Below are positions 1-64,000 of a stretch of DNA of 64,000 nucleotides, in pieces. Below the pieces are notes generated by a model. The model did no database searches. It had not been told where the DNA came from and saw only the letters and a program-made list of their open reading frames with translations. The translations under genes and the position numbers were made by a program. Source of the DNA: Pseudonocardia alaniniphila (lineage in GTDB: Bacteria > Actinomycetota > Actinomycetes > Mycobacteriales > Pseudonocardiaceae); the NCBI RefSeq assembly GCF_022524485.1, contig NZ_JAKXMK010000003.1:62001-126000 (forward strand), given 5' to 3'. How positions within the stretch are numbered: position 1 is the stretch's first letter; every line of letters starts with the position of its first letter.

Positions 1-1300
1 GCACCGACGCCGGCAACGCCACCTTCTCCACCAGCTCGGCGGCTCGTCGCCGCTGCTCGGTGGCCGATCCGACCCGGAAGGCCCGCAGGGGCTCGGTGAC
101 GACGTCCTCGACGCTGAATCTCGGGTCCAGCGAGGCGTAGGGGTTCTGGTAGACCAGCTGTGCGCGCCGGCGCAGCTCCCGCCAGTCCTTCCCCTTCGCT
201 CTCGTGATGTCCGTCCCGTCGAAGATCACCTCTCCGGCCGTCGGGTCGGCGAGCCGCAGCACGAGCCGCGCCGTGGTCGACTTGCCCGACCCCGACTCGC
301 CCACCAGCGCGAGCGTCTCCCCGCGGGTGATGGTGAAGCTGACGTCGTCGACGGCGCGCAGCACGCCTCGGCTGCCGTTCACCCGGGGCAGCGGGAAGTC
401 CTTGACCAGGTTGCGCACCTCGACGAGCGGCTCGCCCGCGGGGGCCGGTGCCGGGGCCGTGGAGGCGGGTCGCAGGCCGGGTGCGCTCGCCAGCAGCGTG
501 CGCGTGTACGGGTCGGACGGGGCGGCGAGTATCGAGCCGACCGGCCCTTCCTCGACGATCCTGCCGCCCGACATCACGAGGATCCGGTCCGCCCGGTCGG
601 CGGCGACCCCCAGGTCGTGGGTGATGAGCAGCACCGCGGTGCCGGACTCGCGGGTGAGCTCCTCGAGGTGGTCGAGGATGCGGCGCTGCACGGTCGCGTC
701 GAGCGCGCTGGTCGGTTCGTCGGCGATGAGGAGCCCGGGGTTCGCCGCCACCGCGATCGCGATCAGCACCCGCTGCCGCATCCCACCGGACAGCTCGTGC
801 GGGTACTGCCCGGCCCGAACCCGCGGGTCGGGCAGCCCGGCCCTGGCCAGGAGCTCGACCGCGTCGATCGCCGCCCGCCGCCGGTCGGCCAGCCCATGAA
901 CGCGCAGCGCCTCGGCCACCTGCGTGCCGATCTTCTGCACGGGGTTCAGCGACACCGTCGGGTCCTGCGGGACGAGCCCGATCCGGCGTCCCCTGATCGA
1001 CCGCATCGCCTTCTCCGGCAAGCCCGCCAGCTCCTCGACCGGCCCATGTCCGGTGGCGAGCCGAATGCTTCCCCGCGCCACCGTTCCGTTGGGTGGCAAC
1101 AACCCGATCACGGCCTGGGCCAGCGTGGACTTGCCCGATCCCGACTCCCCCACGACCGCCACCACCTCGCCGGGCGCCACGGTCAACGACGCACCGCGAA
1201 CGGCGTGCAGCAGCCCGCCGCCCGTCCGGTAGGAGACGTCGAGGCCCTCGACCCGCAGCAACGGCTCGGCTGACGCGGAGCGTTCGGTCGACCCGCTCAT
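1..1300 (-). CDS. Dipeptide-type ABC transporter, double ATPase subunit (partial)
   Basis: This is a cytoplasmic ATP-hydrolysing subunit of a peptide/nickel-type importer, with both ATPases fused in one chain (DppD plus DppF arrangement). Domain 1 has Walker A GESGSGKST near residue 50, the signature LSGG and a Walker B ending in DEPTSALD. A linker with the typical PYTRTLLAS motif follows. Domain 2 repeats Walker A (GESGSGKST) and has a Q-loop reading QNPYASLDP. The C-terminus lies beyond the window edge. The ATG at 1298-1300 overlaps the stop of the upstream permease (ATGA), so translation is coupled. Substrate specificity cannot be read from the ATPase. Confidence 0.93.
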   Translation of the reverse strand, partial: MSGSTERSASAEPLLRVEGLDVSYRTGGGLLHAVRGASLTVAPGEVVAVVGESGSGKSTLAQAVIGLLPPNGTVARGSIRLATGHGPVEELAGLPEKAMRSIRGRRIGLVPQDPTVSLNPVQKIGTQVAEALRVHGLADRRRAAIDAVELLARAGLPDPRVRAGQYPHELSGGMRQRVLIAIAVAANPGLLIADEPTSALDATVQRRILDHLEELTRESGTAVLLITHDLGVAADRADRILVMSGGRIVEEGPVGSILAAPSDPYTRTLLASAPGLRPASTAPAPAPAGEPLVEVRNLVKDFPLPRVNGSRGVLRAVDDVSFTITRGETLALVGESGSGKSTTARLVLRLADPTAGEVIFDGTDITRAKGKDWRELRRRAQLVYQNPYASLDPRFSVEDVVTEPLRAFRVGSATEQRRRAAELVEKVALPASV

Positions 1301-2211
1301 GACGCCCGGCTCCATTCCCCGTCCAGGGCGCGGGAGATCCGGTTGACCGACAGCACGGTCGCGGCGATCGCGAACCCCGGCATCGCGCACAGCCACCAGG
1401 AGGCGGCGATGTAGTTGCGGCCCTCCGCGATGAGCGACCCCCATTCCGGAGCCGGCGGCGGCGCCCCGTAGCCGAGGAAGCTCAGCGACGACACCGCGAG
1501 AATCGCCAGGCCGAACTCCAGCACCGCGAGCACCAGCACGGGCCCGGCCGCGTTGGGCAGCACGTGGCGCACCAGTGTGACGTGCCACCGCGTCCCCACC
1601 GAGCGCGCCGCCTCCACGTAGGTCGACTGCCGGATCCGCAGCGTCTCCGCCCGCATCACCCTGGCGAAGTTCGCCACGCTCGCGATGCCGACGGCGATCG
1701 CCACCTTGATCGTGCCGTAGCCCAGCGCCGTGATCAGGGCCAGCGACAGCAGGATCGCCGGGATCGCCATCAGCACGTCGACCACGCGCATCAGGCCCTC
1801 GTCGACCCACCGCCCGACGAACCCGGCGAGCAGGCCGATGAGTCCACCCACCACCAGCGCCACGGCGACCGCGATCACCGTGGCCTGCAACGAGAGCGCC
1901 GCCCCGTGGACGACCCTGGTGTAGACGTCGCGGCCCAGGTAGTCGGTGCCGAACACGTGGGCGGCGCTGGGCGGCTGGAGCTTGTCCGCCGGCACGCCCG
2001 CTGCCGGGTCGCCGCCGGCCAGCACCGTGGGCGCGAACGCCGCGATCAGCACCAGCACGACGAACACGATCGACACGACGAGCCCGGGCCTGCGCACGAA
2101 GAAGCGCAGCGCACGGGCCACCCGCTCCCGCGGCGTCGCGGCGACGGGCTGTGCGGTGGTCGAACCCGGGGGGATCTCGCCCAGGGGTTCTGTGATCAGC
2201 AGTTGGGTCAT
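1297..2211 (-). CDS. Dipeptide-type ABC transporter permease, DppC-like
   Basis: This is an inner-membrane permease of the binding-protein-dependent dipeptide/oligopeptide family, 304 aa. A cytoplasmic N-terminal tail (residues 1-35) is followed by a first membrane segment (VVSIVFVVLVLIAAF). The FGTDYLGRDV motif typical of DppC/OppC comes next, then five more hydrophobic segments. The EAA loop (YVEAARSVG, then HVLPNA) contacts the ATPase. The start is the ATG at 2209-2211, which overlaps the stop of the partner permease by 4 nt; a longer in-frame opening upstream has no family similarity. Its own stop overlaps the ATPase start. Confidence 0.93.
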   Translation of the reverse strand: MTQLLITEPLGEIPPGSTTAQPVAATPRERVARALRFFVRRPGLVVSIVFVVLVLIAAFAPTVLAGGDPAAGVPADKLQPPSAAHVFGTDYLGRDVYTRVVHGAALSLQATVIAVAVALVVGGLIGLLAGFVGRWVDEGLMRVVDVLMAIPAILLSLALITALGYGTIKVAIAVGIASVANFARVMRAETLRIRQSTYVEAARSVGTRWHVTLVRHVLPNAAGPVLVLAVLEFGLAILAVSSLSFLGYGAPPPAPEWGSLIAEGRNYIAASWWLCAMPGFAIAATVLSVNRISRALDGEWSRAS

Positions 2212-3152
2212 ACCGCCGCTCCCGTCGCGATCCTGGGGTCGAGCACCGGATAGATGAGGTCGACGAGCAGGTTGACCGCGACGAACACCGCGGCGGCGAA
2301 GACGACGATCCCCTGCACCAGCGGGATGTCCTGGACGCTCACGGCCGAGACCGTCAGCCTGCCCAGCCCTGGCCGGGTGAACACCGTCTCCACCACCACC
2401 GAGCCGGCCAGCAGGTTGCCGACCACGTACCCGAGCACGGTGAGCGCCGGGAGTGCCGCGTTGCGCAGCGCGTGCCGCAGGTGGATCGCCACGCGTCCGG
2501 CGCCCTTGGCCCGTGCGGTGACGACGTAGGGCTCGTCGAGGGCGGCCGAGAGGCTCTTCGCGAGCACCTGCGCCACGAGCGCGCCGGTCGGCAGGCCGAG
2601 TGTGATCGCCGGGAGCACCAGCGACTCCAGCCCCTTCGCCCCCACCGAGGGCAACAGCCGCAGCTGGAAGGAGAAGACCTGCACCAGCATCAGCCCGACC
2701 CAGAACACCGGCAGCGACACGGCCAGCGACGGCAGGGCCATGAGCAGCTGCCGCAGCCAGCGGGCCGACGTGTAGGTCGCGACGAGCACCACCGCCCCGC
2801 CGAAGACGATCGCGAAGGCCAGGCCGGCCACCGAGATCTGGATCGTCGGTGGCAGGGCCTCCCGGATCGCTTCCCCGACGTCCTTGCCCGACTGGATGGA
2901 CGTGCCGAAGTCGCCGTGCAGGGCGTCCCACAGGCGGGTGCCGTACTGCACGATCAACGGCTGGTCGAGGCCGTAGCGGGCGCGCAGCGCGTCGAGCGCC
3001 TCCGGGGTGAGCGGCTCGCCGTCGAGCCCGCCGCTGGCCATGGTGGCCACCGGGTCGCCGGGCAGCAGGTAGAGGACGACGAACGAGACCGTGAACGCCG
3101 CCCAGAGCACCCCGATCGCGAGTGCGACGCGTCTGACGAGATAGATCGCCAT
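2208..3152 (-). CDS. Dipeptide-type ABC transporter permease, DppB-like
   Basis: This is the second permease of the same importer, 314 aa, with six hydrophobic segments. The N-terminus (MAIYLVRRVALAIGVLW) and the motif LLPGDPV are characteristic of DppB/OppB. The EAA loop reads YVVTARAKGAG followed by HALRNA. ATG 3150-3152 is chosen because GGAG lies about 8 nt upstream and this start gives the canonical N-terminus; an alternative ATG 24 nt further upstream would overlap the binding-protein gene. The gap to the binding-protein stop is 4 nt, so the genes are one transcript. Confidence 0.92.
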   Translation of the reverse strand: MAIYLVRRVALAIGVLWAAFTVSFVVLYLLPGDPVATMASGGLDGEPLTPEALDALRARYGLDQPLIVQYGTRLWDALHGDFGTSIQSGKDVGEAIREALPPTIQISVAGLAFAIVFGGAVVLVATYTSARWLRQLLMALPSLAVSLPVFWVGLMLVQVFSFQLRLLPSVGAKGLESLVLPAITLGLPTGALVAQVLAKSLSAALDEPYVVTARAKGAGRVAIHLRHALRNAALPALTVLGYVVGNLLAGSVVVETVFTRPGLGRLTVSAVSVQDIPLVQGIVVFAAAVFVAVNLLVDLIYPVLDPRIATGAAV

Positions 3153-3156
3153 CGCG

Positions 3157-4815
3157 CTACTCCGCCTTCCAGGCATCGTGCAGGACGATCCGCGACGACG
3201 CGTCGAACGTGACGTCGTGGGTGTTCTCCGCGACGCCGAGCACCGTGGTCAGCTCCACCACCGGCACCGCGTAGTCGCGCTGCAACAGCAGGCCCTGTGC
3301 CTGGCCGACGAGCCCGGCTCGCTCGGCCGCGTCGGGCTGCGCTGCCTGCGCGGCCAGCACCTGGTCGAGCGGCCCCGGCGGGAGCCGGTAGAAGTTGGCG
3401 CTCTGCGTGGAGTAGGAGGTACGCAGGACGTCCGGGTCGGGGCGGGTCGTGTTGCCCCAGGTCGCCTCGAAGTCACCGCTCTGCTGCACCGGCGTCAGGT
3501 CGGAGATCGGCCGCTCCCGCAGCCGCAGGTCGATCCCGACCTTCCTGACCTGTTGCTGGATGAGCTCCAGCGCAGGCTTGTTCGTGGCCGCATTGGCGAA
3601 GAACGTCAGCTCGATCGAGAGCGGCTCCCCCGCCTTGGCCCGGATGCCGTCCGGCCCGGGGACCCAGCCCGCCGCATCGAGGGTGGTGGCCGCCTCCGCC
3701 GCGTTGAACCCGAGCTGCGCCGACGCGTCGGCGTACGACGGCGTGCTGGATGCCAGCACACCGGTCGCCGGCCTGGTCTGGGAGGTGTAGACCGCGGCGG
3801 CCACCTCCGGCCGGTCGATCGCGAGCGACAACGCGTCCCGCACGGCCGGGTCCGACACGATCGGCTTCTGCAGGTTGAAGAAGATCCCGAAGGGGATGCC
3901 GGGGTTCGCCCTGGCCAGCAGCTTGACTCCCACCGCCGTGAGCGGGGCCTCGTCCTGGGGGCCGATGCTACTGATCGCGTCGACCTCGCCGGACTGCAGG
4001 CTCCCGGTCCGGACGCCCGACTCGGGGACGACGCGGAACTCGATGCTGTCCAGGTAGGCCTCGCCGGGGTGCTTCCACAGTGCGGAGCCCCAGTCGTAGG
4101 CGGCCCGCTTGGTGAGCACCGTCGACTGGTTCATGGTGTAGCTCTCGAGCACGAACGGACCCGACCCCACCACCCCCGCGCAGCGCTCGTCATCGCTCTG
4201 GGCGACCGAGGCGGGCGAGAGGATCCCGAGGCTGAACGTCGAGGTGCCCTGCAGGAACTGCACGTTGGGGTGGCTGAAGGACACCGTGAACGTCGTCGGG
4301 CTGGTCACGGTCGTGGCCTGGTAGCTCGCCAGATAGCTCTTCGCCAGCGGGGCACGGGCACCCAGGTGCGGCACCCTGTCGAGGTTGGCCGCCACGGCGT
4401 CGGCGTCCAGCGGGGTGCCGTCGCTGAAGGTCACCCCCTCGCGCAGCGTGAACGTGTACGAGGTGGCGTCAGCGCTGATCTGCCAGGCGGTGGCGAGCCA
4501 CGGCTTGATCTCCCCCGTCACGGGGTCCTGGTCGGTGAGCGAGTCGACGATCTGGCGCATCGGGTAGATCGAGTCGTTGCTGGTCACCTGCTGCGGATCG
4601 ACGCAGCCCTGGTCACTGCCCACCGCGAAGCGCAGCGTGCCGCCGGGCTGTGGTGGCCCCGCGGCGGCAGGGCCGCCGGGCGCCGCGCCACCGCTCCCGC
4701 ACGCGGCCAGCACGAGCGCCGCGACCGCACCGAGCACGGGCATGGCGAGCCGGCGGCGGGGAGCAGGCCGGGAGATCGATGTCGTCGGGGAAGAACTGAC
4801 GTCCGATGCGGACAT
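3157..4815 (-). CDS. Extracellular solute-binding protein, family 5 (lipoprotein)
   Basis: This 552-aa protein captures the substrate outside the membrane and delivers it to the DppBC-like permeases. The N-terminus has a long basic stretch (SRPAPRRRL), a hydrophobic core and a lipobox LAAC, so it should be a lipid-anchored lipoprotein. The body matches family 5 peptide/nickel-binding proteins (LRFAVGSDQGCVDPQ, then GVTFSDGTPLDADAVAANL). It is first in the operon, directly downstream of a Cys-type leader peptide. That context suggests a sulfur-containing ligand such as a Cys peptide or glutathione-like compound; this is inference, and other peptides are possible. Confidence 0.9.
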   Translation of the reverse strand: MSASDVSSSPTTSISRPAPRRRLAMPVLGAVAALVLAACGSGGAAPGGPAAAGPPQPGGTLRFAVGSDQGCVDPQQVTSNDSIYPMRQIVDSLTDQDPVTGEIKPWLATAWQISADATSYTFTLREGVTFSDGTPLDADAVAANLDRVPHLGARAPLAKSYLASYQATTVTSPTTFTVSFSHPNVQFLQGTSTFSLGILSPASVAQSDDERCAGVVGSGPFVLESYTMNQSTVLTKRAAYDWGSALWKHPGEAYLDSIEFRVVPESGVRTGSLQSGEVDAISSIGPQDEAPLTAVGVKLLARANPGIPFGIFFNLQKPIVSDPAVRDALSLAIDRPEVAAAVYTSQTRPATGVLASSTPSYADASAQLGFNAAEAATTLDAAGWVPGPDGIRAKAGEPLSIELTFFANAATNKPALELIQQQVRKVGIDLRLRERPISDLTPVQQSGDFEATWGNTTRPDPDVLRTSYSTQSANFYRLPPGPLDQVLAAQAAQPDAAERAGLVGQAQGLLLQRDYAVPVVELTTVLGVAENTHDVTFDASSRIVLHDAWKAE

Positions 4816-4832
4816 GAGGGTGTGCCACTTTC

Positions 4833-4848
4833 CGCGGCGACGGCCGCG
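4833..4848 (-). promoter_or_regulatory. Stem-loop beside the SBP ribosome binding site
   Basis: CGCGGC (4833-4838) pairs with GCCGCG (4843-4848) around a GACG loop. In the mRNA, this hairpin abuts the GGAAAG element about 12 nt before the SBP start codon. It lies between the leader-peptide stop and the SBP gene, where an attenuation or SD-masking structure would be expected. Confidence 0.4.
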
Positions 4849-4882
4849 ACAGTCGGGGAGAGAGCAGAGGGGCCGGGCGGGC

Positions 4883-4969
4883 TCAGGCCCGACAGCAGGC
4901 TCCGGCGACGCGCAGCAGGTCGATGTGCAAGCGGTGGCGGCAGCCGGTCCCGCGGTAGAACGAGCTCAC
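4883..4969 (-). CDS. Cys-type leader peptide (attenuator uORF)
   Basis: This is a 28-codon open frame with a GTG start at 4967-4969 and TGA at 4883-4885. A strong GAGGGGGG Shine-Dalgarno lies just upstream. The peptide contains HIDLLRVAGACCR near its C-terminus, the RHxHIDLxRV-type core of actinobacterial 'putative leader peptides' found before sulfur-related genes. Cys codons occur at positions 10, 25 and 26, the last two in tandem just before the stop. By analogy, ribosome stalling at the Cys codons under cysteine shortage would alter folding of the 67-nt spacer and switch on the ABC operon. The peptide itself probably has no other job. Confidence 0.75.
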   Translation of the reverse strand: MSSFYRGTGCRHRLHIDLLRVAGACCRA

Positions 4970-5177
4970 GTGCCCCCCTCGACTCCGGCCAGGGCACCCG
5001 ATCGCAGGGCGAGGGTGCTACGGCGCCGTCGAACCACGTCTCTCGGACGGATGGATCGGACGGTACGTAATGGCTCGCGGACGATCAACCCGGCAGAACG
5101 AGCCGCTCCTGTGACGTGGAGCGCTTCCGGCGCACGACATCGCTCGCCGGGTGCACCGCAGCCGGGTGTCACGGTCC

Positions 5178-5567
5178 TCAGCCGGCCACCTCGCGGTCGA
5201 GCACGGCGGCGACCCGTCCGGCCCACCGCTCGTGCGCGGACTGCCGGGTGACACCGGCGGCGTGCGCGATCTCCTCCCAGGTGGCGCCGTGACGCCGCAA
5301 CCCGATGAGCACGGGCAGCGGGTCCATCCCCGCTCCGAGCCCGATGCGCAGCTGCAGCAGTTGCCAGGCCCGCTCGCGCCGGAGGGGAATGTCGGTGCCC
5401 TCCTCCGCATGCCATTCCACGCTGCCTGGCAAGGGCGGCTCCCCGAGAAGCGCGTCGGCCTGCCGGCCCGCCTCGGTGACCGCCGCGACCTGCACCGCGC
5501 CTGCCGCTGCCGTGACGTCGACGGTGAGGGCGATGGCCACGGGATCGTCCGCGTCGAGATCGAACAT
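5178..5567 (-). CDS. Small helix-turn-helix DNA-binding protein
   Basis: This 129-aa protein has an acidic N-terminus (MFDLDADDP) and an Ala/Val-rich first half of unknown function. The C-terminal part is helical and contains a sigma-region-4-like helix-turn-helix (GATWEEIAHAAGVTRQSAHERW, about residues 95-116). The ATG at 5565-5567 is preferred over an upstream ATG at 5633. A 17-bp perfect palindrome and a TTGACA box sit immediately before it, which would make the mRNA leaderless or nearly so. It is probably an autoregulated transcription factor. Its target outside its own promoter is unknown. Confidence 0.6.
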   Translation of the reverse strand: MFDLDADDPVAIALTVDVTAAAGAVQVAAVTEAGRQADALLGEPPLPGSVEWHAEEGTDIPLRRERAWQLLQLRIGLGAGMDPLPVLIGLRRHGATWEEIAHAAGVTRQSAHERWAGRVAAVLDREVAG

Positions 5568-5570
5568 CGC

Positions 5571-5602
5571 GTCAGGATGATCCTGACAAATCACGCTGTC
5601 AA
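5571..5602 (-). promoter_or_regulatory. Promoter and palindromic operator of the small HTH gene
   Basis: GTCAGGAT (5571-5578) and ATCCTGAC (5580-5587) form a perfect inverted repeat around one base. On the minus strand a TTGACA box (5597-5602) lies upstream, so the palindrome falls over the expected -10 region and ends 4 nt before the start codon. This is where a repressor, plausibly the gene's own product, would block RNA polymerase. Confidence 0.6.
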
Positions 5603-5638
5603 CCACCTGGGGCGTTGCGTTGGCCCCGGACACGATCC

Positions 5639-5650
5639 TTGGTGTACCAA
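5639..5650 (+). promoter_or_regulatory. Candidate GntR operator before its own gene
   Basis: TTGGT and ACCAA flank a GT centre and end 6 nt before the ATG of the GntR-family gene. TGGT/ACCA half-sites are typical of the HutC/DasR subgroup of GntR regulators, so autoregulation is likely. No conventional Shine-Dalgarno is visible between this site and the start. Confidence 0.5.
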
Positions 5651-5656
5651 TGGGCT

Positions 5657-6376
5657 ATGAGCGCGCCGCCCAGCGAGACCGACAAACAAAGGCGGCTGCG
5701 CGCGCACCTGGGCGAGCTGATCGCCGCCATGGCGCCCGGTGAACCACTCCCGGCCGAGCGCGACCTGGCACGCGACCTGGGCGTCGCCCGGATGACGCTG
5801 CGCCGCGCGGTCGACGGAATGGTCGCCGACTCACTCCTGGTGCGCCGCCAAGGTGCGGGCACGTTCGTCGCTCCGGCGAAGGTGGCCCACCGCCTCTCGG
5901 CCAACTCGTTCTCCGCCGACATGCGCGCCAGGGGCCTGCGCCCGGGCAGCCGCACGCTCTCGAGCAGCCGCGAACCCGCCGGCGTCATGCTGGCTGCGCT
6001 GCTGGAGGTGCCCGCGGGCTCCCCGGTGCTGCACGTCCGCAGGCTCCGGCTCGCCGACGACGAACCCATGGCCGTGGAGGACCTGCACGTCCCGGGCGAC
6101 CTCGTGCCGGGCCTCACCGGTGCCGATCTCGAGGACCGCTCCTACTACGAACTGCTCGCGCAGCGCTTCGGCCACCGCATCGTCTCGGGCACGCAGACCG
6201 CCGAGGCGGCACTGACCGGCGCGGAGGACGCCGCCGCGCTCGGCATCGCGCCGGGTGCTCCGGCCTTCTGCTTCGAACGCACCTGCCGCGTGGACGGCGG
6301 GCGCGTGGCGGAGTTCGTGCGATCGGTCTACCGCGGCGACCGCTACCGGATCATGGTCGACATCTTCCCGTCCTGA
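5657..6376 (+). CDS. GntR-family regulator with UTRA domain
   Basis: This 239-aa cytoplasmic transcription factor has an N-terminal winged helix (about residues 8-72; LPAERDLARDLGVARMTLRRAV) and a C-terminal UTRA effector domain (about 90-235). UTRA regulators of the HutC/DasR group usually sense sugar phosphates or related metabolites. ATG 5657 is chosen because the domain begins just after it and a candidate operator lies directly upstream; an in-frame ATG at 5615 would place that operator inside the gene. It is followed on the same strand by the sugar ABC operon, which it probably represses in the absence of the inducer. Confidence 0.88.
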   Translation: MSAPPSETDKQRRLRAHLGELIAAMAPGEPLPAERDLARDLGVARMTLRRAVDGMVADSLLVRRQGAGTFVAPAKVAHRLSANSFSADMRARGLRPGSRTLSSSREPAGVMLAALLEVPAGSPVLHVRRLRLADDEPMAVEDLHVPGDLVPGLTGADLEDRSYYELLAQRFGHRIVSGTQTAEAALTGAEDAAALGIAPGAPAFCFERTCRVDGGRVAEFVRSVYRGDRYRIMVDIFPS

Positions 6377-6474
6377 CCCCCGGCCCGCGCCCGCGATTCG
6401 CCCGGGAACCGAGCGCGCCCGCCGTGGCCTGCGGTGTCATCCGATCTTCGCCCTCATGATTGCCCAGCGCGGTC

Positions 6475-6529
6475 TTGACGCCGCAGGGGTGACGAGCGCT
6501 ACAGTTCCGGACATTTAGACCTCTGGTCT
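6475..6529 (+). promoter_or_regulatory. Promoter and operator of the sugar ABC operon
   Basis: A TTGACG box (6475-6480) and TACAGT box (6500-6505) are separated by 19 bp. Just after the expected transcription start is an inverted repeat AGACC (6517-6521), TCT, GGTCT (6525-6529). The half-site TGGTCT resembles the core of DasR-type operators, though here the arms are everted relative to the classical site. The GntR/UTRA protein immediately upstream is the obvious candidate binder. Confidence 0.45.
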
Positions 6530-6572
6530 CAATGAGCGGTCTGCTCTGCTGCACCCATCGGAAGGGGAACCC

Positions 6573-7889
6573 ATGTGGTCGATGCCCGGATCCCGGGGGG
6601 CGCGGCGTAGCACCGTCCGCGTCGCCGCCCTCCTCGCCGCCTCGGCGCTGGCCCTCACCGCCTGCGGCGGTTCAGGGGGCGGCGAGGCTGCCGACGCGGG
6701 CGGCGATCGCACCCTCACCGTCTGGATCATGGAAGGCACCAACCCCGACGCCCGTCCCTTCTTCGACGAGCTGGCCACCGCCTTCCGCAACCAGACCGGC
6801 GCCGCGCTCGACGTTCAGTACGTGCCGTGGGCGTCGGCCCACGACAAGTTCGTCACCGCGATCGCCGGAGGCACCACGCCCGACGTGGCCGAGGTGGGCA
6901 CCACCTGGACCGGCGAGTTCGGCGACGCGGGCGCGCTGGCCGACCTCACCGCGCGGGTCCAGCAGGCGGGCCTGTCCGACGGCCTGGTCACGGGCCTGAC
7001 CGAGGCAGGCACCGTCGGCGACGCCCTCTACGGGATGCCCTGGTACGCGGGCGTCCGCTCGATCGTCTACCGCACCGACGTCTTCACCGAGGCCGGCGTC
7101 ACCCCGCCCACCACGTGGGACGAGCTGGCTGCGGTGGGAGAGAAGATCAAGGCCGCCCGCCCGGACATGATCCCGTTCCCGGTCGCGGGCGACAACGAGT
7201 ACGGCGTCTACCCGTTCATCTGGGGAGCGGGCGGTGAGATCGCCACCCAGAACGGCGGCAACTGGACGAGCGCCCTCGACACCCCCCAGGCGCGCCAGGG
7301 CATCCAGGCCTACGCCGACCTCGCGCTGAAGCACGGGCTCTCCACTCCTGCCGCGGCCACCTGGAAGGAGACCGACCTGCAGGACGCGTTCGCCAAGGGC
7401 CAGGCCGCGATGATCATCTCGGGGAGCTGGACGCCGAAGGCGATCATCGAGGCGGCGCCGGACCTCCAGGGCAAGATCGGCGCGTTCCCGATCCCCGGCC
7501 CGACCGGCGGCCTCGCCCCGTCGTTCCTGGGCGGCTCACACCTGTCGATCTTCGAGGCCAGCCCGAACCAGGATCTCGCCTGGCAGCTCGTGCAGCTGAT
7601 GAGCACCGGTGACTTCGCCGAGAAGTGGGGCACGGAGTCGAGCTTCTTCCCCGGCACCACCGCGCTGCTGCAGGAGGCCGCGCAGTCGTCCGATCCGCTC
7701 GTGGCACCGTTCGCGAAGCAGATGGTGGAGGCCGGCCGCAGCGTGCCGGTGACTCCGCTCTACGGGCAGGTCCAGGGCAAGAAGACGGTCCAGGCGATGA
7801 TGGCCGCCATCCTCAACGGCACGCCCGTCGACCAGGCCACCTCGTCCGCCGCCGCGGAGATGAACCAGATCTTCGCCGGCGGAGCGTGA
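6573..7889 (+). CDS. Sugar ABC transporter substrate-binding lipoprotein
   Basis: This 438-aa family 1 solute-binding protein captures a mono- or oligosaccharide at the cell surface. The N-terminus has an Arg-rich start, a hydrophobic core and lipobox LTAC, followed by a Gly-rich linker. Recognisable family features are the early strand LTVWIMEGTNPDA, the VPWASAHDKFVTAIAGG segment and a C-terminal lobe starting near SWTPKAII. GGAAGGGG lies 7 nt before ATG 6573, fixing the start. The operon has two permeases and a NagZ-like hexosaminidase but no ATPase, so a shared MsiK-type ATPase elsewhere is expected. N-acetylglucosamine, chitobiose or a muropeptide sugar are plausible ligands by context. 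Confidence 0.9.
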   Translation: MWSMPGSRGARRSTVRVAALLAASALALTACGGSGGGEAADAGGDRTLTVWIMEGTNPDARPFFDELATAFRNQTGAALDVQYVPWASAHDKFVTAIAGGTTPDVAEVGTTWTGEFGDAGALADLTARVQQAGLSDGLVTGLTEAGTVGDALYGMPWYAGVRSIVYRTDVFTEAGVTPPTTWDELAAVGEKIKAARPDMIPFPVAGDNEYGVYPFIWGAGGEIATQNGGNWTSALDTPQARQGIQAYADLALKHGLSTPAAATWKETDLQDAFAKGQAAMIISGSWTPKAIIEAAPDLQGKIGAFPIPGPTGGLAPSFLGGSHLSIFEASPNQDLAWQLVQLMSTGDFAEKWGTESSFFPGTTALLQEAAQSSDPLVAPFAKQMVEAGRSVPVTPLYGQVQGKKTVQAMMAAILNGTPVDQATSSAAAEMNQIFAGGA

Positions 7890-8869
7890 CCGACGTCGTG
7901 ACGACGCTCCGGGAGCGCACCCGTCCGGGACGCGGGACGGCCACCGCCGGCCCGCGCCCCCGACGCTCCCGCCACACCGGGGCCCGGGCTGCCCGGCCCT
8001 GGCTGCTGCTCGCGCCCGCTCTGCTCGTGATGGGCGGGCTGCTGCTCTACCCGCTGGTGCAGGTCGTGGTGATCTCGCTGCAGGACTTCGGCCTGCGGCA
8101 GCTCGTGTCCGGCCGCACCAGCTGGGTGGGCTTCGACAACTACGTCGAGCTACTCGGCGACGGCGACCTGTGGCGCACGGTCCTGCCCAACACGGTCGTG
8201 TTCGCGGTGGTGGCGGTGGCGCTGACGGTGGTGGTCGGCACCCTCGTGGCGCTGCTGCTTGCGCGGCTGCGCCCGTTCACCCGTGGCGTCGTCACCACGG
8301 CGATCATGCTGGCCTGGGCCGTGCCAGCCGTCACCGGAACCTACGTCTGGGTCTTCCTGTTCACCCCGGGCGACGGGCTCGCGGTGCAGGTCCTCGACGC
8401 ACTCGGCCTGGCCGACGCCGCCACCACCAACCCGTTCGCCTCCCGCTTCTCCTTCTACACGGTGGCCGCCCTCAACGTCGTGCACCACGGCTTCCCGTTC
8501 GTAGCGCTCACCGTGCTGGCCGGGCTGCTCACCGTGCCGCAGGAGGTGACCGAGGCCGCGATCGTGGACGGCGCCGGCGCGTGGCGGCGCTTCTGGTCGG
8601 TCACCTTCCCGATGCTGCGGCCGGTGTTCGCCGTGGTGACGGTGCTGTCGACGATCTGGGACTTCAAGGTGTTCACCCAGATCTACCTGATGCCCGGCGG
8701 CGACGGCGTCAACCGCGACGTGCTGAACCTCGGCACGTGGTCCTACGTCGAGTCGTTCGCACAGAACCGCTACGGGCTCGGCGCGGCGATCGCCGTGGTG
8801 CTCACCGCGCTGCTGCTGATCATCACCGTGGGCTATCTGCGGCTGCTGTTCCGTGAGGAGGAGCTGTGA
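7886..8869 (+). CDS. Sugar ABC transporter permease, MalF-type
   Basis: This integral membrane protein of 327 aa has a basic N-terminal tail and six predicted membrane segments, beginning with WLLLAPALLVMGGLLLYPL. The EAA loop (EVTEAAIVDGAGAWRRFWSVTFPMLRP, approximately residues 222-248) is canonical for carbohydrate permeases and should contact an unlinked ATPase. The GTG start at 7886 overlaps the stop of the binding-protein gene (GTGA), with GGCGGAG just upstream. Its own stop overlaps the next permease. Confidence 0.92.
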   Translation: MTDVVTTLRERTRPGRGTATAGPRPRRSRHTGARAARPWLLLAPALLVMGGLLLYPLVQVVVISLQDFGLRQLVSGRTSWVGFDNYVELLGDGDLWRTVLPNTVVFAVVAVALTVVVGTLVALLLARLRPFTRGVVTTAIMLAWAVPAVTGTYVWVFLFTPGDGLAVQVLDALGLADAATTNPFASRFSFYTVAALNVVHHGFPFVALTVLAGLLTVPQEVTEAAIVDGAGAWRRFWSVTFPMLRPVFAVVTVLSTIWDFKVFTQIYLMPGGDGVNRDVLNLGTWSYVESFAQNRYGLGAAIAVVLTALLLIITVGYLRLLFREEEL

Positions 8870-9696
8870 CGGGTCATGCCTCGCCGACGAGACGCGCACT
8901 GCGCGGGCTCGGGGTGGCCGCGGTGCTCGTCTTCACGCTCTTCCCGGTCTGGCTCATGGTCGCAACGGCGCTCAACGGGCGGGCGAACGCGGGGTCGCGT
9001 TCACTGTGGCCGCAGGAGTGGACGCTCGAGAACTTCACGTTCGTGATCGGTGAGGGCGGCTTCGGCCGGTATCTCATGAACTCGCTGCTCGTGGGGCTCG
9101 GCACCGTGCTCGCCGGCGCCCTGCTCGCGCTGCTGGCGGCCGTTGCCGTCTCCCGGTTCCGCTTCCGGTTCCGCACATCGGTGCTGGTGATGATCCTGAT
9201 CATCCAGATGGTGCCGGTGGAGGCGCTGGTCATCCCGCTCTTCATCCAGGCACGGAGCCTCGGGGCGCTCGACACGCTGCTCGGGCTCGTCGTCGTCTAC
9301 CTCGCGTTCTCCCTGCCGTTCGCGATCTGGACGCTGCGCGGGTTCGTCGCCGCGGTGCCCGTGGAGCTGGAGGAAGCGGCCTACCTCGACGGGGCGTCGT
9401 GGGGCCGGATGTTCTGGTCCGTTCTGCTGCCGCTGGTGGCCCCGGGCCTCGTGGCCACCAGCGTGTTCTCCTTCATCACGGCGTGGAACGAGTTCATCTT
9501 CGCCCTGACGTTCATGGCCAACCAGGACAACTACACCGTCGCCGTCGGGCTGCGCCGCTTCTTCGGGCAGTACGGCACCGACTGGGGCGCGGTGATGGCG
9601 GCCTCCACGCTGATCACGGTTCCGGTCATGGTGTTCTTCGTGATCGCACAGAAGCGGCTGACCGACGGGCTCGTGGCCGGGGCGGTGAAGGGGTGA
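8866..9696 (+). CDS. Sugar ABC transporter permease, MalG-type
   Basis: This is the second carbohydrate permease, 276 aa, with six membrane segments. The EAA motif ELEEAAYLDGASWGRMFWSV and the final segment ending in KRLTDGLVAGAVKG are the standard MalG-family signature. GTG 8866 overlaps the previous stop, and GAGGAG lies directly upstream as ribosome binding site. The C-terminal codons overlap the hexosaminidase start by 4 nt, so uptake and hydrolysis genes are stoichiometrically coupled. Confidence 0.92.
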   Translation: MTGHASPTRRALRGLGVAAVLVFTLFPVWLMVATALNGRANAGSRSLWPQEWTLENFTFVIGEGGFGRYLMNSLLVGLGTVLAGALLALLAAVAVSRFRFRFRTSVLVMILIIQMVPVEALVIPLFIQARSLGALDTLLGLVVVYLAFSLPFAIWTLRGFVAAVPVELEEAAYLDGASWGRMFWSVLLPLVAPGLVATSVFSFITAWNEFIFALTFMANQDNYTVAVGLRRFFGQYGTDWGAVMAASTLITVPVMVFFVIAQKRLTDGLVAGAVKG

Positions 9697-11111
9697 CCCC
9701 CGACGCGGCCGGCGCGGACGGGCGGCTGGTCGACGCCGTGCTGCTGCCCGGATTCAGCGGCGAGACGGTGCCCGACTGGCTCGCGCGAGCCGTCGACGGC
9801 GGGCTCGCGGGTGTGTGCGTCTTCGCCTCGAACGTCGGACCGGCGTTCACCGAGCTCACCGCCGCTCTGCACGACCGGCGCGCCGGGATGCTCATCGCGT
9901 CCGACGAGGAGGGCGGGGCCGTCACCCGGCTCGAGCACCTCGGCGGTTCGTCCTGGCCGGGCGCCGTCGCGCTGGGCCGCCTCGACGACGTCGGCGTGAC
10001 GGAGGCGGTCGCCGCGGCGATGGGGCGTCAGTGCCGGGCGGCGGGCGTGGACATCGCACTCGCGCCGGTGGTCGACGTCAACGCCGAGCCGGAGAACCCG
10101 GTGATCGGCATCCGGTCCTTCGGAGCCACCCCGGACCTCGTGGCACGGCACACCGGGGCGTTCGTGCGGGGGCTGCAGGGCGCCGGCACGGCGGCCACGG
10201 CGAAGCACTTTCCCGGCCACGGCTCCACAACCGTCGACTCGCACCGGGCGCTCCCCGTGGTCGACGCCGACCTGGCGACGCTGCGGTCGCGCGACCTGCC
10301 CCCGTTCGCAGCGGCCGTCGAGGCCGGGGTGCGCTGCGTGCTCACTGCACATGTGCTCTTCCCGGCCCTGGACGACCGACCGGCCACGATGAGCGCGGCA
10401 TTGCTCGGGCTGCTGCGCCGCGAACTCGGTTTCGACGGCGTGGTGATCAGCGACGCCGTCGACATGGAGGCGATCGCCGGCACCGTCGGACGCGGGCCGG
10501 GTGCGGTCGCCGCGGTGGCGGCGGGCGTCGACCTCGTGTGCATCGGCAACCCCGCCAACGGCTACGACGACGAAGCCGTCTACCTCGAGGTACGCCACGC
10601 CCTGCTCACCGCGCTGGCCGACGGCACGCTCACCCGCCACCGCCTCGCCGATGCCGGGCGGCGGGTGGCGCAGCTGGCGGAGTGGGTGCGCGGGGCGGCG
10701 GTCTCGGCGGACGGACCCGCCGACGGCCTCGGCAGGCAGATCGTCCGGCGCGTCGTGGAGGTGCGCGGGGACGTGCGGGTCGGGGCGGCCCCGTATCTGC
10801 TCGATCTCACGGGTCCGGCGAACGTGGCGGCCGGGCGGCGCCGGGAGCCGTGGCTGGCTGCGGCTTTGCGCCGACACGACCCGGGGACCACCGCGGGCGG
10901 GCGGGACCTTCCCGAAGCCGGGAGGCCACTCGTCGCCGTCGTCGCCGGCCCGTCGGCGACGCTGGACGCCGTGCGCGACGCCCGGCCCGACGCGGTGGTC
11001 GTCCATGTCGGGATGCCGGACCGCTGGCGACCCCCGGCCCCATCCGTGACGGTGTGGGGCGACGGGCGCGCGCAGGCCGATGTCGCTGCAGAACTGCTGA
11101 TGGGAAGGTGA
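9693..11111 (+). CDS. Glycoside hydrolase family 3, NagZ-like (cytoplasmic)
   Basis: This is a 472-aa family 3 glycosidase resembling beta-N-acetylhexosaminidases. Visible motifs are the substrate loop KHFPGHGSTTVDSH, whose His/Asp pair is the acid/base dyad in NagZ enzymes, and GVVISDAVDMEAI, which contains the nucleophilic Asp. No signal peptide is present, so it acts in the cytoplasm on imported sugar. A C-terminal tail of about 130 residues extends beyond the TIM barrel and may form a second lobe. GTG 9693 overlaps the permease stop (GTGA). The likely substrate is chitobiose, GlcNAc-anhydroMurNAc or a similar disaccharide taken up by this operon. Confidence 0.85.
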   Translation: MTPDAAGADGRLVDAVLLPGFSGETVPDWLARAVDGGLAGVCVFASNVGPAFTELTAALHDRRAGMLIASDEEGGAVTRLEHLGGSSWPGAVALGRLDDVGVTEAVAAAMGRQCRAAGVDIALAPVVDVNAEPENPVIGIRSFGATPDLVARHTGAFVRGLQGAGTAATAKHFPGHGSTTVDSHRALPVVDADLATLRSRDLPPFAAAVEAGVRCVLTAHVLFPALDDRPATMSAALLGLLRRELGFDGVVISDAVDMEAIAGTVGRGPGAVAAVAAGVDLVCIGNPANGYDDEAVYLEVRHALLTALADGTLTRHRLADAGRRVAQLAEWVRGAAVSADGPADGLGRQIVRRVVEVRGDVRVGAAPYLLDLTGPANVAAGRRREPWLAAALRRHDPGTTAGGRDLPEAGRPLVAVVAGPSATLDAVRDARPDAVVVHVGMPDRWRPPAPSVTVWGDGRAQADVAAELLMGR

Positions 11112-11147
11112 GGAGAGCAGGGGTGACCGGCAGGATTTTCGTGCGGT

Positions 11148-11176
11148 TTCCCAGACACTCCTCAGGCAGTTCCCAG
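11148..11176 (+). promoter_or_regulatory. Three 11-bp-phased direct repeats before htrA
   Basis: TTCCCAG (11148-11154), TCCTCAG (11159-11165) and TTCCCAG (11170-11176) are spaced exactly 11 bp apart, ending 23 nt before the ATG of the HtrA-like protease. Two 8-bp direct repeats with a 3-bp gap are the layout of the mycobacterial MprA box, which controls the HtrA homologue pepD. An OmpR-family response regulator responding to envelope stress is the likely binder. Confidence 0.5.
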
Positions 11177-11199
11177 GTTCCGGGCGCATCGTCGTTCTC

Positions 11200-12726
11200 A
11201 TGAGCGACGAGCAGAGGGAGCAGGGCCGGGACGCGAGCGCCTCGACCGATGGCCCCCGCACCGACCAGCACCCCGCGCAGTCGTACGCGCCCGGTCCGGA
11301 GAACACCGTACCTGCCATGGGCCCGAGCCCCGCGGGAGCGAGCGGAATGGGATCGAACTACGCGGGCGCGGGGCAGCCGGCGGGCAACCCGTATCAGCAC
11401 TCCACGGCCGCATACCCGCCGCCGACCGGTGGCTTCCCGTACGGACCGCCGCCGCCCACGCCGGGACACCAGCCGCGCAAGCCGCGCGCGATGGTCGGCA
11501 TCGTCGCGGCCGCGCTGATCGCCGGACTCGTCGGTGGCGGGGCCGCCTTCGGCGGGGCCTACGCCCTGACGGGCAACCAGCCGGTCAACACCGTCCTCAC
11601 CTCCTCCCCCGCCAGCCCCGCGTCCACCAACGCCACACCGGGCACGGTGGCGGCGGCCGCCCAGAAGGCCATGCCCAGCACGGTCGACATCCGCGTCGAG
11701 CTTCCTCAGGGTTCGGCCGAGGGCAGCGGCGTGATCCTCACCGCCGACGGCGACGTGCTCACGAACAACCACGTCGTGGCGGGCTCCACCGGGCAGATCG
11801 TCGTGACGCTCGCCGACGGCAGCCAGCACAACGCCACGGTGGTCGGCACCGCGCCGAGCTACGACCTCGCCGTGATCAAGCTGCAGGGCGTCTCCGGTCT
11901 CACGCCGGCCACGCTGGGCCAGAGTTCGAGCCTGCAGGTGGGCCAGCAGGTCGTCGCGATCGGGTCGCCGCAGGGCCTGACCGGCACCGTCACCACCGGC
12001 ATCGTCAGCGCCTTCAACCGCACCGTCCAGGTTCAGGGCGAGAACGGCACCGGCGTCGTCTACAACGGCCTACAGACCGACGCCCCGATCAACCCGGGCA
12101 ACTCCGGCGGCCCGCTCGTGAACCTCGACGGCCAGGTCATCGGCATCAACTCCGCCATCGCGACCGGCGGCGGGCAGAGCGAGGGCAGCGTCGGCCTGGG
12201 CTTCGCGATCCCGGTCGACCAGGCCAAGCGCGTGGCGCAGGAGCTCATCAACACCGGCACGGCGACCAAGCCGGTGCTCGGCGTGCAGGGCAACGCGTCG
12301 GCCACGGCGTCGGACGCCAGCGGGGGCGCACCGATCGCCGCCGTGCAGGCCGACTCACCGGCCGCACAGGCAGGGCTCGCCGCCGGCGACGTCGTCACCA
12401 AGGTCGGCAACGCCCAGGTCCAGGACTTCGCCGACCTCATCGCCCGGATCGGCTCCTACGCCCCCGGCCAGCAGGTGCCCCTCACGATCTCCAACGGCAG
12501 CGGCAACACCCGCACCGTCAACGTGACTCTGGGCAGCCAGCCCGACAAGAGCCCCACCACCGCCGGCGGGCAGAACGAGGGCGGCAACCAGAACCCCTTC
12601 GGCGGCCAGAACCCCTTCGGCGGCCAGAACCCCTTCGGCGGCAACCCCTTCGGCGGCAACGGCGGCGGGAACGGCAACGGCGGCGGCGGCAACGGCGGGG
12701 GTAACGACAACCCCTTCGGCAACTGA
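11200..12726 (+). CDS. HtrA-like serine protease with PDZ domain (membrane-anchored)
   Basis: This 508-aa envelope quality-control protease has a Pro/Gly-rich cytoplasmic N-terminus (1-92), a single membrane anchor (MVGIVAAALIAGLVGGGAAF, about 98-117), a trypsin-like domain (about 150-340) and a PDZ domain (about 350-440). The catalytic triad is visible: His in NNHVV, Asp in SYDLAV, Ser in NPGNSGGPL. The PDZ carries the GVDV-like element and AGLAAGDVVTKV. The C-terminus ends in an unusual Asn/Gly/Phe-rich tail made of QNPFGG repeats. The gene stands alone between a repeat-rich promoter and a long palindromic terminator. Confidence 0.93.
   Translation: MSDEQREQGRDASASTDGPRTDQHPAQSYAPGPENTVPAMGPSPAGASGMGSNYAGAGQPAGNPYQHSTAAYPPPTGGFPYGPPPPTPGHQPRKPRAMVGIVAAALIAGLVGGGAAFGGAYALTGNQPVNTVLTSSPASPASTNATPGTVAAAAQKAMPSTVDIRVELPQGSAEGSGVILTADGDVLTNNHVVAGSTGQIVVTLADGSQHNATVVGTAPSYDLAVIKLQGVSGLTPATLGQSSSLQVGQQVVAIGSPQGLTGTVTTGIVSAFNRTVQVQGENGTGVVYNGLQTDAPINPGNSGGPLVNLDGQVIGINSAIATGGGQSEGSVGLGFAIPVDQAKRVAQELINTGTATKPVLGVQGNASATASDASGGAPIAAVQADSPAAQAGLAAGDVVTKVGNAQVQDFADLIARIGSYAPGQQVPLTISNGSGNTRTVNVTLGSQPDKSPTTAGGQNEGGNQNPFGGQNPFGGQNPFGGNPFGGNGGGNGNGGGGNGGGNDNPFGN
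12589..12657 (+). repeat. 18-bp tandem repeat encoding QNPFGG in the HtrA tail
   Basis: The unit beginning at 12589 is repeated identically at 12607 and 12625, followed by a 15-bp partial copy. Each unit encodes Gln-Asn-Pro-Phe-Gly-Gly. Copy number could vary by slippage without breaking the frame. Confidence 0.9.
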
Positions 12727-12732
12727 CCGGCG

Positions 12733-12798
12733 CACCCCACACACGGCGACGCCACCTTCACGCAGCTGCGTGGAGGTGGCGTCGCCGTGTGTGGGGTG
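12733..12798. terminator. 66-nt palindromic bidirectional terminator
   Basis: The intergenic sequence is a palindrome over its full 66 nt, centred at 12765/12766. The only imperfection is T12758 opposite G12773, a wobble pair on the plus-strand RNA. It fills the gap between the convergent HtrA and CoA-transferase genes and would fold into a hairpin of about 33 bp in either transcript. Confidence 0.85.
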
Positions 12799-13956
12799 TC
12801 AGGAGTCGCCGAGCAGCCAGTCGCGGATCTCGGCCCCGTGTTCGCCGAGCGCGGGTGGCGGCAGGCGGTAGGACGGTGGGGTGGCGGAGTACGTCACCGG
12901 GTTGCGGACGCTCGGCACGCCTCCGGGTGCGACCACGGGGTCGAGTCCGAGCCGCTCGGCAAGCGCCAGCCCGTCGTCGATGGTGTTGATCGGGCCACAC
13001 GGCACCCCGGCAGGCGCGAGGATGTCGAACCACTCCTGCGCCGACTTGGTGGCGAGGCGGGCCAGCAGCAACGGACGTAGCTCGTCGCGGTGGGCGTTGC
13101 GCTCCCCCATCGACCCGAAGCGGGGGTCCTCGAGCAGCTCGGGTGCACCGATCGCGATCGCGAGCCTGCGGAACTGACCGTCGTTCGCCGCGATGACGAT
13201 CAGCTCCCCGTCGCCGGTGGGAAGCGGCTCGTAGGGGAACAGGCTCAGGTGGGCGTTGCCGAGCCGTCCGGGCACGACGTCGCCGGTCAGCACGGCCGAC
13301 GTCTGGTTGACCAGCCCCGACAGCGCGGCGGAGAGCAGGTTCGTCTCCAGCTTCTGCCCCTCGCCGGTGCGCTCGCGGTGTTGCAGCGCGGCGAGGATCG
13401 CGACGGCTGCGTGCAGCCCTGTGATCACGTCGAACACGGCCACGCCGGCGCGGTAGGGCGGACCGTCGGCAGCTCCCGTGAGACTCATCAGCCCGGACGT
13501 GGCCTGCACGAGCAGGTCGTAGCCCGGCAGCGCGGCCCCGGCAGCGGTGCCGAAGCCGGAGATCGAGCAGTAGATGATCCGCGGGTTCCCCGCCGCCACG
13601 GTCTCGTGGTCGAGCCCGAACCGCGCCAGACCGCCCGGTTTGAAGTTCTCGATCATCACGTCGGCGCGCGCGGCGAGCCGCTGTGCCACGTCGATGTCGG
13701 CAGGGTCGGCGAGGTCGAGCACGATGGAGCGCTTGCCCCGGTTGATCGCCAGGTAGTAGGTGGCCGTGCCGTCCGCCGACCTGGGTGGCACCCACGTCCG
13801 CGTGTCGTCGCCCGTGCCGGGGCCCTCCACCTTGATCACCGTGGCACCGAGGTCGGCGAGCAGCATCGTGGCGTAGGGCCCGGCGAGAATGCGGGAGAAG
13901 TCGGCGACGACCACGCCGGCCAGGGGTCCGGTTGCCGGGTGGTCCTCATCGAGCAC
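12799..13956 (-). CDS. CaiB/BaiF-family (family III) CoA-transferase
   Basis: This 385-aa cytoplasmic enzyme moves coenzyme A between carboxylic acids. The N-terminus GVVVADFSRILAGPYATMLLADLGATVIKVE is the family hallmark, including the Asp region near the start. A catalytic Asp is expected in the GYDLLVQATSGLMSLTG segment typical of this family. The start is GTG 13954-13956. It ends a minus-strand run behind the F420-type oxidoreductase and MFS genes, with a 39-nt gap, so it may share their transcript. The acyl substrate is not predictable from sequence. Confidence 0.9.
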   Translation of the reverse strand: MLDEDHPATGPLAGVVVADFSRILAGPYATMLLADLGATVIKVEGPGTGDDTRTWVPPRSADGTATYYLAINRGKRSIVLDLADPADIDVAQRLAARADVMIENFKPGGLARFGLDHETVAAGNPRIIYCSISGFGTAAGAALPGYDLLVQATSGLMSLTGAADGPPYRAGVAVFDVITGLHAAVAILAALQHRERTGEGQKLETNLLSAALSGLVNQTSAVLTGDVVPGRLGNAHLSLFPYEPLPTGDGELIVIAANDGQFRRLAIAIGAPELLEDPRFGSMGERNAHRDELRPLLLARLATKSAQEWFDILAPAGVPCGPINTIDDGLALAERLGLDPVVAPGGVPSVRNPVTYSATPPSYRLPPPALGEHGAEIRDWLLGDS

Positions 13957-13995
13957 GCACCGACCCTATGCCAGCCACGCGGCGTGCCCTCGCCG

Positions 13996-14385
13996 TCACA
14001 CCGAGAAGCCGGTGACCTTGCGCGGTGTCACGCGGACGATCAGCCGGCGCACGGTGTCGGGCTCGGCAGGCGGGTCCTCACCGAGGTACTTCTGCGAGAG
14101 CCTGCGTGGCAGCGCCTTCCCCGGATCCTCGACGAGCTCCGCTGTGCCTGCGATGTCGATGGACCGGTAGGGGTTCGCGGTGTCGAAGACGGTGAGGCTG
14201 ATCCGCGGGTCGCGGGCGAGGTTGCGTGCCTTCCGGCGCGCCGCCGTGACGGAGAACAGCACGGTGTCGCCGTCCCTCATGATCCAGACCACCGACGTGT
14301 GCGGATCGCCGTCCGCGTTCAGCGTCGCGACCGTGGCGAAGTTCCGGCCGTCCAGCAATGCGCGCGTCTCGTCGTCGAACGTCAT
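13996..14385 (-). CDS. PPOX-class F420-dependent oxidoreductase family protein
   Basis: This 129-aa protein has the split-barrel flavin fold. The pattern of FATVATLNADGDPHTSVVWIMRDGDTVLFSVTAARRKARNLARDP is characteristic of the Rv1155-like F420-binding group. Members reduce or bind small molecules with deazaflavin F420, and some have no known reaction. GAGG lies about 9 nt before the ATG at 14383-14385. It follows the MFS exporter by 10 nt, so it probably belongs to the MarR-controlled unit and may modify a compound that the exporter handles. Confidence 0.85.
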   Translation of the reverse strand: MTFDDETRALLDGRNFATVATLNADGDPHTSVVWIMRDGDTVLFSVTAARRKARNLARDPRISLTVFDTANPYRSIDIAGTAELVEDPGKALPRRLSQKYLGEDPPAEPDTVRRLIVRVTPRKVTGFSV

Positions 14386-14395
14386 GGGAACGACC

Positions 14396-15802
14396 TCACT
14401 TCCTGTTCAGCACGGTCAGTGCGATCAGCGCGGAGACGGCCACGGAGGCCGCGGCGGCCGCGAAGGCCAAGTGGTAGCCGGCCGCGAGAGCCTCCTGCAG
14501 CGGCGCACCGGCGGCCGTCGCCCCGTCGGTACGGGCGGTGGCGAGCGCGGCCAGCGCCGCGATGCCGAGCGCACCGCCCACCTGCTGGCTGGTGTTGGCG
14601 AGCCCCGAGGCCAGCCCGGCGTCGGCGGGCGTGGCGTCGGACATCATCACGGTCGTCACGGCCGGGAGGCTGAGCCCGGCGCCGACACCGAGCACCAGCA
14701 TCGACGGCAGCACGTCCGTCACGTAGCTGCCGACCGGATCACGGGTCAGCAGCAGCAGGCCCGCGACGAGAAGCACCTCGCCGGTGAGCAGCACCGTGCG
14801 CGGCCCGAACCGCCCGATCAGCCGTCCCGACCAGGCGAGCGAGACCACCGCGATCGTCACCGGGATCGGCAGGATCGCCATGCCGGTCTGCGCCGGTGGG
14901 TAGCCGAGGGCGCGCTGCAGGTACAGCGTCGCCGTGAACTGGAAGCCGAGCATGCCGGCGACCATGAGCATCTGGACGAGGTTGCCGCCGGACACCGCGC
15001 GCGAACCGAAGATGCCGAGCCGCACGAGTGGCTCCGCGGCCACCCGCTGGCGGACGACGAACCCGGCGAGCAGGGCCGCTGCCAGCACGCCGAGCCCGAG
15101 CCGCATCCCGGACCCCGACTCGTCGACGATCGCGAACACCGCGAGCATCAGCCCGGCCGTGACGAGCGCACCCCCGAGCACGTCGGGCCGCGCGGCACCG
15201 CCGAGTGGGCGGTCCCGCTCGATGAGGCGCATCGACAGCAGCGCGGCGACCACCCCGATCGGGACGTTGACCAGGAAGATCCAGCGCCAGCCGACCGTCT
15301 CGGTGAGCACGCCACCGAGCAGCGTGCCGATCGACGCCCCGGCCGCGCCCACGAACGCGTACACGCCCATCGCCTTCGCCCGCTCCGCCGGCTCGGGAAA
15401 GAGCCCGACGATCATGCCGAGCACCACGGCCGACGCCATCGCCGCGGCCACCCCTTGCAGGAACCGGGCCGCGACGAGCATCCCGGCGCCGGTGGCGAGC
15501 CCGCAGAGCAGCGAGGCGAGGACGAAGAGCACGAGGCCGGAGACGAGCATCCGGCGCCTGCCCAGGAGGTCGCCGAGCTTGCCGGCGAGCAGGAGCAGCC
15601 CGCCCAGGGGAACGAGGTAGGCGTTGACGGTCCAGGCCAGGCCGGAGGCGGTGAAGCCCAGGTCGGCCTGGACCGCCGGAAGCGCCACGCTGACGATGGT
15701 GCCGTCGAGAATGATCATGAGCATGCCCGCGCACAGGACCGTGAGGGCGGCCCAGCGGGAGCGGGTCGTGCGTTCGGCGCGTTGCGTGCCGAGTGACGTC
15801 AT
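14396..15802 (-). CDS. MFS drug-efflux transporter, 14-segment DHA2 type
   Basis: This 468-aa inner-membrane proton antiporter has about 14 hydrophobic segments. The motif MLMIILDGTIVSVALPAV in segment 1 and the MFS motif A region (GKLGDLLGRRRMLVSG) place it in the EmrB/QacA drug:H+ antiporter group. The start ATG 15800-15802 has GGAGG about 8 nt upstream. That Shine-Dalgarno is inside an 8-bp stem-loop. A MarR-type gene lies just upstream on the same strand and an operator-like repeat fills the 74-nt gap, pointing to drug- or metabolite-induced expression. Confidence 0.93.
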   Translation of the reverse strand: MTSLGTQRAERTTRSRWAALTVLCAGMLMIILDGTIVSVALPAVQADLGFTASGLAWTVNAYLVPLGGLLLLAGKLGDLLGRRRMLVSGLVLFVLASLLCGLATGAGMLVAARFLQGVAAAMASAVVLGMIVGLFPEPAERAKAMGVYAFVGAAGASIGTLLGGVLTETVGWRWIFLVNVPIGVVAALLSMRLIERDRPLGGAARPDVLGGALVTAGLMLAVFAIVDESGSGMRLGLGVLAAALLAGFVVRQRVAAEPLVRLGIFGSRAVSGGNLVQMLMVAGMLGFQFTATLYLQRALGYPPAQTGMAILPIPVTIAVVSLAWSGRLIGRFGPRTVLLTGEVLLVAGLLLLTRDPVGSYVTDVLPSMLVLGVGAGLSLPAVTTVMMSDATPADAGLASGLANTSQQVGGALGIAALAALATARTDGATAAGAPLQEALAAGYHLAFAAAAASVAVSALIALTVLNRK

Positions 15803-15810
15803 GTCGGGAA

Positions 15811-15834
15811 CCTCCTGGATCGTGAACCAGGAGG
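15811..15834 (-). promoter_or_regulatory. Stem-loop containing the MFS ribosome binding site
   Basis: CCAGGAGG (15827-15834) and CCTCCTGG (15811-15818) are perfectly complementary around an 8-nt loop. In the minus-strand mRNA the proximal arm carries the AGGAGG Shine-Dalgarno, about 8 nt before the ATG. Folding would therefore hide the ribosome binding site. The same palindrome could alternatively be a protein-binding site. Confidence 0.6.
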
Positions 15835-15843
15835 GACCGTAAC

Positions 15844-15870
15844 AGATAGTTTTTTTCTAGACTATCTAGA
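15844..15870. promoter_or_regulatory. Candidate MarR operator
   Basis: AGATAGT (15844-15850) and ACTATCT (15861-15867) form an inverted repeat with a 10-bp gap. Two TCTAGA hexamers (15856-15861, 15865-15870) overlap it. This AT-rich island in a GC-rich genome sits between marR and the MFS gene, the usual position for a MarR dimer site. Confidence 0.55.
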
Positions 15871-15876
15871 TCGGCA

Positions 15877-16380
15877 TCATGCGCTTCGGGATGAACGCTG
15901 GGACCGCCGCCGGGGCGCGTTCGGGGTGGGCTCCACGGCGGACAGGGGGCCGCCGGCCCCGACCAGCGCGACCAAGGCGTCCAGGAAGGCGGCGCGCTGC
16001 TTCTCGGGCAGGACGGCGAGCACGTCCTCGTAGACCCCGTCGATCACCGTGCGAGCCTTGTCGACGACCTCCCGGCCCTCGTCGGTGGTCTGCACGATCC
16101 GCGCCCTGCGGTCCTCGGGGGAGGGCGTGCGCCGGGCCAGGCCGGCACCCTCGAGGTTGTCCATCGTGACGACCATGGTCGTCTTGTCGAGCAGCGCGAT
16201 CTCGGCCAACTCGCCCTGGGTCAGCTCGCCCGGCGCCGCCTTGGTGAGCACGCAGTAGTCCCGCGGCGTGATGTCGAGACCGGCGAGCGCAGTGGTCATG
16301 CGAGCGGCGAGCGCCTGGCTCGCCTTGTCGAAGAGGTAGCTGAGGTCGCCACGGATCTCGTCGTTGCTGCGCTGGACCAT
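15877..16380 (-). CDS. MarR-family transcriptional regulator
   Basis: This 167-aa dimeric winged-helix regulator has its DNA-recognition region at about residues 50-100: LTQGELAEIALLDKTTMVVTMDNLEGAGLARR, then the wing RTPSPEDRRARIVQTTDEGRE. Flanking helices form the dimer interface. The Arg/Ser-rich C-terminal tail (about 20 residues) is longer than in most relatives. It precedes the MFS exporter by 74 nt and is its likely repressor, released by a transported compound. The start ATG 16378-16380 has no strong Shine-Dalgarno. Confidence 0.92.
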   Translation of the reverse strand: MVQRSNDEIRGDLSYLFDKASQALAARMTTALAGLDITPRDYCVLTKAAPGELTQGELAEIALLDKTTMVVTMDNLEGAGLARRTPSPEDRRARIVQTTDEGREVVDKARTVIDGVYEDVLAVLPEKQRAAFLDALVALVGAGGPLSAVEPTPNAPRRRSQRSSRSA

Positions 16381-16405
16381 GCGGTCATGGTATCGACGTT
16401 CTGTG

Positions 16406-16420
16406 GCGGGATCATCCCGC
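16406..16420. promoter_or_regulatory. 15-bp palindrome upstream of marR
   Basis: GCGGGAT and ATCCCGC flank a single C. The site lies 26-40 bp before the marR start, in the 69-bp gap after the hydrolase gene. It could be an operator, or a weak terminator of the upstream gene. Confidence 0.35.
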
Positions 16421-16449
16421 AGCGGAACGATCCAGAACCGAAGCAGTGG

Positions 16450-17184
16450 TCAGCGGAGCAGCTCGGCCGCCGTCGCCTCCGGGGCCATGATCATGGCGTC
16501 GTGCCCGGTGGCGAGCTCCCGCCACTCCCAGCCCGCCCGGCGCACGATCGCGTGGCCCGAGCGCAGCGCGAGATAGGGCGGGTCGGTGCAGCAGATGTAG
16601 GTGACCGGCACGCCGTTGCCCAGCGGGTCGCGGAGCCCGAACGACTCGGTGTAGGACCGCAGCGGGTGCGGGGTGAGCCGCCGGTCCACCCACGCCAGGT
16701 CGTCCGGATCGGACAGACCGAACACGGTGGCGGACGACGGCCCGAACGCCAACCCGGTCGGGGACGCCTTCGCCGACGCGACGCGCTCCTCGATCACGTC
16801 GGGAGGCACACCGTCGAACCCGGACGCGCCCGGTTCCACCACCAGCCCGTCGAGCAGGACGATCCGGCGCAGCCGATGCGGCACCCGGTCGGCGACGCCC
16901 AGCGCAACCAGCGCGCCGAAGCTGTGCCCGACCAGCACGACGTCGCGCAGTTCCTCGTTCTCCAGCACCGCGACGACGTCCTGCACCATCGTGGCCGGGC
17001 CGACGTCCTCGGTCAGGAGGTGGGCCCGCTCGCCCAGGCCCGTGAGCGTCGGCGTGAAGACCTCGTGGCCCGCCGCGCGGAGCAGGCGCGCGACCCGCAC
17101 CCAGCACCATCCGCCGTGGCCTGCGCCGTGCACCAGCACGAAGGGATCGCGATGTGCAGCCTGATCGCCCGCGGCCTCGCTCAT
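16450..17184 (-). CDS. Alpha/beta-fold hydrolase (esterase-like)
   Basis: This 244-aa cytoplasmic hydrolase has the oxyanion motif HGAGHGGW at about residue 18 and the nucleophile elbow GHSFGA (catalytic Ser). The late TGHD supplies the catalytic His. The sequence TPTLTGLGERAHLL after the oxyanion loop resembles the EstC/methylesterase-like group. ATG 17182-17184 is chosen because the family N-terminus begins shortly after it; an ATG 33 nt upstream adds residues that do not fit. The gap to the upstream phosphodiesterase gene is 13 nt. Confidence 0.82.
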   Translation of the reverse strand: MSEAAGDQAAHRDPFVLVHGAGHGGWCWVRVARLLRAAGHEVFTPTLTGLGERAHLLTEDVGPATMVQDVVAVLENEELRDVVLVGHSFGALVALGVADRVPHRLRRIVLLDGLVVEPGASGFDGVPPDVIEERVASAKASPTGLAFGPSSATVFGLSDPDDLAWVDRRLTPHPLRSYTESFGLRDPLGNGVPVTYICCTDPPYLALRSGHAIVRRAGWEWRELATGHDAMIMAPEATAAELLR

Positions 17185-17197
17185 GACCGACAGTCTG

Positions 17198-19372
17198 TCA
17201 GGGAACCTGCGAGCCACGTGTGACGTCGTTCACGGGCACGCCGCGCGTCGCCGGCACGCCGACCGCGGGCTCCGGATGCCCGAGGTGGGTCAGCCAGCCG
17301 CGCAGCACCCGGTGCAGCGCCTCCGCGCCCACGATCTCCCCGGGCGCCGGGAGGTCCGCTGGATGGATCAGGAAACCCCTCGACTGCGGGCCGCCCATCC
17401 CCCCGTGCGAGCCGACGTGCGGTTCGAACGGTGAGGCGTCGCCCGTGACGGGGTCGTAGCGACTGTTGATCATGATGTCGGGGCAGTGGTCGAACTCGTC
17501 CACGCGCCGGACGAGGTCGGCGGCGTGCGGCCCGTAGCCATCGAGCGGGTCCTCGCCGATCACCCGTCCTGTGGCCAGCCGGTGCAGTCCGTCGCGGCCG
17601 AGCACCACCGGCCCGAACTCCGCGCTGCGCACCAGCAGGAAGCCGACCCCCGGGTGGTCGACGAGGGACGGCAGCAGGTCGGGGAACTCACGCTCGATCG
17701 TCTCCAGCCCGACCCGGCCCTCGTGCTCGGTGAACGACACCATCGCCACGTGGCCCGACGCGACCACGACCACGCCGGGCGCGACGCGGGTGACCGCACC
17801 GGGCGCACCGCTCACGGTCCGCGGCCGGTCGGCCTCCGAGCCCGTCTGTTCCACGCGCGCCCGGAGCCTCCGTGCGATCGGCCCGCTGCCCGTGGACGCC
17901 GCGGCCAGGGCGGCCCCCACCTGCCAGCCCTCCGCAGGCCTGCGGGCATCCGAGTTCACGCCGCGGCGCGGCTCCGGCTGGGGAGCCCCGCACAGGCGCC
18001 CGACCAGCGCCTCGACCGACTCCCCGAACCGGTGCGTGAACGCCCAGCCCTGCGTCTGGCCGTGGTCCGACAGCGCCACGATGTGATACCGCCGCGGTGC
18101 GAGCTGGGTGGCCCGGAACAGCCTGCCGATCTGCTGGTCGATCGCGCGAAGCACCGCGAGCGCGTCGAACCGCTCCACACCCGAGTGGTGGGCCACCTCG
18201 TCGTACCCGAGGAAGTCGGCGTAGACCACGGCCCGGCCGGCGAGCATGTCCTCGATGATCGCCGAGACGACCACATCGCGGACGATCACCGTGGTGGCGC
18301 TGCGCGCGAACGGATAGAAACCACCCCGGTTCACGCGCGGCAACACGCCCGCGCGCCGCTGCCGGGTGGACGCGGAGATCTCGCGGACGACGTCGACCAG
18401 CGCACCGGCGAGCGTCCGGAGCGTGTTGGCCGGGTTGGCGAAGTAGGTGTAGTAACCGGCCCCCACCCCGTCCGACCCGCGGTGCCGGCGGGCGGCCCCG
18501 GCCAGGAGCGGCAGCGCGCTCATCGTCAGGCTCACGTGCTCGGCGTCGCCGGTGAAGAGGTTGCCGTGGCCCGCGCCGTCGACACTGAGCAGCCCACCGC
18601 CGTCGGAGTGACGCCGCTCGATCTCGGCGGCGTCCTCGGGATGCGAGCACGCCATGACATGGTCGCGGTCCTTCTCGTACCAGCGGAACCCGAGGATGTC
18701 GGAGTTGTCGCCGTGCAGGATGCCGCAGACGCTCGCGCCGGTCTGGGAGCTCCAATCCGTGTGCCAGTCGGTGAGCCGGTGGCTCCCGTCGGCCAGCCAG
18801 CGCGCGAAGGTCGGCATGTCCCCGTCACGCACCGCGCGGCGAACCGTGTCCATGCCCAGCCCGTCGACCTGCAGGAACAGCACACCGGGCGGCATCTCGG
18901 CGTCCCCGCCCGTACCCCGGCGCGCCCTGCGCCGCGCGGCCCGGCGGAAGAACAGCTCGTCCTCGTCGAGTGCCAGCAGGCTCGACCCGAGCGCTCCGAG
19001 CGCGGACACCGCGACCGCGACGACCACCGCCGTCTCGAAGTCGGCGATCACCACACCCGGCACGGCGAAGGAGATCGCCAGCACCCCGGCGCCGAGCAGC
19101 AGGAACGACCCGATCCCGAGCGTGAACACCGCGATCGGCAGCGCGACCCGCAGGATCAGCGGCCACACCACCCCGCTGAGCACCCCGAACAGCAGCGCGC
19201 ACACCGTCGGCTGCCACCAGTCCGCCATCGAGAAGCCCGACAGCCACACGTCGAGCAGCCGCAACGCCGCCGCCGCCAGCACCCAGACGAGAAGCACCCG
19301 CGCGGCGACACGCCCGCCCCGCAGCAGCCGTCCGGCACCGTTCCGCGGCCCGGTCCGTGCTCCCCCGCTCAT
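17198..19372 (-). CDS. Holin-type membrane domain fused to phosphodiesterase/phosphatase
   Basis: This 724-aa protein has two parts. Residues 1-135 contain four hydrophobic segments like phage_holin_4_2 membrane proteins. Residues 160-700 form an alkaline-phosphatase-superfamily domain related to type I phosphodiesterase/nucleotide pyrophosphatases. Candidate metal ligands and nucleophile are visible: Asp in FLQVDGLGMDT, Thr in SSQTGAS, Asp/His in LGYDEVAHHSG, Asp-His in LSDHGQTQG and the late His in HVGSHGG. The catalytic domain should be membrane-tethered. The natural substrate is unknown. It follows a DedA-type gene by 70 nt, suggesting a role in envelope lipid or phosphate chemistry. Confidence 0.82.
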   Translation of the reverse strand: MSGGARTGPRNGAGRLLRGGRVAARVLLVWVLAAAALRLLDVWLSGFSMADWWQPTVCALLFGVLSGVVWPLILRVALPIAVFTLGIGSFLLLGAGVLAISFAVPGVVIADFETAVVVAVAVSALGALGSSLLALDEDELFFRRAARRRARRGTGGDAEMPPGVLFLQVDGLGMDTVRRAVRDGDMPTFARWLADGSHRLTDWHTDWSSQTGASVCGILHGDNSDILGFRWYEKDRDHVMACSHPEDAAEIERRHSDGGGLLSVDGAGHGNLFTGDAEHVSLTMSALPLLAGAARRHRGSDGVGAGYYTYFANPANTLRTLAGALVDVVREISASTRQRRAGVLPRVNRGGFYPFARSATTVIVRDVVVSAIIEDMLAGRAVVYADFLGYDEVAHHSGVERFDALAVLRAIDQQIGRLFRATQLAPRRYHIVALSDHGQTQGWAFTHRFGESVEALVGRLCGAPQPEPRRGVNSDARRPAEGWQVGAALAAASTGSGPIARRLRARVEQTGSEADRPRTVSGAPGAVTRVAPGVVVVASGHVAMVSFTEHEGRVGLETIEREFPDLLPSLVDHPGVGFLLVRSAEFGPVVLGRDGLHRLATGRVIGEDPLDGYGPHAADLVRRVDEFDHCPDIMINSRYDPVTGDASPFEPHVGSHGGMGGPQSRGFLIHPADLPAPGEIVGAEALHRVLRGWLTHLGHPEPAVGVPATRGVPVNDVTRGSQVP

Positions 19373-19442
19373 CGCTCGCCCTCGCTGCGCTCGGTCGGCG
19401 CTGCGCGAAGGCGCTCTATCGATGATTCACTCGCAAGCTCGC

Positions 19443-20045
19443 TCATCGGTCCGCCTCATGGCGCCGGCGCCGTACGTACGTGGCCACCAGCGAGCTGAGG
19501 CCGCCGACCACCAGCACGAGCAGCGCGGCCAGGAGCGTCGCGATCAACGGGTTGTCGAACAGCCCGCCGCTGACGATCCCCAGCGCGGCGTACGCAATGG
19601 CCCACAGCAGGCACGCCGCCACCGCGGCCGGCACCAGCCGGCGCCACGGGTAGCCCAGCGTGCCCGCGGCGAGCAGCACCGGGATCCGGCCTGCCGGCAC
19701 GAGCCTGCCCACCACGACGAGCTGCCAGCCCCGTGTGGCGAACCGCGTGCGGGCGGCGGCGAGCCGCTCCGGCGGCTGGCCCCGTGCCACCCAACGCAGC
19801 GCAGCGTCGCTGCCGACCCTGGCCACGCCGAACGTCGTCAGATCACCGAGCAACGCCCCCACCGTGGCCAGCAGCACGACGATCGGAAGCGACAGGTGAT
19901 CCGTGGTCGTCGCGATCGCGGCCGCGGCTCCGACCACCGCGCCGGTCGGCACGACGGGCACCAGCGAGCCGAGCAGAACGCCGCCGAAGACGGCGGGATA
20001 GCCGATCGTGGAAGGGTCCGTGAAACTGCCCGCCAGTGCGATCAC
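19443..20045 (-). CDS. DedA/VTT-family membrane protein
   Basis: This 200-aa protein has four to five hydrophobic segments. The central element RLVPAGRIPVLLAAGTLGYPWRRL is the Arg/Pro/Gly motif of DedA (VTT-domain) proteins, some of which recycle undecaprenyl phosphate or phospholipids across the membrane. GTG 20043-20045 overlaps the stop of the metallo-hydrolase gene (GTGA) and is preferred over a long non-homologous extension. The specific lipid is not predictable. Confidence 0.8.
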   Translation of the reverse strand: MIALAGSFTDPSTIGYPAVFGGVLLGSLVPVVPTGAVVGAAAAIATTTDHLSLPIVVLLATVGALLGDLTTFGVARVGSDAALRWVARGQPPERLAAARTRFATRGWQLVVVGRLVPAGRIPVLLAAGTLGYPWRRLVPAAVAACLLWAIAYAALGIVSGGLFDNPLIATLLAALLVLVVGGLSSLVATYVRRRRHEADR

Positions 20046-20869
20046 CGCGCATCCGGTGCCGGCGGCGTGCCGGACAGCGACGACGGGTGCGGAAGGGCGA
20101 CCGTGGCGCCCGGCTCGGTGATCGCCACGCAGGTTGCCTCGCCCGTGGCCGTCACCGCGGCGGCGAACGTCCTCGGCGGCTCCACGAGCAGCCTGCGCAT
20201 CCGCGCACCGGCGCGCCCGGGGGCACCCACCAGCCCGGCGATCGCAAGGGTGCCCCAGTGCACCGGCACCGCCACGCGAGGACGCAGCAACTGCACCGCC
20301 GCGGCGGCACGAGCCGGGTCGAGGTGGCCGGGACCGAGCGTCGGCCCCCATCCCCACACCGGCAGCAGCGCGACGTCCAACGTGGGCCCGGCGAGCTCGG
20401 CCATGCCGGGGAACAGATCCGTGTCGCCCGCCGCGTAGACCCGCACGTCCCGGCTCGTCAGCAGATGGCCCATGGCCAGGGCCTGCGGACCACGCGTGGA
20501 ACGGGGCCCCCAGCGGTGCCCGCTGTGCACGGCCGGCACGCCGGTCACCCGCAGGTCGCCGTCCTCGAGGTCCTCGCCGGGAGCGAGCTCCTCGACCCGG
20601 GCGATCCCGCGCCCGCGCAGCCAGTCGCCGGCACCCCGCGGGACCACCACCCGCGCGCTGCGCGGCAACCGGCGAAGCGACGGCAGGTGCAGGTGGTCGC
20701 CGTGCAGGTGGGAGATCAGGACGAGGTCGACGTCGTCCTGGTCGCCCGGTGCCGGGGTCGGCCCTCCGACCCGGCGCAGCGGCCCGATCCCCGACGTCAG
20801 GACGGGGTCGGTGAGCACCACCCGGCCGGCCAGCTCCATCCTCACCGTGGAGTGACCGAGGAACCGCAT
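20042..20869 (-). CDS. MBL-fold metallo-hydrolase
   Basis: This 275-aa enzyme has the two-metal motif SHLHGDHLHL near residue 60 and a distal VPVHWGT metal-binding segment. The N-terminus MRFLGHSTVRMELAGRVVLTDPVLT matches the UlaG-like/lactonase-like branch of the metallo-beta-lactamase superfamily (also NAPE-PLD-like). ATG 20867-20869 is chosen because it starts the fold; GTG 20884 is an alternative. Coupling to the DedA gene and then the phosphodiesterase suggests a shared phospholipid-related function, by inference only. Confidence 0.82.
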   Translation of the reverse strand: MRFLGHSTVRMELAGRVVLTDPVLTSGIGPLRRVGGPTPAPGDQDDVDLVLISHLHGDHLHLPSLRRLPRSARVVVPRGAGDWLRGRGIARVEELAPGEDLEDGDLRVTGVPAVHSGHRWGPRSTRGPQALAMGHLLTSRDVRVYAAGDTDLFPGMAELAGPTLDVALLPVWGWGPTLGPGHLDPARAAAAVQLLRPRVAVPVHWGTLAIAGLVGAPGRAGARMRRLLVEPPRTFAAAVTATGEATCVAITEPGATVALPHPSSLSGTPPAPDAR

Positions 20870-20931
20870 AGCCAGGCCGCGCACCGGATCAGTATCGCGG
20901 GCGAGCCGCCGGCTCCGCCTCGCGAGGTGAA

Positions 20932-20999
20932 GATCGTCGCGAGATCAGGGTTTGCGCCCCCGCCGACGCGGGGGCCGATCCCCGGATCTCGCGGCGATC
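20932..20999 (-). terminator. Compound hairpin terminator after the phosphofructokinase
   Basis: An outer stem pairs 20932-20946 with 20985-20999 (15 positions, one wobble or mismatch). An inner perfect 8-bp hairpin pairs 20956-20963 with 20968-20975 around a CGAC loop. The structure begins 8 nt beyond the phosphofructokinase stop and separates it from the metallo-hydrolase gene. Confidence 0.7.
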
Positions 21000-21006
21000 A
21001 TGACGC

Positions 21007-22389
21007 TCAGCCGAAGCGGACGGGTTGCCCCGTGGACTCCAGCACCGCCATCCACAGGTCGCCGTGGGGGTCGACCTGGTTGCGCCGGCTCACCGCCACC
21101 CCCATCGGGATGTGGACGAACCGGCGCCGGTAGCGGCCCACCACCATCGCCGTGCGCCCCGACATCGCCGCGTGCACGGCCGCCTGGGAGAGGCGCACGC
21201 AGTAGACGGAGTCGTAGGGATTGGCCGGCACGCTGCGGATGGCGTAGCTCGGGTCGATGTAGCGGATGGAGGTCTCCACCCCGGCGTCGGCGAAGTGGTC
21301 GCCGATCCGCCGCCGCAGGTAGGGCCCGATGTCCTGCAGGCGGGCGTTGCCGGAGGCGTCGCTCCCCGCGCCCGCGTCCGGGAGCAGTTCCTGCCCCGCC
21401 CCCTCGGCCACCACCACGACGGCGTGCCCCCGCTCCGCGACGCGGCGGCGCAGGTGCGCGAGCAGTCCCTCCTCGCCGTCGAGCGCGAAGGGCACCTCGG
21501 GGATCAGGACGGCGTCGGCACCGCTTCTGGCGAGCGCGGCGTAGCAGGCGATGAAGCCGGAGTGCCGGCCCATGAGCTTGACCAGCCCGATCCCGTTGGC
21601 CGTGGACTTCGCCTCCACCTGAGCGGCGCGGATCGCGTCGCTCGCGAGGCTGAAGGCGGTCTGGAAGCCGAAGCTCTGGTCGATGTAGGGGATGTCGTTG
21701 TCGATGGTCTTCGGGATGCCCACCACGGCGATCAGCAGGCCGCGCTCGGCCACGGTGCGCGCGATCTCCATCGCCCCGCGCATCGAGCCGTCCCCGCCCA
21801 CGACGAACAGCACGTTGATGTGCAGCCGCTCCAGGCAGTCGACGATCTCCTCGGGGTCCTGCGGCCCGCGGGACGTGCCGAGCACCGTGCCGCCGTCGGT
21901 GGCGATGTCCCGCACGGACTCCGGGGTCAGCTCGACGACGTCGTGCCCGTAGCCGGCGACGAAGCCCTGGTAGCCGTTGCGGATGCCCACCACGCGGCGC
22001 ACGCGGTAGTGGTAGGTCAGCGTGCGGACGAGCCCGGCGATCACGTCGTTCAGGCCGGGACACAGGCCCCCGCACGTGACGATCGCGGCCCGGGTCTTCG
22101 ACGGGTCGAAGAAGATCTTCCGCCGTGGCCCGCAGGGCTCCATCCCGGGCAGCTCAGTGGCAGGCACCCCGCGGGAGCTGATGCCCGCGAGGGTGTCGTC
22201 GAGCAGCACGCGGTCCAGTTCGTCGACGTAGTGCTCGGTGGTCTGGCGGGCGTCCAGCAGCGGCGCCATCGGCGAGGTGATCCGGCACGCGCCGAGGCTC
22301 GTGATGGACAGGTCGGGTGTGGGACGGATGCGCGACAGCTCGACGACGGTGCCCTGCTGGTCGCCGGAGGAGGAGAAGGCAGTGCTCAC
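21007..22389 (-). CDS. 6-phosphofructokinase, long TrPFK/plant-like clade
   Basis: This 460-aa enzyme phosphorylates fructose 6-phosphate in glycolysis. The motifs are TCGGLCPGLND, GGDGS in the nucleotide site, GIPKTIDNDI in the catalytic site and MGRHSGFIA in the sugar-phosphate site. Gly in GGDG together with Lys in PKTID is the combination found in ATP-dependent trypanosome and plant enzymes; strict pyrophosphate enzymes have Asp at the first position. ATP use is therefore likely. The N-terminal extension of about 80 residues is longer than in E. coli PfkA. GTG 22387-22389 is chosen for the GGGGAGC ribosome binding site upstream; a longer start at 22419 is possible. Confidence 0.88.
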   Translation of the reverse strand: MSTAFSSSGDQQGTVVELSRIRPTPDLSITSLGACRITSPMAPLLDARQTTEHYVDELDRVLLDDTLAGISSRGVPATELPGMEPCGPRRKIFFDPSKTRAAIVTCGGLCPGLNDVIAGLVRTLTYHYRVRRVVGIRNGYQGFVAGYGHDVVELTPESVRDIATDGGTVLGTSRGPQDPEEIVDCLERLHINVLFVVGGDGSMRGAMEIARTVAERGLLIAVVGIPKTIDNDIPYIDQSFGFQTAFSLASDAIRAAQVEAKSTANGIGLVKLMGRHSGFIACYAALARSGADAVLIPEVPFALDGEEGLLAHLRRRVAERGHAVVVVAEGAGQELLPDAGAGSDASGNARLQDIGPYLRRRIGDHFADAGVETSIRYIDPSYAIRSVPANPYDSVYCVRLSQAAVHAAMSGRTAMVVGRYRRRFVHIPMGVAVSRRNQVDPHGDLWMAVLESTGQPVRFG

Positions 22390-22582
22390 GAGCGCTCCCC
22401 TGATCGACGGGACGACCACGCCGCGGCACCGGGGACGCTGGTCTTCTTGACCGTTCCAGGATGCCGGGTCCTCCCGGGCGGTGGCTAGTCGGTACCGGTG
22501 CTACCGGCACTTCGGCGGGGACGATCCGGACTGTCCTGCATCGACGTGATGTTCCTCCCGGATCGGGGCAAAAAGCTTGCTT

Positions 22583-24040
22583 ATGGCAACGATCGCGTGC
22601 TCATGTGGAGAGGTGGTCACACCGTCAGCCCGCCCGGCACTCGTGATCGGCGTTCTCGCTTCGTGTGGGCTGGCGGTCTCGGTGATGCAGACCCTCGTGG
22701 TGCCGCTCCTGCCGCAGTTCCCGCGGCTGCTCTCGGCCTCCCCCGCGACGGTGGGATGGCTCGTCACGGCCACGCTGGTCGCAGGCGCGGTCTGCGCGCC
22801 CGTGCTCGGCAGGCTCGGGGACATGTACGGGAAGCGGCGCCTGATGCTCGTGGCGCTCGCGATGGTGACCGCCGGATCGACGCTCGGCGCACTCGCCCCG
22901 AACATCGGCGTGCTGATCGCGGCCCGCGCGCTGCAAGGTGCGGCGATGGGCGTGATCGCGCTGGGGATCAGCATCATGCGCGACCTGCTGCCCCCCGACC
23001 GCGTCGGAAGCGGGATCGCCCTGATGAGCTCCTCGCTCGGCATCGGAGGGGCGATCAGCCTCCCGATCACCGGCCTCGTCGCGCAGCAGGCGAGCTGGCG
23101 GTGGCTCTTCGGGGCGGCAGCGGTGCTGAGCGCGCTGCAGTTCTTCCTGGTCCGAGCGGTGGTACGGGAGTCGCCGCAGCGCTCCGGCGGCCGCTTCGAC
23201 CTCCCGGGAGCCGTCGGGCTCGGCCTCGCGCTGGTCTGTGTGCTGCTCGCGATCTCGAAGGGCGCCGAATGGGGCTGGAGCAGCCCGCGCGTGCTCGGCC
23301 TGCTGGCCGCGGCCGTGGTGCTGTTCGCGGCCTGGGGCCGGCTCGAGCTGCGGGTGCGATCGCCGCTGGTGGACCTGCGCGTCTCGGCCAGGCCCACGGT
23401 CCTGTGGACGAACATCGCATCGGTCCTCATCGGCTTCGGGATGTTCGCGGGCTTCCTCCTGACCACCCAGGTGCTGCAGGCCCCCACGGCGAGCGGCTAC
23501 GGGTTCGGGCTCTCCCTCGTCGCCGCCGGTGTGGTGCTGCTCCCGATCGGCGGGGCCATGACGATCTTCTCGCCGGTCTCGGCACGTGTGTCGCGCCGCC
23601 GGGGCGCCCGCACCACGCTGGTGCTCGGCACCTCCGTGCTCGCCATCGGGAACGTCGCGATGGCGACGCTGCCCGGATCGATCCCGCTGGTGATGGCGGC
23701 GTCCACCGTCACGGCCATCGGGGCCGCGCTCGCCTACTCGGCGCTGCCGCTGCTCATCATGGATGCGGTACCCGCGTCCGAGACCGCGGCGGCCAACAGC
23801 CTCAACACGCTGATGCGCATGCTCGGCACCTCCTCCTGCAGCGCGGTCGTCGCCGCTGTCACCACCAGCCTGACCATGGCGGTCGACGGGCAGGTGCTGC
23901 CCTCGGCAGCCGCCTACACGGTGGTGTTCCTCGCTGCGGCGGTCGCGGCGGTGGGCGGGGCCGTGATCGCCGCCGTCACGCCGGCGAGGCAGGCCGGCAC
24001 GGTGGCACCGGAGCCGGTGGCGGCGGCAGCACGGGCCTGA
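22583..24040 (+). CDS. MFS transporter, DHA2 family
   Basis: This 485-aa membrane antiporter has about 14 hydrophobic segments. It carries the MFS motif A-like loop GRLGDMYGKRRLMLV and segment 1 VMQTLVVPLLPQFP, in place of the usual LDxTIVNVALP drug-exporter motif. The substrate is unknown. ATG 22583 follows a weak GGGG; TTG 22577 would add two residues. It is divergent from the phosphofructokinase gene with a 193-bp gap and has no adjacent regulator. Confidence 0.85.
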   Translation: MATIACSCGEVVTPSARPALVIGVLASCGLAVSVMQTLVVPLLPQFPRLLSASPATVGWLVTATLVAGAVCAPVLGRLGDMYGKRRLMLVALAMVTAGSTLGALAPNIGVLIAARALQGAAMGVIALGISIMRDLLPPDRVGSGIALMSSSLGIGGAISLPITGLVAQQASWRWLFGAAAVLSALQFFLVRAVVRESPQRSGGRFDLPGAVGLGLALVCVLLAISKGAEWGWSSPRVLGLLAAAVVLFAAWGRLELRVRSPLVDLRVSARPTVLWTNIASVLIGFGMFAGFLLTTQVLQAPTASGYGFGLSLVAAGVVLLPIGGAMTIFSPVSARVSRRRGARTTLVLGTSVLAIGNVAMATLPGSIPLVMAASTVTAIGAALAYSALPLLIMDAVPASETAAANSLNTLMRMLGTSSCSAVVAAVTTSLTMAVDGQVLPSAAAYTVVFLAAAVAAVGGAVIAAVTPARQAGTVAPEPVAAAARA

Positions 24041-24061
24041 CGAGGTCGCCGAGTGCCCGGG

Positions 24062-24436
24062 CTACTGCTGGTGGCGGGAGTCCCTGCGGATCGGGTGATC
24101 GGCCGGAACCTGCACCAGCACGATCCGGGTGCCGTCGGGGTCGGTGATCCACATCTCGTGCAGGCCCCACGGCTCCTGGCGCGGTTCGCGGACCACGTGG
24201 GCGGCGAGCTTCCGGTGCGCGGCGGCCAGGTCGCGCACCTGGAGCCAGAGCGCGATCGCCTCGCCCGCCGGTGCCTGCGCGCTCCCGGAGAGCTCCAGAA
24301 AGCCGCCTCCGAGGAAGAACACGGTGCCACCGGGGAACTCGCGGAAGATGGCGAGCCCGAGCACGTCCCGGTAGAAGTGCAGGCTTCGTTCCAGGTCGAC
24401 CGGGTGCAGGAGCACCCGGGAGGCGAGGACCTCCAT
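24062..24436 (-). CDS. VOC/glyoxalase-family protein
   Basis: This 124-aa protein has a single vicinal-oxygen-chelate module. It shows the paired beta-alpha-beta units RVLLHPVDLERSLHFYRDVLGL and the C-terminal GLHEMWITDPDGTRIVLVQV, with likely metal ligands His and Glu in that last segment. Family members include glyoxalases, dioxygenases and resistance proteins, so the reaction is open. ATG 24434-24436 begins the fold. It lies 44 nt downstream of the hydrolase gene on the same strand. Confidence 0.8.
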   Translation of the reverse strand: MEVLASRVLLHPVDLERSLHFYRDVLGLAIFREFPGGTVFFLGGGFLELSGSAQAPAGEAIALWLQVRDLAAAHRKLAAHVVREPRQEPWGLHEMWITDPDGTRIVLVQVPADHPIRRDSRHQQ

Positions 24437-24480
24437 CAGCACCACCGGTCGCAGGCCATGGCGGACGACCCTAACGCACG

Positions 24481-25335
24481 TCAGCCCGGATGCTCCCGGA
24501 ACTGCTCGAGAAGGAGCTCGGCGAGCTGATCGGGCGCTTCCTCCAGGATCCAGTGGCTCACGCCCCGCATCTCGACGTAGCGGAAGGGCCCGGCGACCTC
24601 GGTGTGCGTCAGCTCCGTGGACTGTCGGGTGATGGCCGTGTCGCCGTCGCTCCAGACGAACAGGGTGGGCACCTGCACGGGCGGGGTGCGGTCGGAGAAG
24701 GGGCCGGTCAGCAAGGCTCGGTACCAGTTGATCGCGGCGGTCAGCGCCCCCGGGTCGGCGAGTGCCGCCGCGTCCCGCTCCGCGGCGGGCCGGGACTGGC
24801 CGGAGCGCCGCAGGGCGGCCACGAGCCGCGGGGAGAACGGACGCCCGCCCGCGCCGAGGAAACGCTCCGGCAGGAACGGAAGCTGCAGCGCGTAGATGTA
24901 CCAGGACGCGAGCGCCTGCCTGGTGGTGAACAGAGAGCGGACGTACACGGTGGGCGGCGGCACCGAGATGGCGGTGAGCGAACGGACGCGGCCGGGGTGG
25001 CGCGCGGCCAGTGACCAGGCGACCGCGGCGCCCCAGTCGTGCCCGACGAGGTGCACGCGGCCCGCCGGGCCGACCAGGGAGTCGACGACGGCCAGCGCGT
25101 CGAGGACGAGACCGGACATCCGGTAAGCACGCCTGCCCCGCGGGCGGGCGCACGGCGAATAGCCGCGCTGGTCGGGCGCGAGCGTCCGGAAGCCTGCCGA
25201 GGCGAGCCGGTCCGCGACGGCGTCCCATGCCGTGCCACGCTGTGGGAATCCGTGCAGCAGCAGAACCGGGACACCATCGGCCGAACCGTGCTCGTGGACG
25301 TCGAAGGTCAGGTCACCGTGGGTCACCGTCAGCAC
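24481..25335 (-). CDS. Alpha/beta hydrolase, epoxide-hydrolase-like
   Basis: This 284-aa hydrolase carries HGFPQ (oxyanion) and GHDWGAA, where Asp replaces the usual Ser nucleophile; this is the pattern of epoxide hydrolases and haloalkane dehalogenases. The catalytic His lies in VSHWILEEAPD. A cap domain starting near SVPPPTVYVRSLF separates the core strands and contains Tyr residues that could polarise an epoxide. The start is uncertain: GTG 25333-25335 begins the fold, and TTG 25350 would add five residues. The physiological epoxide is unknown. Confidence 0.85.
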   Translation of the reverse strand: MLTVTHGDLTFDVHEHGSADGVPVLLLHGFPQRGTAWDAVADRLASAGFRTLAPDQRGYSPCARPRGRRAYRMSGLVLDALAVVDSLVGPAGRVHLVGHDWGAAVAWSLAARHPGRVRSLTAISVPPPTVYVRSLFTTRQALASWYIYALQLPFLPERFLGAGGRPFSPRLVAALRRSGQSRPAAERDAAALADPGALTAAINWYRALLTGPFSDRTPPVQVPTLFVWSDGDTAITRQSTELTHTEVAGPFRYVEMRGVSHWILEEAPDQLAELLLEQFREHPG

Positions 25336-25500
25336 CCGAGCATCATGCAATGCCGCTCACTCGGGGGGTTACCCGCTCGTCGGTTGTGCGACAGCGGGAG
25401 GTCGAGTTGGGTGGGCCCGGGCCGGGAGTTCCAGGCGCTACGGTCCCCGCCGGTACTGCCGCGGGAGGGGCCGTGGCACCAGTGACGAGAGTGAGCAGAT

Positions 25501-28500
25501 GTGACGGATCAGTCGTTCCACCGGGTCGTCATCGTCAACCGCGGGGAACCGGCAATGCGGTTGATCAATGCGGTACGGGAGTGGAACGCAGAGGTCTCAT
25601 CACCCGGATCTCCCGAATCCCTAGGCGACCGGCGGGCGCTGCGCACGATCGCGCTGTACACGGCGGTGGACCGGCACGCGATGTTCGTCCGCGAGGCCGA
25701 TGAGGCGGTGCTGATCGGGCCGGACGATCCGGACCAGGCCTTCGCCGCGAGCCCGTACCTCGACCACGCGGAGCTGGAGCGTGCGCTGCGGGAGGCGCGG
25801 GCCGACGCGGTGTGGCCGGGCTGGGGCTTCGTGTCGGAGAAGGCCGACTTCGCACGCCTGTGCCGCGAGCTGGGCATCGTGTTCATCGGCCCGTCGCCCG
25901 AGGTGATGGAGCGGCTCGGCGACAAGATCGCCGCGAAGAAGCTGGCCGAGGAGGTCGGCGTGCCGCTGGCCGCGTGGAGCGGCGGCGCGGTGGCCGACGT
26001 CGCCGCCGCGCGGGAGCACGCGGAGCGGATCGGCTACCCGCTGATGGTCAAGGCCACCGCCGGAGGTGGTGGCCGCGGCATCCGCCGCGTCGACTCGCCC
26101 GAGCAGCTCGAGGAGGCCTTCGAGCGGGCGAGCTCCGAGGCGTCGAAGACGGCAGGAGATGCCACGGTCTTCCTGGAGCGCGCGATCCGCGGCGGGCGGC
26201 ACGTCGAGGTGCAGGTGATCGCCGACGCCGACGGGGACGTGTGGACGCTCGGGGTCCGCGACTGTTCGGTGCAGCGGCGCAACCAGAAGGTGATCGAGGA
26301 GTCCGCCTCCACCGCGCTCGACGCGGAGCAGGAGGCGATCCTGCGCGCGTCCGCGGCCGAGCTCGTCCGGGCGGCGGGCTACGTGAACGCCGGCACCGTC
26401 GAGTTCCTCTACGAGCCCGGGGAGCGGCTGCTGTCGTTCCTCGAGGTCAACACGCGGCTGCAGGTAGAGCACCCGGTCACCGAGGCCACCACGGGCATGG
26501 ACATCGTCAAGCTGCAGCTGCACGTCGCCGCGGGCGGCAGGCTCGCCGACATCGCGCCGGAGGCCCCACCCGCCCGTGGGCACGCGATCGAGGCGCGGCT
26601 GACGGCGGAGGACCCGGAGCAGGGCTTCGCACCGGCGCCGGGGCGCATCGAGCACCTGGCCCTGCCCAGCGGGCCCGGGATCCGGGTGGACACCGGCGTC
26701 TGCTCCGGCGACCTGATCCCGCCGCAGTTCGACTCGATGATCGCCAAGGTGATCGCGTGGGGCCGCGACCGGGGCGAGGCGCGGGCCCGGCTGTCGCGGG
26801 CGCTGCGCCAGACCGCCGCCGTGATCGACGGCGGCACCACCAACAAGGCGTTCCTGCTCGACCTGCTGGACCGCCCCGAGATCCTCTCCGGCGACACCGA
26901 CACCACCTGGCTCGACGCCATGATGGCGAACGGCTACTCCCCGCCTCGGCGGCTCGATGTCGCACTGCTCGCCACGGCCGTGGAGGCGCAGGACGCGCAC
27001 GTGGCACGCCAGCGCGACCGGCTCTTCGCCTCCGCCGAGCGCGGCCGCCCCGAGGTGGGGCACGAGACCTGGCACCAGGTGGACGTGCGCGCCGCGGGCC
27101 AGTCCTACCGGCTGCGCGTGGCCCAGGCCCGGGGCAACCGCTATCGCGTGGAGCTCGACGGCCATGTCGTGGACGTCGACGCGGACCGCACCGGACGCTT
27201 CGAGCGCAAGCTCACGGTCGCCGGGCAGACGTTCGCGGTGCTGTCGGTGCCGCAGGGCTCCGACTACCTCGTCGAGGTCGACGGCGCGGTGCACCGCATC
27301 TCCGGCGGCGAGGCCGGACTGGTCCGCGCGCCCGCGCCTGCGATGGTGGTGTCGATCCCGATCAAGCCCGGCGACGTCGTCGAGGCGGGTGACGTCGTGG
27401 CGGTCGTGGAGAGCATGAAGCTCGAGACGGCCCTGCGCGCGCCCGTGGCCGGACGGGTCTGCGAGATCCTCGTCGCCCCGAACACGCAGGTGGAGGGCGG
27501 CACGAAGCTCGTCCGCCTGGAGCCCGACGCCGACGCGGCGGGCGCGGGCGACGGTGAGCGCGCCGACCTCTCCGGGCTGGCCGGGCCGCCCGCGGTCGGG
27601 GCCGACGCCGCCGCTGTGGCCGCGGACGCGCTGATGTCGCTGCGGTTCCTCGTGCTCGGCTTCGACATCGACGAGCGCGATGCCCGCCCGCTGCTGGCGG
27701 CCCTCTCCTCGGCCCGGAACGCGCTCCCCCCGGACGACGCCCGCGTGCTCGCAGGCGAGACGGCCGTGCTGCGCATCTTCGCCGACCTGTGCGCGCTGTC
27801 GCGCAACCGCCGGGGCCCCGAGGACGAGACGCAGCAGATCGACCCCGCGGGCGAGGAGGCCCGCAACCCGCAGGAGTTCCTGCACGCCTACCTGCGCTCG
27901 CGCGACGCCGACGCCGAGGGCCTGCCGGAGTCGTTCCGGGAGAAGCTGCGCCGCGCGCTCGCGCACTACGGCGTGCCGGACCTGACGCCGGCCGCCCCGG
28001 TCTCCGCCGACGCCCTGAACAGCGCGCTGTACCGGATGTTCCTCGCCCACCGCCGGGCCACCGCCCACGTCCCGGTGGTGCTGGAGCTGCTGCAGTGGCG
28101 GCTGCTGCACCCGGGCTCGCTGCCGGAGTCGACGCGTGAGGAGTACCAGCACACCCTCGACCGCCTGGTCCGCGCCACCCAGCTGCGGCACCCCGTCGTC
28201 GGCGGGTTCGCCCGCCGCGTCCGCTACACCTGCTTCGACGAGCCGGTGATCGCCGCCGAGCGCGCGGCGGGCCAGGCGAAAGTGCGCGCCGAGCTCGACC
28301 GGCTGTCCGACGACCCCGCCGTGCGCGCGGGGCAGATCGACACGATCGTCGCGGCAGCAGAACCGATCCTCGGTGTGTTCGGCGAACAGCACCACGCGGC
28401 GATGCTCGAGGTGATGACGCGGCGGTACTACCGCGGGCGGACGCTGACCGACGTGCGGCTCGAGGACCGCGGCGGACGGCCGCTGCTCACCGCCACCTAC

Positions 28501-31203
28501 TCGCTCAAGGACGGCGCGCGACCCCTCGACCGGGTGGACGACCTCGGCCCCGACCAGGCCGCGCATCTCGAGCAGATGGTGCTCGCCACCACGGTGCACA
28601 CCGCGCCGGACGCACCACCCGCGGGCGATCCGATGGCCGTGCAGGGCGACCTGCGGCGGATCATCTCGCAGCTGCCCGACAGCTGCACCGTGCTGCTCGA
28701 CCTCTACGTCATCGCAGGCGAGGCGCCCGACGCCGACCCCGAGCGGTCCGCGGAGAAGATCAGCGCGATGCTGGGCAGGCTGCCCAACCGGCTCGCGCGC
28801 GTGGCCGTCGCGGTGCGCAGGCCCGGTGGCGACGAGCGCTCGGCGTGGTTCACGTTCCGGCCCGACCCCACCGACCGCCGTCCCGTCGAGGACCGCACAC
28901 TGCGCGGGCTGCACCCGATGGTCGCCGAGCGGCTCGGCCTCTGGAGGCTCTCCGGGTTCGAGCTGACCAGGCTGCCCTCGCCGATCGACGTGCACCTCTT
29001 CCGCGCGGTCGGCAAGGACGTGCCCGGTGACCGCAGGCTGATCGCGCTGTCCGACGTCCGCGAGCTGACGGTGCTGCGCGACGAGCGGGGCCGCATTCGC
29101 GCGCTGCCGCAGCTGGAACACGTGCTCGACGCCTGCCTGGACGCCATGCGCTCGGCGCGGGCCACCGATCCCGGCGACGCCAGGGTGGACTGGAACCGGG
29201 TGCTGCTCTACGTCTGGCCCGTGGTCGAGGTGCCCGTCGACGAGGTGGACTCGGTGATCCGGGTGCTGGCCCCGCGCACCGAGGGGCTCGGCCTGGAGCA
29301 GGTGCTGGTGCAGTTCCGCCACTCCGGCGGGGACGGCGACAGCGAGCCGCGCGACCTCCTGCTGCGGATGTCCCGCCCACCGGGCGCCGGCCTCACCGTC
29401 CAGGTCACCGAGCCGCCGACCGCTCCGCTGCGGGAGCTGGACGCCTACGCACAGAAGGTGATCCGGGCCCGGCGCCGCGGGGCGGTCTACCCATACGAGC
29501 TGGTCCCGATGCTGCTGCGTGATCCCGACCGCCGCGGTGCCGACGCACGAGCGGCCGAAGCCGTGCGGGGGGTGTTCACCGAGTACGACCTCGATCCCGA
29601 CGGTGCCCCGGTCGTGGTCGACCGCGCTCCCGGCGGCAACACCGCCAACATCGTGCTCGGCACCGTCACCACCCCGTCGCAGCGCTACCCCGAGGGCATG
29701 ACCAGGGTGGTCCTGATCGGCGACCCGACCAAGGCGCTCGGTGCGCTCGCCGAACCGGAGTGCCGGCGCGTGCTCGCCGCGATCGAGCTGGCCCGTCGTT
29801 TCGACGCGCCCATCGAGTGGTTCGCGGTGTCGGCCGGGGCCAAGATCGCGATGGACTCCGGCACGGAGAACATGGACTGGATCTCCCGGGTGCTGCGCGG
29901 GATCATCGAGTTCACGCAGGACGGCGGCGAGATCAACGTCGTCGTCACGGGCATCAACGTGGGCGCCCAGCCGTACTGGAACGCCGAGGCCACGATGCTC
30001 ATGCACACCAAGGGCATCCTCGTGATGACGCCGGACAGCGCGATGGTGCTCACCGGCAAGCAGTCCCTCGACTACTCGGGCGGCGTGAGCGCCGAGGACA
30101 ACTTCGGGATCGGCGGCTACGACCGGATCATGGGCCCGAACGGGCAGGCGCAGTACTGGGCGCCCGACCTGTCCGGCGCGGTGGACGTGCTGCTCACGCA
30201 CTACGCCCACACCTACCGGGCGCCCGGCGAGCGGTTCCCCCGCCCCGCACTCACGGCCGACCCGGTGGACCGCGACATCAGCGACTCTCCGCACTCCGGT
30301 CCCGGCTGCGACTTCACCAGCGTGGGCGAGGTGTTCACGGCCAACCCGGGGCGCAAGAAGCCGTTCGACATCCGCTCGCTGCTCTACGCGGTGGCCGACT
30401 CCGACCACCCGACGCTGGAGCGCTGGGTCGACATGATCGACGCCGAGGGCGTGGTGGTGCTCGACGCGCACCTGGGCGGGCAGCCGATCGCGCTGCTCGG
30501 CATCGAGTCGCGTCCACTCCCCCGCCGCGGGCGCCCGCCGGTGGACGGGCCCACGACGTTCACAGCCGGCACGCTGTTCCCGAAGTCGTCGAAGAAGACC
30601 GCCAGGGCGATCAACGCGGCCAGCGGGAACCGGCCGCTGGTGATCCTGGCCAACCTCTCCGGCTTCGACGGGTCACCGGAGTCGTTGCGCCAGCTGCAGC
30701 TGGAGTACGGCGCCGAGATCGGCCGGGCCGTGGTCAACTTCGACGGCCCGATCGTGTTCTGCGTGGTCTCCCGCTACCACGGCGGTGCCTTCGTCGTGTT
30801 CTCCGGAACGCTGAACGACAGCATGGAGATCGCCGCCGTCGAGGGGTCCTACGCATCGGTGCTCGGCGGGGCGCCCGCCGCAGCCGTCGTGTTCGCGGGC
30901 GAGGTGAACAAGCGGACCGCCGCCGACCGGCGCATCTCCGATCTCGAGGGGCGCATCGCGGAGGCCCGGCAGGCCGGCGCCGAGTCCGAGGCCGCCCGGC
31001 TCACCTCGGAGCTCGCGGCCCTGCGTCCCGGCGTGCGGTCGGAGATGCTCGGGCAGGTGGCCGACGAGTTCGACACCGCGCACAGCGTGGAGCGGGCGCA
31101 GCGGGTCGGGTCGGTGCACTCGATCATCGACCCCACGCGCCTGCGCCCCTACCTCGCCGACGCCGTGCAGCGCGGTATGGCGAAGACGGGATCGCACCGC
31201 TAG
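25501..31203 (+). CDS. Single-chain acyl-CoA carboxylase (BC-BCCP-central-CT)
   Basis: This 1,900-aa enzyme should carboxylate acetyl-CoA or a related acyl-CoA using biotin. Biotin carboxylase occupies about residues 8-460: GGGGRGIR ATP-grasp loop, HVEVQVIAD, CSVQRRNQKVIEE, EVNTRLQVEHPVTE. The biotin carrier (about 595-680) contains VESMKLET with the biotinyl Lys at residue 640. A central region of about 690 residues of no obvious bacterial homology follows. Residues from about 1375 to 1885 form a carboxyltransferase with both halves (GGNTANIVLG to LDYSGGVSAEDNFGIGG; then LANLSGFDGSPESL). This order matches eukaryotic acetyl-CoA carboxylase. The start is GTG 25501. Acyl specificity is unproven. 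Confidence 0.9.
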   Translation: MTDQSFHRVVIVNRGEPAMRLINAVREWNAEVSSPGSPESLGDRRALRTIALYTAVDRHAMFVREADEAVLIGPDDPDQAFAASPYLDHAELERALREARADAVWPGWGFVSEKADFARLCRELGIVFIGPSPEVMERLGDKIAAKKLAEEVGVPLAAWSGGAVADVAAAREHAERIGYPLMVKATAGGGGRGIRRVDSPEQLEEAFERASSEASKTAGDATVFLERAIRGGRHVEVQVIADADGDVWTLGVRDCSVQRRNQKVIEESASTALDAEQEAILRASAAELVRAAGYVNAGTVEFLYEPGERLLSFLEVNTRLQVEHPVTEATTGMDIVKLQLHVAAGGRLADIAPEAPPARGHAIEARLTAEDPEQGFAPAPGRIEHLALPSGPGIRVDTGVCSGDLIPPQFDSMIAKVIAWGRDRGEARARLSRALRQTAAVIDGGTTNKAFLLDLLDRPEILSGDTDTTWLDAMMANGYSPPRRLDVALLATAVEAQDAHVARQRDRLFASAERGRPEVGHETWHQVDVRAAGQSYRLRVAQARGNRYRVELDGHVVDVDADRTGRFERKLTVAGQTFAVLSVPQGSDYLVEVDGAVHRISGGEAGLVRAPAPAMVVSIPIKPGDVVEAGDVVAVVESMKLETALRAPVAGRVCEILVAPNTQVEGGTKLVRLEPDADAAGAGDGERADLSGLAGPPAVGADAAAVAADALMSLRFLVLGFDIDERDARPLLAALSSARNALPPDDARVLAGETAVLRIFADLCALSRNRRGPEDETQQIDPAGEEARNPQEFLHAYLRSRDADAEGLPESFREKLRRALAHYGVPDLTPAAPVSADALNSALYRMFLAHRRATAHVPVVLELLQWRLLHPGSLPESTREEYQHTLDRLVRATQLRHPVVGGFARRVRYTCFDEPVIAAERAAGQAKVRAELDRLSDDPAVRAGQIDTIVAAAEPILGVFGEQHHAAMLEVMTRRYYRGRTLTDVRLEDRGGRPLLTATYSLKDGARPLDRVDDLGPDQAAHLEQMVLATTVHTAPDAPPAGDPMAVQGDLRRIISQLPDSCTVLLDLYVIAGEAPDADPERSAEKISAMLGRLPNRLARVAVAVRRPGGDERSAWFTFRPDPTDRRPVEDRTLRGLHPMVAERLGLWRLSGFELTRLPSPIDVHLFRAVGKDVPGDRRLIALSDVRELTVLRDERGRIRALPQLEHVLDACLDAMRSARATDPGDARVDWNRVLLYVWPVVEVPVDEVDSVIRVLAPRTEGLGLEQVLVQFRHSGGDGDSEPRDLLLRMSRPPGAGLTVQVTEPPTAPLRELDAYAQKVIRARRRGAVYPYELVPMLLRDPDRRGADARAAEAVRGVFTEYDLDPDGAPVVVDRAPGGNTANIVLGTVTTPSQRYPEGMTRVVLIGDPTKALGALAEPECRRVLAAIELARRFDAPIEWFAVSAGAKIAMDSGTENMDWISRVLRGIIEFTQDGGEINVVVTGINVGAQPYWNAEATMLMHTKGILVMTPDSAMVLTGKQSLDYSGGVSAEDNFGIGGYDRIMGPNGQAQYWAPDLSGAVDVLLTHYAHTYRAPGERFPRPALTADPVDRDISDSPHSGPGCDFTSVGEVFTANPGRKKPFDIRSLLYAVADSDHPTLERWVDMIDAEGVVVLDAHLGGQPIALLGIESRPLPRRGRPPVDGPTTFTAGTLFPKSSKKTARAINAASGNRPLVILANLSGFDGSPESLRQLQLEYGAEIGRAVVNFDGPIVFCVVSRYHGGAFVVFSGTLNDSMEIAAVEGSYASVLGGAPAAAVVFAGEVNKRTAADRRISDLEGRIAEARQAGAESEAARLTSELAALRPGVRSEMLGQVADEFDTAHSVERAQRVGSVHSIIDPTRLRPYLADAVQRGMAKTGSHR

Positions 31204-31214
31204 CGAGCAGCCGG

Positions 31215-31246
31215 CGACTCGGCCCGTCGTGCGACGGGCCGAGTCG
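31215..31246. terminator. Bidirectional hairpin terminator
   Basis: A perfect 14-bp stem (31215-31228 with 31233-31246) closes on a GTGC loop. It lies between the convergent carboxylase and glycosidase genes, 11 nt after one stop and 15 nt from the other. There is no U-tract on either side, as is common in actinobacteria. Confidence 0.85.
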
Positions 31247-31261
31247 TACGGGGCGCTCCGA

Positions 31262-32446
31262 TCAGGAGCAGACCTGCTTGGCCTTCAGCACCCGCGTCAC
31301 CGCGGCATCGTTCGCCGCGGGGTCGATGCGGCCCGCCTGCAGGTCCTGTTCCAGCCGGTCCAGCACCGGGGTGACGCGCCCGCCGCTCGACCACAACGCC
31401 ATGTCGGCGCCCGCGGTCAGGGCTCGTTCGACGGCCGTGGGCAGGTCGAAGGTGTCGGTGATGGCCTTCATGGCGCCCAGGTCGTCGGTGAGCACGAGAC
31501 CGTCGAACCCGTAGTCGGTGCGCAGGAGGTGGTAGGCCGCGGGCGTGAGCGTGGCGGGCAGGTCGGTGGTGAGCCCCGGCACGTCCAGGTGCCCGACGAG
31601 CACGCCCGTGCGGCCGTCGGCGAGCGGTCCCCCGGGGCCCAGGAGGGTGGCGTAGGGGCGCAGGTCGTCGGTCCGCAGCTGGTCGAGCGGCGGGGTGGTG
31701 GCCTTGCCCTTGTGCGAGTCTCCGACGGCACGGCCGTGGCCGGGGAAGTGCTTGAGCACGGTGAACACACCCGCCTCGCGCTCGCCCTCGGCGAAGGCGG
31801 CCGCGTACGTCGCGACCGTGTCGGGGTCGGTGCTGAAGGAGCGGTCCCCGATCACCGCGTTCGCCGGCTGGTTACCCATGTCGACGACCGGGGCGAGATC
31901 CATCGTGATCCCGCGGGCGAGCTGCTCACGACCCCGCTCGAGGCCCTGTTCCTTCACCTGCGCCGGCGTCATCTGCGCGGCCATCACCCGGGCGCTGGGC
32001 ATGTTGCCGTCCAGGGCGTCGATGCGCTGCACGCGCCCGCCCTCGTCGTCCACGGAGACGGCGAGCGGGATCCGGGCCATCGCCTGCACCCCGCGCAGAG
32101 CCTGGTTGGTGAGCAGCTGGGTGGGGTTGTCGCCGACGAAGATGCCGCCCACCTGTGTGGCGCGCACGGTCTCGGCGGTGGTGGCCGGGTCGGAGGCGTC
32201 GACGCCCACCATGAGCCGCTGCGCGAGCTTGTCGCGCGGGCTCATCGCGTCGACGACGGCAGCGCAGCGTGGCAGCCGGTCTGCGCCCAGGTTCGCGCCG
32301 GTGAGCGGCGGCGCCGGGGCGGGCGGTGCTGCGGCGGCGGGCAGCGCGGTGACTGCGGCCATCGTGGCGGCCAGCAGTGCGGCGAGGGAACAGGCCCGGG
32401 CGCGCCCGGGCCTCGCGGGCAGGAGGAAGCGTGATCGGCTCGGCAT
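31262..32446 (-). CDS. Secreted glycoside hydrolase family 3, NagZ-like
   Basis: This 394-aa protein has a Sec signal peptide: basic N-terminus, hydrophobic ACSLAALLAATMAAVTALPAA, cleavage near AAA-AP. It is therefore exported and, lacking a lipobox, may be free or wall-bound. The family 3 barrel shows KHFPGHGRAVGDSH (acid/base loop) and GLVLTDDLGAMKA with the nucleophilic Asp. It resembles beta-N-acetylhexosaminidases acting on peptidoglycan or chitin fragments. ATG 32444-32446 is chosen because the signal peptide starts there. It complements the cytoplasmic homologue at 9693. Confidence 0.87.
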   Translation of the reverse strand: MPSRSRFLLPARPGRARACSLAALLAATMAAVTALPAAAAPPAPAPPLTGANLGADRLPRCAAVVDAMSPRDKLAQRLMVGVDASDPATTAETVRATQVGGIFVGDNPTQLLTNQALRGVQAMARIPLAVSVDDEGGRVQRIDALDGNMPSARVMAAQMTPAQVKEQGLERGREQLARGITMDLAPVVDMGNQPANAVIGDRSFSTDPDTVATYAAAFAEGEREAGVFTVLKHFPGHGRAVGDSHKGKATTPPLDQLRTDDLRPYATLLGPGGPLADGRTGVLVGHLDVPGLTTDLPATLTPAAYHLLRTDYGFDGLVLTDDLGAMKAITDTFDLPTAVERALTAGADMALWSSGGRVTPVLDRLEQDLQAGRIDPAANDAAVTRVLKAKQVCS

Positions 32447-32521
32447 CGCACGCCATCCTTCCCCCGCGAGCCGCCGCGCGGGGGGCGGGGGACAGCGAGG
32501 CCAATCACAGGCCCACCACGA

Positions 32522-32551
32522 ATGGTAGATTCCTACCATGCGCACTACCAT
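32522..32551. promoter_or_regulatory. VapBC operator over the vapB start codon
   Basis: ATGGTAG (32522-32528) and CTACCAT (32533-32539) form a perfect inverted repeat, and a third half-site CTACCAT occurs at 32545-32551. A TAGATT element (32526-32531), a plausible -10 box, lies inside the palindrome 6 nt before the ATG. Binding of VapBC here would block both transcription and, in effect, a leaderless start. Confidence 0.65.
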
Positions 32552-32786
32552 CGACGGAGCCGGCCGCGTGGTGATCCCGAAGCAGCTGCGCCAGGCAGCC
32601 GCACTCGAGCCCGGTCAGGAACTGGAGATCGTCGAGCGCGACGGGCGGATCGTGATCGAACCGGTCTCCGCGCCGATGGAGCTCGTCGAGCGCGACGGTT
32701 TCCTGGCGGCCGAGGTTCCGGGGGACGATGCCCCGTCCCTGACGCCCGACGAGGTGCGCCACGTCCTCGAACGCACCCGTCGGTGA
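32538..32786 (+). CDS. vapB: Antitoxin of a VapBC module (AbrB-type)
   Basis: This 82-aa antitoxin has an N-terminal AbrB-like swapped-hairpin DNA-binding domain (TTIDGAGRVVIPKQLRQAAAL, LEPGQELEIVERDGRIVIEPV). The flexible C-terminal tail (about 50-82; VPGDDAPSLTPDEVRHVLERTRR) would wrap the toxin. It neutralises VapC and, with it, represses its own promoter. The ATG is within the operator repeats and no Shine-Dalgarno precedes it, so the mRNA is probably leaderless. Confidence 0.88.
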   Translation: MRTTIDGAGRVVIPKQLRQAAALEPGQELEIVERDGRIVIEPVSAPMELVERDGFLAAEVPGDDAPSLTPDEVRHVLERTRR

Positions 32787-33187
32787 TCACGTGTGACACC
32801 TCGGTCCTGGTCGCCGCATTCGCCAGGTGGCACACCGAGCATCCGCTCGCCGTGGCAGCGATCGGCCGAGTCGACGCCGTGGTCGAGCATGTGCTGATCG
32901 AGACCTTCTCGGTCCTGACGAGGCTGCCGCCGCCGCGGCGGGTTCCCGCGCGGCTCGTCACGTCGTTTCTCGACGGGCACTTTCCCCCGTCGACGTCACG
33001 GCTCGCCGGCGCTCGTTCCGCCGATGTCCTGCAGGTGGCGGAGAACACCGCCGTGCTCGGCGGCGCCGTCTACGACCTCGTGGTCGCTCTGTCCGCCGCG
33101 CGGGCCGGCGCCGTGTTGCTGACCCTCGATCGGCGCGCCGCCACCACCTACGACGCCGCGGGCGTCGATTACGAGTTGCTCAGCTGA
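32783..33187 (+). CDS. vapC: PIN-domain ribonuclease toxin of a VapBC module
   Basis: This 134-aa toxin would cleave RNA, usually a tRNA or rRNA, when its antitoxin is lost. The N-terminal ITCDTSVLVAAF contains the first metal-binding Asp. The helix containing VEHVLIETFSVLTRL supplies the acidic Glu, and the late AVYDLVVALSAA and LTLDRRAATTY carry further acidic residues. GTG 32783 overlaps the vapB stop by 4 nt, so toxin translation depends on antitoxin translation. Its last 8 nt overlap the stop of the convergent GST gene. Confidence 0.87.
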   Translation: MITCDTSVLVAAFARWHTEHPLAVAAIGRVDAVVEHVLIETFSVLTRLPPPRRVPARLVTSFLDGHFPPSTSRLAGARSADVLQVAENTAVLGGAVYDLVVALSAARAGAVLLTLDRRAATTYDAAGVDYELLS

Positions 33188-34178
33188 TCGCAGGCACCCG
33201 CTCGCCCTCCGGCGGCGGACCGGGCGGGGTGCCGTCGCCGAACGGGCGGCCGCCGAGCGCTTCGCGCCCGTGCGGGGTGAGCCAGTTCCGGACGTCCGGG
33301 CCGAGGGGCACCACCCGGGTCGGGTTGATGTCCGTGTGCACGCCGTAGTAGTGCTGCTTGATCTGCTCGAAGTCGATCGTGTCGCCGAAGCCCGGCGTCT
33401 GGAACAGGTCGCGCGCGTAGGCCCACAGCACCGGCATCTCGGTGAGCTTCTGCCGGTTGCACTTGAAATGGCCGTGGTAGACGGCGTCGAAACGCACGAG
33501 CGTGACCCAGAGCCGGATGTCGGCCTCGGTGATCGTGTCGCCGACGAGGAAGCGACGCGCCTCGAGCCGCTCCGACAGGACGTCGAGCCGGGCGAACAAC
33601 GCCCGGTAGGCCTGCGCGTAGGCGTCCTGGCTGTTCGTGAAGCCGCACTTGTAGACGCCGATGTTGACGTCCTCGTACACCGCCTGGTTGATCTCGTCGA
33701 TCTCGGCCCGGTGCTCCACGGGGTAGAGATCCGGCGCGCCGTCGCGGTGGAAGGCGGTCCACTGGGTGGAGAAGTCGAGGGTGAGCTGCTGGAACCCGTT
33801 GGTCACCACCTTCCCGGTGGCGATCTCCACCACGGCGGGGACGGTGATGCCGGCGTCGAAGCCGGGGTCGGCCTTGCGGTAGGCCTCACCGAGGTACTCG
33901 ATGCCCAGCACCGGGTCCCGGTTGTCCGGGTCGAGGTGGAACCGCCAACTGCGCTCGTCGTGCAATGGACCTGCCAGACCGATCGACAGCACGGGCTCCA
34001 GCCCCAGCAACCGGCGGACGATCACGCTGCGGTTCGCCCACGGGCATGCCCGAGCGACGACCAGGCGGTAACGACCGGCCTCCACCGGCCATCGGGACGA
34101 GCCGTCGGACGTGATCCGCTCGTCCAGTGCCACGGGCTTGTACTCGAATGCCTCGCCGCTGGTCTGTGTGGCAGTCAT
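33180..34178 (-). CDS. Xi-class glutathione S-transferase / glutathionyl-hydroquinone reductase-like
   Basis: This 332-aa cytoplasmic thiol transferase has the catalytic ACPWANR motif (Cys-Pro-Trp) near residue 46, in a thioredoxin fold. An all-helical C-terminal domain (from about residue 170; DEINQAVYEDVNIGVYKCGF) follows. Length and motif match YqjG/ECM4-type enzymes that remove thiol adducts from hydroquinones. Actinobacteria normally use mycothiol, so the thiol partner may differ. ATG 34176-34178 has GCAGG just upstream. The gene is monocistronic. Confidence 0.9.
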   Translation of the reverse strand: MTATQTSGEAFEYKPVALDERITSDGSSRWPVEAGRYRLVVARACPWANRSVIVRRLLGLEPVLSIGLAGPLHDERSWRFHLDPDNRDPVLGIEYLGEAYRKADPGFDAGITVPAVVEIATGKVVTNGFQQLTLDFSTQWTAFHRDGAPDLYPVEHRAEIDEINQAVYEDVNIGVYKCGFTNSQDAYAQAYRALFARLDVLSERLEARRFLVGDTITEADIRLWVTLVRFDAVYHGHFKCNRQKLTEMPVLWAYARDLFQTPGFGDTIDFEQIKQHYYGVHTDINPTRVVPLGPDVRNWLTPHGREALGGRPFGDGTPPGPPPEGERVPAIS

Positions 34179-34371
34179 ACCTGCAATCTAGGCCGCGCCG
34201 CCGTTCACGCAGAGGACCTTTGACGGACCGTGTGTGACGAGGGAGGGCGACGCCGTGAACGCCGCCACCCCTCGTCCGCCCGCGGCGTCCCTCGGGACCG
34301 GTCCCCTCGCCCCTCCCGTCCGCAAGCACGCCGAGTCTCGACCGGGAGTGCGCCGCTCGCGCCCGGGGTGA

Positions 34372-34402
34372 CCACGGGCTCGACCACTGCGCAGGCCCGT
34401 GG
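34372..34402 (-). terminator. Hairpin after the GMC oxidoreductase gene
   Basis: CCACGGGC (34372-34379) pairs with GCCCGTGG (34395-34402) across a 15-nt loop. It starts 36 nt beyond the stop of the GMC oxidoreductase on the minus strand. The rest of the gap down to 34179 shows no convincing gene. Confidence 0.45.
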
Positions 34403-34437
34403 GGCACGACCCGGGGCCGCTTCCCACGGCCCGATTC

Positions 34438-35985
34438 TCAGGACCGGACGAGCTCCGCTGCACGTTCGGCGATCGCGTACACAGTGGCGTTGGTGTTGGC
34501 GTTGACCGGTGTGGGCATCACCGAGGCGTCCGCCACCCGCAGCCCCTCGACGCCGCGCACTCGCAACTCCGGGTCGACCACGGCGTCGTCGTCGGTGCCC
34601 ATGCGGCACGTTCCGGCGTAGTGGTAGTAGCTGTGCAGGCTTCGGCGCAGGTAGGCACGCAGCTCGGCGTCGCCCTGTACGTCGGTGCCCGGCTGGGCCT
34701 CCTCACCCCGCCAGGACGCGAAGGCGGGGGCGTTGCCGAGCTCACGGGCGGCGCGCAGTCCCTCCACCGCGGCGTCGAGGTCGCGGCTGTCGGTGTAGTA
34801 GCCCGGATCGATCACCGGGGCGCTGCCCGGCACGGCCCCGGCCAGCCGCACCGAACCGCGGCTGAACGGCGCCATCAGCGAGACGGTGATCGTGTAGCCC
34901 GCTCCCCGCTCCGGGCCCGGCACCTTGTCGTTCAACAGGGGCGCGATCGCGCAGAAGAGCTGCAGGTCGGGCCAGGGAGCTGCGGCGGCACTGCGCATCG
35001 TGCCCTTGGCCTCGCCCCCGCCGTTGCTCGTCGAGGCGACGACCGGCTGGACGGAGCGGTAGACGATGCCGCTCATGGGGTGGTCGTGGAAGTTGGCGCC
35101 CACCCCGGGGAGGTCGGCGAGCACGTCGATCCCGAACTCACGCAGGTGGGCCTGCGGACCGATGCCGGAGAGCATCAGCAGTTGCGGCGTGCCGATCGCG
35201 CCGGCCGTCAGGACGACCTCGCCCCCGCTCTGCACGGTCACGGTGTCGCCGCCCACGCTGTACTCGACCCCGGTACAGCGCTCGGCGCTGAACAGCAGCC
35301 GGTGCACCAGCGCGTCGGTGACCACGTCGAGGTTGGGGCGATCGAGCGCCGGCCGCAGATAGGCGTCGGCGGCGCTCTCCCGCCTGCCGTCGACGATGGT
35401 GTACTCGGCCCAGCCGAACCCCTCCTCCAGGCCGCTGTCGATGTCGTCCGCGATCGGATGCCCGACCTGGCGAGCTGCCTCCAGTGCGGCCTCGGTGAGC
35501 GGGTGCGGCGAGGTCGGTGACCACAGCCTCAACGGCCCGTTCCGGCCGCGCACCGCAGGATCGCGGCCCGCGGCGTGCTCGCTGCGCATGAAGTAGGGCA
35601 GCAGGTCGGTGAACCCCCAGCCGTTCGCCCCGGCCGTGACCCACGCGTCGTAGCTCGCCCGGTGGCCGCGGATGAAGGACAGCGCGTTGATGGCCGAGGA
35701 GCCGCCGAGGGCACGGCCTCGCGTCAGCGCCACCCGTCCGATGCCGGGCGCGTCCACCGACTCGTTCCCCCAGTCCATGGAGGTACCCGCGAGGCTGGGC
35801 CACGCCCGGGGGTCGGCCGCGGCGGCCAACGGCTCCCGGCCGCCTGCCTCGAGAAGGAGAACCCGGGCATCGGCGTCCTCGGACAGCCGGGAGGCGAGCA
35901 CGCAGCCCGCAGTACCGGCACCGACGACGATGACGTCATAACGGCGTACAGGAGCCCCCACAACCAGCCCTTCTTCCGAATGCAT
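34438..35985 (-). CDS. GMC-family FAD oxidoreductase
   Basis: This 515-aa flavoenzyme would oxidise an alcohol to an aldehyde, as do choline dehydrogenase-like relatives. The FAD-binding Rossmann motif VVGAGTAGCVLASRL starts near residue 18, GRALGGSSAIN is the second GMC signature, and the active-site region is HYAGTCRMG followed by VNANTNATVYAIAERAA. The substrate alcohol is unknown. ATG 35983-35985 is taken as start since the Rossmann motif begins shortly after; the upstream in-frame sequence has no homology. It stands about 150 nt downstream of the GtrA gene on the same strand. Confidence 0.9.
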   Translation of the reverse strand: MHSEEGLVVGAPVRRYDVIVVGAGTAGCVLASRLSEDADARVLLLEAGGREPLAAAADPRAWPSLAGTSMDWGNESVDAPGIGRVALTRGRALGGSSAINALSFIRGHRASYDAWVTAGANGWGFTDLLPYFMRSEHAAGRDPAVRGRNGPLRLWSPTSPHPLTEAALEAARQVGHPIADDIDSGLEEGFGWAEYTIVDGRRESAADAYLRPALDRPNLDVVTDALVHRLLFSAERCTGVEYSVGGDTVTVQSGGEVVLTAGAIGTPQLLMLSGIGPQAHLREFGIDVLADLPGVGANFHDHPMSGIVYRSVQPVVASTSNGGGEAKGTMRSAAAAPWPDLQLFCAIAPLLNDKVPGPERGAGYTITVSLMAPFSRGSVRLAGAVPGSAPVIDPGYYTDSRDLDAAVEGLRAARELGNAPAFASWRGEEAQPGTDVQGDAELRAYLRRSLHSYYHYAGTCRMGTDDDAVVDPELRVRGVEGLRVADASVMPTPVNANTNATVYAIAERAAELVRS

Positions 35986-36133
35986 CGGCACACGTCCCGC
36001 TCGAACGCTGCCACGCGCGGCAAGCCGATCACCCTGTGATTCCCACCGGTGCGGCTGGGAACCGGCAGTCGGCCGGGACGAGCGACGGTGCACCGACGTC
36101 CGGGAAAGCTGCCGTGGATGACCGGCGGGACCG

Positions 36134-36634
36134 TCAGCCCAGCTGTTCGGATCCGCGCTCCGCCCGGTGCGACGCCGCGGAGCCTTCCGATCGCGAATCG
36201 TCGCGGGCCTCCGGTTCGAACACCCAGTACCGCAGCACGAGGAACCGGCCCAGACCACCGAGAACGCTGGCCACGGCCACCGCCACGGTCTGTTCCCAGG
36301 CTGTCGGGGAGTCGATCGTGGCCGCGAGCAGCATCAGCACCGCGGAGCTGTAGAAAACGTAGAACAACACCGTGCCGCCGCTCTGCACGTGGGAGCGCAG
36401 CCAGTGGACCCGGGCGCCCTCGAAGGTGAACCGGCGGTTCGCCTCGGTGCTCACCACGGTGCTCAGGACGAGGGCCACCAGGTTGGCCGGGATGGTGTCC
36501 CACCACGTCCGCAACAGCAGGAAGATCACAGCGTTCACGAGCGTGCCCAGGCCGCCGATCACCGCGTACCGGGCCAGCTGCACGAGCAGCGGATGGCGCT
36601 GCTCGTGCCCCGACGGCCCTCGCCCGGACGGCAT
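36134..36634 (-). CDS. GtrA-family membrane protein
   Basis: This protein of about 166 aa has four hydrophobic segments: YAVIGGLGTLVNAVIFLLL, VALVLSTVVSTEANRRFTF, LFYVFYSSAVLMLLA and VAVASVLGGLGRFLVLRYWVF. The Asn-Arg-Arg-Phe after segment 2 and RYWVF at the end are GtrA hallmarks. GtrA proteins are thought to help move lipid-linked sugars across the membrane for wall or O-antigen glycosylation. The start is uncertain: ATG 36632-36634 fits the family length, and GTGs at 36743 and 36758 would add a Pro/Gly-rich head. No glycosyltransferase is adjacent. Confidence 0.78.
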   Translation of the reverse strand: MPSGRGPSGHEQRHPLLVQLARYAVIGGLGTLVNAVIFLLLRTWWDTIPANLVALVLSTVVSTEANRRFTFEGARVHWLRSHVQSGGTVLFYVFYSSAVLMLLAATIDSPTAWEQTVAVAVASVLGGLGRFLVLRYWVFEPEARDDSRSEGSAASHRAERGSEQLG

Positions 36635-36851
36635 GCCGCCCAGCGGAGCGCCCACCGGGAGCGCTGCGCCCGCCACTTCGACCACGTCCCCCCACAGCTG
36701 CGCGAACCTCGTGGTCCCCGTTATCGCAGGGGCGTCGATGACCACGCTGTTCGTCACCTGTGGCAACGATGTGGACGATCTCCGATTCCCGAGATACCTA
36801 CATCGTGCAGTGATCGTCGCCACCTGGCGCAACCGGGGGTCGCGGACGTCG

Positions 36852-37400
36852 TCAGACGGAGAGGAAGACGGTCTCCCCGGCGCCCTGTAGGCGGATGTCG
36901 AAGCGCAGCTCGTCCGGGCCCGCATCCCGAGCCACCAGCGTGCCCGCCCGCTCCGGCGGGAGCGAGGCGAGCAGTGGGTCAGCGGCGTTGGCCGCGGCCT
37001 CGTCCGGGAAGTAGATCCTCGTCACTACCCGGTCGAGCAGGCCGCGCGCGAGCACGGTGACGTCGATGTGGGGCGCCTGGCCGTCACCGATCGCGCCGGG
37101 CTTGACGGTGAGGATCTCGAAGCGGCCCTCCCCGTCCGTCGCGCAGCGCCCGAAGCCGCGGAACCCGGAGCCCGTCGCGCCCCGCGGGTCGTCCGGGTGG
37201 TCGAAGCGACCGTCGGCGTCGGCCTGCCACGTCTCGACGAGCCCGTCCACGACCGGTGCGCCTGCTCCGTCGGTGAGAACCCCGGAGATCCGGATCGCCC
37301 CGGGCGTGCCCTGCGGCACGACGAGGTGCCCCTCCAGCCAGGTGAGCCCGAGGCTCAGGAACGGACCGACGGTCTGCGACGGGGTCAGCAGCTCACTCAT
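36852..37400 (-). CDS. pcaG: Protocatechuate 3,4-dioxygenase, alpha subunit
   Basis: This 182-aa non-catalytic subunit pairs with PcaH in the ring-cleaving dioxygenase that opens protocatechuate to beta-carboxy-cis,cis-muconate. The N-terminus LTPSQTVGPFLSLGL and the core VETWQADADGRFDHPDDPRG are typical. The metal ligands of the beta chain are not conserved as a full set, as expected for alpha. The ATG at 37398-37400 lies within the last codons of pcaH (8-nt overlap), giving coupled synthesis in equal amounts. Confidence 0.94.
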   Translation of the reverse strand: MSELLTPSQTVGPFLSLGLTWLEGHLVVPQGTPGAIRISGVLTDGAGAPVVDGLVETWQADADGRFDHPDDPRGATGSGFRGFGRCATDGEGRFEILTVKPGAIGDGQAPHIDVTVLARGLLDRVVTRIYFPDEAAANAADPLLASLPPERAGTLVARDAGPDELRFDIRLQGAGETVFLSV

Positions 37401-38139
37401 GGGGCTCCTCGAAGGGGGTCTGCTCGCGGCCGCGGAGGACGATGTCGAATCGGTACGCCAGCGCCCATTCCGGGCGCGTGGCCGACAGGTCGAACGTCGA
37501 GACCATCCGCTGGCGGGCAGCGGGGTCGGGCACGGAGTTGAAGATCGGGTCCTGGTCGAACAGCGGGTCGTCCGGGAAGTACATCTGCGTCACCAACCGC
37601 TGGGTGAACGACCGGCCGAACAGCGAGAAGTGGATGTGCGCAGGGCGCCAGGCGTTGTGGTGGTTGCCCCACGGGTAGGCGCCGGGCCTGATCGTGGTGA
37701 ACGAGTAGTTGCCCTGGGCGTCGGTCACGACGCGACCGCCGCCGGTGAAGTTGGGGTCCAGCGGTGCGGGCCAGTTGTCCACGACGTGGGCGTAGCGGCC
37801 GGCCGCGTTGGCCTGCCACACCTCGACGAGTGTGTTCGGCACCGCACGGCCGTCGCTGTCGAGCACCCGGCCGAAGACGACGATCCGCTGCCCGATCGCC
37901 TCACCGGCGTGCTGCGTGGTCAGGTCGTTGTCGTTCGGGCCGATGTCGCCGGTGAGCAGCGGTCCGGTCACCTCGGTGAGCCGGTGGCGCAGCACCACGG
38001 GCGCCTGGGACGGCGCCCGCAGACCGGTGCTCCGGTAGCCCCCGAACGACAGTGACGGGTGGTTCCCCTCCGCGGCCGGGCGGTAGCCGGCGGGATGCGG
38101 GGTCGACGTGGTGGGTTGGGATTTCGCGAGTTCGGTCAA
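37393..38139 (-). CDS. pcaH: Protocatechuate 3,4-dioxygenase, beta subunit
   Basis: This 248-aa iron(III) subunit carries the active site. The four ligands are visible as Tyr in NAAGRYAH, Tyr in GAYPWGN and two His in WRPAHIHFS. It cleaves protocatechuate between the hydroxyl groups. The start is a rare TTG at 38137-38139, overlapping the pobA stop (TTGA), with GGAGAG about 5 nt upstream. The N-terminal 40 residues precede the usual family start. Together with pobA and pcaG it forms a three-gene operon; later beta-ketoadipate genes are not in the window. Confidence 0.93.
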   Translation of the reverse strand: MTELAKSQPTTSTPHPAGYRPAAEGNHPSLSFGGYRSTGLRAPSQAPVVLRHRLTEVTGPLLTGDIGPNDNDLTTQHAGEAIGQRIVVFGRVLDSDGRAVPNTLVEVWQANAAGRYAHVVDNWPAPLDPNFTGGGRVVTDAQGNYSFTTIRPGAYPWGNHHNAWRPAHIHFSLFGRSFTQRLVTQMYFPDDPLFDQDPIFNSVPDPAARQRMVSTFDLSATRPEWALAYRFDIVLRGREQTPFEEPHE

Positions 38140-39305
38140 CGGTTCTCTCCATGGGGCAGGCCGACGTAGTTCTCGGCGAGGGAGGTGGCCGCCGCGCGGG
38201 AGGTCACCGTGTAGTGCAGCTGAGACAGCTGCAGGCGGCGGGCGAACGGGTCGGTGTCCGGGGAGACGTGCAGCATCGAGGTCATCCACCAGGAGAAGTG
38301 CTCGGCCCGCCACACCCGGCGCAGGCAGGTGTCGGAGTAGGCGTCCACCCCGGACTCGTCGCCGCGGCGGAGGTAGTCGGTCAGGGCCTCGGCGAGCACG
38401 CGCACGTCGGCGATGGCGAGGTTCATCCCCTTCGCGCCTGTGGGCGGCACGATGTGTGCGGCATCGCCCGCCAGGAAGAGCCGGCCGTGGCGCATCGGCT
38501 CCGCCACGACGCTGCGCATGCCGGTGACGCTCTTCTCGATGAGCGGCCCCTCGTTGAGGGTGAAGCCGTCGGCGGCGAGCCGGACGCCCAGCTCGTCCCA
38601 GATCCGCGCGTCCGACCAGGCACCCGCGTCCGTGTCCGGCGGCACCTGCAGGTAGAGCCGGGTGATCTCGGGGCTGCGCATCGAATACAGCGCGAACCCG
38701 CGCGGGTGGTTGGCGTAGGCGAGCTCGTGCTGCGTCGGAGCGGCCTTCGCGAGGATCCCCAGCCAGGCGTACGGGTACTCGCGGTCGAACATCTGCGGCT
38801 CGAACGTGCCGCGACTGATGCCGTGGAAGCCGTCGCAGCCGGCCACGGCGTCGCACCGCAGTTCCTGCCGCTGTCCGTCGGCATCGGTGAAGCCGATCAC
38901 GGGTGCGTCGGCGAGCCCGTCGAGCGTCACGTCCGACACCTCGAACCGGAGGTCCCCGCCGTCGCGTAGCCGGGCGGCGATGAGGTCCTTCACGACCTCC
39001 TGCTGGCCGTAGACGGTGATGCCGCGCCCGACCAGGTCGGCGAAGTCGATGCGGTGGTCACCGCCGTCGAAGCGCAGGGAGATGCCGTCGTGAGGCATCC
39101 CCTCCCGGTCGAGGCGCTCGGCGAGCCCGACCTCGCGCAACAGCTCCACCGTGGGGTGCTCCAGCACGCCCGCCCGCACCCGGCGCTCGACGTAGTCGCG
39201 GCTGCGCGCCTCCAGCACCACCGAGTCGATCCCGGCCCGGGCCAGGAGGTGGGACAGCAGTAGCCCTGCCGGTCCGGCTCCGATGATCCCGACCTGCGTT
39301 CGCAT
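38136..39305 (-). CDS. pobA: 4-Hydroxybenzoate 3-monooxygenase
   Basis: This 389-aa FAD-dependent hydroxylase turns 4-hydroxybenzoate into protocatechuate, the substrate of the downstream dioxygenase. It shows GIIGAGPAGLLLSHLL (FAD Rossmann), ARSRDYVERRVRAGVLE (the PobA signature region), a CDGFHG segment and RLFLAGDAAHIVPPTGAKGMN (FAD ribityl binding). Length and motifs match PobA closely. Actinobacterial PobA enzymes often prefer NADH or use both cofactors; which applies here is not visible. A divergent IclR gene lies 80 bp upstream. Confidence 0.94.
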   Translation of the reverse strand: MRTQVGIIGAGPAGLLLSHLLARAGIDSVVLEARSRDYVERRVRAGVLEHPTVELLREVGLAERLDREGMPHDGISLRFDGGDHRIDFADLVGRGITVYGQQEVVKDLIAARLRDGGDLRFEVSDVTLDGLADAPVIGFTDADGQRQELRCDAVAGCDGFHGISRGTFEPQMFDREYPYAWLGILAKAAPTQHELAYANHPRGFALYSMRSPEITRLYLQVPPDTDAGAWSDARIWDELGVRLAADGFTLNEGPLIEKSVTGMRSVVAEPMRHGRLFLAGDAAHIVPPTGAKGMNLAIADVRVLAEALTDYLRRGDESGVDAYSDTCLRRVWRAEHFSWWMTSMLHVSPDTDPFARRLQLSQLHYTVTSRAAATSLAENYVGLPHGENR

Positions 39306-39346
39306 ACGGGCAAGACTGGCCTACCGACCTGCAGGCGCTCGACTCC

Positions 39347-39365
39347 GCTTCCGCTCACCGGAAGC
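39347..39365. promoter_or_regulatory. Candidate IclR operator between pobA and its regulator
   Basis: GCTTCCG (39347-39353) and CGGAAGC (39359-39365) are perfect inverted arms with a 5-bp spacer. They sit in the 80-bp divergent promoter region. The sequence AGACTGGC also occurs twice, at 39313-39320 and 39373-39380, exactly 60 bp apart on either side of the palindrome. Confidence 0.5.
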
Positions 39366-39385
39366 CCGAGGCAGACTGGCACGCG

Positions 39386-40126
39386 ATGGCACAGTCGGTC
39401 ACCGCCCGTGTTCTCCAGGTGCTCGCCGCGTTCAGCGCCGAGCGCCCCGAGCTCACGCTCACCGAGATCAGCAGACGCACGGCGCTCCCGCTGACCACCA
39501 CGCACCGCATCGTCGGCGAGCTCGCCGAGTGGGGTGCTCTGGAACGCGCCACCGATGGCCGCTACCGCGTCGGGCTGCGGCTCTGGGAGGTGGGCGCGCT
39601 CGCCCCCCGCGGACTGGGGCTGCGCGAGACGGCCATGCCGTTCCTGGAGGACCTCTACGAGGTGACCAGGCAGAACGTGCAGCTCGCGGTGCTCGACGGC
39701 GACGAGGCGGTGTTCCTGGAACGGCTGTCGGGGCGCGGCGCCGTGCGCGTCCTCACGCGCGTCGGAGGCCGGCTTCCGCTGCACGCCACGGGCGTCGGGC
39801 AGGTCCTGCTCGCCTTCGGCGGGGCCGAACTGCAGGAGAGGGTGCTCGCCGGTGCCCTCAAGCGCTACACGGATCGCACGCTGTGCGACCCCGAGGACCT
39901 GCGCCGGGCGCTCGCCGAAGTCCGCCGCACGGGCGTGGCGGTCACCGCCGGCCACGTCGAGCTGGTCGCCACCTCGGTCGCGGCGCCGGTGCGAGGCCCG
40001 CGAGGCGACGTGGTGGCCGCCCTGTCGGTGGTGGTGCCCTCCGCCAACTCCGACACCATGGCGTTCGTCCCGGTCGTCCGAGCTGCCGCAATGGGGATCT
40101 CCCGGCGGCTCGGCGCCCCCGACTGA
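39386..40126 (+). CDS. IclR-family regulator (PcaR/PobR-like)
   Basis: This 246-aa regulator has an N-terminal winged helix (about residues 5-65; LTLTEISRRTALPLTTTHRIVGELAEWGALER) and a C-terminal effector domain (about 75-245). It is divergent from pobA-pcaHG, and IclR proteins are the usual activators of 4-hydroxybenzoate and protocatechuate pathways, so it probably controls this operon. The inducer is likely 4-hydroxybenzoate or protocatechuate, by inference. ATG 39386 begins the helix-turn-helix domain. Confidence 0.88.
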   Translation: MAQSVTARVLQVLAAFSAERPELTLTEISRRTALPLTTTHRIVGELAEWGALERATDGRYRVGLRLWEVGALAPRGLGLRETAMPFLEDLYEVTRQNVQLAVLDGDEAVFLERLSGRGAVRVLTRVGGRLPLHATGVGQVLLAFGGAELQERVLAGALKRYTDRTLCDPEDLRRALAEVRRTGVAVTAGHVELVATSVAAPVRGPRGDVVAALSVVVPSANSDTMAFVPVVRAAAMGISRRLGAPD

Positions 40127-40278
40127 TCCTCCCGGGCATATGGAGGACATTGCGCGCACACTCGTCGACCTCGGCGCCGCCCGTGGACAACGATGAGAAC
40201 AGACGGCACGGGTGCGAGGAAGGTCCTGTTCGCCCGGTGCCGGCGCGGGGTGGTCCCGTCGGGTACCGAGGAGGTGGA

Positions 40279-41004
40279 ATGGCGAGCGCCGGGTCGCGGC
40301 TGTGGACCGAGCTCGCGCGCCACGAGACGGACGGCCCGCTGCCGCTGCTCTTGCTGGTGCTCACCCTGACGACGGGCGTGCTGGACGCGGTCAGCCTGCT
40401 CGGCCTCGGCAGGATCTTCGTCGCCAACATGACCGGCAACGTGCTGATCGTGGGGTTCGCGATCGCGGGGGCGCCGGGGTTCTCGCTGGCTGCCTCCGTG
40501 GCGGCCCTGGTGGGGTTTCTCCTCGCGGTGTTCGTCGGACGGCGGCACGTCGAGCGGTGGTACGGCCACCGTGGCCGGCTGGTGCGCAATACCGCGGCGA
40601 TCGAGTTCGGGCTGCTCCTGGCCGCCCTCGTCGTCGCAATCGTGCGTCCCGGCGCCCCCGACACGCCGAGCGCCGTGGTCGTCGCCGCGATCCTGGCCAT
40701 CGCCATGGGCCTCCAGAACACGACCGTGCGCCGTCTCGGGGTCCCGGACCTGACCACCACCGTGATCACGATGACGATGGTCGGCATCGTGGCGGACCGC
40801 GGCACGACCGGCCGGGTCAGGGCCGCGCGCCGGATCCTCGCCGTCGCGATGCTGCTCGTCGGGGCGATCGCGGGGGCGCTACTGATGCTGTATGCCGGTA
40901 TCGTCCCGGCGATCGCGGTCGCGACCGCGCTGCTCGGGATCGTGTTCCTGATCGCCGCTTTGCGCAGCCGCCGCCTCGCGACCTGGCAGCTCGGACAGAA
41001 CTGA
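40279..41004 (+). CDS. YoaK/DUF1275-family membrane protein
   Basis: This 241-aa integral membrane protein has six hydrophobic segments. TTGVLDAVSLLGLGRIFVANMTGNVLIVGFAIAG is the family signature, followed by GLQNTTVRRLGVPDLTTTVITMTMVGI. The function of DUF1275 proteins is not established. GAGGTGGA lies directly before the ATG at 40279. It stands between the IclR gene (153-nt gap) and the acetamidase operon, with no obvious link to either. Confidence 0.88.
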   Translation: MASAGSRLWTELARHETDGPLPLLLLVLTLTTGVLDAVSLLGLGRIFVANMTGNVLIVGFAIAGAPGFSLAASVAALVGFLLAVFVGRRHVERWYGHRGRLVRNTAAIEFGLLLAALVVAIVRPGAPDTPSAVVVAAILAIAMGLQNTTVRRLGVPDLTTTVITMTMVGIVADRGTTGRVRAARRILAVAMLLVGAIAGALLMLYAGIVPAIAVATALLGIVFLIAALRSRRLATWQLGQN

Positions 41005-41139
41005 GACGTCACCGGTGAGGCCGGGGACGCCGCCGTTGCGTCTGCTTCCGGCCCAGCCGTGACGGTCGTGCCCTGCCGGCCGCTCCGTAACCTCCTGGGA
41101 CTTGCGCGTCAGTAGTCGTTGACACGACGATCACCCCTC

Positions 41140-42171
41140 GTGGACGTCGTCGAGTTCCGCCCCGAGCCCGAGCAGTACGCATGGACATTCGGTGGGGTTG
41201 CACCCACCCACCGCATCACGCCCGGCACCGTGCTGCGGCTGTGGACGGAGGACGCCTTCTCCGGACGGCTGCAGCGCACCTCTGACAAGCCGTCGCAGGT
41301 GCTGGACATGACCCAGGTGAACCCGCAGACGGGGCCGTTTTACGTCGAGGGCGCGGAGCCGGGCGACACGCTCGCGCTACACATCGTCGACCTCACCCCG
41401 GCACGGGACTGGGGGGCGTCGACCACCATCCCGTTCTTCGGCGCGCTCACCGGCACCGACCGCACCGCCCTGCTGAACGAGCCGCTCCCCGAGCAGACCT
41501 GGATCTACCAGCTCGACCGCGCCCGGGGCACCGTGCTCTTCGAGGCCCAGCGCTCGCAGCTCGAGATCGAGCTGCCGCTCGCACCGATGCTCGGCACCGT
41601 CGGCGTGGCGCCGCCCGGGCGGGAGGTCCGCTCGAGCCTGGTGCCCGACACCTTCGGCGGCAACATGGACACCCCCGAGATGCGGGCAGGCACCACCTGC
41701 TTCCTCGGCGTGAACGTCGAAGGTGCCCTGTTCTCCGTCGGCGACGGCCACTACCGCCAGGGCGAGGGCGAGAGCTGCGGCACCGCGGTCGAGGGCGCCA
41801 TGAACGTCACGCTGATCGTGGAGCTGATCAAGGGCGGGCAGCGCAGCGCCGGCGGAGCGCCCATCAACACCGCGCCGGCGTGGCCCCGGCTGGAGCACGA
41901 CGACCACTACGCCGTCGTCGGCTCGTCCCGGCCGCTGGAGGACGCCTGGCGGGCCAGCCAGGTCGGCATGGTCGGTTGGCTCGGCGAGCTCTACGGGCTC
42001 GACCCGCTCGACGCCTACCAGCTGCTCACCCAGGTCAGCCGGTCACCGCTGGCGAACGTCTGCGACACCAACTACAGCGCGGTCACCAAGATCGAGAAGG
42101 CGCTGCTGCCCGGCGCAGAGGCGTACGGGGGCATGCACCGCCATCTGCGTGACCAGGCCCGCGGCCTTTAG
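41140..42171 (+). CDS. Acetamidase/formamidase-family protein
   Basis: This 343-aa cytoplasmic amidohydrolase would release ammonia from a small amide. Recognisable family elements include TEDAFSGRLQ, NPQTGPFYVEGAEPGDTLALHI, FGGNMDT (metal or active-site region) and GALFSVGDGHYRQGEGE with conserved Asp, His and Glu. The start is uncertain: GTG 41140 starts the conserved region, and TTG 41119 adds seven residues. It leads a three-gene run with an SDR (27-nt gap) and an epoxide hydrolase (2-nt gap). Confidence 0.87.
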   Translation: MDVVEFRPEPEQYAWTFGGVAPTHRITPGTVLRLWTEDAFSGRLQRTSDKPSQVLDMTQVNPQTGPFYVEGAEPGDTLALHIVDLTPARDWGASTTIPFFGALTGTDRTALLNEPLPEQTWIYQLDRARGTVLFEAQRSQLEIELPLAPMLGTVGVAPPGREVRSSLVPDTFGGNMDTPEMRAGTTCFLGVNVEGALFSVGDGHYRQGEGESCGTAVEGAMNVTLIVELIKGGQRSAGGAPINTAPAWPRLEHDDHYAVVGSSRPLEDAWRASQVGMVGWLGELYGLDPLDAYQLLTQVSRSPLANVCDTNYSAVTKIEKALLPGAEAYGGMHRHLRDQARGL

Positions 42172-42198
42172 TGCCGCGACACTGAGGAAGGACCTCCG

Positions 42199-42957
42199 AT
42201 GGATCTACAGCTGACAGGCCGGATCGCACTGGTCACCGGCGGCACGAAGGGCATCGGCCGCGCCGTCGTCGAGGGCCTGGCCACCGAGGGCGCCAAGGTC
42301 GCCTTCTGCGCGCGCACCGAAGCCGATGTCGCCAAGGTCGAGGCGGAACTGCGCGGCGCGGGCCACGACGTCACCGGCACCGCACTCGACGTCGCCGACG
42401 CCGACGCCCTCACCGCATGGGTGGCCGCATCGGCGCAGCACTACGGCGGCATCGACATCGTCGTGGCCAACGTGAGCGCCCTCTCGATCGGCCCCGGCCC
42501 GGAGCACTGGAAGCCGAGCTTCGAGGTCGATCTCATGCACACCGTGCGCACGGTCGACGCGGCCCTCCCGCACCTCGAGGCGAGCGGCGTCGGCTCCATC
42601 GTCGCGGTGTCGAGCGTCTCCGGCCGGGAGGTCGACTTCGCGGCGGGCGCGTACGGCGTGATGAAGGCGGCGCTCGTGCACTACACGTCCGGGCTCGCGT
42701 TCCAGCTCGCCGGGAAGGTGCGCGCCAACGCCGTCTCGCCCGGCAACACGTACTTCGAGGGCGGCGTCTGGCACAGCCTCGACCAGAACGACCCGGAGTT
42801 CTTCGCCCAGGCGCTCGGGCTCAACCCCACCGGCCGGATGGCCACCCCGGAGGAGATCGCCTACGGCGTCATCATGCTGGCGAGCCCCCGGGCAAGTTTC
42901 ATCACCGGTACGCATCTCGTCGTCGACGGCGCCCTCACCCGTGGGGTACAGCTCTAG
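42199..42957 (+). CDS. Short-chain dehydrogenase/reductase
   Basis: This 252-aa NAD(P)-dependent oxidoreductase has the Rossmann motif TGGTKGIG at about residues 15-22 and VANVS after strand 4 (usual NNAG position). The catalytic Ser lies in VAVSSVSG, with Tyr and Lys in YGVMK. The C-terminal FITGTHLVVDGALTRG is standard for the family. GGAAGGACC lies 5 nt before ATG 42199. The substrate is unknown, but operon context with an acetamidase and an epoxide hydrolase suggests oxidation of an amide- or epoxide-derived alcohol. Confidence 0.92.
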   Translation: MDLQLTGRIALVTGGTKGIGRAVVEGLATEGAKVAFCARTEADVAKVEAELRGAGHDVTGTALDVADADALTAWVAASAQHYGGIDIVVANVSALSIGPGPEHWKPSFEVDLMHTVRTVDAALPHLEASGVGSIVAVSSVSGREVDFAAGAYGVMKAALVHYTSGLAFQLAGKVRANAVSPGNTYFEGGVWHSLDQNDPEFFAQALGLNPTGRMATPEEIAYGVIMLASPRASFITGTHLVVDGALTRGVQL

Positions 42958-42959
42958 GC

Positions 42960-44093
42960 ATGCGCGAGTTCCGAGTCGAGGTCCCCGAGACCGAGCTGGA
43001 CGACCTGCGGGAGCGGATAGCCCGCACCCGCTGGCCCGAACCGGCCACCTCGCCGGGCTGGACTCAGGGCGTGCCGCTGGACTACGCCCGCGAACTCTGT
43101 AGCTACTGGGCCCGCGAGTACGACTGGCGGCGCTGCGAGGCCGAGCTCAACGCGCTCCCGCAGTTTCGCACCGGACTCGACGGCGGCGGTGACGACACCG
43201 TCGAGGTGCACCTGATCCATGCTCGCTCCCCGCATCCCGGCGCGTTGCCGCTGCTGCTAACCCACGGCTGGCCCGGCTCGGTCGTCGAGTTCCTGGACGT
43301 GATCGAGGCCCTGACCAGCCCGCCCGACCCCCGCGACGCGTTCCACCTCGTCGTGCCGTCGCTGCCGGGCTACGGCTTCAGCGCCAAGCCCACGGTTCCC
43401 GGGTGGGGCATCGAGCGGATCGCCACGGCGTGGGCGCAGCTCATGGACCGGCTCGGCTACGACCGTTACGGCGCTCAGGGCGGCGACTGGGGCTCGCTGA
43501 TCACCTCTGCCCTGGGCACGGGCGCCCCGGAGAGCCTCGTCGGCATCCACCTGACGATGCCGCTCGCGGAGCGCCCGCCGGACGCCGAGGCCCAGCCGCT
43601 CACGGTCGCGGAGAAAGAGGCCTTCGCCGCGCGCGAGAGCTTCCAGAAGCTCGGCACGGGCTACTCCAGCGAGCAGTCCACCCGGCCGCAGACGATCGGC
43701 TACGGCCTGCTCGACTCGCCGTCGGCGCAGTGCACCTGGATCGTGGAGAAGTTCTGGGACTGGACGGACTGCGCGGGCCATCCCGAGAACGTCATCTCAC
43801 GCAACCGGCTGCTCGACAACGTCATGCTCTACTGGCTTCCCGGCAACGGCGCGTCCTCGGCGCGGCTGTACTGGGAGAGCTTCAAACGGCGGCGGTTGGA
43901 CGAGGTGCCGGTGCCTACCGGCGTCACCCAGTTCCCGCAGGAGCTCGTGCGGCTGCCCCGGCACTGGATCGAGCGGCGCTACACCGACCTGCGGCACTGG
44001 AGCGAACCGAAGACGGGCGGCCACTTCGCCTCGCTGGAACAGCCCGAGGTCTTCGTGGACGAGCTGCGCACGTTCTTCCGCCCGCTGCGCTGA
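42960..44093 (+). CDS. Epoxide hydrolase with EHN domain
   Basis: This 377-aa alpha/beta hydrolase opens epoxides to diols. The N-terminal EHN domain (about 1-105; VPETELDDLRERIARTRWPE) is typical of microsomal-type epoxide hydrolases. The core has HGWPGS (oxyanion) and QGGDWGS with the Asp nucleophile. The late GGHFASLEQPE supplies the catalytic His. The ATG at 42960 lies 2 nt after the SDR stop, so translation is likely coupled. This is the second epoxide-hydrolase-type protein in the window. Confidence 0.92.
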   Translation: MREFRVEVPETELDDLRERIARTRWPEPATSPGWTQGVPLDYARELCSYWAREYDWRRCEAELNALPQFRTGLDGGGDDTVEVHLIHARSPHPGALPLLLTHGWPGSVVEFLDVIEALTSPPDPRDAFHLVVPSLPGYGFSAKPTVPGWGIERIATAWAQLMDRLGYDRYGAQGGDWGSLITSALGTGAPESLVGIHLTMPLAERPPDAEAQPLTVAEKEAFAARESFQKLGTGYSSEQSTRPQTIGYGLLDSPSAQCTWIVEKFWDWTDCAGHPENVISRNRLLDNVMLYWLPGNGASSARLYWESFKRRRLDEVPVPTGVTQFPQELVRLPRHWIERRYTDLRHWSEPKTGGHFASLEQPEVFVDELRTFFRPLR

Positions 44094-44119
44094 CGCCCCG
44101 TGGGCTGATCCCTGCCTCA

Positions 44120-44155
44120 GGTCCGGTCGCCGCCGACGACGACGGCGGCCGGACC
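44120..44155. terminator. Bidirectional hairpin terminator
   Basis: A 12-bp stem (44120-44131 with 44144-44155) contains one G-U wobble and closes on a 12-nt loop of GAC-type repeats. It lies 27 nt after the epoxide hydrolase stop, between convergent genes. Confidence 0.7.
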
Positions 44156-44244
44156 GACCCCCGACGGGCCGGGCTGCCAGAGCGATCACCACCGGGAAGT
44201 TGCAATGTAGGTGCGGAGAGACCGGTCGGCCACTCGGAGCGCGA

Positions 44245-45540
44245 TCACTCCGCCCGGCGCGGGGCGGCCGCTCGCAGCAACAGGTGCATCCCGAGGTCCG
44301 TCGAGCGCTCCCGCACGTCGGAACGCCCGCCCGGAAGGCGCGGATCGCGCGCCAGCACGAGACCGTCGCCGGTGGTGACGCAGAAGCAGACATAGCCGAC
44401 CGGCTTCGCCTCCGTGCCGCCGTCGGGGCCGGCGACACCGGTGATCCCGACGCCGACGTCGGCTCCGAACCGCTCCCGTGCGCCGTCGGCGAGAGCCCGC
44501 GCCACCTCGGGCGACACCGCTCCGTGCTCCTCGATCATCTCCGCCGGCACGCCGAGCAACTGCGTCTTCGCGGTGTTCGAGTAGGCCACGACACCGCCGG
44601 CGACGTACGCGGAGGAGCCGGGCCGGTCGACCAGCCGCGACGCGAGCATCCCGCCCGTGCACGACTCGCCCGTCGCGACGGTCCAGCCACGCTCCAGCAG
44701 CGCACGGGCGAGCAGCTCGTCGGTGGTGGAGCCGTCGTCGCTGACCAGGTGCTTCGCGTGCCGGGCCGCGAGAGCGCCGTGCAGCTCGGACGCGAAGACC
44801 GCGGCACCAGGCTTCGGCCGCAGGTCCACCTCCAACTCCCCGCGGCGCAGACAGGTGGTGACCTCCACCCCGGACAGATCCATCTCGGCGTCGAACTCGC
44901 GCAGCGTCGCCGCGATCTCGGACTCGGGGAGCCCGAAGAACCGCAACGACCGGGTCTCCGCCGCAGGCACGCCGGCGAGCAGCTCCCGGAACGGCGGCGC
45001 TTCGAGCGCGGTCGGCCACATCCCCTGCAGCTCGCGGGGCGGCCCGGGCAGCACCACCACGAGGGGCCCGCCCGGCCGGGGCACCACCAGCCCCGGCGCC
45101 GTGCCCACCGGGGGCAGCGCCAGGGCACCGCGCGGCACCATCGCCTGCTTGCGGTTGGCCTCCTCGATCGCCGTCGCGGAGAACTCGGTACGGGCCGCCC
45201 AGCCGCGTCGAAGGATGCCGGCGATGTGCTCGCGCATGTCGTCGTCCAGCACCAGGTCGACACCCGCGAAGGACGCCACCACCTCGGCGGTCAGGTCGTC
45301 GGCCGTGGGCCCGAGGCCCCCGCTCGTGACGACCAGCACGCAGCCCGAGTTGACGGCGAACCGCAGTGCGGCGTCGAGATCGTCGGGACGGTCGCCGACG
45401 AGCAGCACGTGCGCAACCTGGAAGCCGAGCTCGCCCAGCTCACGAGCGAGCCACGGGCCGTTGCGGTCGGTGATCGATCCCGTCAGAAGCTCGCTGCCCG
45501 TGACGATGACGGCCGCGCGCGGCCGCTCCCCTGACTCCAT
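44245..45540 (-). CDS. cinA: CinA-family protein (MoCF domain plus amidohydrolase domain)
   Basis: This 431-aa protein has two domains. Residues 8-175 form a molybdopterin-binding-like domain (IVTGSELLTGSITDRNGPWLARELGELGF, then TSGGLGPTADDLT). Residues 275-425 form the CinA C-terminal domain (ATGESCTGGMLASRLVDRPGSS, GVVAYSNTAKTQLLGV, GITGVAGPDGG), which hydrolyses nicotinamide mononucleotide in characterised relatives. It probably serves pyridine-nucleotide recycling. ATG 45538-45540 is used. It lies 28 nt after the patatin gene stop and probably shares its transcript. Confidence 0.9.
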   Translation of the reverse strand: MESGERPRAAVIVTGSELLTGSITDRNGPWLARELGELGFQVAHVLLVGDRPDDLDAALRFAVNSGCVLVVTSGGLGPTADDLTAEVVASFAGVDLVLDDDMREHIAGILRRGWAARTEFSATAIEEANRKQAMVPRGALALPPVGTAPGLVVPRPGGPLVVVLPGPPRELQGMWPTALEAPPFRELLAGVPAAETRSLRFFGLPESEIAATLREFDAEMDLSGVEVTTCLRRGELEVDLRPKPGAAVFASELHGALAARHAKHLVSDDGSTTDELLARALLERGWTVATGESCTGGMLASRLVDRPGSSAYVAGGVVAYSNTAKTQLLGVPAEMIEEHGAVSPEVARALADGARERFGADVGVGITGVAGPDGGTEAKPVGYVCFCVTTGDGLVLARDPRLPGGRSDVRERSTDLGMHLLLRAAAPRRAE

Positions 45541-45568
45541 GCCACCGACGTTATCCGCCGGAAGCGGA

Positions 45569-46663
45569 TCAGGCGGGGTCGAGGTCGCGCCTCTGTGCCG
45601 CGACCGACTCGATAGCCGCGACGACGGACTCGTCTCCGACCCGCACCGCCTCCCCCACCAGCGCCGGATCGACGCACAGGGAGCCCATGCCGACCGACCG
45701 GGAAGGCCCGATCGCCGCCAGGTGCCCGGGGCCACGGTCGGGATGGGCGGCATCGGTGACCAGCCGCAGGTCGGCGCCGTAGCGGCGGGATCCCTGCGCG
45801 ACCGTGCCCAGCCCCGGCACCACCCTGTCGAGGGCACGGGCCCAGAGCGACAGCCCCGCGTCGGCGTCGGGGTGCAGGTCGTCGGTGCCGCGGCAGAGCA
45901 CGACGAGCACGTGGGTGGCCCCGCCGCGCAGCGCCCGCGCCATCGCCAGCGGTTCGCCCACCGACCCGTCCACCCAGCGGCGCCCCCCGTAGGAGACCGG
46001 TGGGCCGCAGAGCAGCGGGATCGACGCGCTCGCCCGCAGCGCCAGCCGCCAGTCCGCGACCGTCTCCATCCCCTCCAGGGTGTGCGGGCTGAGGTCACCC
46101 GCGTCCGTCGCCACGATCCGCAGCGACGCCGGGGTCTTCCCCAGCTCGTGCCACGCCATCGGCTTGCGGTCGTCGAGCACCTCGTGGATCAGGTGGTCGA
46201 GCGCCACGACGGGACGCCTGCTGCCGAGCCTGCGCATGTTGATGAACACGTCGGTGCAGAGGTCCTCGGGGTAGCTGGCCGCGCAGGCCGCGGCGTCGCC
46301 CGTGAGGAAGGCCGCCGCGCTGAAGGCCCCCGACGACGCGCCGTACACCTCGTCGAACGCCGGGACCAGACCCGCGCGGTCCAGCGCCCGCAGCATGCCG
46401 GCGACGTAGGCGCCCCGCATCCCCCCGCCGCCGATGACCAGGGCGACCCGATGATCGTCCGAACGCTCTCCTGGCTCACTCCCCTCGGCTCTGCGATCCA
46501 GCAGGACGCTGATCACATCCCGGTCGCCATGGAGGAAGGGGACGAGAGCCGCCGATGCCACGGCAGAAGGGTACGTGCCGCCTGGCGCATTTCTGAGGGT
46601 GGCCACCGACGTTTGGCAGACCAATCCCGACCGATCGACGCGAAAAGGACACACCTCACCCAT
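45569..46663 (-). CDS. Patatin-like phospholipase
   Basis: This protein of up to 364 aa is probably a lipid acyl hydrolase. The oxyanion loop GGGGMRGAY lies near residue 77, the nucleophile motif is GASSG, and the Asp of the Ser-Asp dyad is in RWVDGSVGEP. The first 65 residues before the patatin fold are poorly conserved, and the true start could be one of several in-frame GTGs downstream (for example 46606). The 65-bp divergent gap to the glycosyltransferase contains a 15-bp palindrome touching the assigned ATG. Confidence 0.85.
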   Translation of the reverse strand: MGEVCPFRVDRSGLVCQTSVATLRNAPGGTYPSAVASAALVPFLHGDRDVISVLLDRRAEGSEPGERSDDHRVALVIGGGGMRGAYVAGMLRALDRAGLVPAFDEVYGASSGAFSAAAFLTGDAAACAASYPEDLCTDVFINMRRLGSRRPVVALDHLIHEVLDDRKPMAWHELGKTPASLRIVATDAGDLSPHTLEGMETVADWRLALRASASIPLLCGPPVSYGGRRWVDGSVGEPLAMARALRGGATHVLVVLCRGTDDLHPDADAGLSLWARALDRVVPGLGTVAQGSRRYGADLRLVTDAAHPDRGPGHLAAIGPSRSVGMGSLCVDPALVGEAVRVGDESVVAAIESVAAQRRDLDPA

Positions 46664-46676
46664 CGGACTGTCCGAT
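46662..46676. promoter_or_regulatory. 15-bp palindrome in the patatin/glycosyltransferase divergent promoter
   Basis: ATCGGAC (46662-46668) and GTCCGAT (46670-46676) flank a single T. The left arm overlaps the assigned patatin ATG. A dimeric regulator here could affect both divergent genes. Confidence 0.4.
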
Positions 46677-46728
46677 TCGCCTTAGCGTTCCTGCCGCCCC
46701 CCATAGCCCAAACTTTGGAAGGCCCCGG

Positions 46729-48003
46729 TTGTCCCCCTGGAACGCTCCTCATTCGCCGACCTGGGTCGGCGAGCTGGACCGCCGTGCCGCCGTCTCCAAT
46801 CTCGTGGTGGCCCCCCACTTCACCGCGGCCCGGCTGCTCATCACCTCGAGCGGCGCCCCCGTCGGCATCGCCGAACTTCCGCTCGTCGGCGGCATCGCCC
46901 GCGCCTCCGCCGTCCGTGCCGCCATCGACGTCCAGCTCGGCGAGGTACCCGACCCACCCCTCCCCCCGTGGTCCGACGAACCGCTCACCGTCGTGGTGGC
47001 AACAAGAGGACGCGCGAGCAGCCTCGAACGTTGCGTGCGCGCCGTGCTCGCGGGCGACCACCCCGACATCACCGTGCTCGTCGTGGACAACGACCCCACC
47101 GACGACCGCACGGCCGCCGCAGTGCGCGCTATCGGCGACCCCCGCGTCCGGTACGTGCTCGAGCCGCGCCGGGGTGCGTCCGTCGGCCGCAACCGCGGCC
47201 TGCAAGAGGCCGACACGGAGATCGTCGCCTTCACCGACGACGACACCGAGCCGGACCGCGGCTGGGCCGGACGCATTGCAGGCGCGTTCGCGGCCGACCC
47301 CGCGCTCGCCTGCGTGAGCGGCCCCGTGCTCGCCGCGAGCCTCACCTCCGCCGAGGAGGTGGCCGCCGACAGCGCGCTGGCCTGGAACAAGGGCTTCGAG
47401 CGACGGCACTACTCGCTCGACGAACCGCCTGCCGACTCCGCGATCTTCCCGTTCTCCCCCGGGCTGTTCGGAATCGGCGCCAACCTCGCGGTGCGCGCCG
47501 AGGCGGCGAGGGCCGTCGGCGGTTTCGACGAGGCACTCGGCCCGGGCTCCCTCACCTACGGCGGCGAGGACTGCGAGTTCATGGTGCGGCTCATCCTCGC
47601 AGGCCACGTCCTCGGCTACGAGCCTTCGGCCTGGGTCTGGCACCACCACCGCACCAGTCCGGCGGCCCTGCGCGCCCAGCTGGAGGGCTACGCGGTCGGG
47701 CTCGGCGGCTTCCTCACGAAGATCGCGCTGGACCGCCGGGCCCGTGCGGTCGCGGCCCGGCGGATCCCCGCTGCGCTCGCGCAGCTGCGCCGCATCTCCG
47801 AGCGGGAGAGCGAGGCGGGCCCCGCGATGCCTGCCGGCGCCACCGGCGTGCGCCTGCGCGGTCTCGTGACGGGTCCGGTCGCGTACCTCTGGGGCAGGCG
47901 GGTCGCCAGGCGCGCAGGCGGCCGGGTGCCACCCCTCGTGGCACCGCGCCGGCCCGCGCCGTCGGAGTCCCTCGACCTCACACCCACCGGGCTGCTCCTC
48001 TGA
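46729..48003 (+). CDS. Family 2 glycosyltransferase
   Basis: This 424-aa sugar-nucleotide-dependent transferase has its GT-A domain at about residues 83-320. It contains VVVATRGRASSLERCV, LVVDNDPTDDRT, the metal-binding AFTDDDTEPDRGW and TYGGEDCEFMVRL, with the likely catalytic base. Earlier residues form a short N-terminal domain. The start is TTG 46729, supported by GGAAGG 6 nt upstream. The acceptor is unknown. The neighbour on the other side of the promoter is a patatin lipase. Confidence 0.88.
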   Translation: MSPWNAPHSPTWVGELDRRAAVSNLVVAPHFTAARLLITSSGAPVGIAELPLVGGIARASAVRAAIDVQLGEVPDPPLPPWSDEPLTVVVATRGRASSLERCVRAVLAGDHPDITVLVVDNDPTDDRTAAAVRAIGDPRVRYVLEPRRGASVGRNRGLQEADTEIVAFTDDDTEPDRGWAGRIAGAFAADPALACVSGPVLAASLTSAEEVAADSALAWNKGFERRHYSLDEPPADSAIFPFSPGLFGIGANLAVRAEAARAVGGFDEALGPGSLTYGGEDCEFMVRLILAGHVLGYEPSAWVWHHHRTSPAALRAQLEGYAVGLGGFLTKIALDRRARAVAARRIPAALAQLRRISERESEAGPAMPAGATGVRLRGLVTGPVAYLWGRRVARRAGGRVPPLVAPRRPAPSESLDLTPTGLLL

Positions 48004-48035
48004 CCCCTCGGCCACAGCGGCGCCGCAGCGGCGGG

Positions 48036-48497
48036 CTACCCCAGCCCGAGTCGCTCCGGCGCCGTGGCGATCTCCGCCAGTCGCGCCCAGGGCTCCGGCA
48101 CCAGACGCCGGACGGCTGAGTCCAGCACACCCATGCGACAGGTGATCTCGGCCGCTACGGTCTCGGCGTCCGCGCCGTCGGTGCCCGTTGCGCCCTCCGC
48201 GGCGCGGCGGCGAATCGTGTGGGCCATCTCGAACGTCTTGCCCGTCCCGAACGTCATCCGGGAGTCGACATCAACAAGGTCACCGTGACGCAGCTCGCGG
48301 AGGAACCGCACGTGTGTCTCCAGGAGCACGATCCCCAGACCGTGCTCCTGGAGCCGGGCCATCGAGCAGCCCGCCGCGGTGAGGTGCTCTGTGCGCGCGT
48401 GCTCCCCGTACTGGTGGTAGACGGCGTGGTTGACGTGGCCGTTCGCGTCGATCTCGTAGCTGCGGACGTTCACGCGAACGGAGAACCGGTCAGACAT
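48036..48497 (-). CDS. Hotdog-fold thioesterase (4HBT-like)
   Basis: This 153-aa protein probably hydrolyses an acyl-CoA thioester. The motif YEIDANGHVNHAVYHQYGEHART includes the catalytic Asp of the 4-hydroxybenzoyl-CoA thioesterase family, and HVRFLRELRHGDLVDVDSRM follows the hotdog helix. ATG 48495-48497 is the first start before the fold. It is convergent with the glycosyltransferase gene with 32 nt between stops. Substrate chain length is not predictable. Confidence 0.87.
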   Translation of the reverse strand: MSDRFSVRVNVRSYEIDANGHVNHAVYHQYGEHARTEHLTAAGCSMARLQEHGLGIVLLETHVRFLRELRHGDLVDVDSRMTFGTGKTFEMAHTIRRRAAEGATGTDGADAETVAAEITCRMGVLDSAVRRLVPEPWARLAEIATAPERLGLG

Positions 48498-48575
48498 CCC
48501 GGCAGCATCTCTCAGCCTGCACGGCCATGGCGCCCCGCCCCGACGAGATCACCTCGATCCCGCCGTGGCCGCGAT

Positions 48576-48597
48576 CCGCTGCGGGGGGACGCAGCGG
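48576..48597. other. Stem-loop in the STAS gene upstream region
   Basis: CCGCTGCG (48576-48583) pairs with CGCAGCGG (48590-48597) around a six-base loop. A TAAGGT element (48632-48637) downstream could be the -10 box of the STAS gene. The hairpin would then lie upstream of the transcription start. Its role is unclear. Confidence 0.3.
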
Positions 48598-48703
48598 AGG
48601 GGGTGTTGTCGACGCCCGCGAGGGGCGCCCGTAAGGTTGAAGCGCGGTTGAGACAACAGCCCGCCCCACCAGTCCACGACGTCATTTCGAGGAGCCGGTG
48701 CGC

Positions 48704-49102
48704 ATGAGCGGCGATTTCCCCGTCGAGTCCGGAGGCTCAGCAGCTTCCGACGACATCGGCGAGGTCGTCCGGTTCGACGTCGTCGGCCACGGTGACGGCG
48801 TCAGGGTGATGCACGTGGTCGGTGAGATCGACACCCTCACCGCTCCGGTGCTGCGCGACCGCGTCACAGAGCAGCTCGCCGAGGTCACGCTGCTGGTCCT
48901 CGACCTCACCGATGTCTCGTTCCTCGGTTCGGCCGGACTCGCCGTGCTCGTCGCGGCCAAGGACGAGGCCGAGCAGCGGAAGTGCCGTCTCCGGCTGGTA
49001 CCGGGCTCGCGCATCGTCACCCGCGCGTTGGAGGCCACCGGCCTGCTCGGGCTGTTCGAGGTCGCCGACGGCGTCCCGCAGGCGCTCGAGGTCAATCGCT
49101 GA
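48704..49102 (+). CDS. STAS-domain anti-sigma factor antagonist (RsbV-like)
   Basis: This 132-aa cytoplasmic switch protein has a 24-residue variable head followed by a STAS domain (about 25-130). VGEIDTLTAPVLRDRV and LDLTDVSFLGSAGLAVLVAA are the family signatures; Ser76 in the GSAGL loop is the expected phosphorylation site. Dephosphorylated protein would bind an RsbW-type kinase and free a sigma factor. No kinase or sigma gene is adjacent. ATG 48704 has AGGAG about 9 nt upstream; GTG 48698 is too close to it. It lies just before the tRNA-Sec gene. Confidence 0.88.
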   Translation: MSGDFPVESGGSAASDDIGEVVRFDVVGHGDGVRVMHVVGEIDTLTAPVLRDRVTEQLAEVTLLVLDLTDVSFLGSAGLAVLVAAKDEAEQRKCRLRLVPGSRIVTRALEATGLLGLFEVADGVPQALEVNR

Positions 49103-49169
49103 CGTCGGATGTCCAGAGCAGGAACAGGCGCCGTCACCGCCGCAGCCGAGGCCCGATAGCCTGCCGCAT

Positions 49170-49265
49170 GGAGGTGTAAGGGCGCCTGGTGGCCCCCGCG
49201 GTCTTCAAAACCGACGTGGCCGAGCATCTCGGTCAGGCGGGTTCGATTCCCGTCCGCCTCCGCCA
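49170..49265 (+). tRNA. selC: tRNA-Sec (UCA anticodon)
   Basis: This 96-nt tRNA gene encodes its CCA end. The acceptor stem GGAGGTG (49170-49176) pairs with CGCCTCC (49255-49261), followed by discriminator G. The anticodon loop CTTCAAA gives anticodon TCA at 49205-49207, which reads UGA. There is a long variable arm (49214-49235 region) and a T-arm with GGTTCGATTCC. The extra-long variable arm and UCA anticodon are diagnostic for selenocysteine tRNA. It is the substrate of SelA, which uses selenophosphate made by SelD, and is delivered by SelB; all three genes are downstream. A TAGCCT box 8 nt upstream could be its -10 element. Confidence 0.95.
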
Positions 49266-49391
49266 TTTCCTGCCTCGACCTGGAGCGACGAGCCGCCTCC
49301 CCGGCCCTGAACGGGACCCGCGCCAACACCTCGACCGAACGCCTCGGCGGGTCGTCCGCGGATAACCGCTGATCAGTGCGATTGTGGGGGG

Positions 49392-50783
49392 ATGGCCCTC
49401 GACCTGACTGCGCTCACCGCGGCCGAGATCGTCGAGCGCGTGCACGACGGGCGGCTCAGCGCCGTCGAGGTCGCCCGAGCCCACCTCGCCCGGATCGCCG
49501 AACGCGAGCCCTGGGTAGGTGCGTTCCAGGAGCACGACCCCGAGCGTGTGCTCGCAGAGGCGGGGGCCGTCGACTCCCGGCCCGACCGCTTCGCCCTGCC
49601 GCTGGCGGGGGTTCCGGTGGCGGTGACGGACAACGTGGACGTCGCCGGTTACCCGACGCGGCACGGCTCGGCGGCCACCTCCGGCGAACCGGCCCGGCGC
49701 GACGACGAGCTGGTCAAGCGGCTGCGCGGCGCCGGGGCCGTGATGATCGGCAAGACCCGGATGTCCGAGCTCGGGATCTGGGGCTTCACGCACTCGGCGC
49801 TCGGTGTCACGCGCAACCCGCTGGACCTCGAACTGGATCCCGGCGGGTCGAGCGGCGGCAGCGCGGCGGCGGTGGCGGCAGGGATGGCGGTGATCGCGTT
49901 GGGCACCGACGGCGGCGGGTCCATCCGCATTCCGGCGGCGTACTGCGGGGTCGTGGGGCTCAAGCCGGGCACCGGCGTCGTGCCACTGCCCGGGGGCGCG
50001 CCGGAGCACTGGTGCGGACTCACCGCCGCCGGGCCGATCGCCCGCACGGCCGCGGACGCCGCTCTGATGCTCGGCGTGCTGAGCGGGCGCGGTGATGCCG
50101 GGCAGCGGGACATCGACTCGGGTGACCTCTGGCCGGCGCGCATCGCCCTGTCGTTGCGCGATCCGTCGCCCTCACCGATCGGGCGCCTGCATGCCGACAA
50201 CCGGGCCGCCGCGGTGGGGGCCGCGGCTCGGCTGCGCGCGGAACCGGGCGGCGCGACCGTCGCCGTGGCGGACCCGCCCTACCCGCGGAACCTGGCTTCG
50301 CTCTGGACGCGGCGGTGGCAGGCGGGGGTGGCCGCTGATCTCGCCGACCTCGGCCTCGACGACACGGACGTGGAGCACCGCACCGCCACGCTGGCACGCA
50401 AGGGCCGCCGGGTGCTGCGGTTCCGGCCGCCGTACCCGGAGGCCGCCGCCGTCTGGCGCGAGCGGTTCCTCGACTGGCTCGACGCGGGCGGCCACGACAT
50501 GCTGCTGACCCCCGCGGTGGCAGGCCCATCGCTGCGCGCCGGCGCCCTGCTCGGCCGCCGGTACCTACCGACGCTGCTGGTCTCGGCCGTCCGCGCCCCG
50601 TACACGCAGGCGTGGAACCTGGCCGGGCTGCCCGCGGTGGTCGCCCCGGTGACGGTTCGGGGCGCGCCGGTGGGTGTGCAGCTCGTGGGCCGGCCGGGCG
50701 ACGAGCCGAAGCTGCTCGCCGCCGCGGCACGGCTGGAGTGGCGCGCGGTGCCTGCGCTGGCCGCCTCCGCCAGGGGCCGGTGA
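49392..50783 (+). CDS. Amidase signature-family protein lacking the catalytic Lys
   Basis: This 463-aa protein has the amidase-signature fold. The cis-Ser region DPGGSSGGSAAAVAAG and the nucleophile region GTDGGGSIRIPA are intact. The usual first catalytic motif VAVKDN, which provides the Lys base, reads VAVTDN here (ACG codon), so the Ser-cisSer-Lys triad is incomplete. It could be inactive, act as a binder, or use another base. GGGGGG lies just before ATG 49392. It is 126 nt after tRNA-Sec and terminates in a hairpin that overlaps its stop. Confidence 0.85.
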   Translation: MALDLTALTAAEIVERVHDGRLSAVEVARAHLARIAEREPWVGAFQEHDPERVLAEAGAVDSRPDRFALPLAGVPVAVTDNVDVAGYPTRHGSAATSGEPARRDDELVKRLRGAGAVMIGKTRMSELGIWGFTHSALGVTRNPLDLELDPGGSSGGSAAAVAAGMAVIALGTDGGGSIRIPAAYCGVVGLKPGTGVVPLPGGAPEHWCGLTAAGPIARTAADAALMLGVLSGRGDAGQRDIDSGDLWPARIALSLRDPSPSPIGRLHADNRAAAVGAAARLRAEPGGATVAVADPPYPRNLASLWTRRWQAGVAADLADLGLDDTDVEHRTATLARKGRRVLRFRPPYPEAAAVWRERFLDWLDAGGHDMLLTPAVAGPSLRAGALLGRRYLPTLLVSAVRAPYTQAWNLAGLPAVVAPVTVRGAPVGVQLVGRPGDEPKLLAAAARLEWRAVPALAASARGR

Positions 50784-50803
50784 TCGGGGGACCCGGCCCC
50801 TGG
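50770..50803. terminator. Hairpin overlapping the amidase stop
   Basis: An 11-bp perfect stem (50770-50780 with 50793-50803) encloses the TGA stop (50781-50783) in its 12-nt loop. It separates the convergent amidase and PhoX-type genes. Confidence 0.7.
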
Positions 50804-50819
50804 CTCTGAGCGCGGCTGG

Positions 50820-52220
50820 TTAGTTCTGCTTCTTCCAGGGACCGGTGATCGCGAACATGATCCCCGGGGTCTGGATGTTGCCGAACAGAACCTTCTTGTC
50901 GTTCGAGTAGACCGGGCCGGTGAACTCGCTGCCGTTGCCGAGCTCGTTGCGGGCCATCGGGAACGACTCGCCCTTCTCAGAGATGCCGAGGAGGTGCTGC
51001 ACACCCTCGCCGTCCTCGGCCACGATCAGGCCGCCCCACGGGGAGACGGCGATGTTGTCCGGGCCGTCGAACGCGCCGTCCTGATCCGGGTTCGGGTTGA
51101 CACCGAAGCGCACCTTCAGGGTGAACGTCTCGCGCTTGGGGTCGTAGAACCACACCTGGCCGTCGTGCTCAGCCGGGCTGTCCTCGCTGCGCGCGAAGCT
51201 CGTGGCGATGTACGCGCCGTTGTCGCCCCACCAGGCACCCTCGAGCTTGTGCCCGCGGGTCACCTGGTCGCCGGTGAACTGCTTGCGCGTGGAGGTGGTG
51301 CGGGCGTCACGGTCGGGCACCTCGGTCCAGGTGACGCTGTAGGTGGTGCCGATCTCGGTGGCGCGGGACAGGTCGTCGACGAAGGCGCCGCCCTTGTCCG
51401 TGCAGCGCATGGCGGCGAGCACACCGTCGGTCGGGCCGAGCTCCTTCAGGCCGCCCTTCTTCGGCTTGAAGCCCTTCGGCGCCTCCCAGCGGTAGAGCAG
51501 GCCGTTCGGGCCACCCGCGTCCTCGGTGAGCAGGATGTTGCCCGACTTCGGGTCCACGACCGCGGCCTCGTGGGCGAACCGGCCGAGAGCCTTGATCGGC
51601 TGCGGGTTCTTGTTGGCCTCCTGGTCGAACGGGTCGACCTCGAAGACGTAGCCGTGGTCCTTGGTGCGGCCGCCGGAGCCGGCGAGCCCCTCGGTCTCCT
51701 CGCAGGTCAGCCAGGTGTCCCACGGCGTGATGCCACCGGCGCAGTTGGTGGCGGTGCCCGCGATCCCGACGAACTCGCGGACCCGGTTGCCGTCCTTGTC
51801 GGTCTCGATGATCGTGCAGCCGCCCGCGCTGCCCTCGTCGTAGGTGAGGTCCTTGAGGTGCGGCACCGGCAGCTTCGTCTTGTCGAAGGGGTCGCCCAGC
51901 TCGTGGTTGTTGACCAGAACCGTGCCGCCGCCCTTCGCCTTGAAGGCGCCGGTCCCGTCGTGGTTGCTCGGCGTGAACTCGCCGGACTCCAGCTTCGTCA
52001 CACCGGCCTCGGTGACGACCGTGTACTTGAAGCCCTCCGGGAGGGCGAGGCGCTTCGCGGGGTCGGCCACCAGCGGGCCGTACCCCACGCCCGCCGGCGC
52101 CGGAGCGGCGGCCGCGTTGGGCGCGGTGAGCAGGACCTCGCTCGCACCCAGCAGCACGACACCGGCACCGGCAGCGGCAGTCCCGCGCAGGAACCCGCGG
52201 CGGGACATTCCGTTCGTCAT
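50820..52220 (-). CDS. Tat-exported PhoX-type (DUF839) protein
   Basis: This 466-aa protein has a twin-arginine signal (SRRGFLRGTAAAGAGVVLL) and is therefore folded before export. The mature part is a beta-propeller-like DUF839/PhoX domain with GGTVLVNNHELGD, PWDTWLTCEETEG and GRFAHEAAVVDP. PhoX relatives bind calcium and iron and hydrolyse phosphate esters. Whether the full metal set is present cannot be confirmed by eye. ATG 52218-52220 has AGGGAGA 6-7 nt upstream; a GTG at 52238 is the alternative. It would supply phosphate from organic esters outside the cell. Confidence 0.87.
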   Translation of the reverse strand: MTNGMSRRGFLRGTAAAGAGVVLLGASEVLLTAPNAAAAPAPAGVGYGPLVADPAKRLALPEGFKYTVVTEAGVTKLESGEFTPSNHDGTGAFKAKGGGTVLVNNHELGDPFDKTKLPVPHLKDLTYDEGSAGGCTIIETDKDGNRVREFVGIAGTATNCAGGITPWDTWLTCEETEGLAGSGGRTKDHGYVFEVDPFDQEANKNPQPIKALGRFAHEAAVVDPKSGNILLTEDAGGPNGLLYRWEAPKGFKPKKGGLKELGPTDGVLAAMRCTDKGGAFVDDLSRATEIGTTYSVTWTEVPDRDARTTSTRKQFTGDQVTRGHKLEGAWWGDNGAYIATSFARSEDSPAEHDGQVWFYDPKRETFTLKVRFGVNPNPDQDGAFDGPDNIAVSPWGGLIVAEDGEGVQHLLGISEKGESFPMARNELGNGSEFTGPVYSNDKKVLFGNIQTPGIMFAITGPWKKQN

Positions 52221-52426
52221 CGATGTTCTCCCTGTCACGTACGTGGCCGATCGAGTTCACCCGACCGGGTGGTGGCCGGGCGTCACGTTCGCCGATCTAC
52301 ACGGCCGGGAGATGAACGGGGAGCGACGCTCACAGGACGCACACAGGACGGTCATCAGCGTCGTGGCGTGTCACAACGGACGAAGCTGGTGTGGGCAGCG
52401 GGAACGGCCCGGAAGGCGCGGACGGG

Positions 52427-53530
52427 TCAAGAACGTGGCGGTGCCCACACCCCCGTCGCAAGGAACCGCTCGATCGCGGCCGTGTACGGCGCGAGATCCA
52501 TCCCCTGAGCAGCCACCCAGCCGTCGTCGTAGTAGCTGTGCCGGTAGCGCTCACCGCCGTCACAGATCAGCGTGACGATGCTGCCGCGCACCCCGGCGTC
52601 GAGCATCCGGGCCACCAGCTGCCACACCCCCCAGAGGTTGGTGCCCGTGGAGCCGCCACCCCACCGTCCGGTGACGGCATGCAGGTGCCGCACCGCGGCG
52701 ACGCTGGCCGCGTCCGGCACCGGGATCATCAGGTCGATCAGGGAAGGGATGAAGCTCGGCTCCATCCGCGGCCTGCCGATGCCCTCGATCCGGGAGGGCA
52801 TGCCGGTGGCGTAGTCCGGGGCGCCCGTGGTCCAGCCGGGAAAGAACGCCGAGTTCTCGGGATCGACCACGGCGAGACGCGTCGTGTGGCGCCGGTAGCG
52901 GAGGTAGCGGCCGAGGGTCGCGGACGTCCCGCCGGTGCCGGCTCCCATCACGATCCATTCCGGTACCGGATAACGCTCCAGCGCGAGCTGACTGAAGATC
53001 GACTCGGCGATGTTGTTGTTGCCCCGCCAGTCGGTGGCGCGCTCGGCGTAGGTGAACTGGTCGATGTAGTGCCCGTCGCACTCCGCGGCGAGCCGCTGCG
53101 CCTCCGCGTACATGTCCGGCGCGCGGTCCACGTAGTGGCAGCGCCCGCCGTACCGTTCGATCAGCGCGATCTTCTCCGGGCTCGTCGACCTCGGCATCAC
53201 CGCGACGAACGGCACCCCGATCAGCCGGGCGAAGTAGGCCTCCGAGACGGCGGTGGACCCCGAACTCGCCTCGACGACGGTGGTGCCCTCGACGATCCAT
53301 CCGTTCACCAGCGCGTAGAGGAAGAGCGAACGGGCGAGCCGATGCTTGAGACTGCCCGTCGGGTGCACCGACTCGTCCTTGAGGTAGACGTCCACACCCC
53401 ATTCCGCCGGCAGCGGGAACGGGTGCAGGTGCGTGTCGGCCGACCGGTTCGCATCGGCCTCGACGAGCCGGATCGCCTCGGTCACCCAGGCACGGGTGCG
53501 GTCACAGGATCGGTCGACAGGCTCGGTCAC
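52427..53530 (-). CDS. PLP-dependent cysteine synthase-family enzyme (Cds1-like)
   Basis: This 367-aa enzyme has fold-type II PLP architecture. The Schiff-base Lys lies in [13 protein letters not shown], the substrate loop is [12 protein letters not shown] and the phosphate-binding loop is GAGTGGTSA. The sequence resembles mycobacterial Cds1 (Rv3684), an L-cysteine desulfhydrase producing H2S, more than CysK/CysM. GTG 53528-53530 is the start in frame with the fold. The nearby selenium genes raise the possibility that it acts on selenocysteine or supplies sulfide, but this is only inference. Confidence 0.82.
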
Positions 53531-53866
53531 GAGCGCCAGTGAAGCGCACCGGGACCGGACCGGCCCCGCTGAGGCCGCGGCAACCAGTGCAATCCCGCGT
53601 GCCGGACGACACCGGCACGGTCCGAACAGGAGATCGCTGACCTGCGAAAACCCGTTGTGTTCGGCGTCTAGCCGACCGTAGCCGCAGGCAGGGCCGTTCG
53701 CGTGAGCCGGTGGGGGCGAATGGCTCATCTCGCCCGGTACGGGGCGTCTCGGTATTGACCGGGCACCGCGGACGCCCGTACTACAGGCGCGGGACTGGGC
53801 GTCCCGGCGGGGAACGACGACCGGGTTGGCCGGTCCCGGGCGCCCGCGGTCCCGAGGGGACCTCCC
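53531..53866. other. 336-nt divergent promoter region
   Basis: No gene is supported here. It holds the candidate promoter of the membrane protein/P450 operon (53755-53784) and GGGCGTC half-sites described separately. The part near the Cds1-like gene shows no clear promoter elements. Confidence 0.5.
53742..53803 (+). promoter_or_regulatory. Promoter and half-sites of the membrane protein/P450 operon
   Basis: TTGACC (53755-53760) and TACTAC (53779-53784) are 18 bp apart. The heptamer GGGCGTC occurs at 53742-53748 and 53797-53803, and inverted as GACGCCC at 53771-53777. These half-sites flank or touch the -35 and -10 boxes, as expected for an operator. No regulator gene is adjacent. Confidence 0.45.
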
Positions 53867-54574
53867 ATGGCAGCAGCCACGCGGCACGACACCGGCAGCA
53901 CCCCGGTCATCGCCAGGCCCGGGCTGTTCCACGCCCGGATGGCCGGCATCTCCGGCGTGGTGTTCGCGGTGTTGTTCACCGTCGGGCTGGTACTGCTCCA
54001 GCAAGCGCCGGACCTGGAGGCCTCGGACGCCGAGTACGTCGCGTTCTACAGCTCGGGATCCGGCAACGTACTGGTCGCACTCGGCCTGTACGTCGTCCCG
54101 TTCGCCGGCATCGCCTGCCTCTGGCACATGATCGCGACGCGCACCCTGCTGCAGGTGCTCCGCCCGGCGTCGTGGTCGCAGATCCCGCACTGGCTGCATC
54201 TGGCCGCGGGAGTGCTGTTCGTCGCGATGCTCTACAGCGGCGCGGCCGCGGTCGGCGCGGTGGCCCTGCTGTCCCAGTTCTCGAACGTGCCGGCGCCCGC
54301 ACCCGACGTCGCCCGCGCCCTCTCGTCGGTGGGCTACTCGATGGTCTTCGTCTACGGCGTCCGGGCCGCCGGCGTGTACATGATCACCACCACCGGGCTC
54401 GCCAGGCTGGCCGGCGTCCTACCGCGCTGGCTCGCCGCAGCGAGCTACGTCATCGCCGCGTTCCTGCTGGTCAGCGTGACCTTTCATCCCGCGATCCTGC
54501 TGGTGTTCCCGGCCTGGGTGCTCATGATGAGCATCCTGCTGCTCGCGCACCGGCCGATTGGAGAAACACCATGA
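53867..54574 (+). CDS. Multi-pass membrane protein coupled to the P450 gene
   Basis: This 235-aa protein has about six hydrophobic segments, starting at [20 protein letters not shown] do not recognise a named family. The segment between membrane helices 1 and 2 ([17 protein letters not shown]) is predicted to face outward. ATG 53867 has GAGGGGACC just upstream. The stop overlaps the start of the self-sufficient P450 (ATGA), so equal synthesis is likely. A role in substrate entry or membrane anchoring of the P450 is a reasonable guess. Confidence 0.75.
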
Positions 54575-57500
54575 GTGAGCCGATCGGACTCGACGAGATA
54601 CCCGGTCCCCGAGGGCTCCCGCTGCTGGGCAACATCTTCGACCTCGACGCCCACAACCCGATCGACGCACTGGTGCGAATGGCCGGTGAATACGGGCCGC
54701 TGTTCAAGCTCAACGTCCCCGGTGGCATGCGCCTGTTCGTATCCGGCCCCGAACTGGTGAACGAGATCTGTGACGAGCAGCGCTTCGACAAGCAGGTCGG
54801 CGGGGGCCTGTCCAACCTGCGCCGCGGCGGCATGTCGAACGGGCTCTTCACCTCCCGCACCGACGACCCGTTGTGGCACCGCGCGCACAACATCCTGATG
54901 CCGCCCTTCAGCCAGCAGTCGATGCGCGACTACATGCCGAAGATGCTCGACATCGCCGATCAATTGATGGAGAAATGGGGGCGGCTCAATCCGGGCGAGG
55001 ACGTCGACGTGCCCGCGGACATGACCAGGCTGACCCTCGACACCATCGCGTTGTGCGGGTTCGGCTACCGGTTCAACTCGTTCTACCGCGACACCCCGCA
55101 CCCGTTCGTCGAGGCGATGGTGCGTTCCCTGACCGAGGCGCAGACCAGGGTCCGGCAGACGAAGCTGCAGACGCGTCTGCGGGTCCGCGCCCAGCGTCAG
55201 GCGGAGGAGGACCAGGCGTTCATGAACGACCTGGTCGACCGGCTGATCACCGAACGCCGCGCGGAGGGGGACGCGGCCGACACCACCGACCTGCTCGGAC
55301 GGATGCTCGTGGGCGTCGACAAGCAGAGCGGTGAGCGGCTGCCCGACGTCAACATCCGCGCGCAGTGCATCACGTTCCTCATCGCGGGCCACGAGACGAC
55401 CTCGGGCCTGCTCTCCTTCGCGATCTACTACCTGCTCAAGAACCCGGACATGATGGAACGGGCGCGCGCCGAGGCCGACGACGTGCTCGGCACCTGGGCG
55501 TGGCCGACCTTCGAGCAGGTGCAGCGGCTCACCTACATCAGGCAGGTGCTCGACGAGGCCCTGCGGCTCTGGCCCACGGCCCCGGCGTTCAGCCGCTATC
55601 CCTACGAGGACACCGTGATCGGCAGCCGGTACGCGATCCCCGCCGGCACCACCCTCAGCGTCGTGATTCCGGCGCTGCACCGCCAGACATCGGTGTGGGG
55701 CCCGGACGCGGAGGAGTTCAACCCGGACCACATGGGCCCCGAGCGGCTGGCCGGCCTTCCCCCCAACGCCTACAAGCCCTTCGGCACGGGGCAGCGCGCG
55801 TGCATCGGGCGGCAGTTCGCGCTGCAGGAGGCCACGCTCGTACTCGGCATGCTGCTGCAGCGGTTCGAACTCGTCGACCACCTGGGCTACGAGCTGAAGA
55901 CCAAGACGACGCTGACCGTCAAGCCGGACGAGTTCCGGATCCAGGTCCGGCCCCGCAGCGACGTCCACATCGAACGGGGCGCCGTCCCACCGGTGGCGAC
56001 CGAGAGCCCCGCACGCACCGAGTCCATCGGCACCGCTGCCGCCGCTGCGGTCGCCCCGGCGGTGGCGCGCCACGGCACCCCGCTGTCGGTGCTGTTCGGA
56101 TCGAACCTCGGCACGGCCGAGGGCATCGCCACCCGGCTGGCGCAGGAGGGCACGGAACGCGGCTTCGACGTGACGCTGGGCGCGCTCGACGACCACGTCG
56201 ACGACATGCCCGCGAGCGGGGCCACAGTGATCGTGTCCTCGTCCTACAACGGCACGCCGCCGGACAACGCCGACGCGTTCTGCCGATGGATCACCGGAGC
56301 GGGCGACGGGGCCGCCGAGGGCGTCGCGTACACCGTCTTCGGCTGCGGCAACACCGAATGGGCAGCCACCTACCAGGCCGTGCCCACGCTGCTGGACGAG
56401 CAGCTGGAGGCCCACGGCGGCCGCCGCGTGCACCGCAGGGGCGAGGGCAACGCGGCCGGTGACTTCGACGCCCAGTACCGCGACTGGCACAGCGACCTCT
56501 GGTCCGACCTCGCCACCGCGCTCGACCTGCCAGCCGAGGTCGGCGCCGCCGTCGACGGCGGGCCGCGGCTGTCGCTCACGTTGACCAACCGGCAGCTCAC
56601 CAACCCGGTGATCGTGTCCTACCGGGCCCGTCCGGGGCGGGTCACCGTCAACCGGGAGCTACTGATCGGCAACGGCAAGCCGGTCGACCGCTCCACCCGG
56701 CACGTCGAGATCGCGTTGCCGCCGGAGATGCCCTATCGCGCCGGTGACCACCTCGGCGTGCTCCCGCGCAACAGCGTCGACCTGATCCGGCGGGTGATGG
56801 CGCGCTTCGGACTGGACGCCGGTCAGTACGTCACGATCATCCCGCGCAGCGGCACCCACACCCACCTGCCGATCGAGGAGCCCGCACCGTTGCTCGGCGT
56901 GCTCGGCAGCTGCGTCGAGCTGCAGGACGTGGCCACGCGCGACGACATCCAGACCCTCGCCCGCTACACGACCGACCCGGACCAGAAAGCGCAGCTCGAG
57001 TCCTTCGCCGGCGACGACGAGGAGGCCCACGCCCGCTACACCGAGCACGTGTTCACGCCGAACCGGTCGATGCTCGACCTGCTCGAGGCGTTCCCGGCAT
57101 GTGAGGTGCCGTTCGAGGTCTTCCTCGACATGCTGCCTCCGCTGCGCCCGCGGTACTACTCGATCTCCTCGTCACCGATGGCGGATCCGGAGGTCTGCAG
57201 CATCACGGCAGGGGTGCTCCGCGGGCCTGCCCGGTCCGGGGTGGGGACCTTCACCGGGATCTGCTCGGGGCACCTGTCGATCGTCCCGGAGAACGGCACG
57301 GCCTTCGTGTTCGTCCGGCAGCCCTCGATCCCGTTCCGGCCACCGGAGAACCCGCACGTGCCGATGATCATGATCGGCGCCGGCACGGGGCTCGCACCCT
57401 TCCGCGGGTTCCTGCAGGAACGGGCGGTCCTGCAGCAGCAGGGAGTGCCGATCGCGCGGTCGCTGCTCTTCTTCGGCTGCCGCCGCCCGGACACCGACAT

Positions 57501-57816
57501 GCTCTACGCGGACGAGCTGAGCACGTACGAGGGGCGGGGCGTGGTGCGCGTGGAGAACGCGTTCTCCCGGGCCGACGCACGCTGCCGGTACGTCCAGGAC
57601 GCGATGCTCGACTGCTCCGACGAGGTGTGGAGCCTGTTGCAGCAGGACGCCGTGGTGCTCGTGTGCGGCAACGCCGGGACGATGGCACCGGGCGTCCGCG
57701 CCGCCCTGCAGAAGATCTTCCGAGCCCACACCGGCGCAGGCGAGTCCGACGCCGAGGCCTGGCTCGCCGGCCTACGCAGCGCCGACCGCTACCTGGAGGA
57801 CATCTGGGGCGGCTGA
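54571..57816 (+). CDS. Self-sufficient cytochrome P450-reductase fusion (CYP102-like)
   Basis: This 1,081-aa fusion needs no separate electron carrier. The heme domain (1-470) has the I-helix AGHETTS, ExxR in EALR and the heme loop FGTGQRACIG with ligand Cys411. A flavodoxin-like FMN domain (about 500-645) starts at SVLFGSNLGTAEG. The FAD/NADPH reductase (about 670-1081) has RYYSISSSP and MIGAGTGLAPFRGF. The order matches P450-BM3, which hydroxylates fatty acids below the terminal carbon. Substrate here is probably a fatty acid or similar lipid. GGAG lies before ATG 54571, which overlaps the membrane protein stop. Confidence 0.94.
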   Translation: MSEPIGLDEIPGPRGLPLLGNIFDLDAHNPIDALVRMAGEYGPLFKLNVPGGMRLFVSGPELVNEICDEQRFDKQVGGGLSNLRRGGMSNGLFTSRTDDPLWHRAHNILMPPFSQQSMRDYMPKMLDIADQLMEKWGRLNPGEDVDVPADMTRLTLDTIALCGFGYRFNSFYRDTPHPFVEAMVRSLTEAQTRVRQTKLQTRLRVRAQRQAEEDQAFMNDLVDRLITERRAEGDAADTTDLLGRMLVGVDKQSGERLPDVNIRAQCITFLIAGHETTSGLLSFAIYYLLKNPDMMERARAEADDVLGTWAWPTFEQVQRLTYIRQVLDEALRLWPTAPAFSRYPYEDTVIGSRYAIPAGTTLSVVIPALHRQTSVWGPDAEEFNPDHMGPERLAGLPPNAYKPFGTGQRACIGRQFALQEATLVLGMLLQRFELVDHLGYELKTKTTLTVKPDEFRIQVRPRSDVHIERGAVPPVATESPARTESIGTAAAAAVAPAVARHGTPLSVLFGSNLGTAEGIATRLAQEGTERGFDVTLGALDDHVDDMPASGATVIVSSSYNGTPPDNADAFCRWITGAGDGAAEGVAYTVFGCGNTEWAATYQAVPTLLDEQLEAHGGRRVHRRGEGNAAGDFDAQYRDWHSDLWSDLATALDLPAEVGAAVDGGPRLSLTLTNRQLTNPVIVSYRARPGRVTVNRELLIGNGKPVDRSTRHVEIALPPEMPYRAGDHLGVLPRNSVDLIRRVMARFGLDAGQYVTIIPRSGTHTHLPIEEPAPLLGVLGSCVELQDVATRDDIQTLARYTTDPDQKAQLESFAGDDEEAHARYTEHVFTPNRSMLDLLEAFPACEVPFEVFLDMLPPLRPRYYSISSSPMADPEVCSITAGVLRGPARSGVGTFTGICSGHLSIVPENGTAFVFVRQPSIPFRPPENPHVPMIMIGAGTGLAPFRGFLQERAVLQQQGVPIARSLLFFGCRRPDTDMLYADELSTYEGRGVVRVENAFSRADARCRYVQDAMLDCSDEVWSLLQQDAVVLVCGNAGTMAPGVRAALQKIFRAHTGAGESDAEAWLAGLRSADRYLEDIWGG

Positions 57817-57845
57817 GCGCAGCCCCACCGCAACGAGCTCCGAGC

Positions 57846-58880
57846 TCAGCGAAGGGTTATGCGGCCCGTGCCCGTGCGGGCGCGACCGATCACCGCTGCG
57901 GGGGCACCCAGCCGCGCCACCGCCTCGGCCGCCCGGTCGGGCGCGGCGCCGAACAGGAGGCCACCGGAGGTCTGGGCGTCGGCGAGCAGCAGGACTTCCA
58001 GCTCCGCGAACCCGGCGGGGTCCACCGACGGGGCCACCCAGTCGCGGTTGCGGCGAGTGCCCCCGGGGATCGTCCCCGCCTCGGCCAGCGCGCGCGTGCC
58101 GGGCAGGAACGGCACGGCGGCCACGTCCAGGTCCACGTCGACGCCGGAGGCTGCCGTCATCTTCGACAGGTGCCCCAGCAGCCCGAACCCGGTGACGTCG
58201 GTGCAGCCGGTGGCGCCGGCGTCCACGGCGGCCGCCGCCGCTGCGGAGTTGCTCGCCGTCATCGACGCGACAGCGGCCTCCTGCACCTCGGGGGAGGCGG
58301 TGCCCGCCTTGATCGCGGTGGTCGCGATGCCGACCCCGAGGGCCTTGGTGAGCACCAGCACGTCCCCGTCCCGGAGCCCGGCGTTGGTGAGGATCCGGTC
58401 CGGGTGCACCTCCCCGACCACGGCGAGGCCGTACTTGGGCTCCGGGTCGTCCACGCTGTGGCCGCCGACCACGGCGAAGCCGCTCTCCGCGCCGATCTCG
58501 GCCCCGCCCGCCAGCACCTCGGCGAGCATCGACGTCGGGAGCTCCGACGACGGCCAGGCCACGAGGTTCAGCGCGAACAACGGGCGTCCGCCCATCGCGT
58601 AGACGTCGGACACCGCGTTCTGTGCGGCGATCCGGCCCCAGGTCCGGGGGTCGTCGACCAGCGGGGTGAAGAAGTCGGTGGTGGCGACCAAGGCACGGTC
58701 GGCGTCGAGCCGCCACACCGCGGCGTCGTCGCCGGTCTCGGTGCCGACCAGCAGGTCGGGGTGGGACTGCGGGGTCAAGGTGCGCAGCACGGTGGCGAGC
58801 TCGCCGGGAGCGAGCTTGCATGCGCAGCCCGCGCCGTGGCTGAACTGCGTAAGGCGGCGGGAGAGGGTGGATTCCGACAC
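57846..58880 (-). CDS. selD: Selenophosphate synthetase
   Basis: This 344-aa enzyme makes selenophosphate from selenide and ATP for tRNA-Sec charging. The N-terminal Gly-rich loop HGAGCACKLAP carries the catalytic Cys19 and Lys22; this version uses Cys, not selenocysteine. GDDAAVWRL and the following VATTDFFTPLVDDP contain the metal- and ATP-binding Asp residues. The C-terminal AIR-synthase-like half includes GGLLFGAAPD. GTG 58878-58880 is chosen for the canonical N-terminus; an ATG at 58934 adds 18 non-conserved residues. It is convergent with the P450 gene. Confidence 0.95.
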   Translation of the reverse strand: MSESTLSRRLTQFSHGAGCACKLAPGELATVLRTLTPQSHPDLLVGTETGDDAAVWRLDADRALVATTDFFTPLVDDPRTWGRIAAQNAVSDVYAMGGRPLFALNLVAWPSSELPTSMLAEVLAGGAEIGAESGFAVVGGHSVDDPEPKYGLAVVGEVHPDRILTNAGLRDGDVLVLTKALGVGIATTAIKAGTASPEVQEAAVASMTASNSAAAAAAVDAGATGCTDVTGFGLLGHLSKMTAASGVDVDLDVAAVPFLPGTRALAEAGTIPGGTRRNRDWVAPSVDPAGFAELEVLLLADAQTSGGLLFGAAPDRAAEAVARLGAPAAVIGRARTGTGRITLR

Positions 58881-59011
58881 ACCCCGAGCGTAGGAGTTCC
58901 CGGCGGCGATGGCAGTCAGGACGAACCAGACCAAACCGGCTACCGCACGAAATCACCCGCCTGTCGATCTCGGGTTCAGTTTCGCTCGTTCGGGGGAACA
59001 AACTACGCGCC

Positions 59012-59836
59012 GTGACGATCAGCGGCCAGAACCCTGCTCACGGAGTCCCGAACGTGCAGAGCGCAGGAACCGGCGGCCCGTCATCAGGGGGAGCGTCCTT
59101 CGACGTGGTCAGGCGCGGGTACGACCGCGATCAGGTCGACTCTCAGATGCGGGAGCTGCGCGACCGGCTGGCCTCCGCGGAAGCGGCCCGCCAGGGCGCA
59201 GAGCAGCACGCCCGGGCCACCGAGAAGGAGATGCGGGCCCGCGCCGCGGCTCAGGCGGACGCACCGATGTCGCAGGACAGCTTCGGGTTCCGCGCCGAGA
59301 AGATCCTCCGGCTGGCCGAGCGTGAGGCGGCCGACGTCCGCAACCGCGCGGCCAACGAGGCCACGGCGCTCCTCGAGCAGGCCCGCGCCGACGCGGAACG
59401 GCACCGCCACGAGGTGGAGCAGGCGCTGATCGCCCGGTCGGCCGAGCTGGACCAGGAGGCCACCCAGCGCAACGTTGCTCTGCAGGAGCGCGAGCAGCAG
59501 GCCGCCGCCACTCTCGCCGCGGCCCGCGACGACGCCGCCCGCATCACCGACGACGCGCGGCACGCCGCCGACGCCCTCGTCAGCGAGGCGCAGGCCCGCG
59601 CCGAGGAGGTGCGCCACCGCAGCGAGCAGGACCTCAAGCGCCGTCGCGAGGCCGCCGAGCAGGAGCTGCGCCGCGTCGAGGGGCTGCACGAGAACGTGCG
59701 CAGCGAGATGGGCAGGCTCCACAAGCTGCTCGGTGCCGAGCTGACCACGGGCCCGGAGAGCGCGCCGTTCGGCGGCGACGGCGCCGACGCCCCCGCAGCC
59801 CGGCCTGTTCAGCGCGAGCGTTCGACCGTCGGCTGA
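59012..59836 (+). CDS. DivIVA-like coiled-coil protein
   Basis: This 274-aa protein has a short Ser/Gly-rich head, a DivIVA-type N-terminal motif (FDVVRRGYDRDQVDSQMREL, about 31-50) and a long Ala/Glu/Arg-rich coiled coil (about 50-235) with heptad spacing. Such proteins mark curved membranes and organise polar growth or division. ATG is absent; GTG 59012 is used. It is divergent from selD and separated from selA by a strong terminator, so it is probably not part of the selenium pathway. Confidence 0.75.
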   Translation: MTISGQNPAHGVPNVQSAGTGGPSSGGASFDVVRRGYDRDQVDSQMRELRDRLASAEAARQGAEQHARATEKEMRARAAAQADAPMSQDSFGFRAEKILRLAEREAADVRNRAANEATALLEQARADAERHRHEVEQALIARSAELDQEATQRNVALQEREQQAAATLAAARDDAARITDDARHAADALVSEAQARAEEVRHRSEQDLKRRREAAEQELRRVEGLHENVRSEMGRLHKLLGAELTTGPESAPFGGDGADAPAARPVQRERSTVG

Positions 59837-59850
59837 ACCGGCCGCCCGAT

Positions 59851-59882
59851 CGGCGGCGGCGCAGCTCCCCGCGCCGCCGCCG
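59851..59882 (+). terminator. Hairpin after the DivIVA-like gene
   Basis: A perfect 12-bp stem of CGG-type sequence (59851-59862 with 59871-59882) closes on an 8-nt loop. It starts 15 nt after the stop and separates this gene from selA, 51 nt further on. Confidence 0.75.
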
Positions 59883-59933
59883 AAGGCCCTGGCTGCGAAA
59901 CGTCGACGTGTTGCCTGGTCGTAGGGTGGTCTC

Positions 59934-61277
59934 GTGACCACGGTGGATCCGCGGCGACGCGTGCCGCGAACCGACGCGGTCCTGGCCGAGCCACGGATCG
60001 CGGCCGCGGCCGAGCGGCTCGGCCGCGCGCTCGTCAAGTCGGCGGTCACGGCCGCGCAGGACCGCGCCCGGCGAGGTGAGCTGCCCGTCGAGCAGGAAGC
60101 GGTCGTGAGCGCCGTTCTCGACTCGTTGCCGACCACCGCCACGGGCCTGCGACCGGTGCTGAACGCCACCGGGGTGCTGCTGCACACCAACCTCGGACGA
60201 GCCCCGCTCTCCGCGGCCGCCCGGGCCGCTCTGGACCTGGCCGCCGGTACCTGCGACGTCGAGCTCGATCTCGCCACCGGCGGGCGCGGTCCCCGCGGCG
60301 CCGCGGCCATCGACGCCCTCCTCGCCGCCGTGCCGGGTGCAGCGGCCGCCCATCTGGTCAACAACGGTGCCGCCGCGCTCGCGCTGGTGGCCGTCACGCT
60401 CGCCACCGGCGGTCCCGACGGGCGCCGCGAGATCGTCATCGCGCGCGGCGAGCTCGTCGAGATCGGCGACGGGTTCCGCATCCCCGAACTGCTCACGGCC
60501 ACCGGCGCGCGCCTGCGCGAGGTCGGCACCACCAACCGCGTGAGCCGCGCCGACTACGCGGCCTCGGTCGGTCCCGAAACCGCGCTGATCCTCAAGGTGC
60601 ACCCGTCTAACTTCGTGATCAGCGGCTTCACGCGATCCGTCGAGATCGAGGAGCTCACCGACCTGGGTGTGCCGGTCGTCGCGGACATCGGCTCCGGTTT
60701 GCTGGCGCCGCACCCGCTGCTCCCCGACGAGCCCGACGCCGCGAGCTCGCTCGCACGCGGGGCCACCCTCGTCACGGCCTCAGGCGACAAGCTGCTCGGT
60801 GGTCCGCAGGCCGGGCTGCTGCTCGGAGCGCCCGGCGAGGGAGCCCAGCTCGTGCAACGGATCCGGCGCCACCCGCTGGCCAGGGCGATGCGGGTGGACA
60901 AGCTCACCCTGGCCGCGTTCGAGGCCACCCTCCGCGGCCCGGCGCCGCCCACCAGAGCCGCGCTCGACGCCGACCCGGCAGCCCTGCGCGGTCGCGCCGC
61001 GCGGGTGGCAGGCTCGCTCGCCGAGGCGGGCGTGGACGCGGTCGCGGTGGACTCCGCGGCCACCGTCGGCGGTGGGGGCGCGCCCGGCGTCACACTGCCG
61101 AGCGCCGCGATCTCGCTGCCCGAGCGGTATGCCGACGCACTGCGCGCCGGTGAGCCTGCCGTGCTCGGACACGTCGAGCACGGGCGCTGCCTGCTCGACC
61201 TGCGTGCCCTGCCGCCTGACGCCGACGCCGCCCTCACCGCTGCGGTGCTCGCCGTGGGAGCAGGTCGTGAGCGGTAA
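59934..61277 (+). CDS. selA: L-seryl-tRNA(Sec) selenium transferase
   Basis: This 447-aa PLP enzyme converts Ser-tRNA(Sec) to Sec-tRNA(Sec) with selenophosphate. Key features are VLNATGVLLHTNLGRAPLS, the phosphate-binding NNGAAALAL region, ALILKVHPSNFVISGF and the PLP Lys286 in TASGDKLLGGPQAG. The N-terminal helical domain (1-65) binds the tRNA. GTG 59934 is the likely start, with AGGGTGG just before it. The 3' end overlaps selB by 11 nt. Confidence 0.95.
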   Translation: MTTVDPRRRVPRTDAVLAEPRIAAAAERLGRALVKSAVTAAQDRARRGELPVEQEAVVSAVLDSLPTTATGLRPVLNATGVLLHTNLGRAPLSAAARAALDLAAGTCDVELDLATGGRGPRGAAAIDALLAAVPGAAAAHLVNNGAAALALVAVTLATGGPDGRREIVIARGELVEIGDGFRIPELLTATGARLREVGTTNRVSRADYAASVGPETALILKVHPSNFVISGFTRSVEIEELTDLGVPVVADIGSGLLAPHPLLPDEPDAASSLARGATLVTASGDKLLGGPQAGLLLGAPGEGAQLVQRIRRHPLARAMRVDKLTLAAFEATLRGPAPPTRAALDADPAALRGRAARVAGSLAEAGVDAVAVDSAATVGGGGAPGVTLPSAAISLPERYADALRAGEPAVLGHVEHGRCLLDLRALPPDADAALTAAVLAVGAGRER

Positions 61278-63114
61278 CGAGGGGCGGTCCGCCCGTGCCG
61301 TGGTGGCCACCGCGGGGCACGTGGACCACGGCAAGTCCACGCTGGTCCGCGCGCTCACCGGGATGGAGCCCGACCGGTGGGCCGAGGAGCGCCGCCGCGG
61401 CATGACGATCGACCTGGGCTTCGCGTGGACCACGCTCGCGTCGGGCACCACCGTGGCGTTCGTCGACGTTCCCGGCCACGAGCGGTTCGTCACCGCCATG
61501 CTGGCCGGAGTCGGGCCCGTGCCCGCCGTGCTGCTGGTCGTGGCCGCCGACGAAGGCTGGATGCCGCAGTCCGCAGAGCACGTCGACGCGCTCTGCGCCC
61601 TCGGTGTGCGCCACGGGCTCCTGGTGATCACCCGGAGCGACCTCATGGAGCCGGAGCTCGCCCGCGACGAGGCACTCGAGCACCTGGCCGGTACACCGCT
61701 CGCCGGCCTGCGGACCGTCTGCGTGTCGGCGGCGACCGGCTCCGGGCTCGACGAGCTGCGCGACGCACTGGACGACCTGATCGCCGGCCTGCCCGCGCCG
61801 GACACCACGGCGGACGTGCGTCTCTGGGTGGACCGTGCCTTCACCATCCGGGGGGCCGGCACGGTGGTCACCGGCACGCTCGGGGCCGGCCGTATCCGTG
61901 TGCACGACGAGCTGGAGCTGCTCACGGCCGAGGGCGCTCGCACGGTGAGCGTGCGCGGTCTGCAGAGCCTCGGCGCCGACGCCACCGAGGCCGCCGGTGT
62001 GTCCCGGGTGGCGGTGAACCTGCGCGGAGTGCCCCGCGAGGCCGTGACCCGCGGCGACGTGCTGCTCACCCCCGGAGCCTGGCTCGCCACCGACCTGCTC
62101 GACGCCCGCCTGCACGGGATCCGCGACGGCATTCCCGTCGACGTCGACGACCTGCCCGCCGAGCTGAGCCTGCACATCGGCGCGGCGGCCGTCACAGCCC
62201 GGGTACGGCCGCTCGGCGCCGACACCGTGCGGCTGCGGCTGCGCCATCCGCTCCCGCTGCGCGTCGGAGATCGGGCCGTGCTGCGCGATCCCGGGCGTCG
62301 GGTGGTCGCGGCCGGGCTGACCGTGCTCGACGTCCGTCCCCCGGAGCTGCGCCGCCGTGGATCTGCCACCAGGCGCGCGGCCCAGCTCGCGACGATGACC
62401 GGCGTCGCGTCCGCGGCCGCGGAGCTGGCCCGCCGCGGCATCGCGCGCCGCAGCGAGCTGATCGCCATGGGCGTCACCCGCCCCGATGTGGACGCCGTGG
62501 CGCGCGTGGCGCCAGGAGCGGCCGGGTGGCTGGTGGATCCCGGGCGGGCCACCGGGATCGCGGCCGAGCTGGCGGCTGCGGTGGCCGCGCACGACACCGA
62601 CGACCCGCTCGACCCCGGCCTGCCCACCGAGGCGGCGCGGCGGGCCGTCGGCCTGCCGGAGCCGCGGCTGGTGGAGGCAGTACTGCGCCATGCCGAGCGG
62701 GCAGGAAGCGATACCGGCCTCGTGCTGCGGGACGGGCGGGTCGCGCGATCGGCGGCACGCTCGCTGCCGCCCGCGGTTCGCGCCGCGATGGACGCGCTGC
62801 GCGCCGACCTGGAGCGCACCCCCTTCGCAGCGCCGGAGGCGGCGCGCCTTTCGGAACTCGGGTTGGGGCCGCGACAGGTCGCCTCGCTCGTCAAGACGGG
62901 CGAGCTGATGCGGATCGCCGACGGCGTCGTGCTGCTCCCGGGCGCCGACAAGCGTGCCCTGGAGGTGCTCGCCGACCTCGGCCCCGAGTTCACGCTCAGC
63001 GCGGCACGCCAAGCACTCGGTACCAGCAGGCGGGTCGCCGTGCCGCTGCTCGAGCTCCTGGCCAGCGCCGGACACACCGTCCGGACCCCCGACGGGGGTC
63101 ACCGGCTCGCCTGA
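61267..63114 (+). CDS. selB: Selenocysteine-specific translation elongation factor
   Basis: This 615-aa GTPase delivers Sec-tRNA(Sec) to UGA codons marked by a SECIS hairpin. Domain I has the G1 loop GHVDHGKST, the Thr of switch I in MTIDLGFAW, DVPGHE (G3) and a G4 reading TRSD. Domains II and III follow (about 180-340). The C-terminal winged-helix part (about 350-615) should bind the SECIS RNA; its last helices include ARLSELGLGPRQVASLVKTGELMRI. GTG 61267 has GGGAGCAGG upstream and overlaps selA by 11 nt, so both are made from one transcript. Confidence 0.95.
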   Translation: MSGNEGRSARAVVATAGHVDHGKSTLVRALTGMEPDRWAEERRRGMTIDLGFAWTTLASGTTVAFVDVPGHERFVTAMLAGVGPVPAVLLVVAADEGWMPQSAEHVDALCALGVRHGLLVITRSDLMEPELARDEALEHLAGTPLAGLRTVCVSAATGSGLDELRDALDDLIAGLPAPDTTADVRLWVDRAFTIRGAGTVVTGTLGAGRIRVHDELELLTAEGARTVSVRGLQSLGADATEAAGVSRVAVNLRGVPREAVTRGDVLLTPGAWLATDLLDARLHGIRDGIPVDVDDLPAELSLHIGAAAVTARVRPLGADTVRLRLRHPLPLRVGDRAVLRDPGRRVVAAGLTVLDVRPPELRRRGSATRRAAQLATMTGVASAAAELARRGIARRSELIAMGVTRPDVDAVARVAPGAAGWLVDPGRATGIAAELAAAVAAHDTDDPLDPGLPTEAARRAVGLPEPRLVEAVLRHAERAGSDTGLVLRDGRVARSAARSLPPAVRAAMDALRADLERTPFAAPEAARLSELGLGPRQVASLVKTGELMRIADGVVLLPGADKRALEVLADLGPEFTLSAARQALGTSRRVAVPLLELLASAGHTVRTPDGGHRLA

Positions 63115-63173
63115 GAACCAGGACGAGTGTCTGGAGTGGCACAGCAGCCACGTGGCCCCTACCGTGAGCCTCG

Positions 63174-63587
63174 ATGTCCGAGACCCGTGAGAACCTGCCC
63201 GCCGATCCGCCGTCCGTCAGGCGGGGCGGCGACGTCGACGACCAGATCACCCTGGGCCGGCGGAGCCCTGCACCCGGGCAGGTCGTGATCGAGGTCGGAG
63301 GTGAGGTCGACATGCTCACCTCGCCTCAGCTGCGCTCCGCCGTGATCGACCAGTTCGGCACGGAAGCGGGCGTGGAGCTCGTGGTGCTGGCCCTCGACGG
63401 CGTGTCGTTCCTCGGCACGAGCGGCTTGGCCGTCCTCATCGAGGTGCGCGAGGCGGCCCACGCGGCGGGTGTGGAGCTTCGGCTGGCGTGCACTGCGCGT
63501 CGCGTTCTCCGCCCGTTGACGATCGCCGGGCTCGTGCCGTTGTTCGACATTCATGACACGGTCGAGCAGGCCTTGGCGGCCACCTAG
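63174..63587 (+). CDS. STAS-domain anti-sigma factor antagonist
   Basis: This 137-aa protein has a 30-residue hydrophilic head followed by a STAS domain. EVGGEVDMLTSPQLRSAV and LALDGVSFLGTSGLAVLIEV are the signatures. In the phosphorylation loop it has Thr-Ser (FLGTSGL) where the STAS protein at 48704 has Ser-Ala. It would bind an anti-sigma kinase. It follows selB by 59 nt on the same strand and precedes a WhiB-family gene. Functional linkage to selenium metabolism is not implied. Confidence 0.87.
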   Translation: MSETRENLPADPPSVRRGGDVDDQITLGRRSPAPGQVVIEVGGEVDMLTSPQLRSAVIDQFGTEAGVELVVLALDGVSFLGTSGLAVLIEVREAAHAAGVELRLACTARRVLRPLTIAGLVPLFDIHDTVEQALAAT

Positions 63588-63633
63588 CCCGAGTGAGTGA
63601 CCCGTGACAGTGGTGAGCTGTATCACACCGGAT

Positions 63634-63656
63634 CGGGCGAAGAGCGGCGTCGCCCG
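63634..63656 (+). terminator. Hairpin after the second STAS gene
   Basis: CGGGCGA (63634-63640) pairs perfectly with TCGCCCG (63650-63656) around a 9-nt loop, 47 nt after the stop. A second short hairpin (CGCCGC 63675-63680 with GCGGCG 63685-63690) follows. One or both probably end the transcript before the WhiB-type gene. Confidence 0.55.
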
Positions 63657-63873
63657 AGAGCGTGGAGGCGCCCACGCCGCGTAGGCGGCGCTCTGAGCTG
63701 CTCGAACGGCCGAGCAGACGTCCCACGGGCGGCCGCGGAACCGAGCGTTCGGCCAGCGCCGAACGCCGGCAGCTCCCTCATGTCCGATTGGGGGGTGTTT
63801 GGCCCCTCAACCAGCCGGGAACGACGTCGTGGATTCGCCGAGTGCCGTCGGGCACGAACGACAAGAGGTGACG

Positions 63874-64000
63874 ATGAGCGACGTCAGCCGGCTTCCCGGC
63901 CCGATGGACCATGCGTGGCAGTGGCAGCGGTTGGGTTCCTGCCGGGGGATGGACAGCGCCGTGTTCTTCCACCCGGACGGTGAACGTAACCCGTCCAGGG
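63874..64000 (+). CDS. WhiB-family transcriptional regulator (partial)
   Basis: The first 42 codons of a redox-responsive iron-sulfur regulator are visible before the window ends. The segment WQWQRLGSCRGMDSAVFFHPDGERN is very close to the WhiB3/WhiD subgroup, and its Cys is the first cluster ligand. The remaining CxxC/Cys cluster and basic tail are outside the window. AAGAGGTG lies upstream of ATG 63874 as ribosome binding site. Members of this subgroup affect sporulation and lipid redox balance. Confidence 0.88.
   Translation, partial: MSDVSRLPGPMDHAWQWQRLGSCRGMDSAVFFHPDGERNPSR

Follow-up and report, generated by a model that had tools for sequence, protein, structure and literature searches.

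What kind of enzyme is encoded by a gene that places every part of an acyl-CoA carboxylase on one chain of 1,900 residues: a specialised second carboxylase, a recent fusion of ordinary subunits, or the enzyme that supplies malonyl-CoA for fatty acids? This question is raised by a locus in the window, the 64,000-nucleotide stretch of Pseudonocardia alaniniphila DNA that was analysed here. A preliminary description of the locus had reported a carboxylase of this length in eukaryote-like order, with a large central region and both carboxyltransferase (CT) halves; it had taken separate AccA/AccD-type subunits as the actinobacterial norm and had considered a role in secondary metabolism possible.

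We found that the gene for this protein (P0001; Table 1) is an uninterrupted frame that ends in a stop, with GC fractions of 0.95 at third (GC3) and 0.49 at second (GC2) codon positions; its codon composition looks like that of a genuine high-GC gene. The alignments of nearly all untruncated relatives reach residues 1-8 of P0001, and that of L042, a relative at a contig end, begins at residue 49. An artefact or a broken gene is ruled out by the single open frame and the full-length relatives, and because such relatives occur across several phyla, chance is ruled out as well. The longest competing frame runs antisense (25621..30471, minus strand, 1616 aa) and is probably a mirror frame of the kind common in high-GC DNA.

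The Pfam matches follow one another in the order Biotin_carb_N (residues 6-136), CPSase_L_D2 (141-349), Biotin_carb_C (364-472), Biotin_lipoyl, ACC_central and Carboxyl_trans. The last of these covers positions 55-472 of the 493 in its profile, and both CT halves are therefore present in P0001. The biotin carboxylase (BC), biotin carboxyl carrier (BCCP), central and CT parts thus lie on one chain of the ~200 kDa size class, and the length and the eukaryote-like order that had been reported are both borne out. The motif ESMKLE occupies residues 637-642, which confirms position 640 for the presumed biotinyl lysine, and this residue is a lysine in each of the 80 full-length family proteins of the alignment, which contains P0001. 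The alignment comprises 77 of the best 80 relatives (of 356) together with L097, L098 and P0001, and omits the incomplete proteins L037, L039 and L044. Nine BC residues (K142, K184, H234, Q258, E301, E315, N317, R319 and E323) are invariant in 80/80 members; we take them to be the counterparts, matched by motif, of the active-site residues of E. coli BC. As aligned, P0001 carries both the (A/S)MK biotinyl-lysine motif and the conserved BC active-site residues. At residue 261 (window 26281-26283) the BC motif RRHQK reads RRNQK in 66 of the 80 members; histidine is kept in 13 (seven of the eight Acidobacteriota, three Woeseiaceae, Minicystis, L060 and L063), and L079 has glutamine.

Table 1. Features of the single-chain carboxylase gene, its flanks and related loci (positions are those of the window unless a locus is named).
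Feature	Position	Strand	Basis
Alpha/beta hydrolase gene, divergent, upstream flank	24481..25350	-	Pfam scan
Single-chain multidomain acetyl-/acyl-CoA carboxylase gene (protein P0001)	25501..31203	+	1900 aa, GTG start
BC domain, residues 6-472	25516..26916	+	Pfam, conserved residues
BC-BCCP linking region, residues ~485-607, BT-like domain expected	26953..27321	+	Position inference
BCCP domain, residues 608-673	27322..27519	+	Biotin_lipoyl, E 3.1e-13
Lys640 codon, presumed biotin attachment site (ESMKLE)	27418..27420	+	K in 80/80
Central region, residues 672-1400, with a helical N part ahead of alpha/beta parts	27514..29700	+	Model, Foldseek, Chaetomium ACC match
Pfam ACC_central (PF08326) stretch, residues 1097-1257	28789..29271	+	Pfam, E 5.3e-10, 38.6 bits (cut-off 23.2)
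CT domain, N and C halves, residues 1398-1886	29692..31158	+	Pfam, CT matches, CT tree
Glycoside hydrolase family 3 (GH3) gene, convergent, downstream flank	31262..32551	-	Pfam scan, neighbour comparison
AccD6-type CT	L099:7968-9395 (contig C50)	+	AccD6 score
Modular type I PKS gene with KS, AT, KR and ACP	L099:153-9377 (contig C50)	-	Pfam
Non-actinobacterial single-chain ACC loci	L055, L061, L065, L068, L069, L070, L072, L079, L081, L084, L087, L088		

A structure prediction for the central region, one of the checks that the preliminary description had proposed, was made for residues 672-1400 from 44 family sequences and is confident (pLDDT 84.0, pTM 0.81). All 31 Foldseek matches of this model at E <= 0.001 were eukaryotic acetyl-CoA carboxylases (ACC). 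Similarly, the best seventeen rows of a VIA alignment were all eukaryotic ACC, and the first unrelated row had a Z of 8.4. Thirteen of these rows cover most of the model; 5trc and 5cs4 cover model residues 249-648 and, with the thirteen long rows, have Z of 25.9-31.0, and two partial eukaryotic ACC chains have Z of 20.6 and 20.2. The best row, yeast 5csa_B, had a Z of 31.0 and an rmsd of 6.9 across 503 aligned residues, and 5trc_A reached Z 30.9 over 369 residues with an rmsd of 3.4. By sequence, the central region gave four matches at E <= 1e-6, all to Chaetomium ACC (best E 3.1e-7). Because the seventeen top VIA rows and the Foldseek matches are all eukaryotic ACC, the modelled region shares the eukaryotic ACC scaffold fold, from its helical N part through its C-terminal parts. 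Eukaryotic cytosolic ACC (yeast 5csl, Chaetomium 5i6i and human ACC1 8xkz; Z 28.4-30.2) resembles P0001 not only in this fold but also in the BC-BCCP-central-CT order and in the kinship of the CT; it differs in length (~2200-2400 residues, against ~1900 for P0001), and the central regions are 15-20% identical.

A bacterial enzyme with the same domain plan has been described: SACE_4237 of Saccharopolyspora erythraea, a homodimeric multidomain acetyl-/propionyl-CoA carboxylase (Livieri et al. 2019, PMC6491548). It is reported to be active as a dimer of ~400 kDa and to be essential, for fatty-acid synthesis, the growth of a conditional mutant being rescued by oleic acid (PMC6491548). The same paper gives a complex of alpha (BC-BCCP) and beta (CT) subunits as the usual actinobacterial enzyme, which corrects the AccA/AccD-type norm assumed earlier, and suggests that the eukaryotic enzyme came from Actinobacteria (PMC6491548). 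We located SACE_4237 with the paper's reverse primer, which matches two of 390 Pseudonocardiaceae genomes; the forward primer fits both. The SACE_4237 protein encoded in one of these genomes (L097) shares 52% of its residues with P0001 in an alignment that spans positions 6-1893 of the latter, and the two CTs are 71% identical. Given this near end-to-end similarity, P0001 is a member of the published SACE_4237 family; the two proteins have in common the domain order, the length class, the central domain and the ESMK biotin motif.

The two proteins nevertheless lie on different branches of the family tree. In a quick full-length tree of 80 proteins, with relatives drawn from the best 80 of 356, P0001 belongs to a clade that adjoins Nitriliruptorales (SH-aLRT 99) and has 37 further members, which come from Pseudonocardia, Actinomycetospora and one Pseudonocardiales MAG. 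SACE_4237 and other Pseudonocardiaceae fall in a different clade, with Nocardioides, Gordonia and Phytoactinopolyspora; both branches belong to the actinobacterial part of the tree, whose deepest fork is tentative. The split could be the outcome of paralogy, of transfer or of uneven sampling. Given the separate clades, P0001 may or may not be a strict one-to-one orthologue of SACE_4237, and its physiology need not be the same. Seven of the Actinomycetospora rows are on the P0001 side; Actinomycetospora soli L086 is in the clade of Nocardioides and SACE_4237, and its CT match is reported with one internal TGA.

To place the gene within its genus and family, we used the central domain as a marker. 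Of 62 Pseudonocardia genomes, 59 gave exactly one match and three (G303, G311 and G312; 88, 92 and 90% complete) gave none, and the marker was present in 342 of the 390 Pseudonocardiaceae genomes, representing 42 of 46 genera. In this family the single chain is thus the rule, and the separate-subunit norm assumed in the preliminary description fails. Of 296 genomes sampled evenly across the phylum, only 20 carried the marker (both counts include the own genome), and it was absent from all 14 control genomes. The own genome is a 9.4-Mb assembly (completeness 100, contamination 7.29) with the window in contig C39. The closest relatives of P0001 are from Pseudonocardia, with 90% for P. xinjiangensis in its best-matching segment. 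The P0001 gene is solitary: upstream, 150 bases separate it from the start of the divergent hydrolase frame, and downstream, 58 bases separate it from the 3' end of the convergent GH3 gene. Its near neighbours encode a phosphofructokinase, an MFS protein, the hydrolase, the GH3 protein, a MazE-like protein, a GST, a GMC oxidoreductase, a dioxygenase, an FAD monooxygenase and an IclR regulator. Among 66 longer loci compared, GH3 was in the flank of 23, MFS of 22 and GST of 20, all from Pseudonocardia, and none of the window neighbours was near the gene in other genera. At least one of eleven window neighbours was again near the gene in 26 of 27 Pseudonocardia loci, L024 having none.

Alternatively, P0001 could have arisen when alpha and beta subunits of the ordinary actinobacterial kind were joined in the recent past, which would make the eukaryote-like appearance deceptive. 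The BC part taken alone agrees with such an origin: in phmmer searches ordinary BC subunits outscore eukaryotic ACC, the best matches are prokaryotic and mitochondrial BC-bearing enzymes, and eukaryotic ACC is absent among the matches listed (60 of 76); the published statement is that BC and CT agree. The trees and the central region, however, point the other way. In the BC tree, which contains family members and own-genome BCs and no eukaryotic row, 18 family members from four phyla are split by a 100/100 branch from the six other BCs of the genome (rows C43 and C47 were trimmed at a motif and may retain some residues from upstream). Similarly, in the CT tree a 100/100 branch separates 18 family members and yeast ACC, the one eukaryotic row, on a long branch of 2.7, from eight free-standing or LCC CTs, four of them from the own genome and four, LCC included, from the Saccharopolyspora genome; this tree omits C31 of the own genome (AccD/AccA-like) and L114 and L118 of genome G372 (weak matches). 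Among solved structures, the top hits of the P0001 CT are eukaryotic ACC CT domains, with a best E of 1.2e-19, as compared with 7.7e-6 for the highest-ranking free CT subunit. In the phylogenetic comparison with eukaryotic ACC that had been proposed, the CT groups with the eukaryotic domain, in a tree with one long-branch eukaryotic row; the BC tree sets the family against own-genome BCs. Together with the eukaryotic ACC fold of the central region, these data make a fusion extremely improbable, and a recent joining of the host's own subunits is ruled out by the BC and CT trees. Actinobacterial two-subunit ACC/PCC (alpha BC-BCCP, beta CT, epsilon) resembles P0001 in its chemistry and likely in its acetyl-/propionyl-CoA range, but consists of separate chains without the central domain and lies on the opposite side of both 100/100 branches. 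P0001 might instead be a carboxylase of the LCC type (SACE_3154), since LCCs are likewise single chains and the substrate range of the CT is not readable from sequence here. This identity is scarcely credible: LCCs have ~1100 aa (1093 aa in 4rcn), none of the 24 CT matches is an LCC, and the LCC CT of the Saccharopolyspora genome groups with subunit CTs, on another CT branch than that of P0001. In addition, LCC is described as having another domain order and no central region, and SACE_4237 does not carboxylate palmitoyl-CoA (PMC6491548).

The remaining alternative is the one raised in the preliminary description, that P0001 is a second, specialised acyl-CoA carboxylase that provides secondary metabolism with extender units, the malonyl-CoA for fatty acids coming from another complex. 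The genome does hold six CT matches: the window gene and C32, C14, C48, C50 and C31. C32 is of the PccB type (873.3 bits to PccB of 1xnv, which we take to be from S. coelicolor), and C50 is of the AccD6 type, with 582.6 bits to AccD6 (a query presumably from M. tuberculosis) vs 398.4 to PccB. The AccD6 type is reportedly, from the title of a cited study, the essential ACC in mycobacteria. The idea that the genome has no other ACC candidate is ruled out by this AccD6-type CT. The earlier word "second" is therefore apt only insofar as the genome has five further CT genes, not in the sense of a specialised enzyme. SACE_4237 was itself suggested by Livieri et al. to feed erythromycin synthesis as well (PMC6491548). 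Against a specialised role, an AccD6-type CT (>=450 bits; the next score, 389, is PccB-type) was found in 16 of 62 Pseudonocardia genomes, with up to 26 candidates scored per genome, as compared with 59 for the single-chain marker; G303, which is without the marker, is among the 16. In the own genome it is the AccD6-type CT of C50, and not the P0001 gene, that adjoins a PKS: it appears to diverge from the modular PKS gene, which is encoded on the opposite strand. It is thus a separate subunit that bears the sign of a specialised role, the reverse of the earlier guess, and this CT is a better candidate for such a role than P0001. In the window, a Pfam scan of 35 of the open reading frames at E <= 1e-4 found no PKS/NRPS core domain (ketoacyl synthase, acyltransferase, condensation, adenylation), and on these 35 frames we reject membership of a biosynthetic cluster. 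The single copy in nearly all of the genus, the kept neighbours and the lack of PKS/NRPS among the scanned frames do not bear out the proposed secondary-metabolism role, which is also opposed by the characterised relative, an essential fatty-acid ACC (PMC6491548); we regard it as very unlikely. The S. erythraea-like genome G372 differs from the window genome, which has an AccD6-type CT, in giving no CT match of AccD6-like score and length in a search made with a query other than AccD6 itself.

We conclude that P0001 is very likely a eukaryotic-type homodimeric multidomain ACC of the SACE_4237 family that mainly supplies malonyl-CoA for fatty acids. Its dimeric state, substrates and essentiality we infer from SACE_4237. 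By this analogy, the BC domain would use ATP and bicarbonate to carboxylate the biotin on Lys640, the BCCP, held on the central scaffold, would take the carboxybiotin to the CT dimer, and the CT dimer would make malonyl-CoA from acetyl-CoA and probably methylmalonyl-CoA from propionyl-CoA. Like SACE_4237, for which this has been shown, the enzyme would most likely serve chiefly to provide fatty-acid synthesis with malonyl-CoA, and any feeding of polyketide synthesis would be a side effect. Because AccD6-type and PccB-type CTs are present in the own genome, redundancy is possible, and AccD6 could serve as a backup of the single-chain enzyme in this strain. In Pseudonocardia, the single-chain ACC is very probably an ordinary core enzyme rather than an oddity, and as such it matters for metabolic models and for the engineering of malonyl-CoA supply in these actinomycetes. 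The find is real and largely ordinary, such bacterial enzymes being already known from a relative. The additions made here are modest: a Pseudonocardia/Actinomycetospora branch apart from that of SACE_4237, and the same enzyme in Acidobacteriota, Woeseiaceae and Minicystis.

This distribution beyond Actinobacteria is the part that deserves specialist attention. Single-chain ACC was found in eight Acidobacteriota, in three Woeseiaceae MAGs and in the complete chromosome of Minicystis rosea (Myxococcota); MAG bins can contain foreign contigs. None of these groups is named in PMC6491548. In an even draw of Acidobacteriota it was present in 5 of 199 genomes, centre included. The genomes of L088, L055 and L061, one each of Acidobacteriota, Woeseiaceae and Minicystis, also gave separate CT half-matches of AccD and AccA size, the two names being assigned from the profile half that was matched. 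With such subunits alongside in the three genomes searched, the single-chain ACC would be a second ACC there. We tentatively suggest, as a possibility that we would not yet favour, that the eukaryotic-type single-chain ACC is an old bacterial enzyme, patchily distributed in at least four phyla and at least two actinobacterial lineages, and a true second ACC beside AccA/AccD outside Actinobacteria. If so, the proposed actinobacterial origin of eukaryotic ACC would be open again and testable with these proteins; the Acidobacteriota, Woeseiaceae and Myxococcota sequences provide material for re-examining the origin of the eukaryotic chain.

Other features of the window were noted in passing. Downstream of the GH3 gene lies a gene for a MazE/AbrB-type antitoxin-like protein (32538-32786, plus strand), followed by a 173-aa frame (32827-33345) that has no Pfam match. 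Genes likely for aromatic-acid degradation occupy 36852-40126: a dioxygenase (36852-37400, minus strand), an FAD monooxygenase (38136-39305, minus strand) and an IclR regulator (39386-40126, plus strand). An SDR at 42199 weakly matches the KR model, as SDRs do. A chain of 1368 aa (53710-57816, plus strand) joins a cytochrome P450 to a flavodoxin/FAD/NAD reductase, and selenocysteine machinery is encoded at 59934-63114 (plus strand), with a SelA-like gene (59934-61277) followed by a SelB-like elongation factor (frame 60667-63114).
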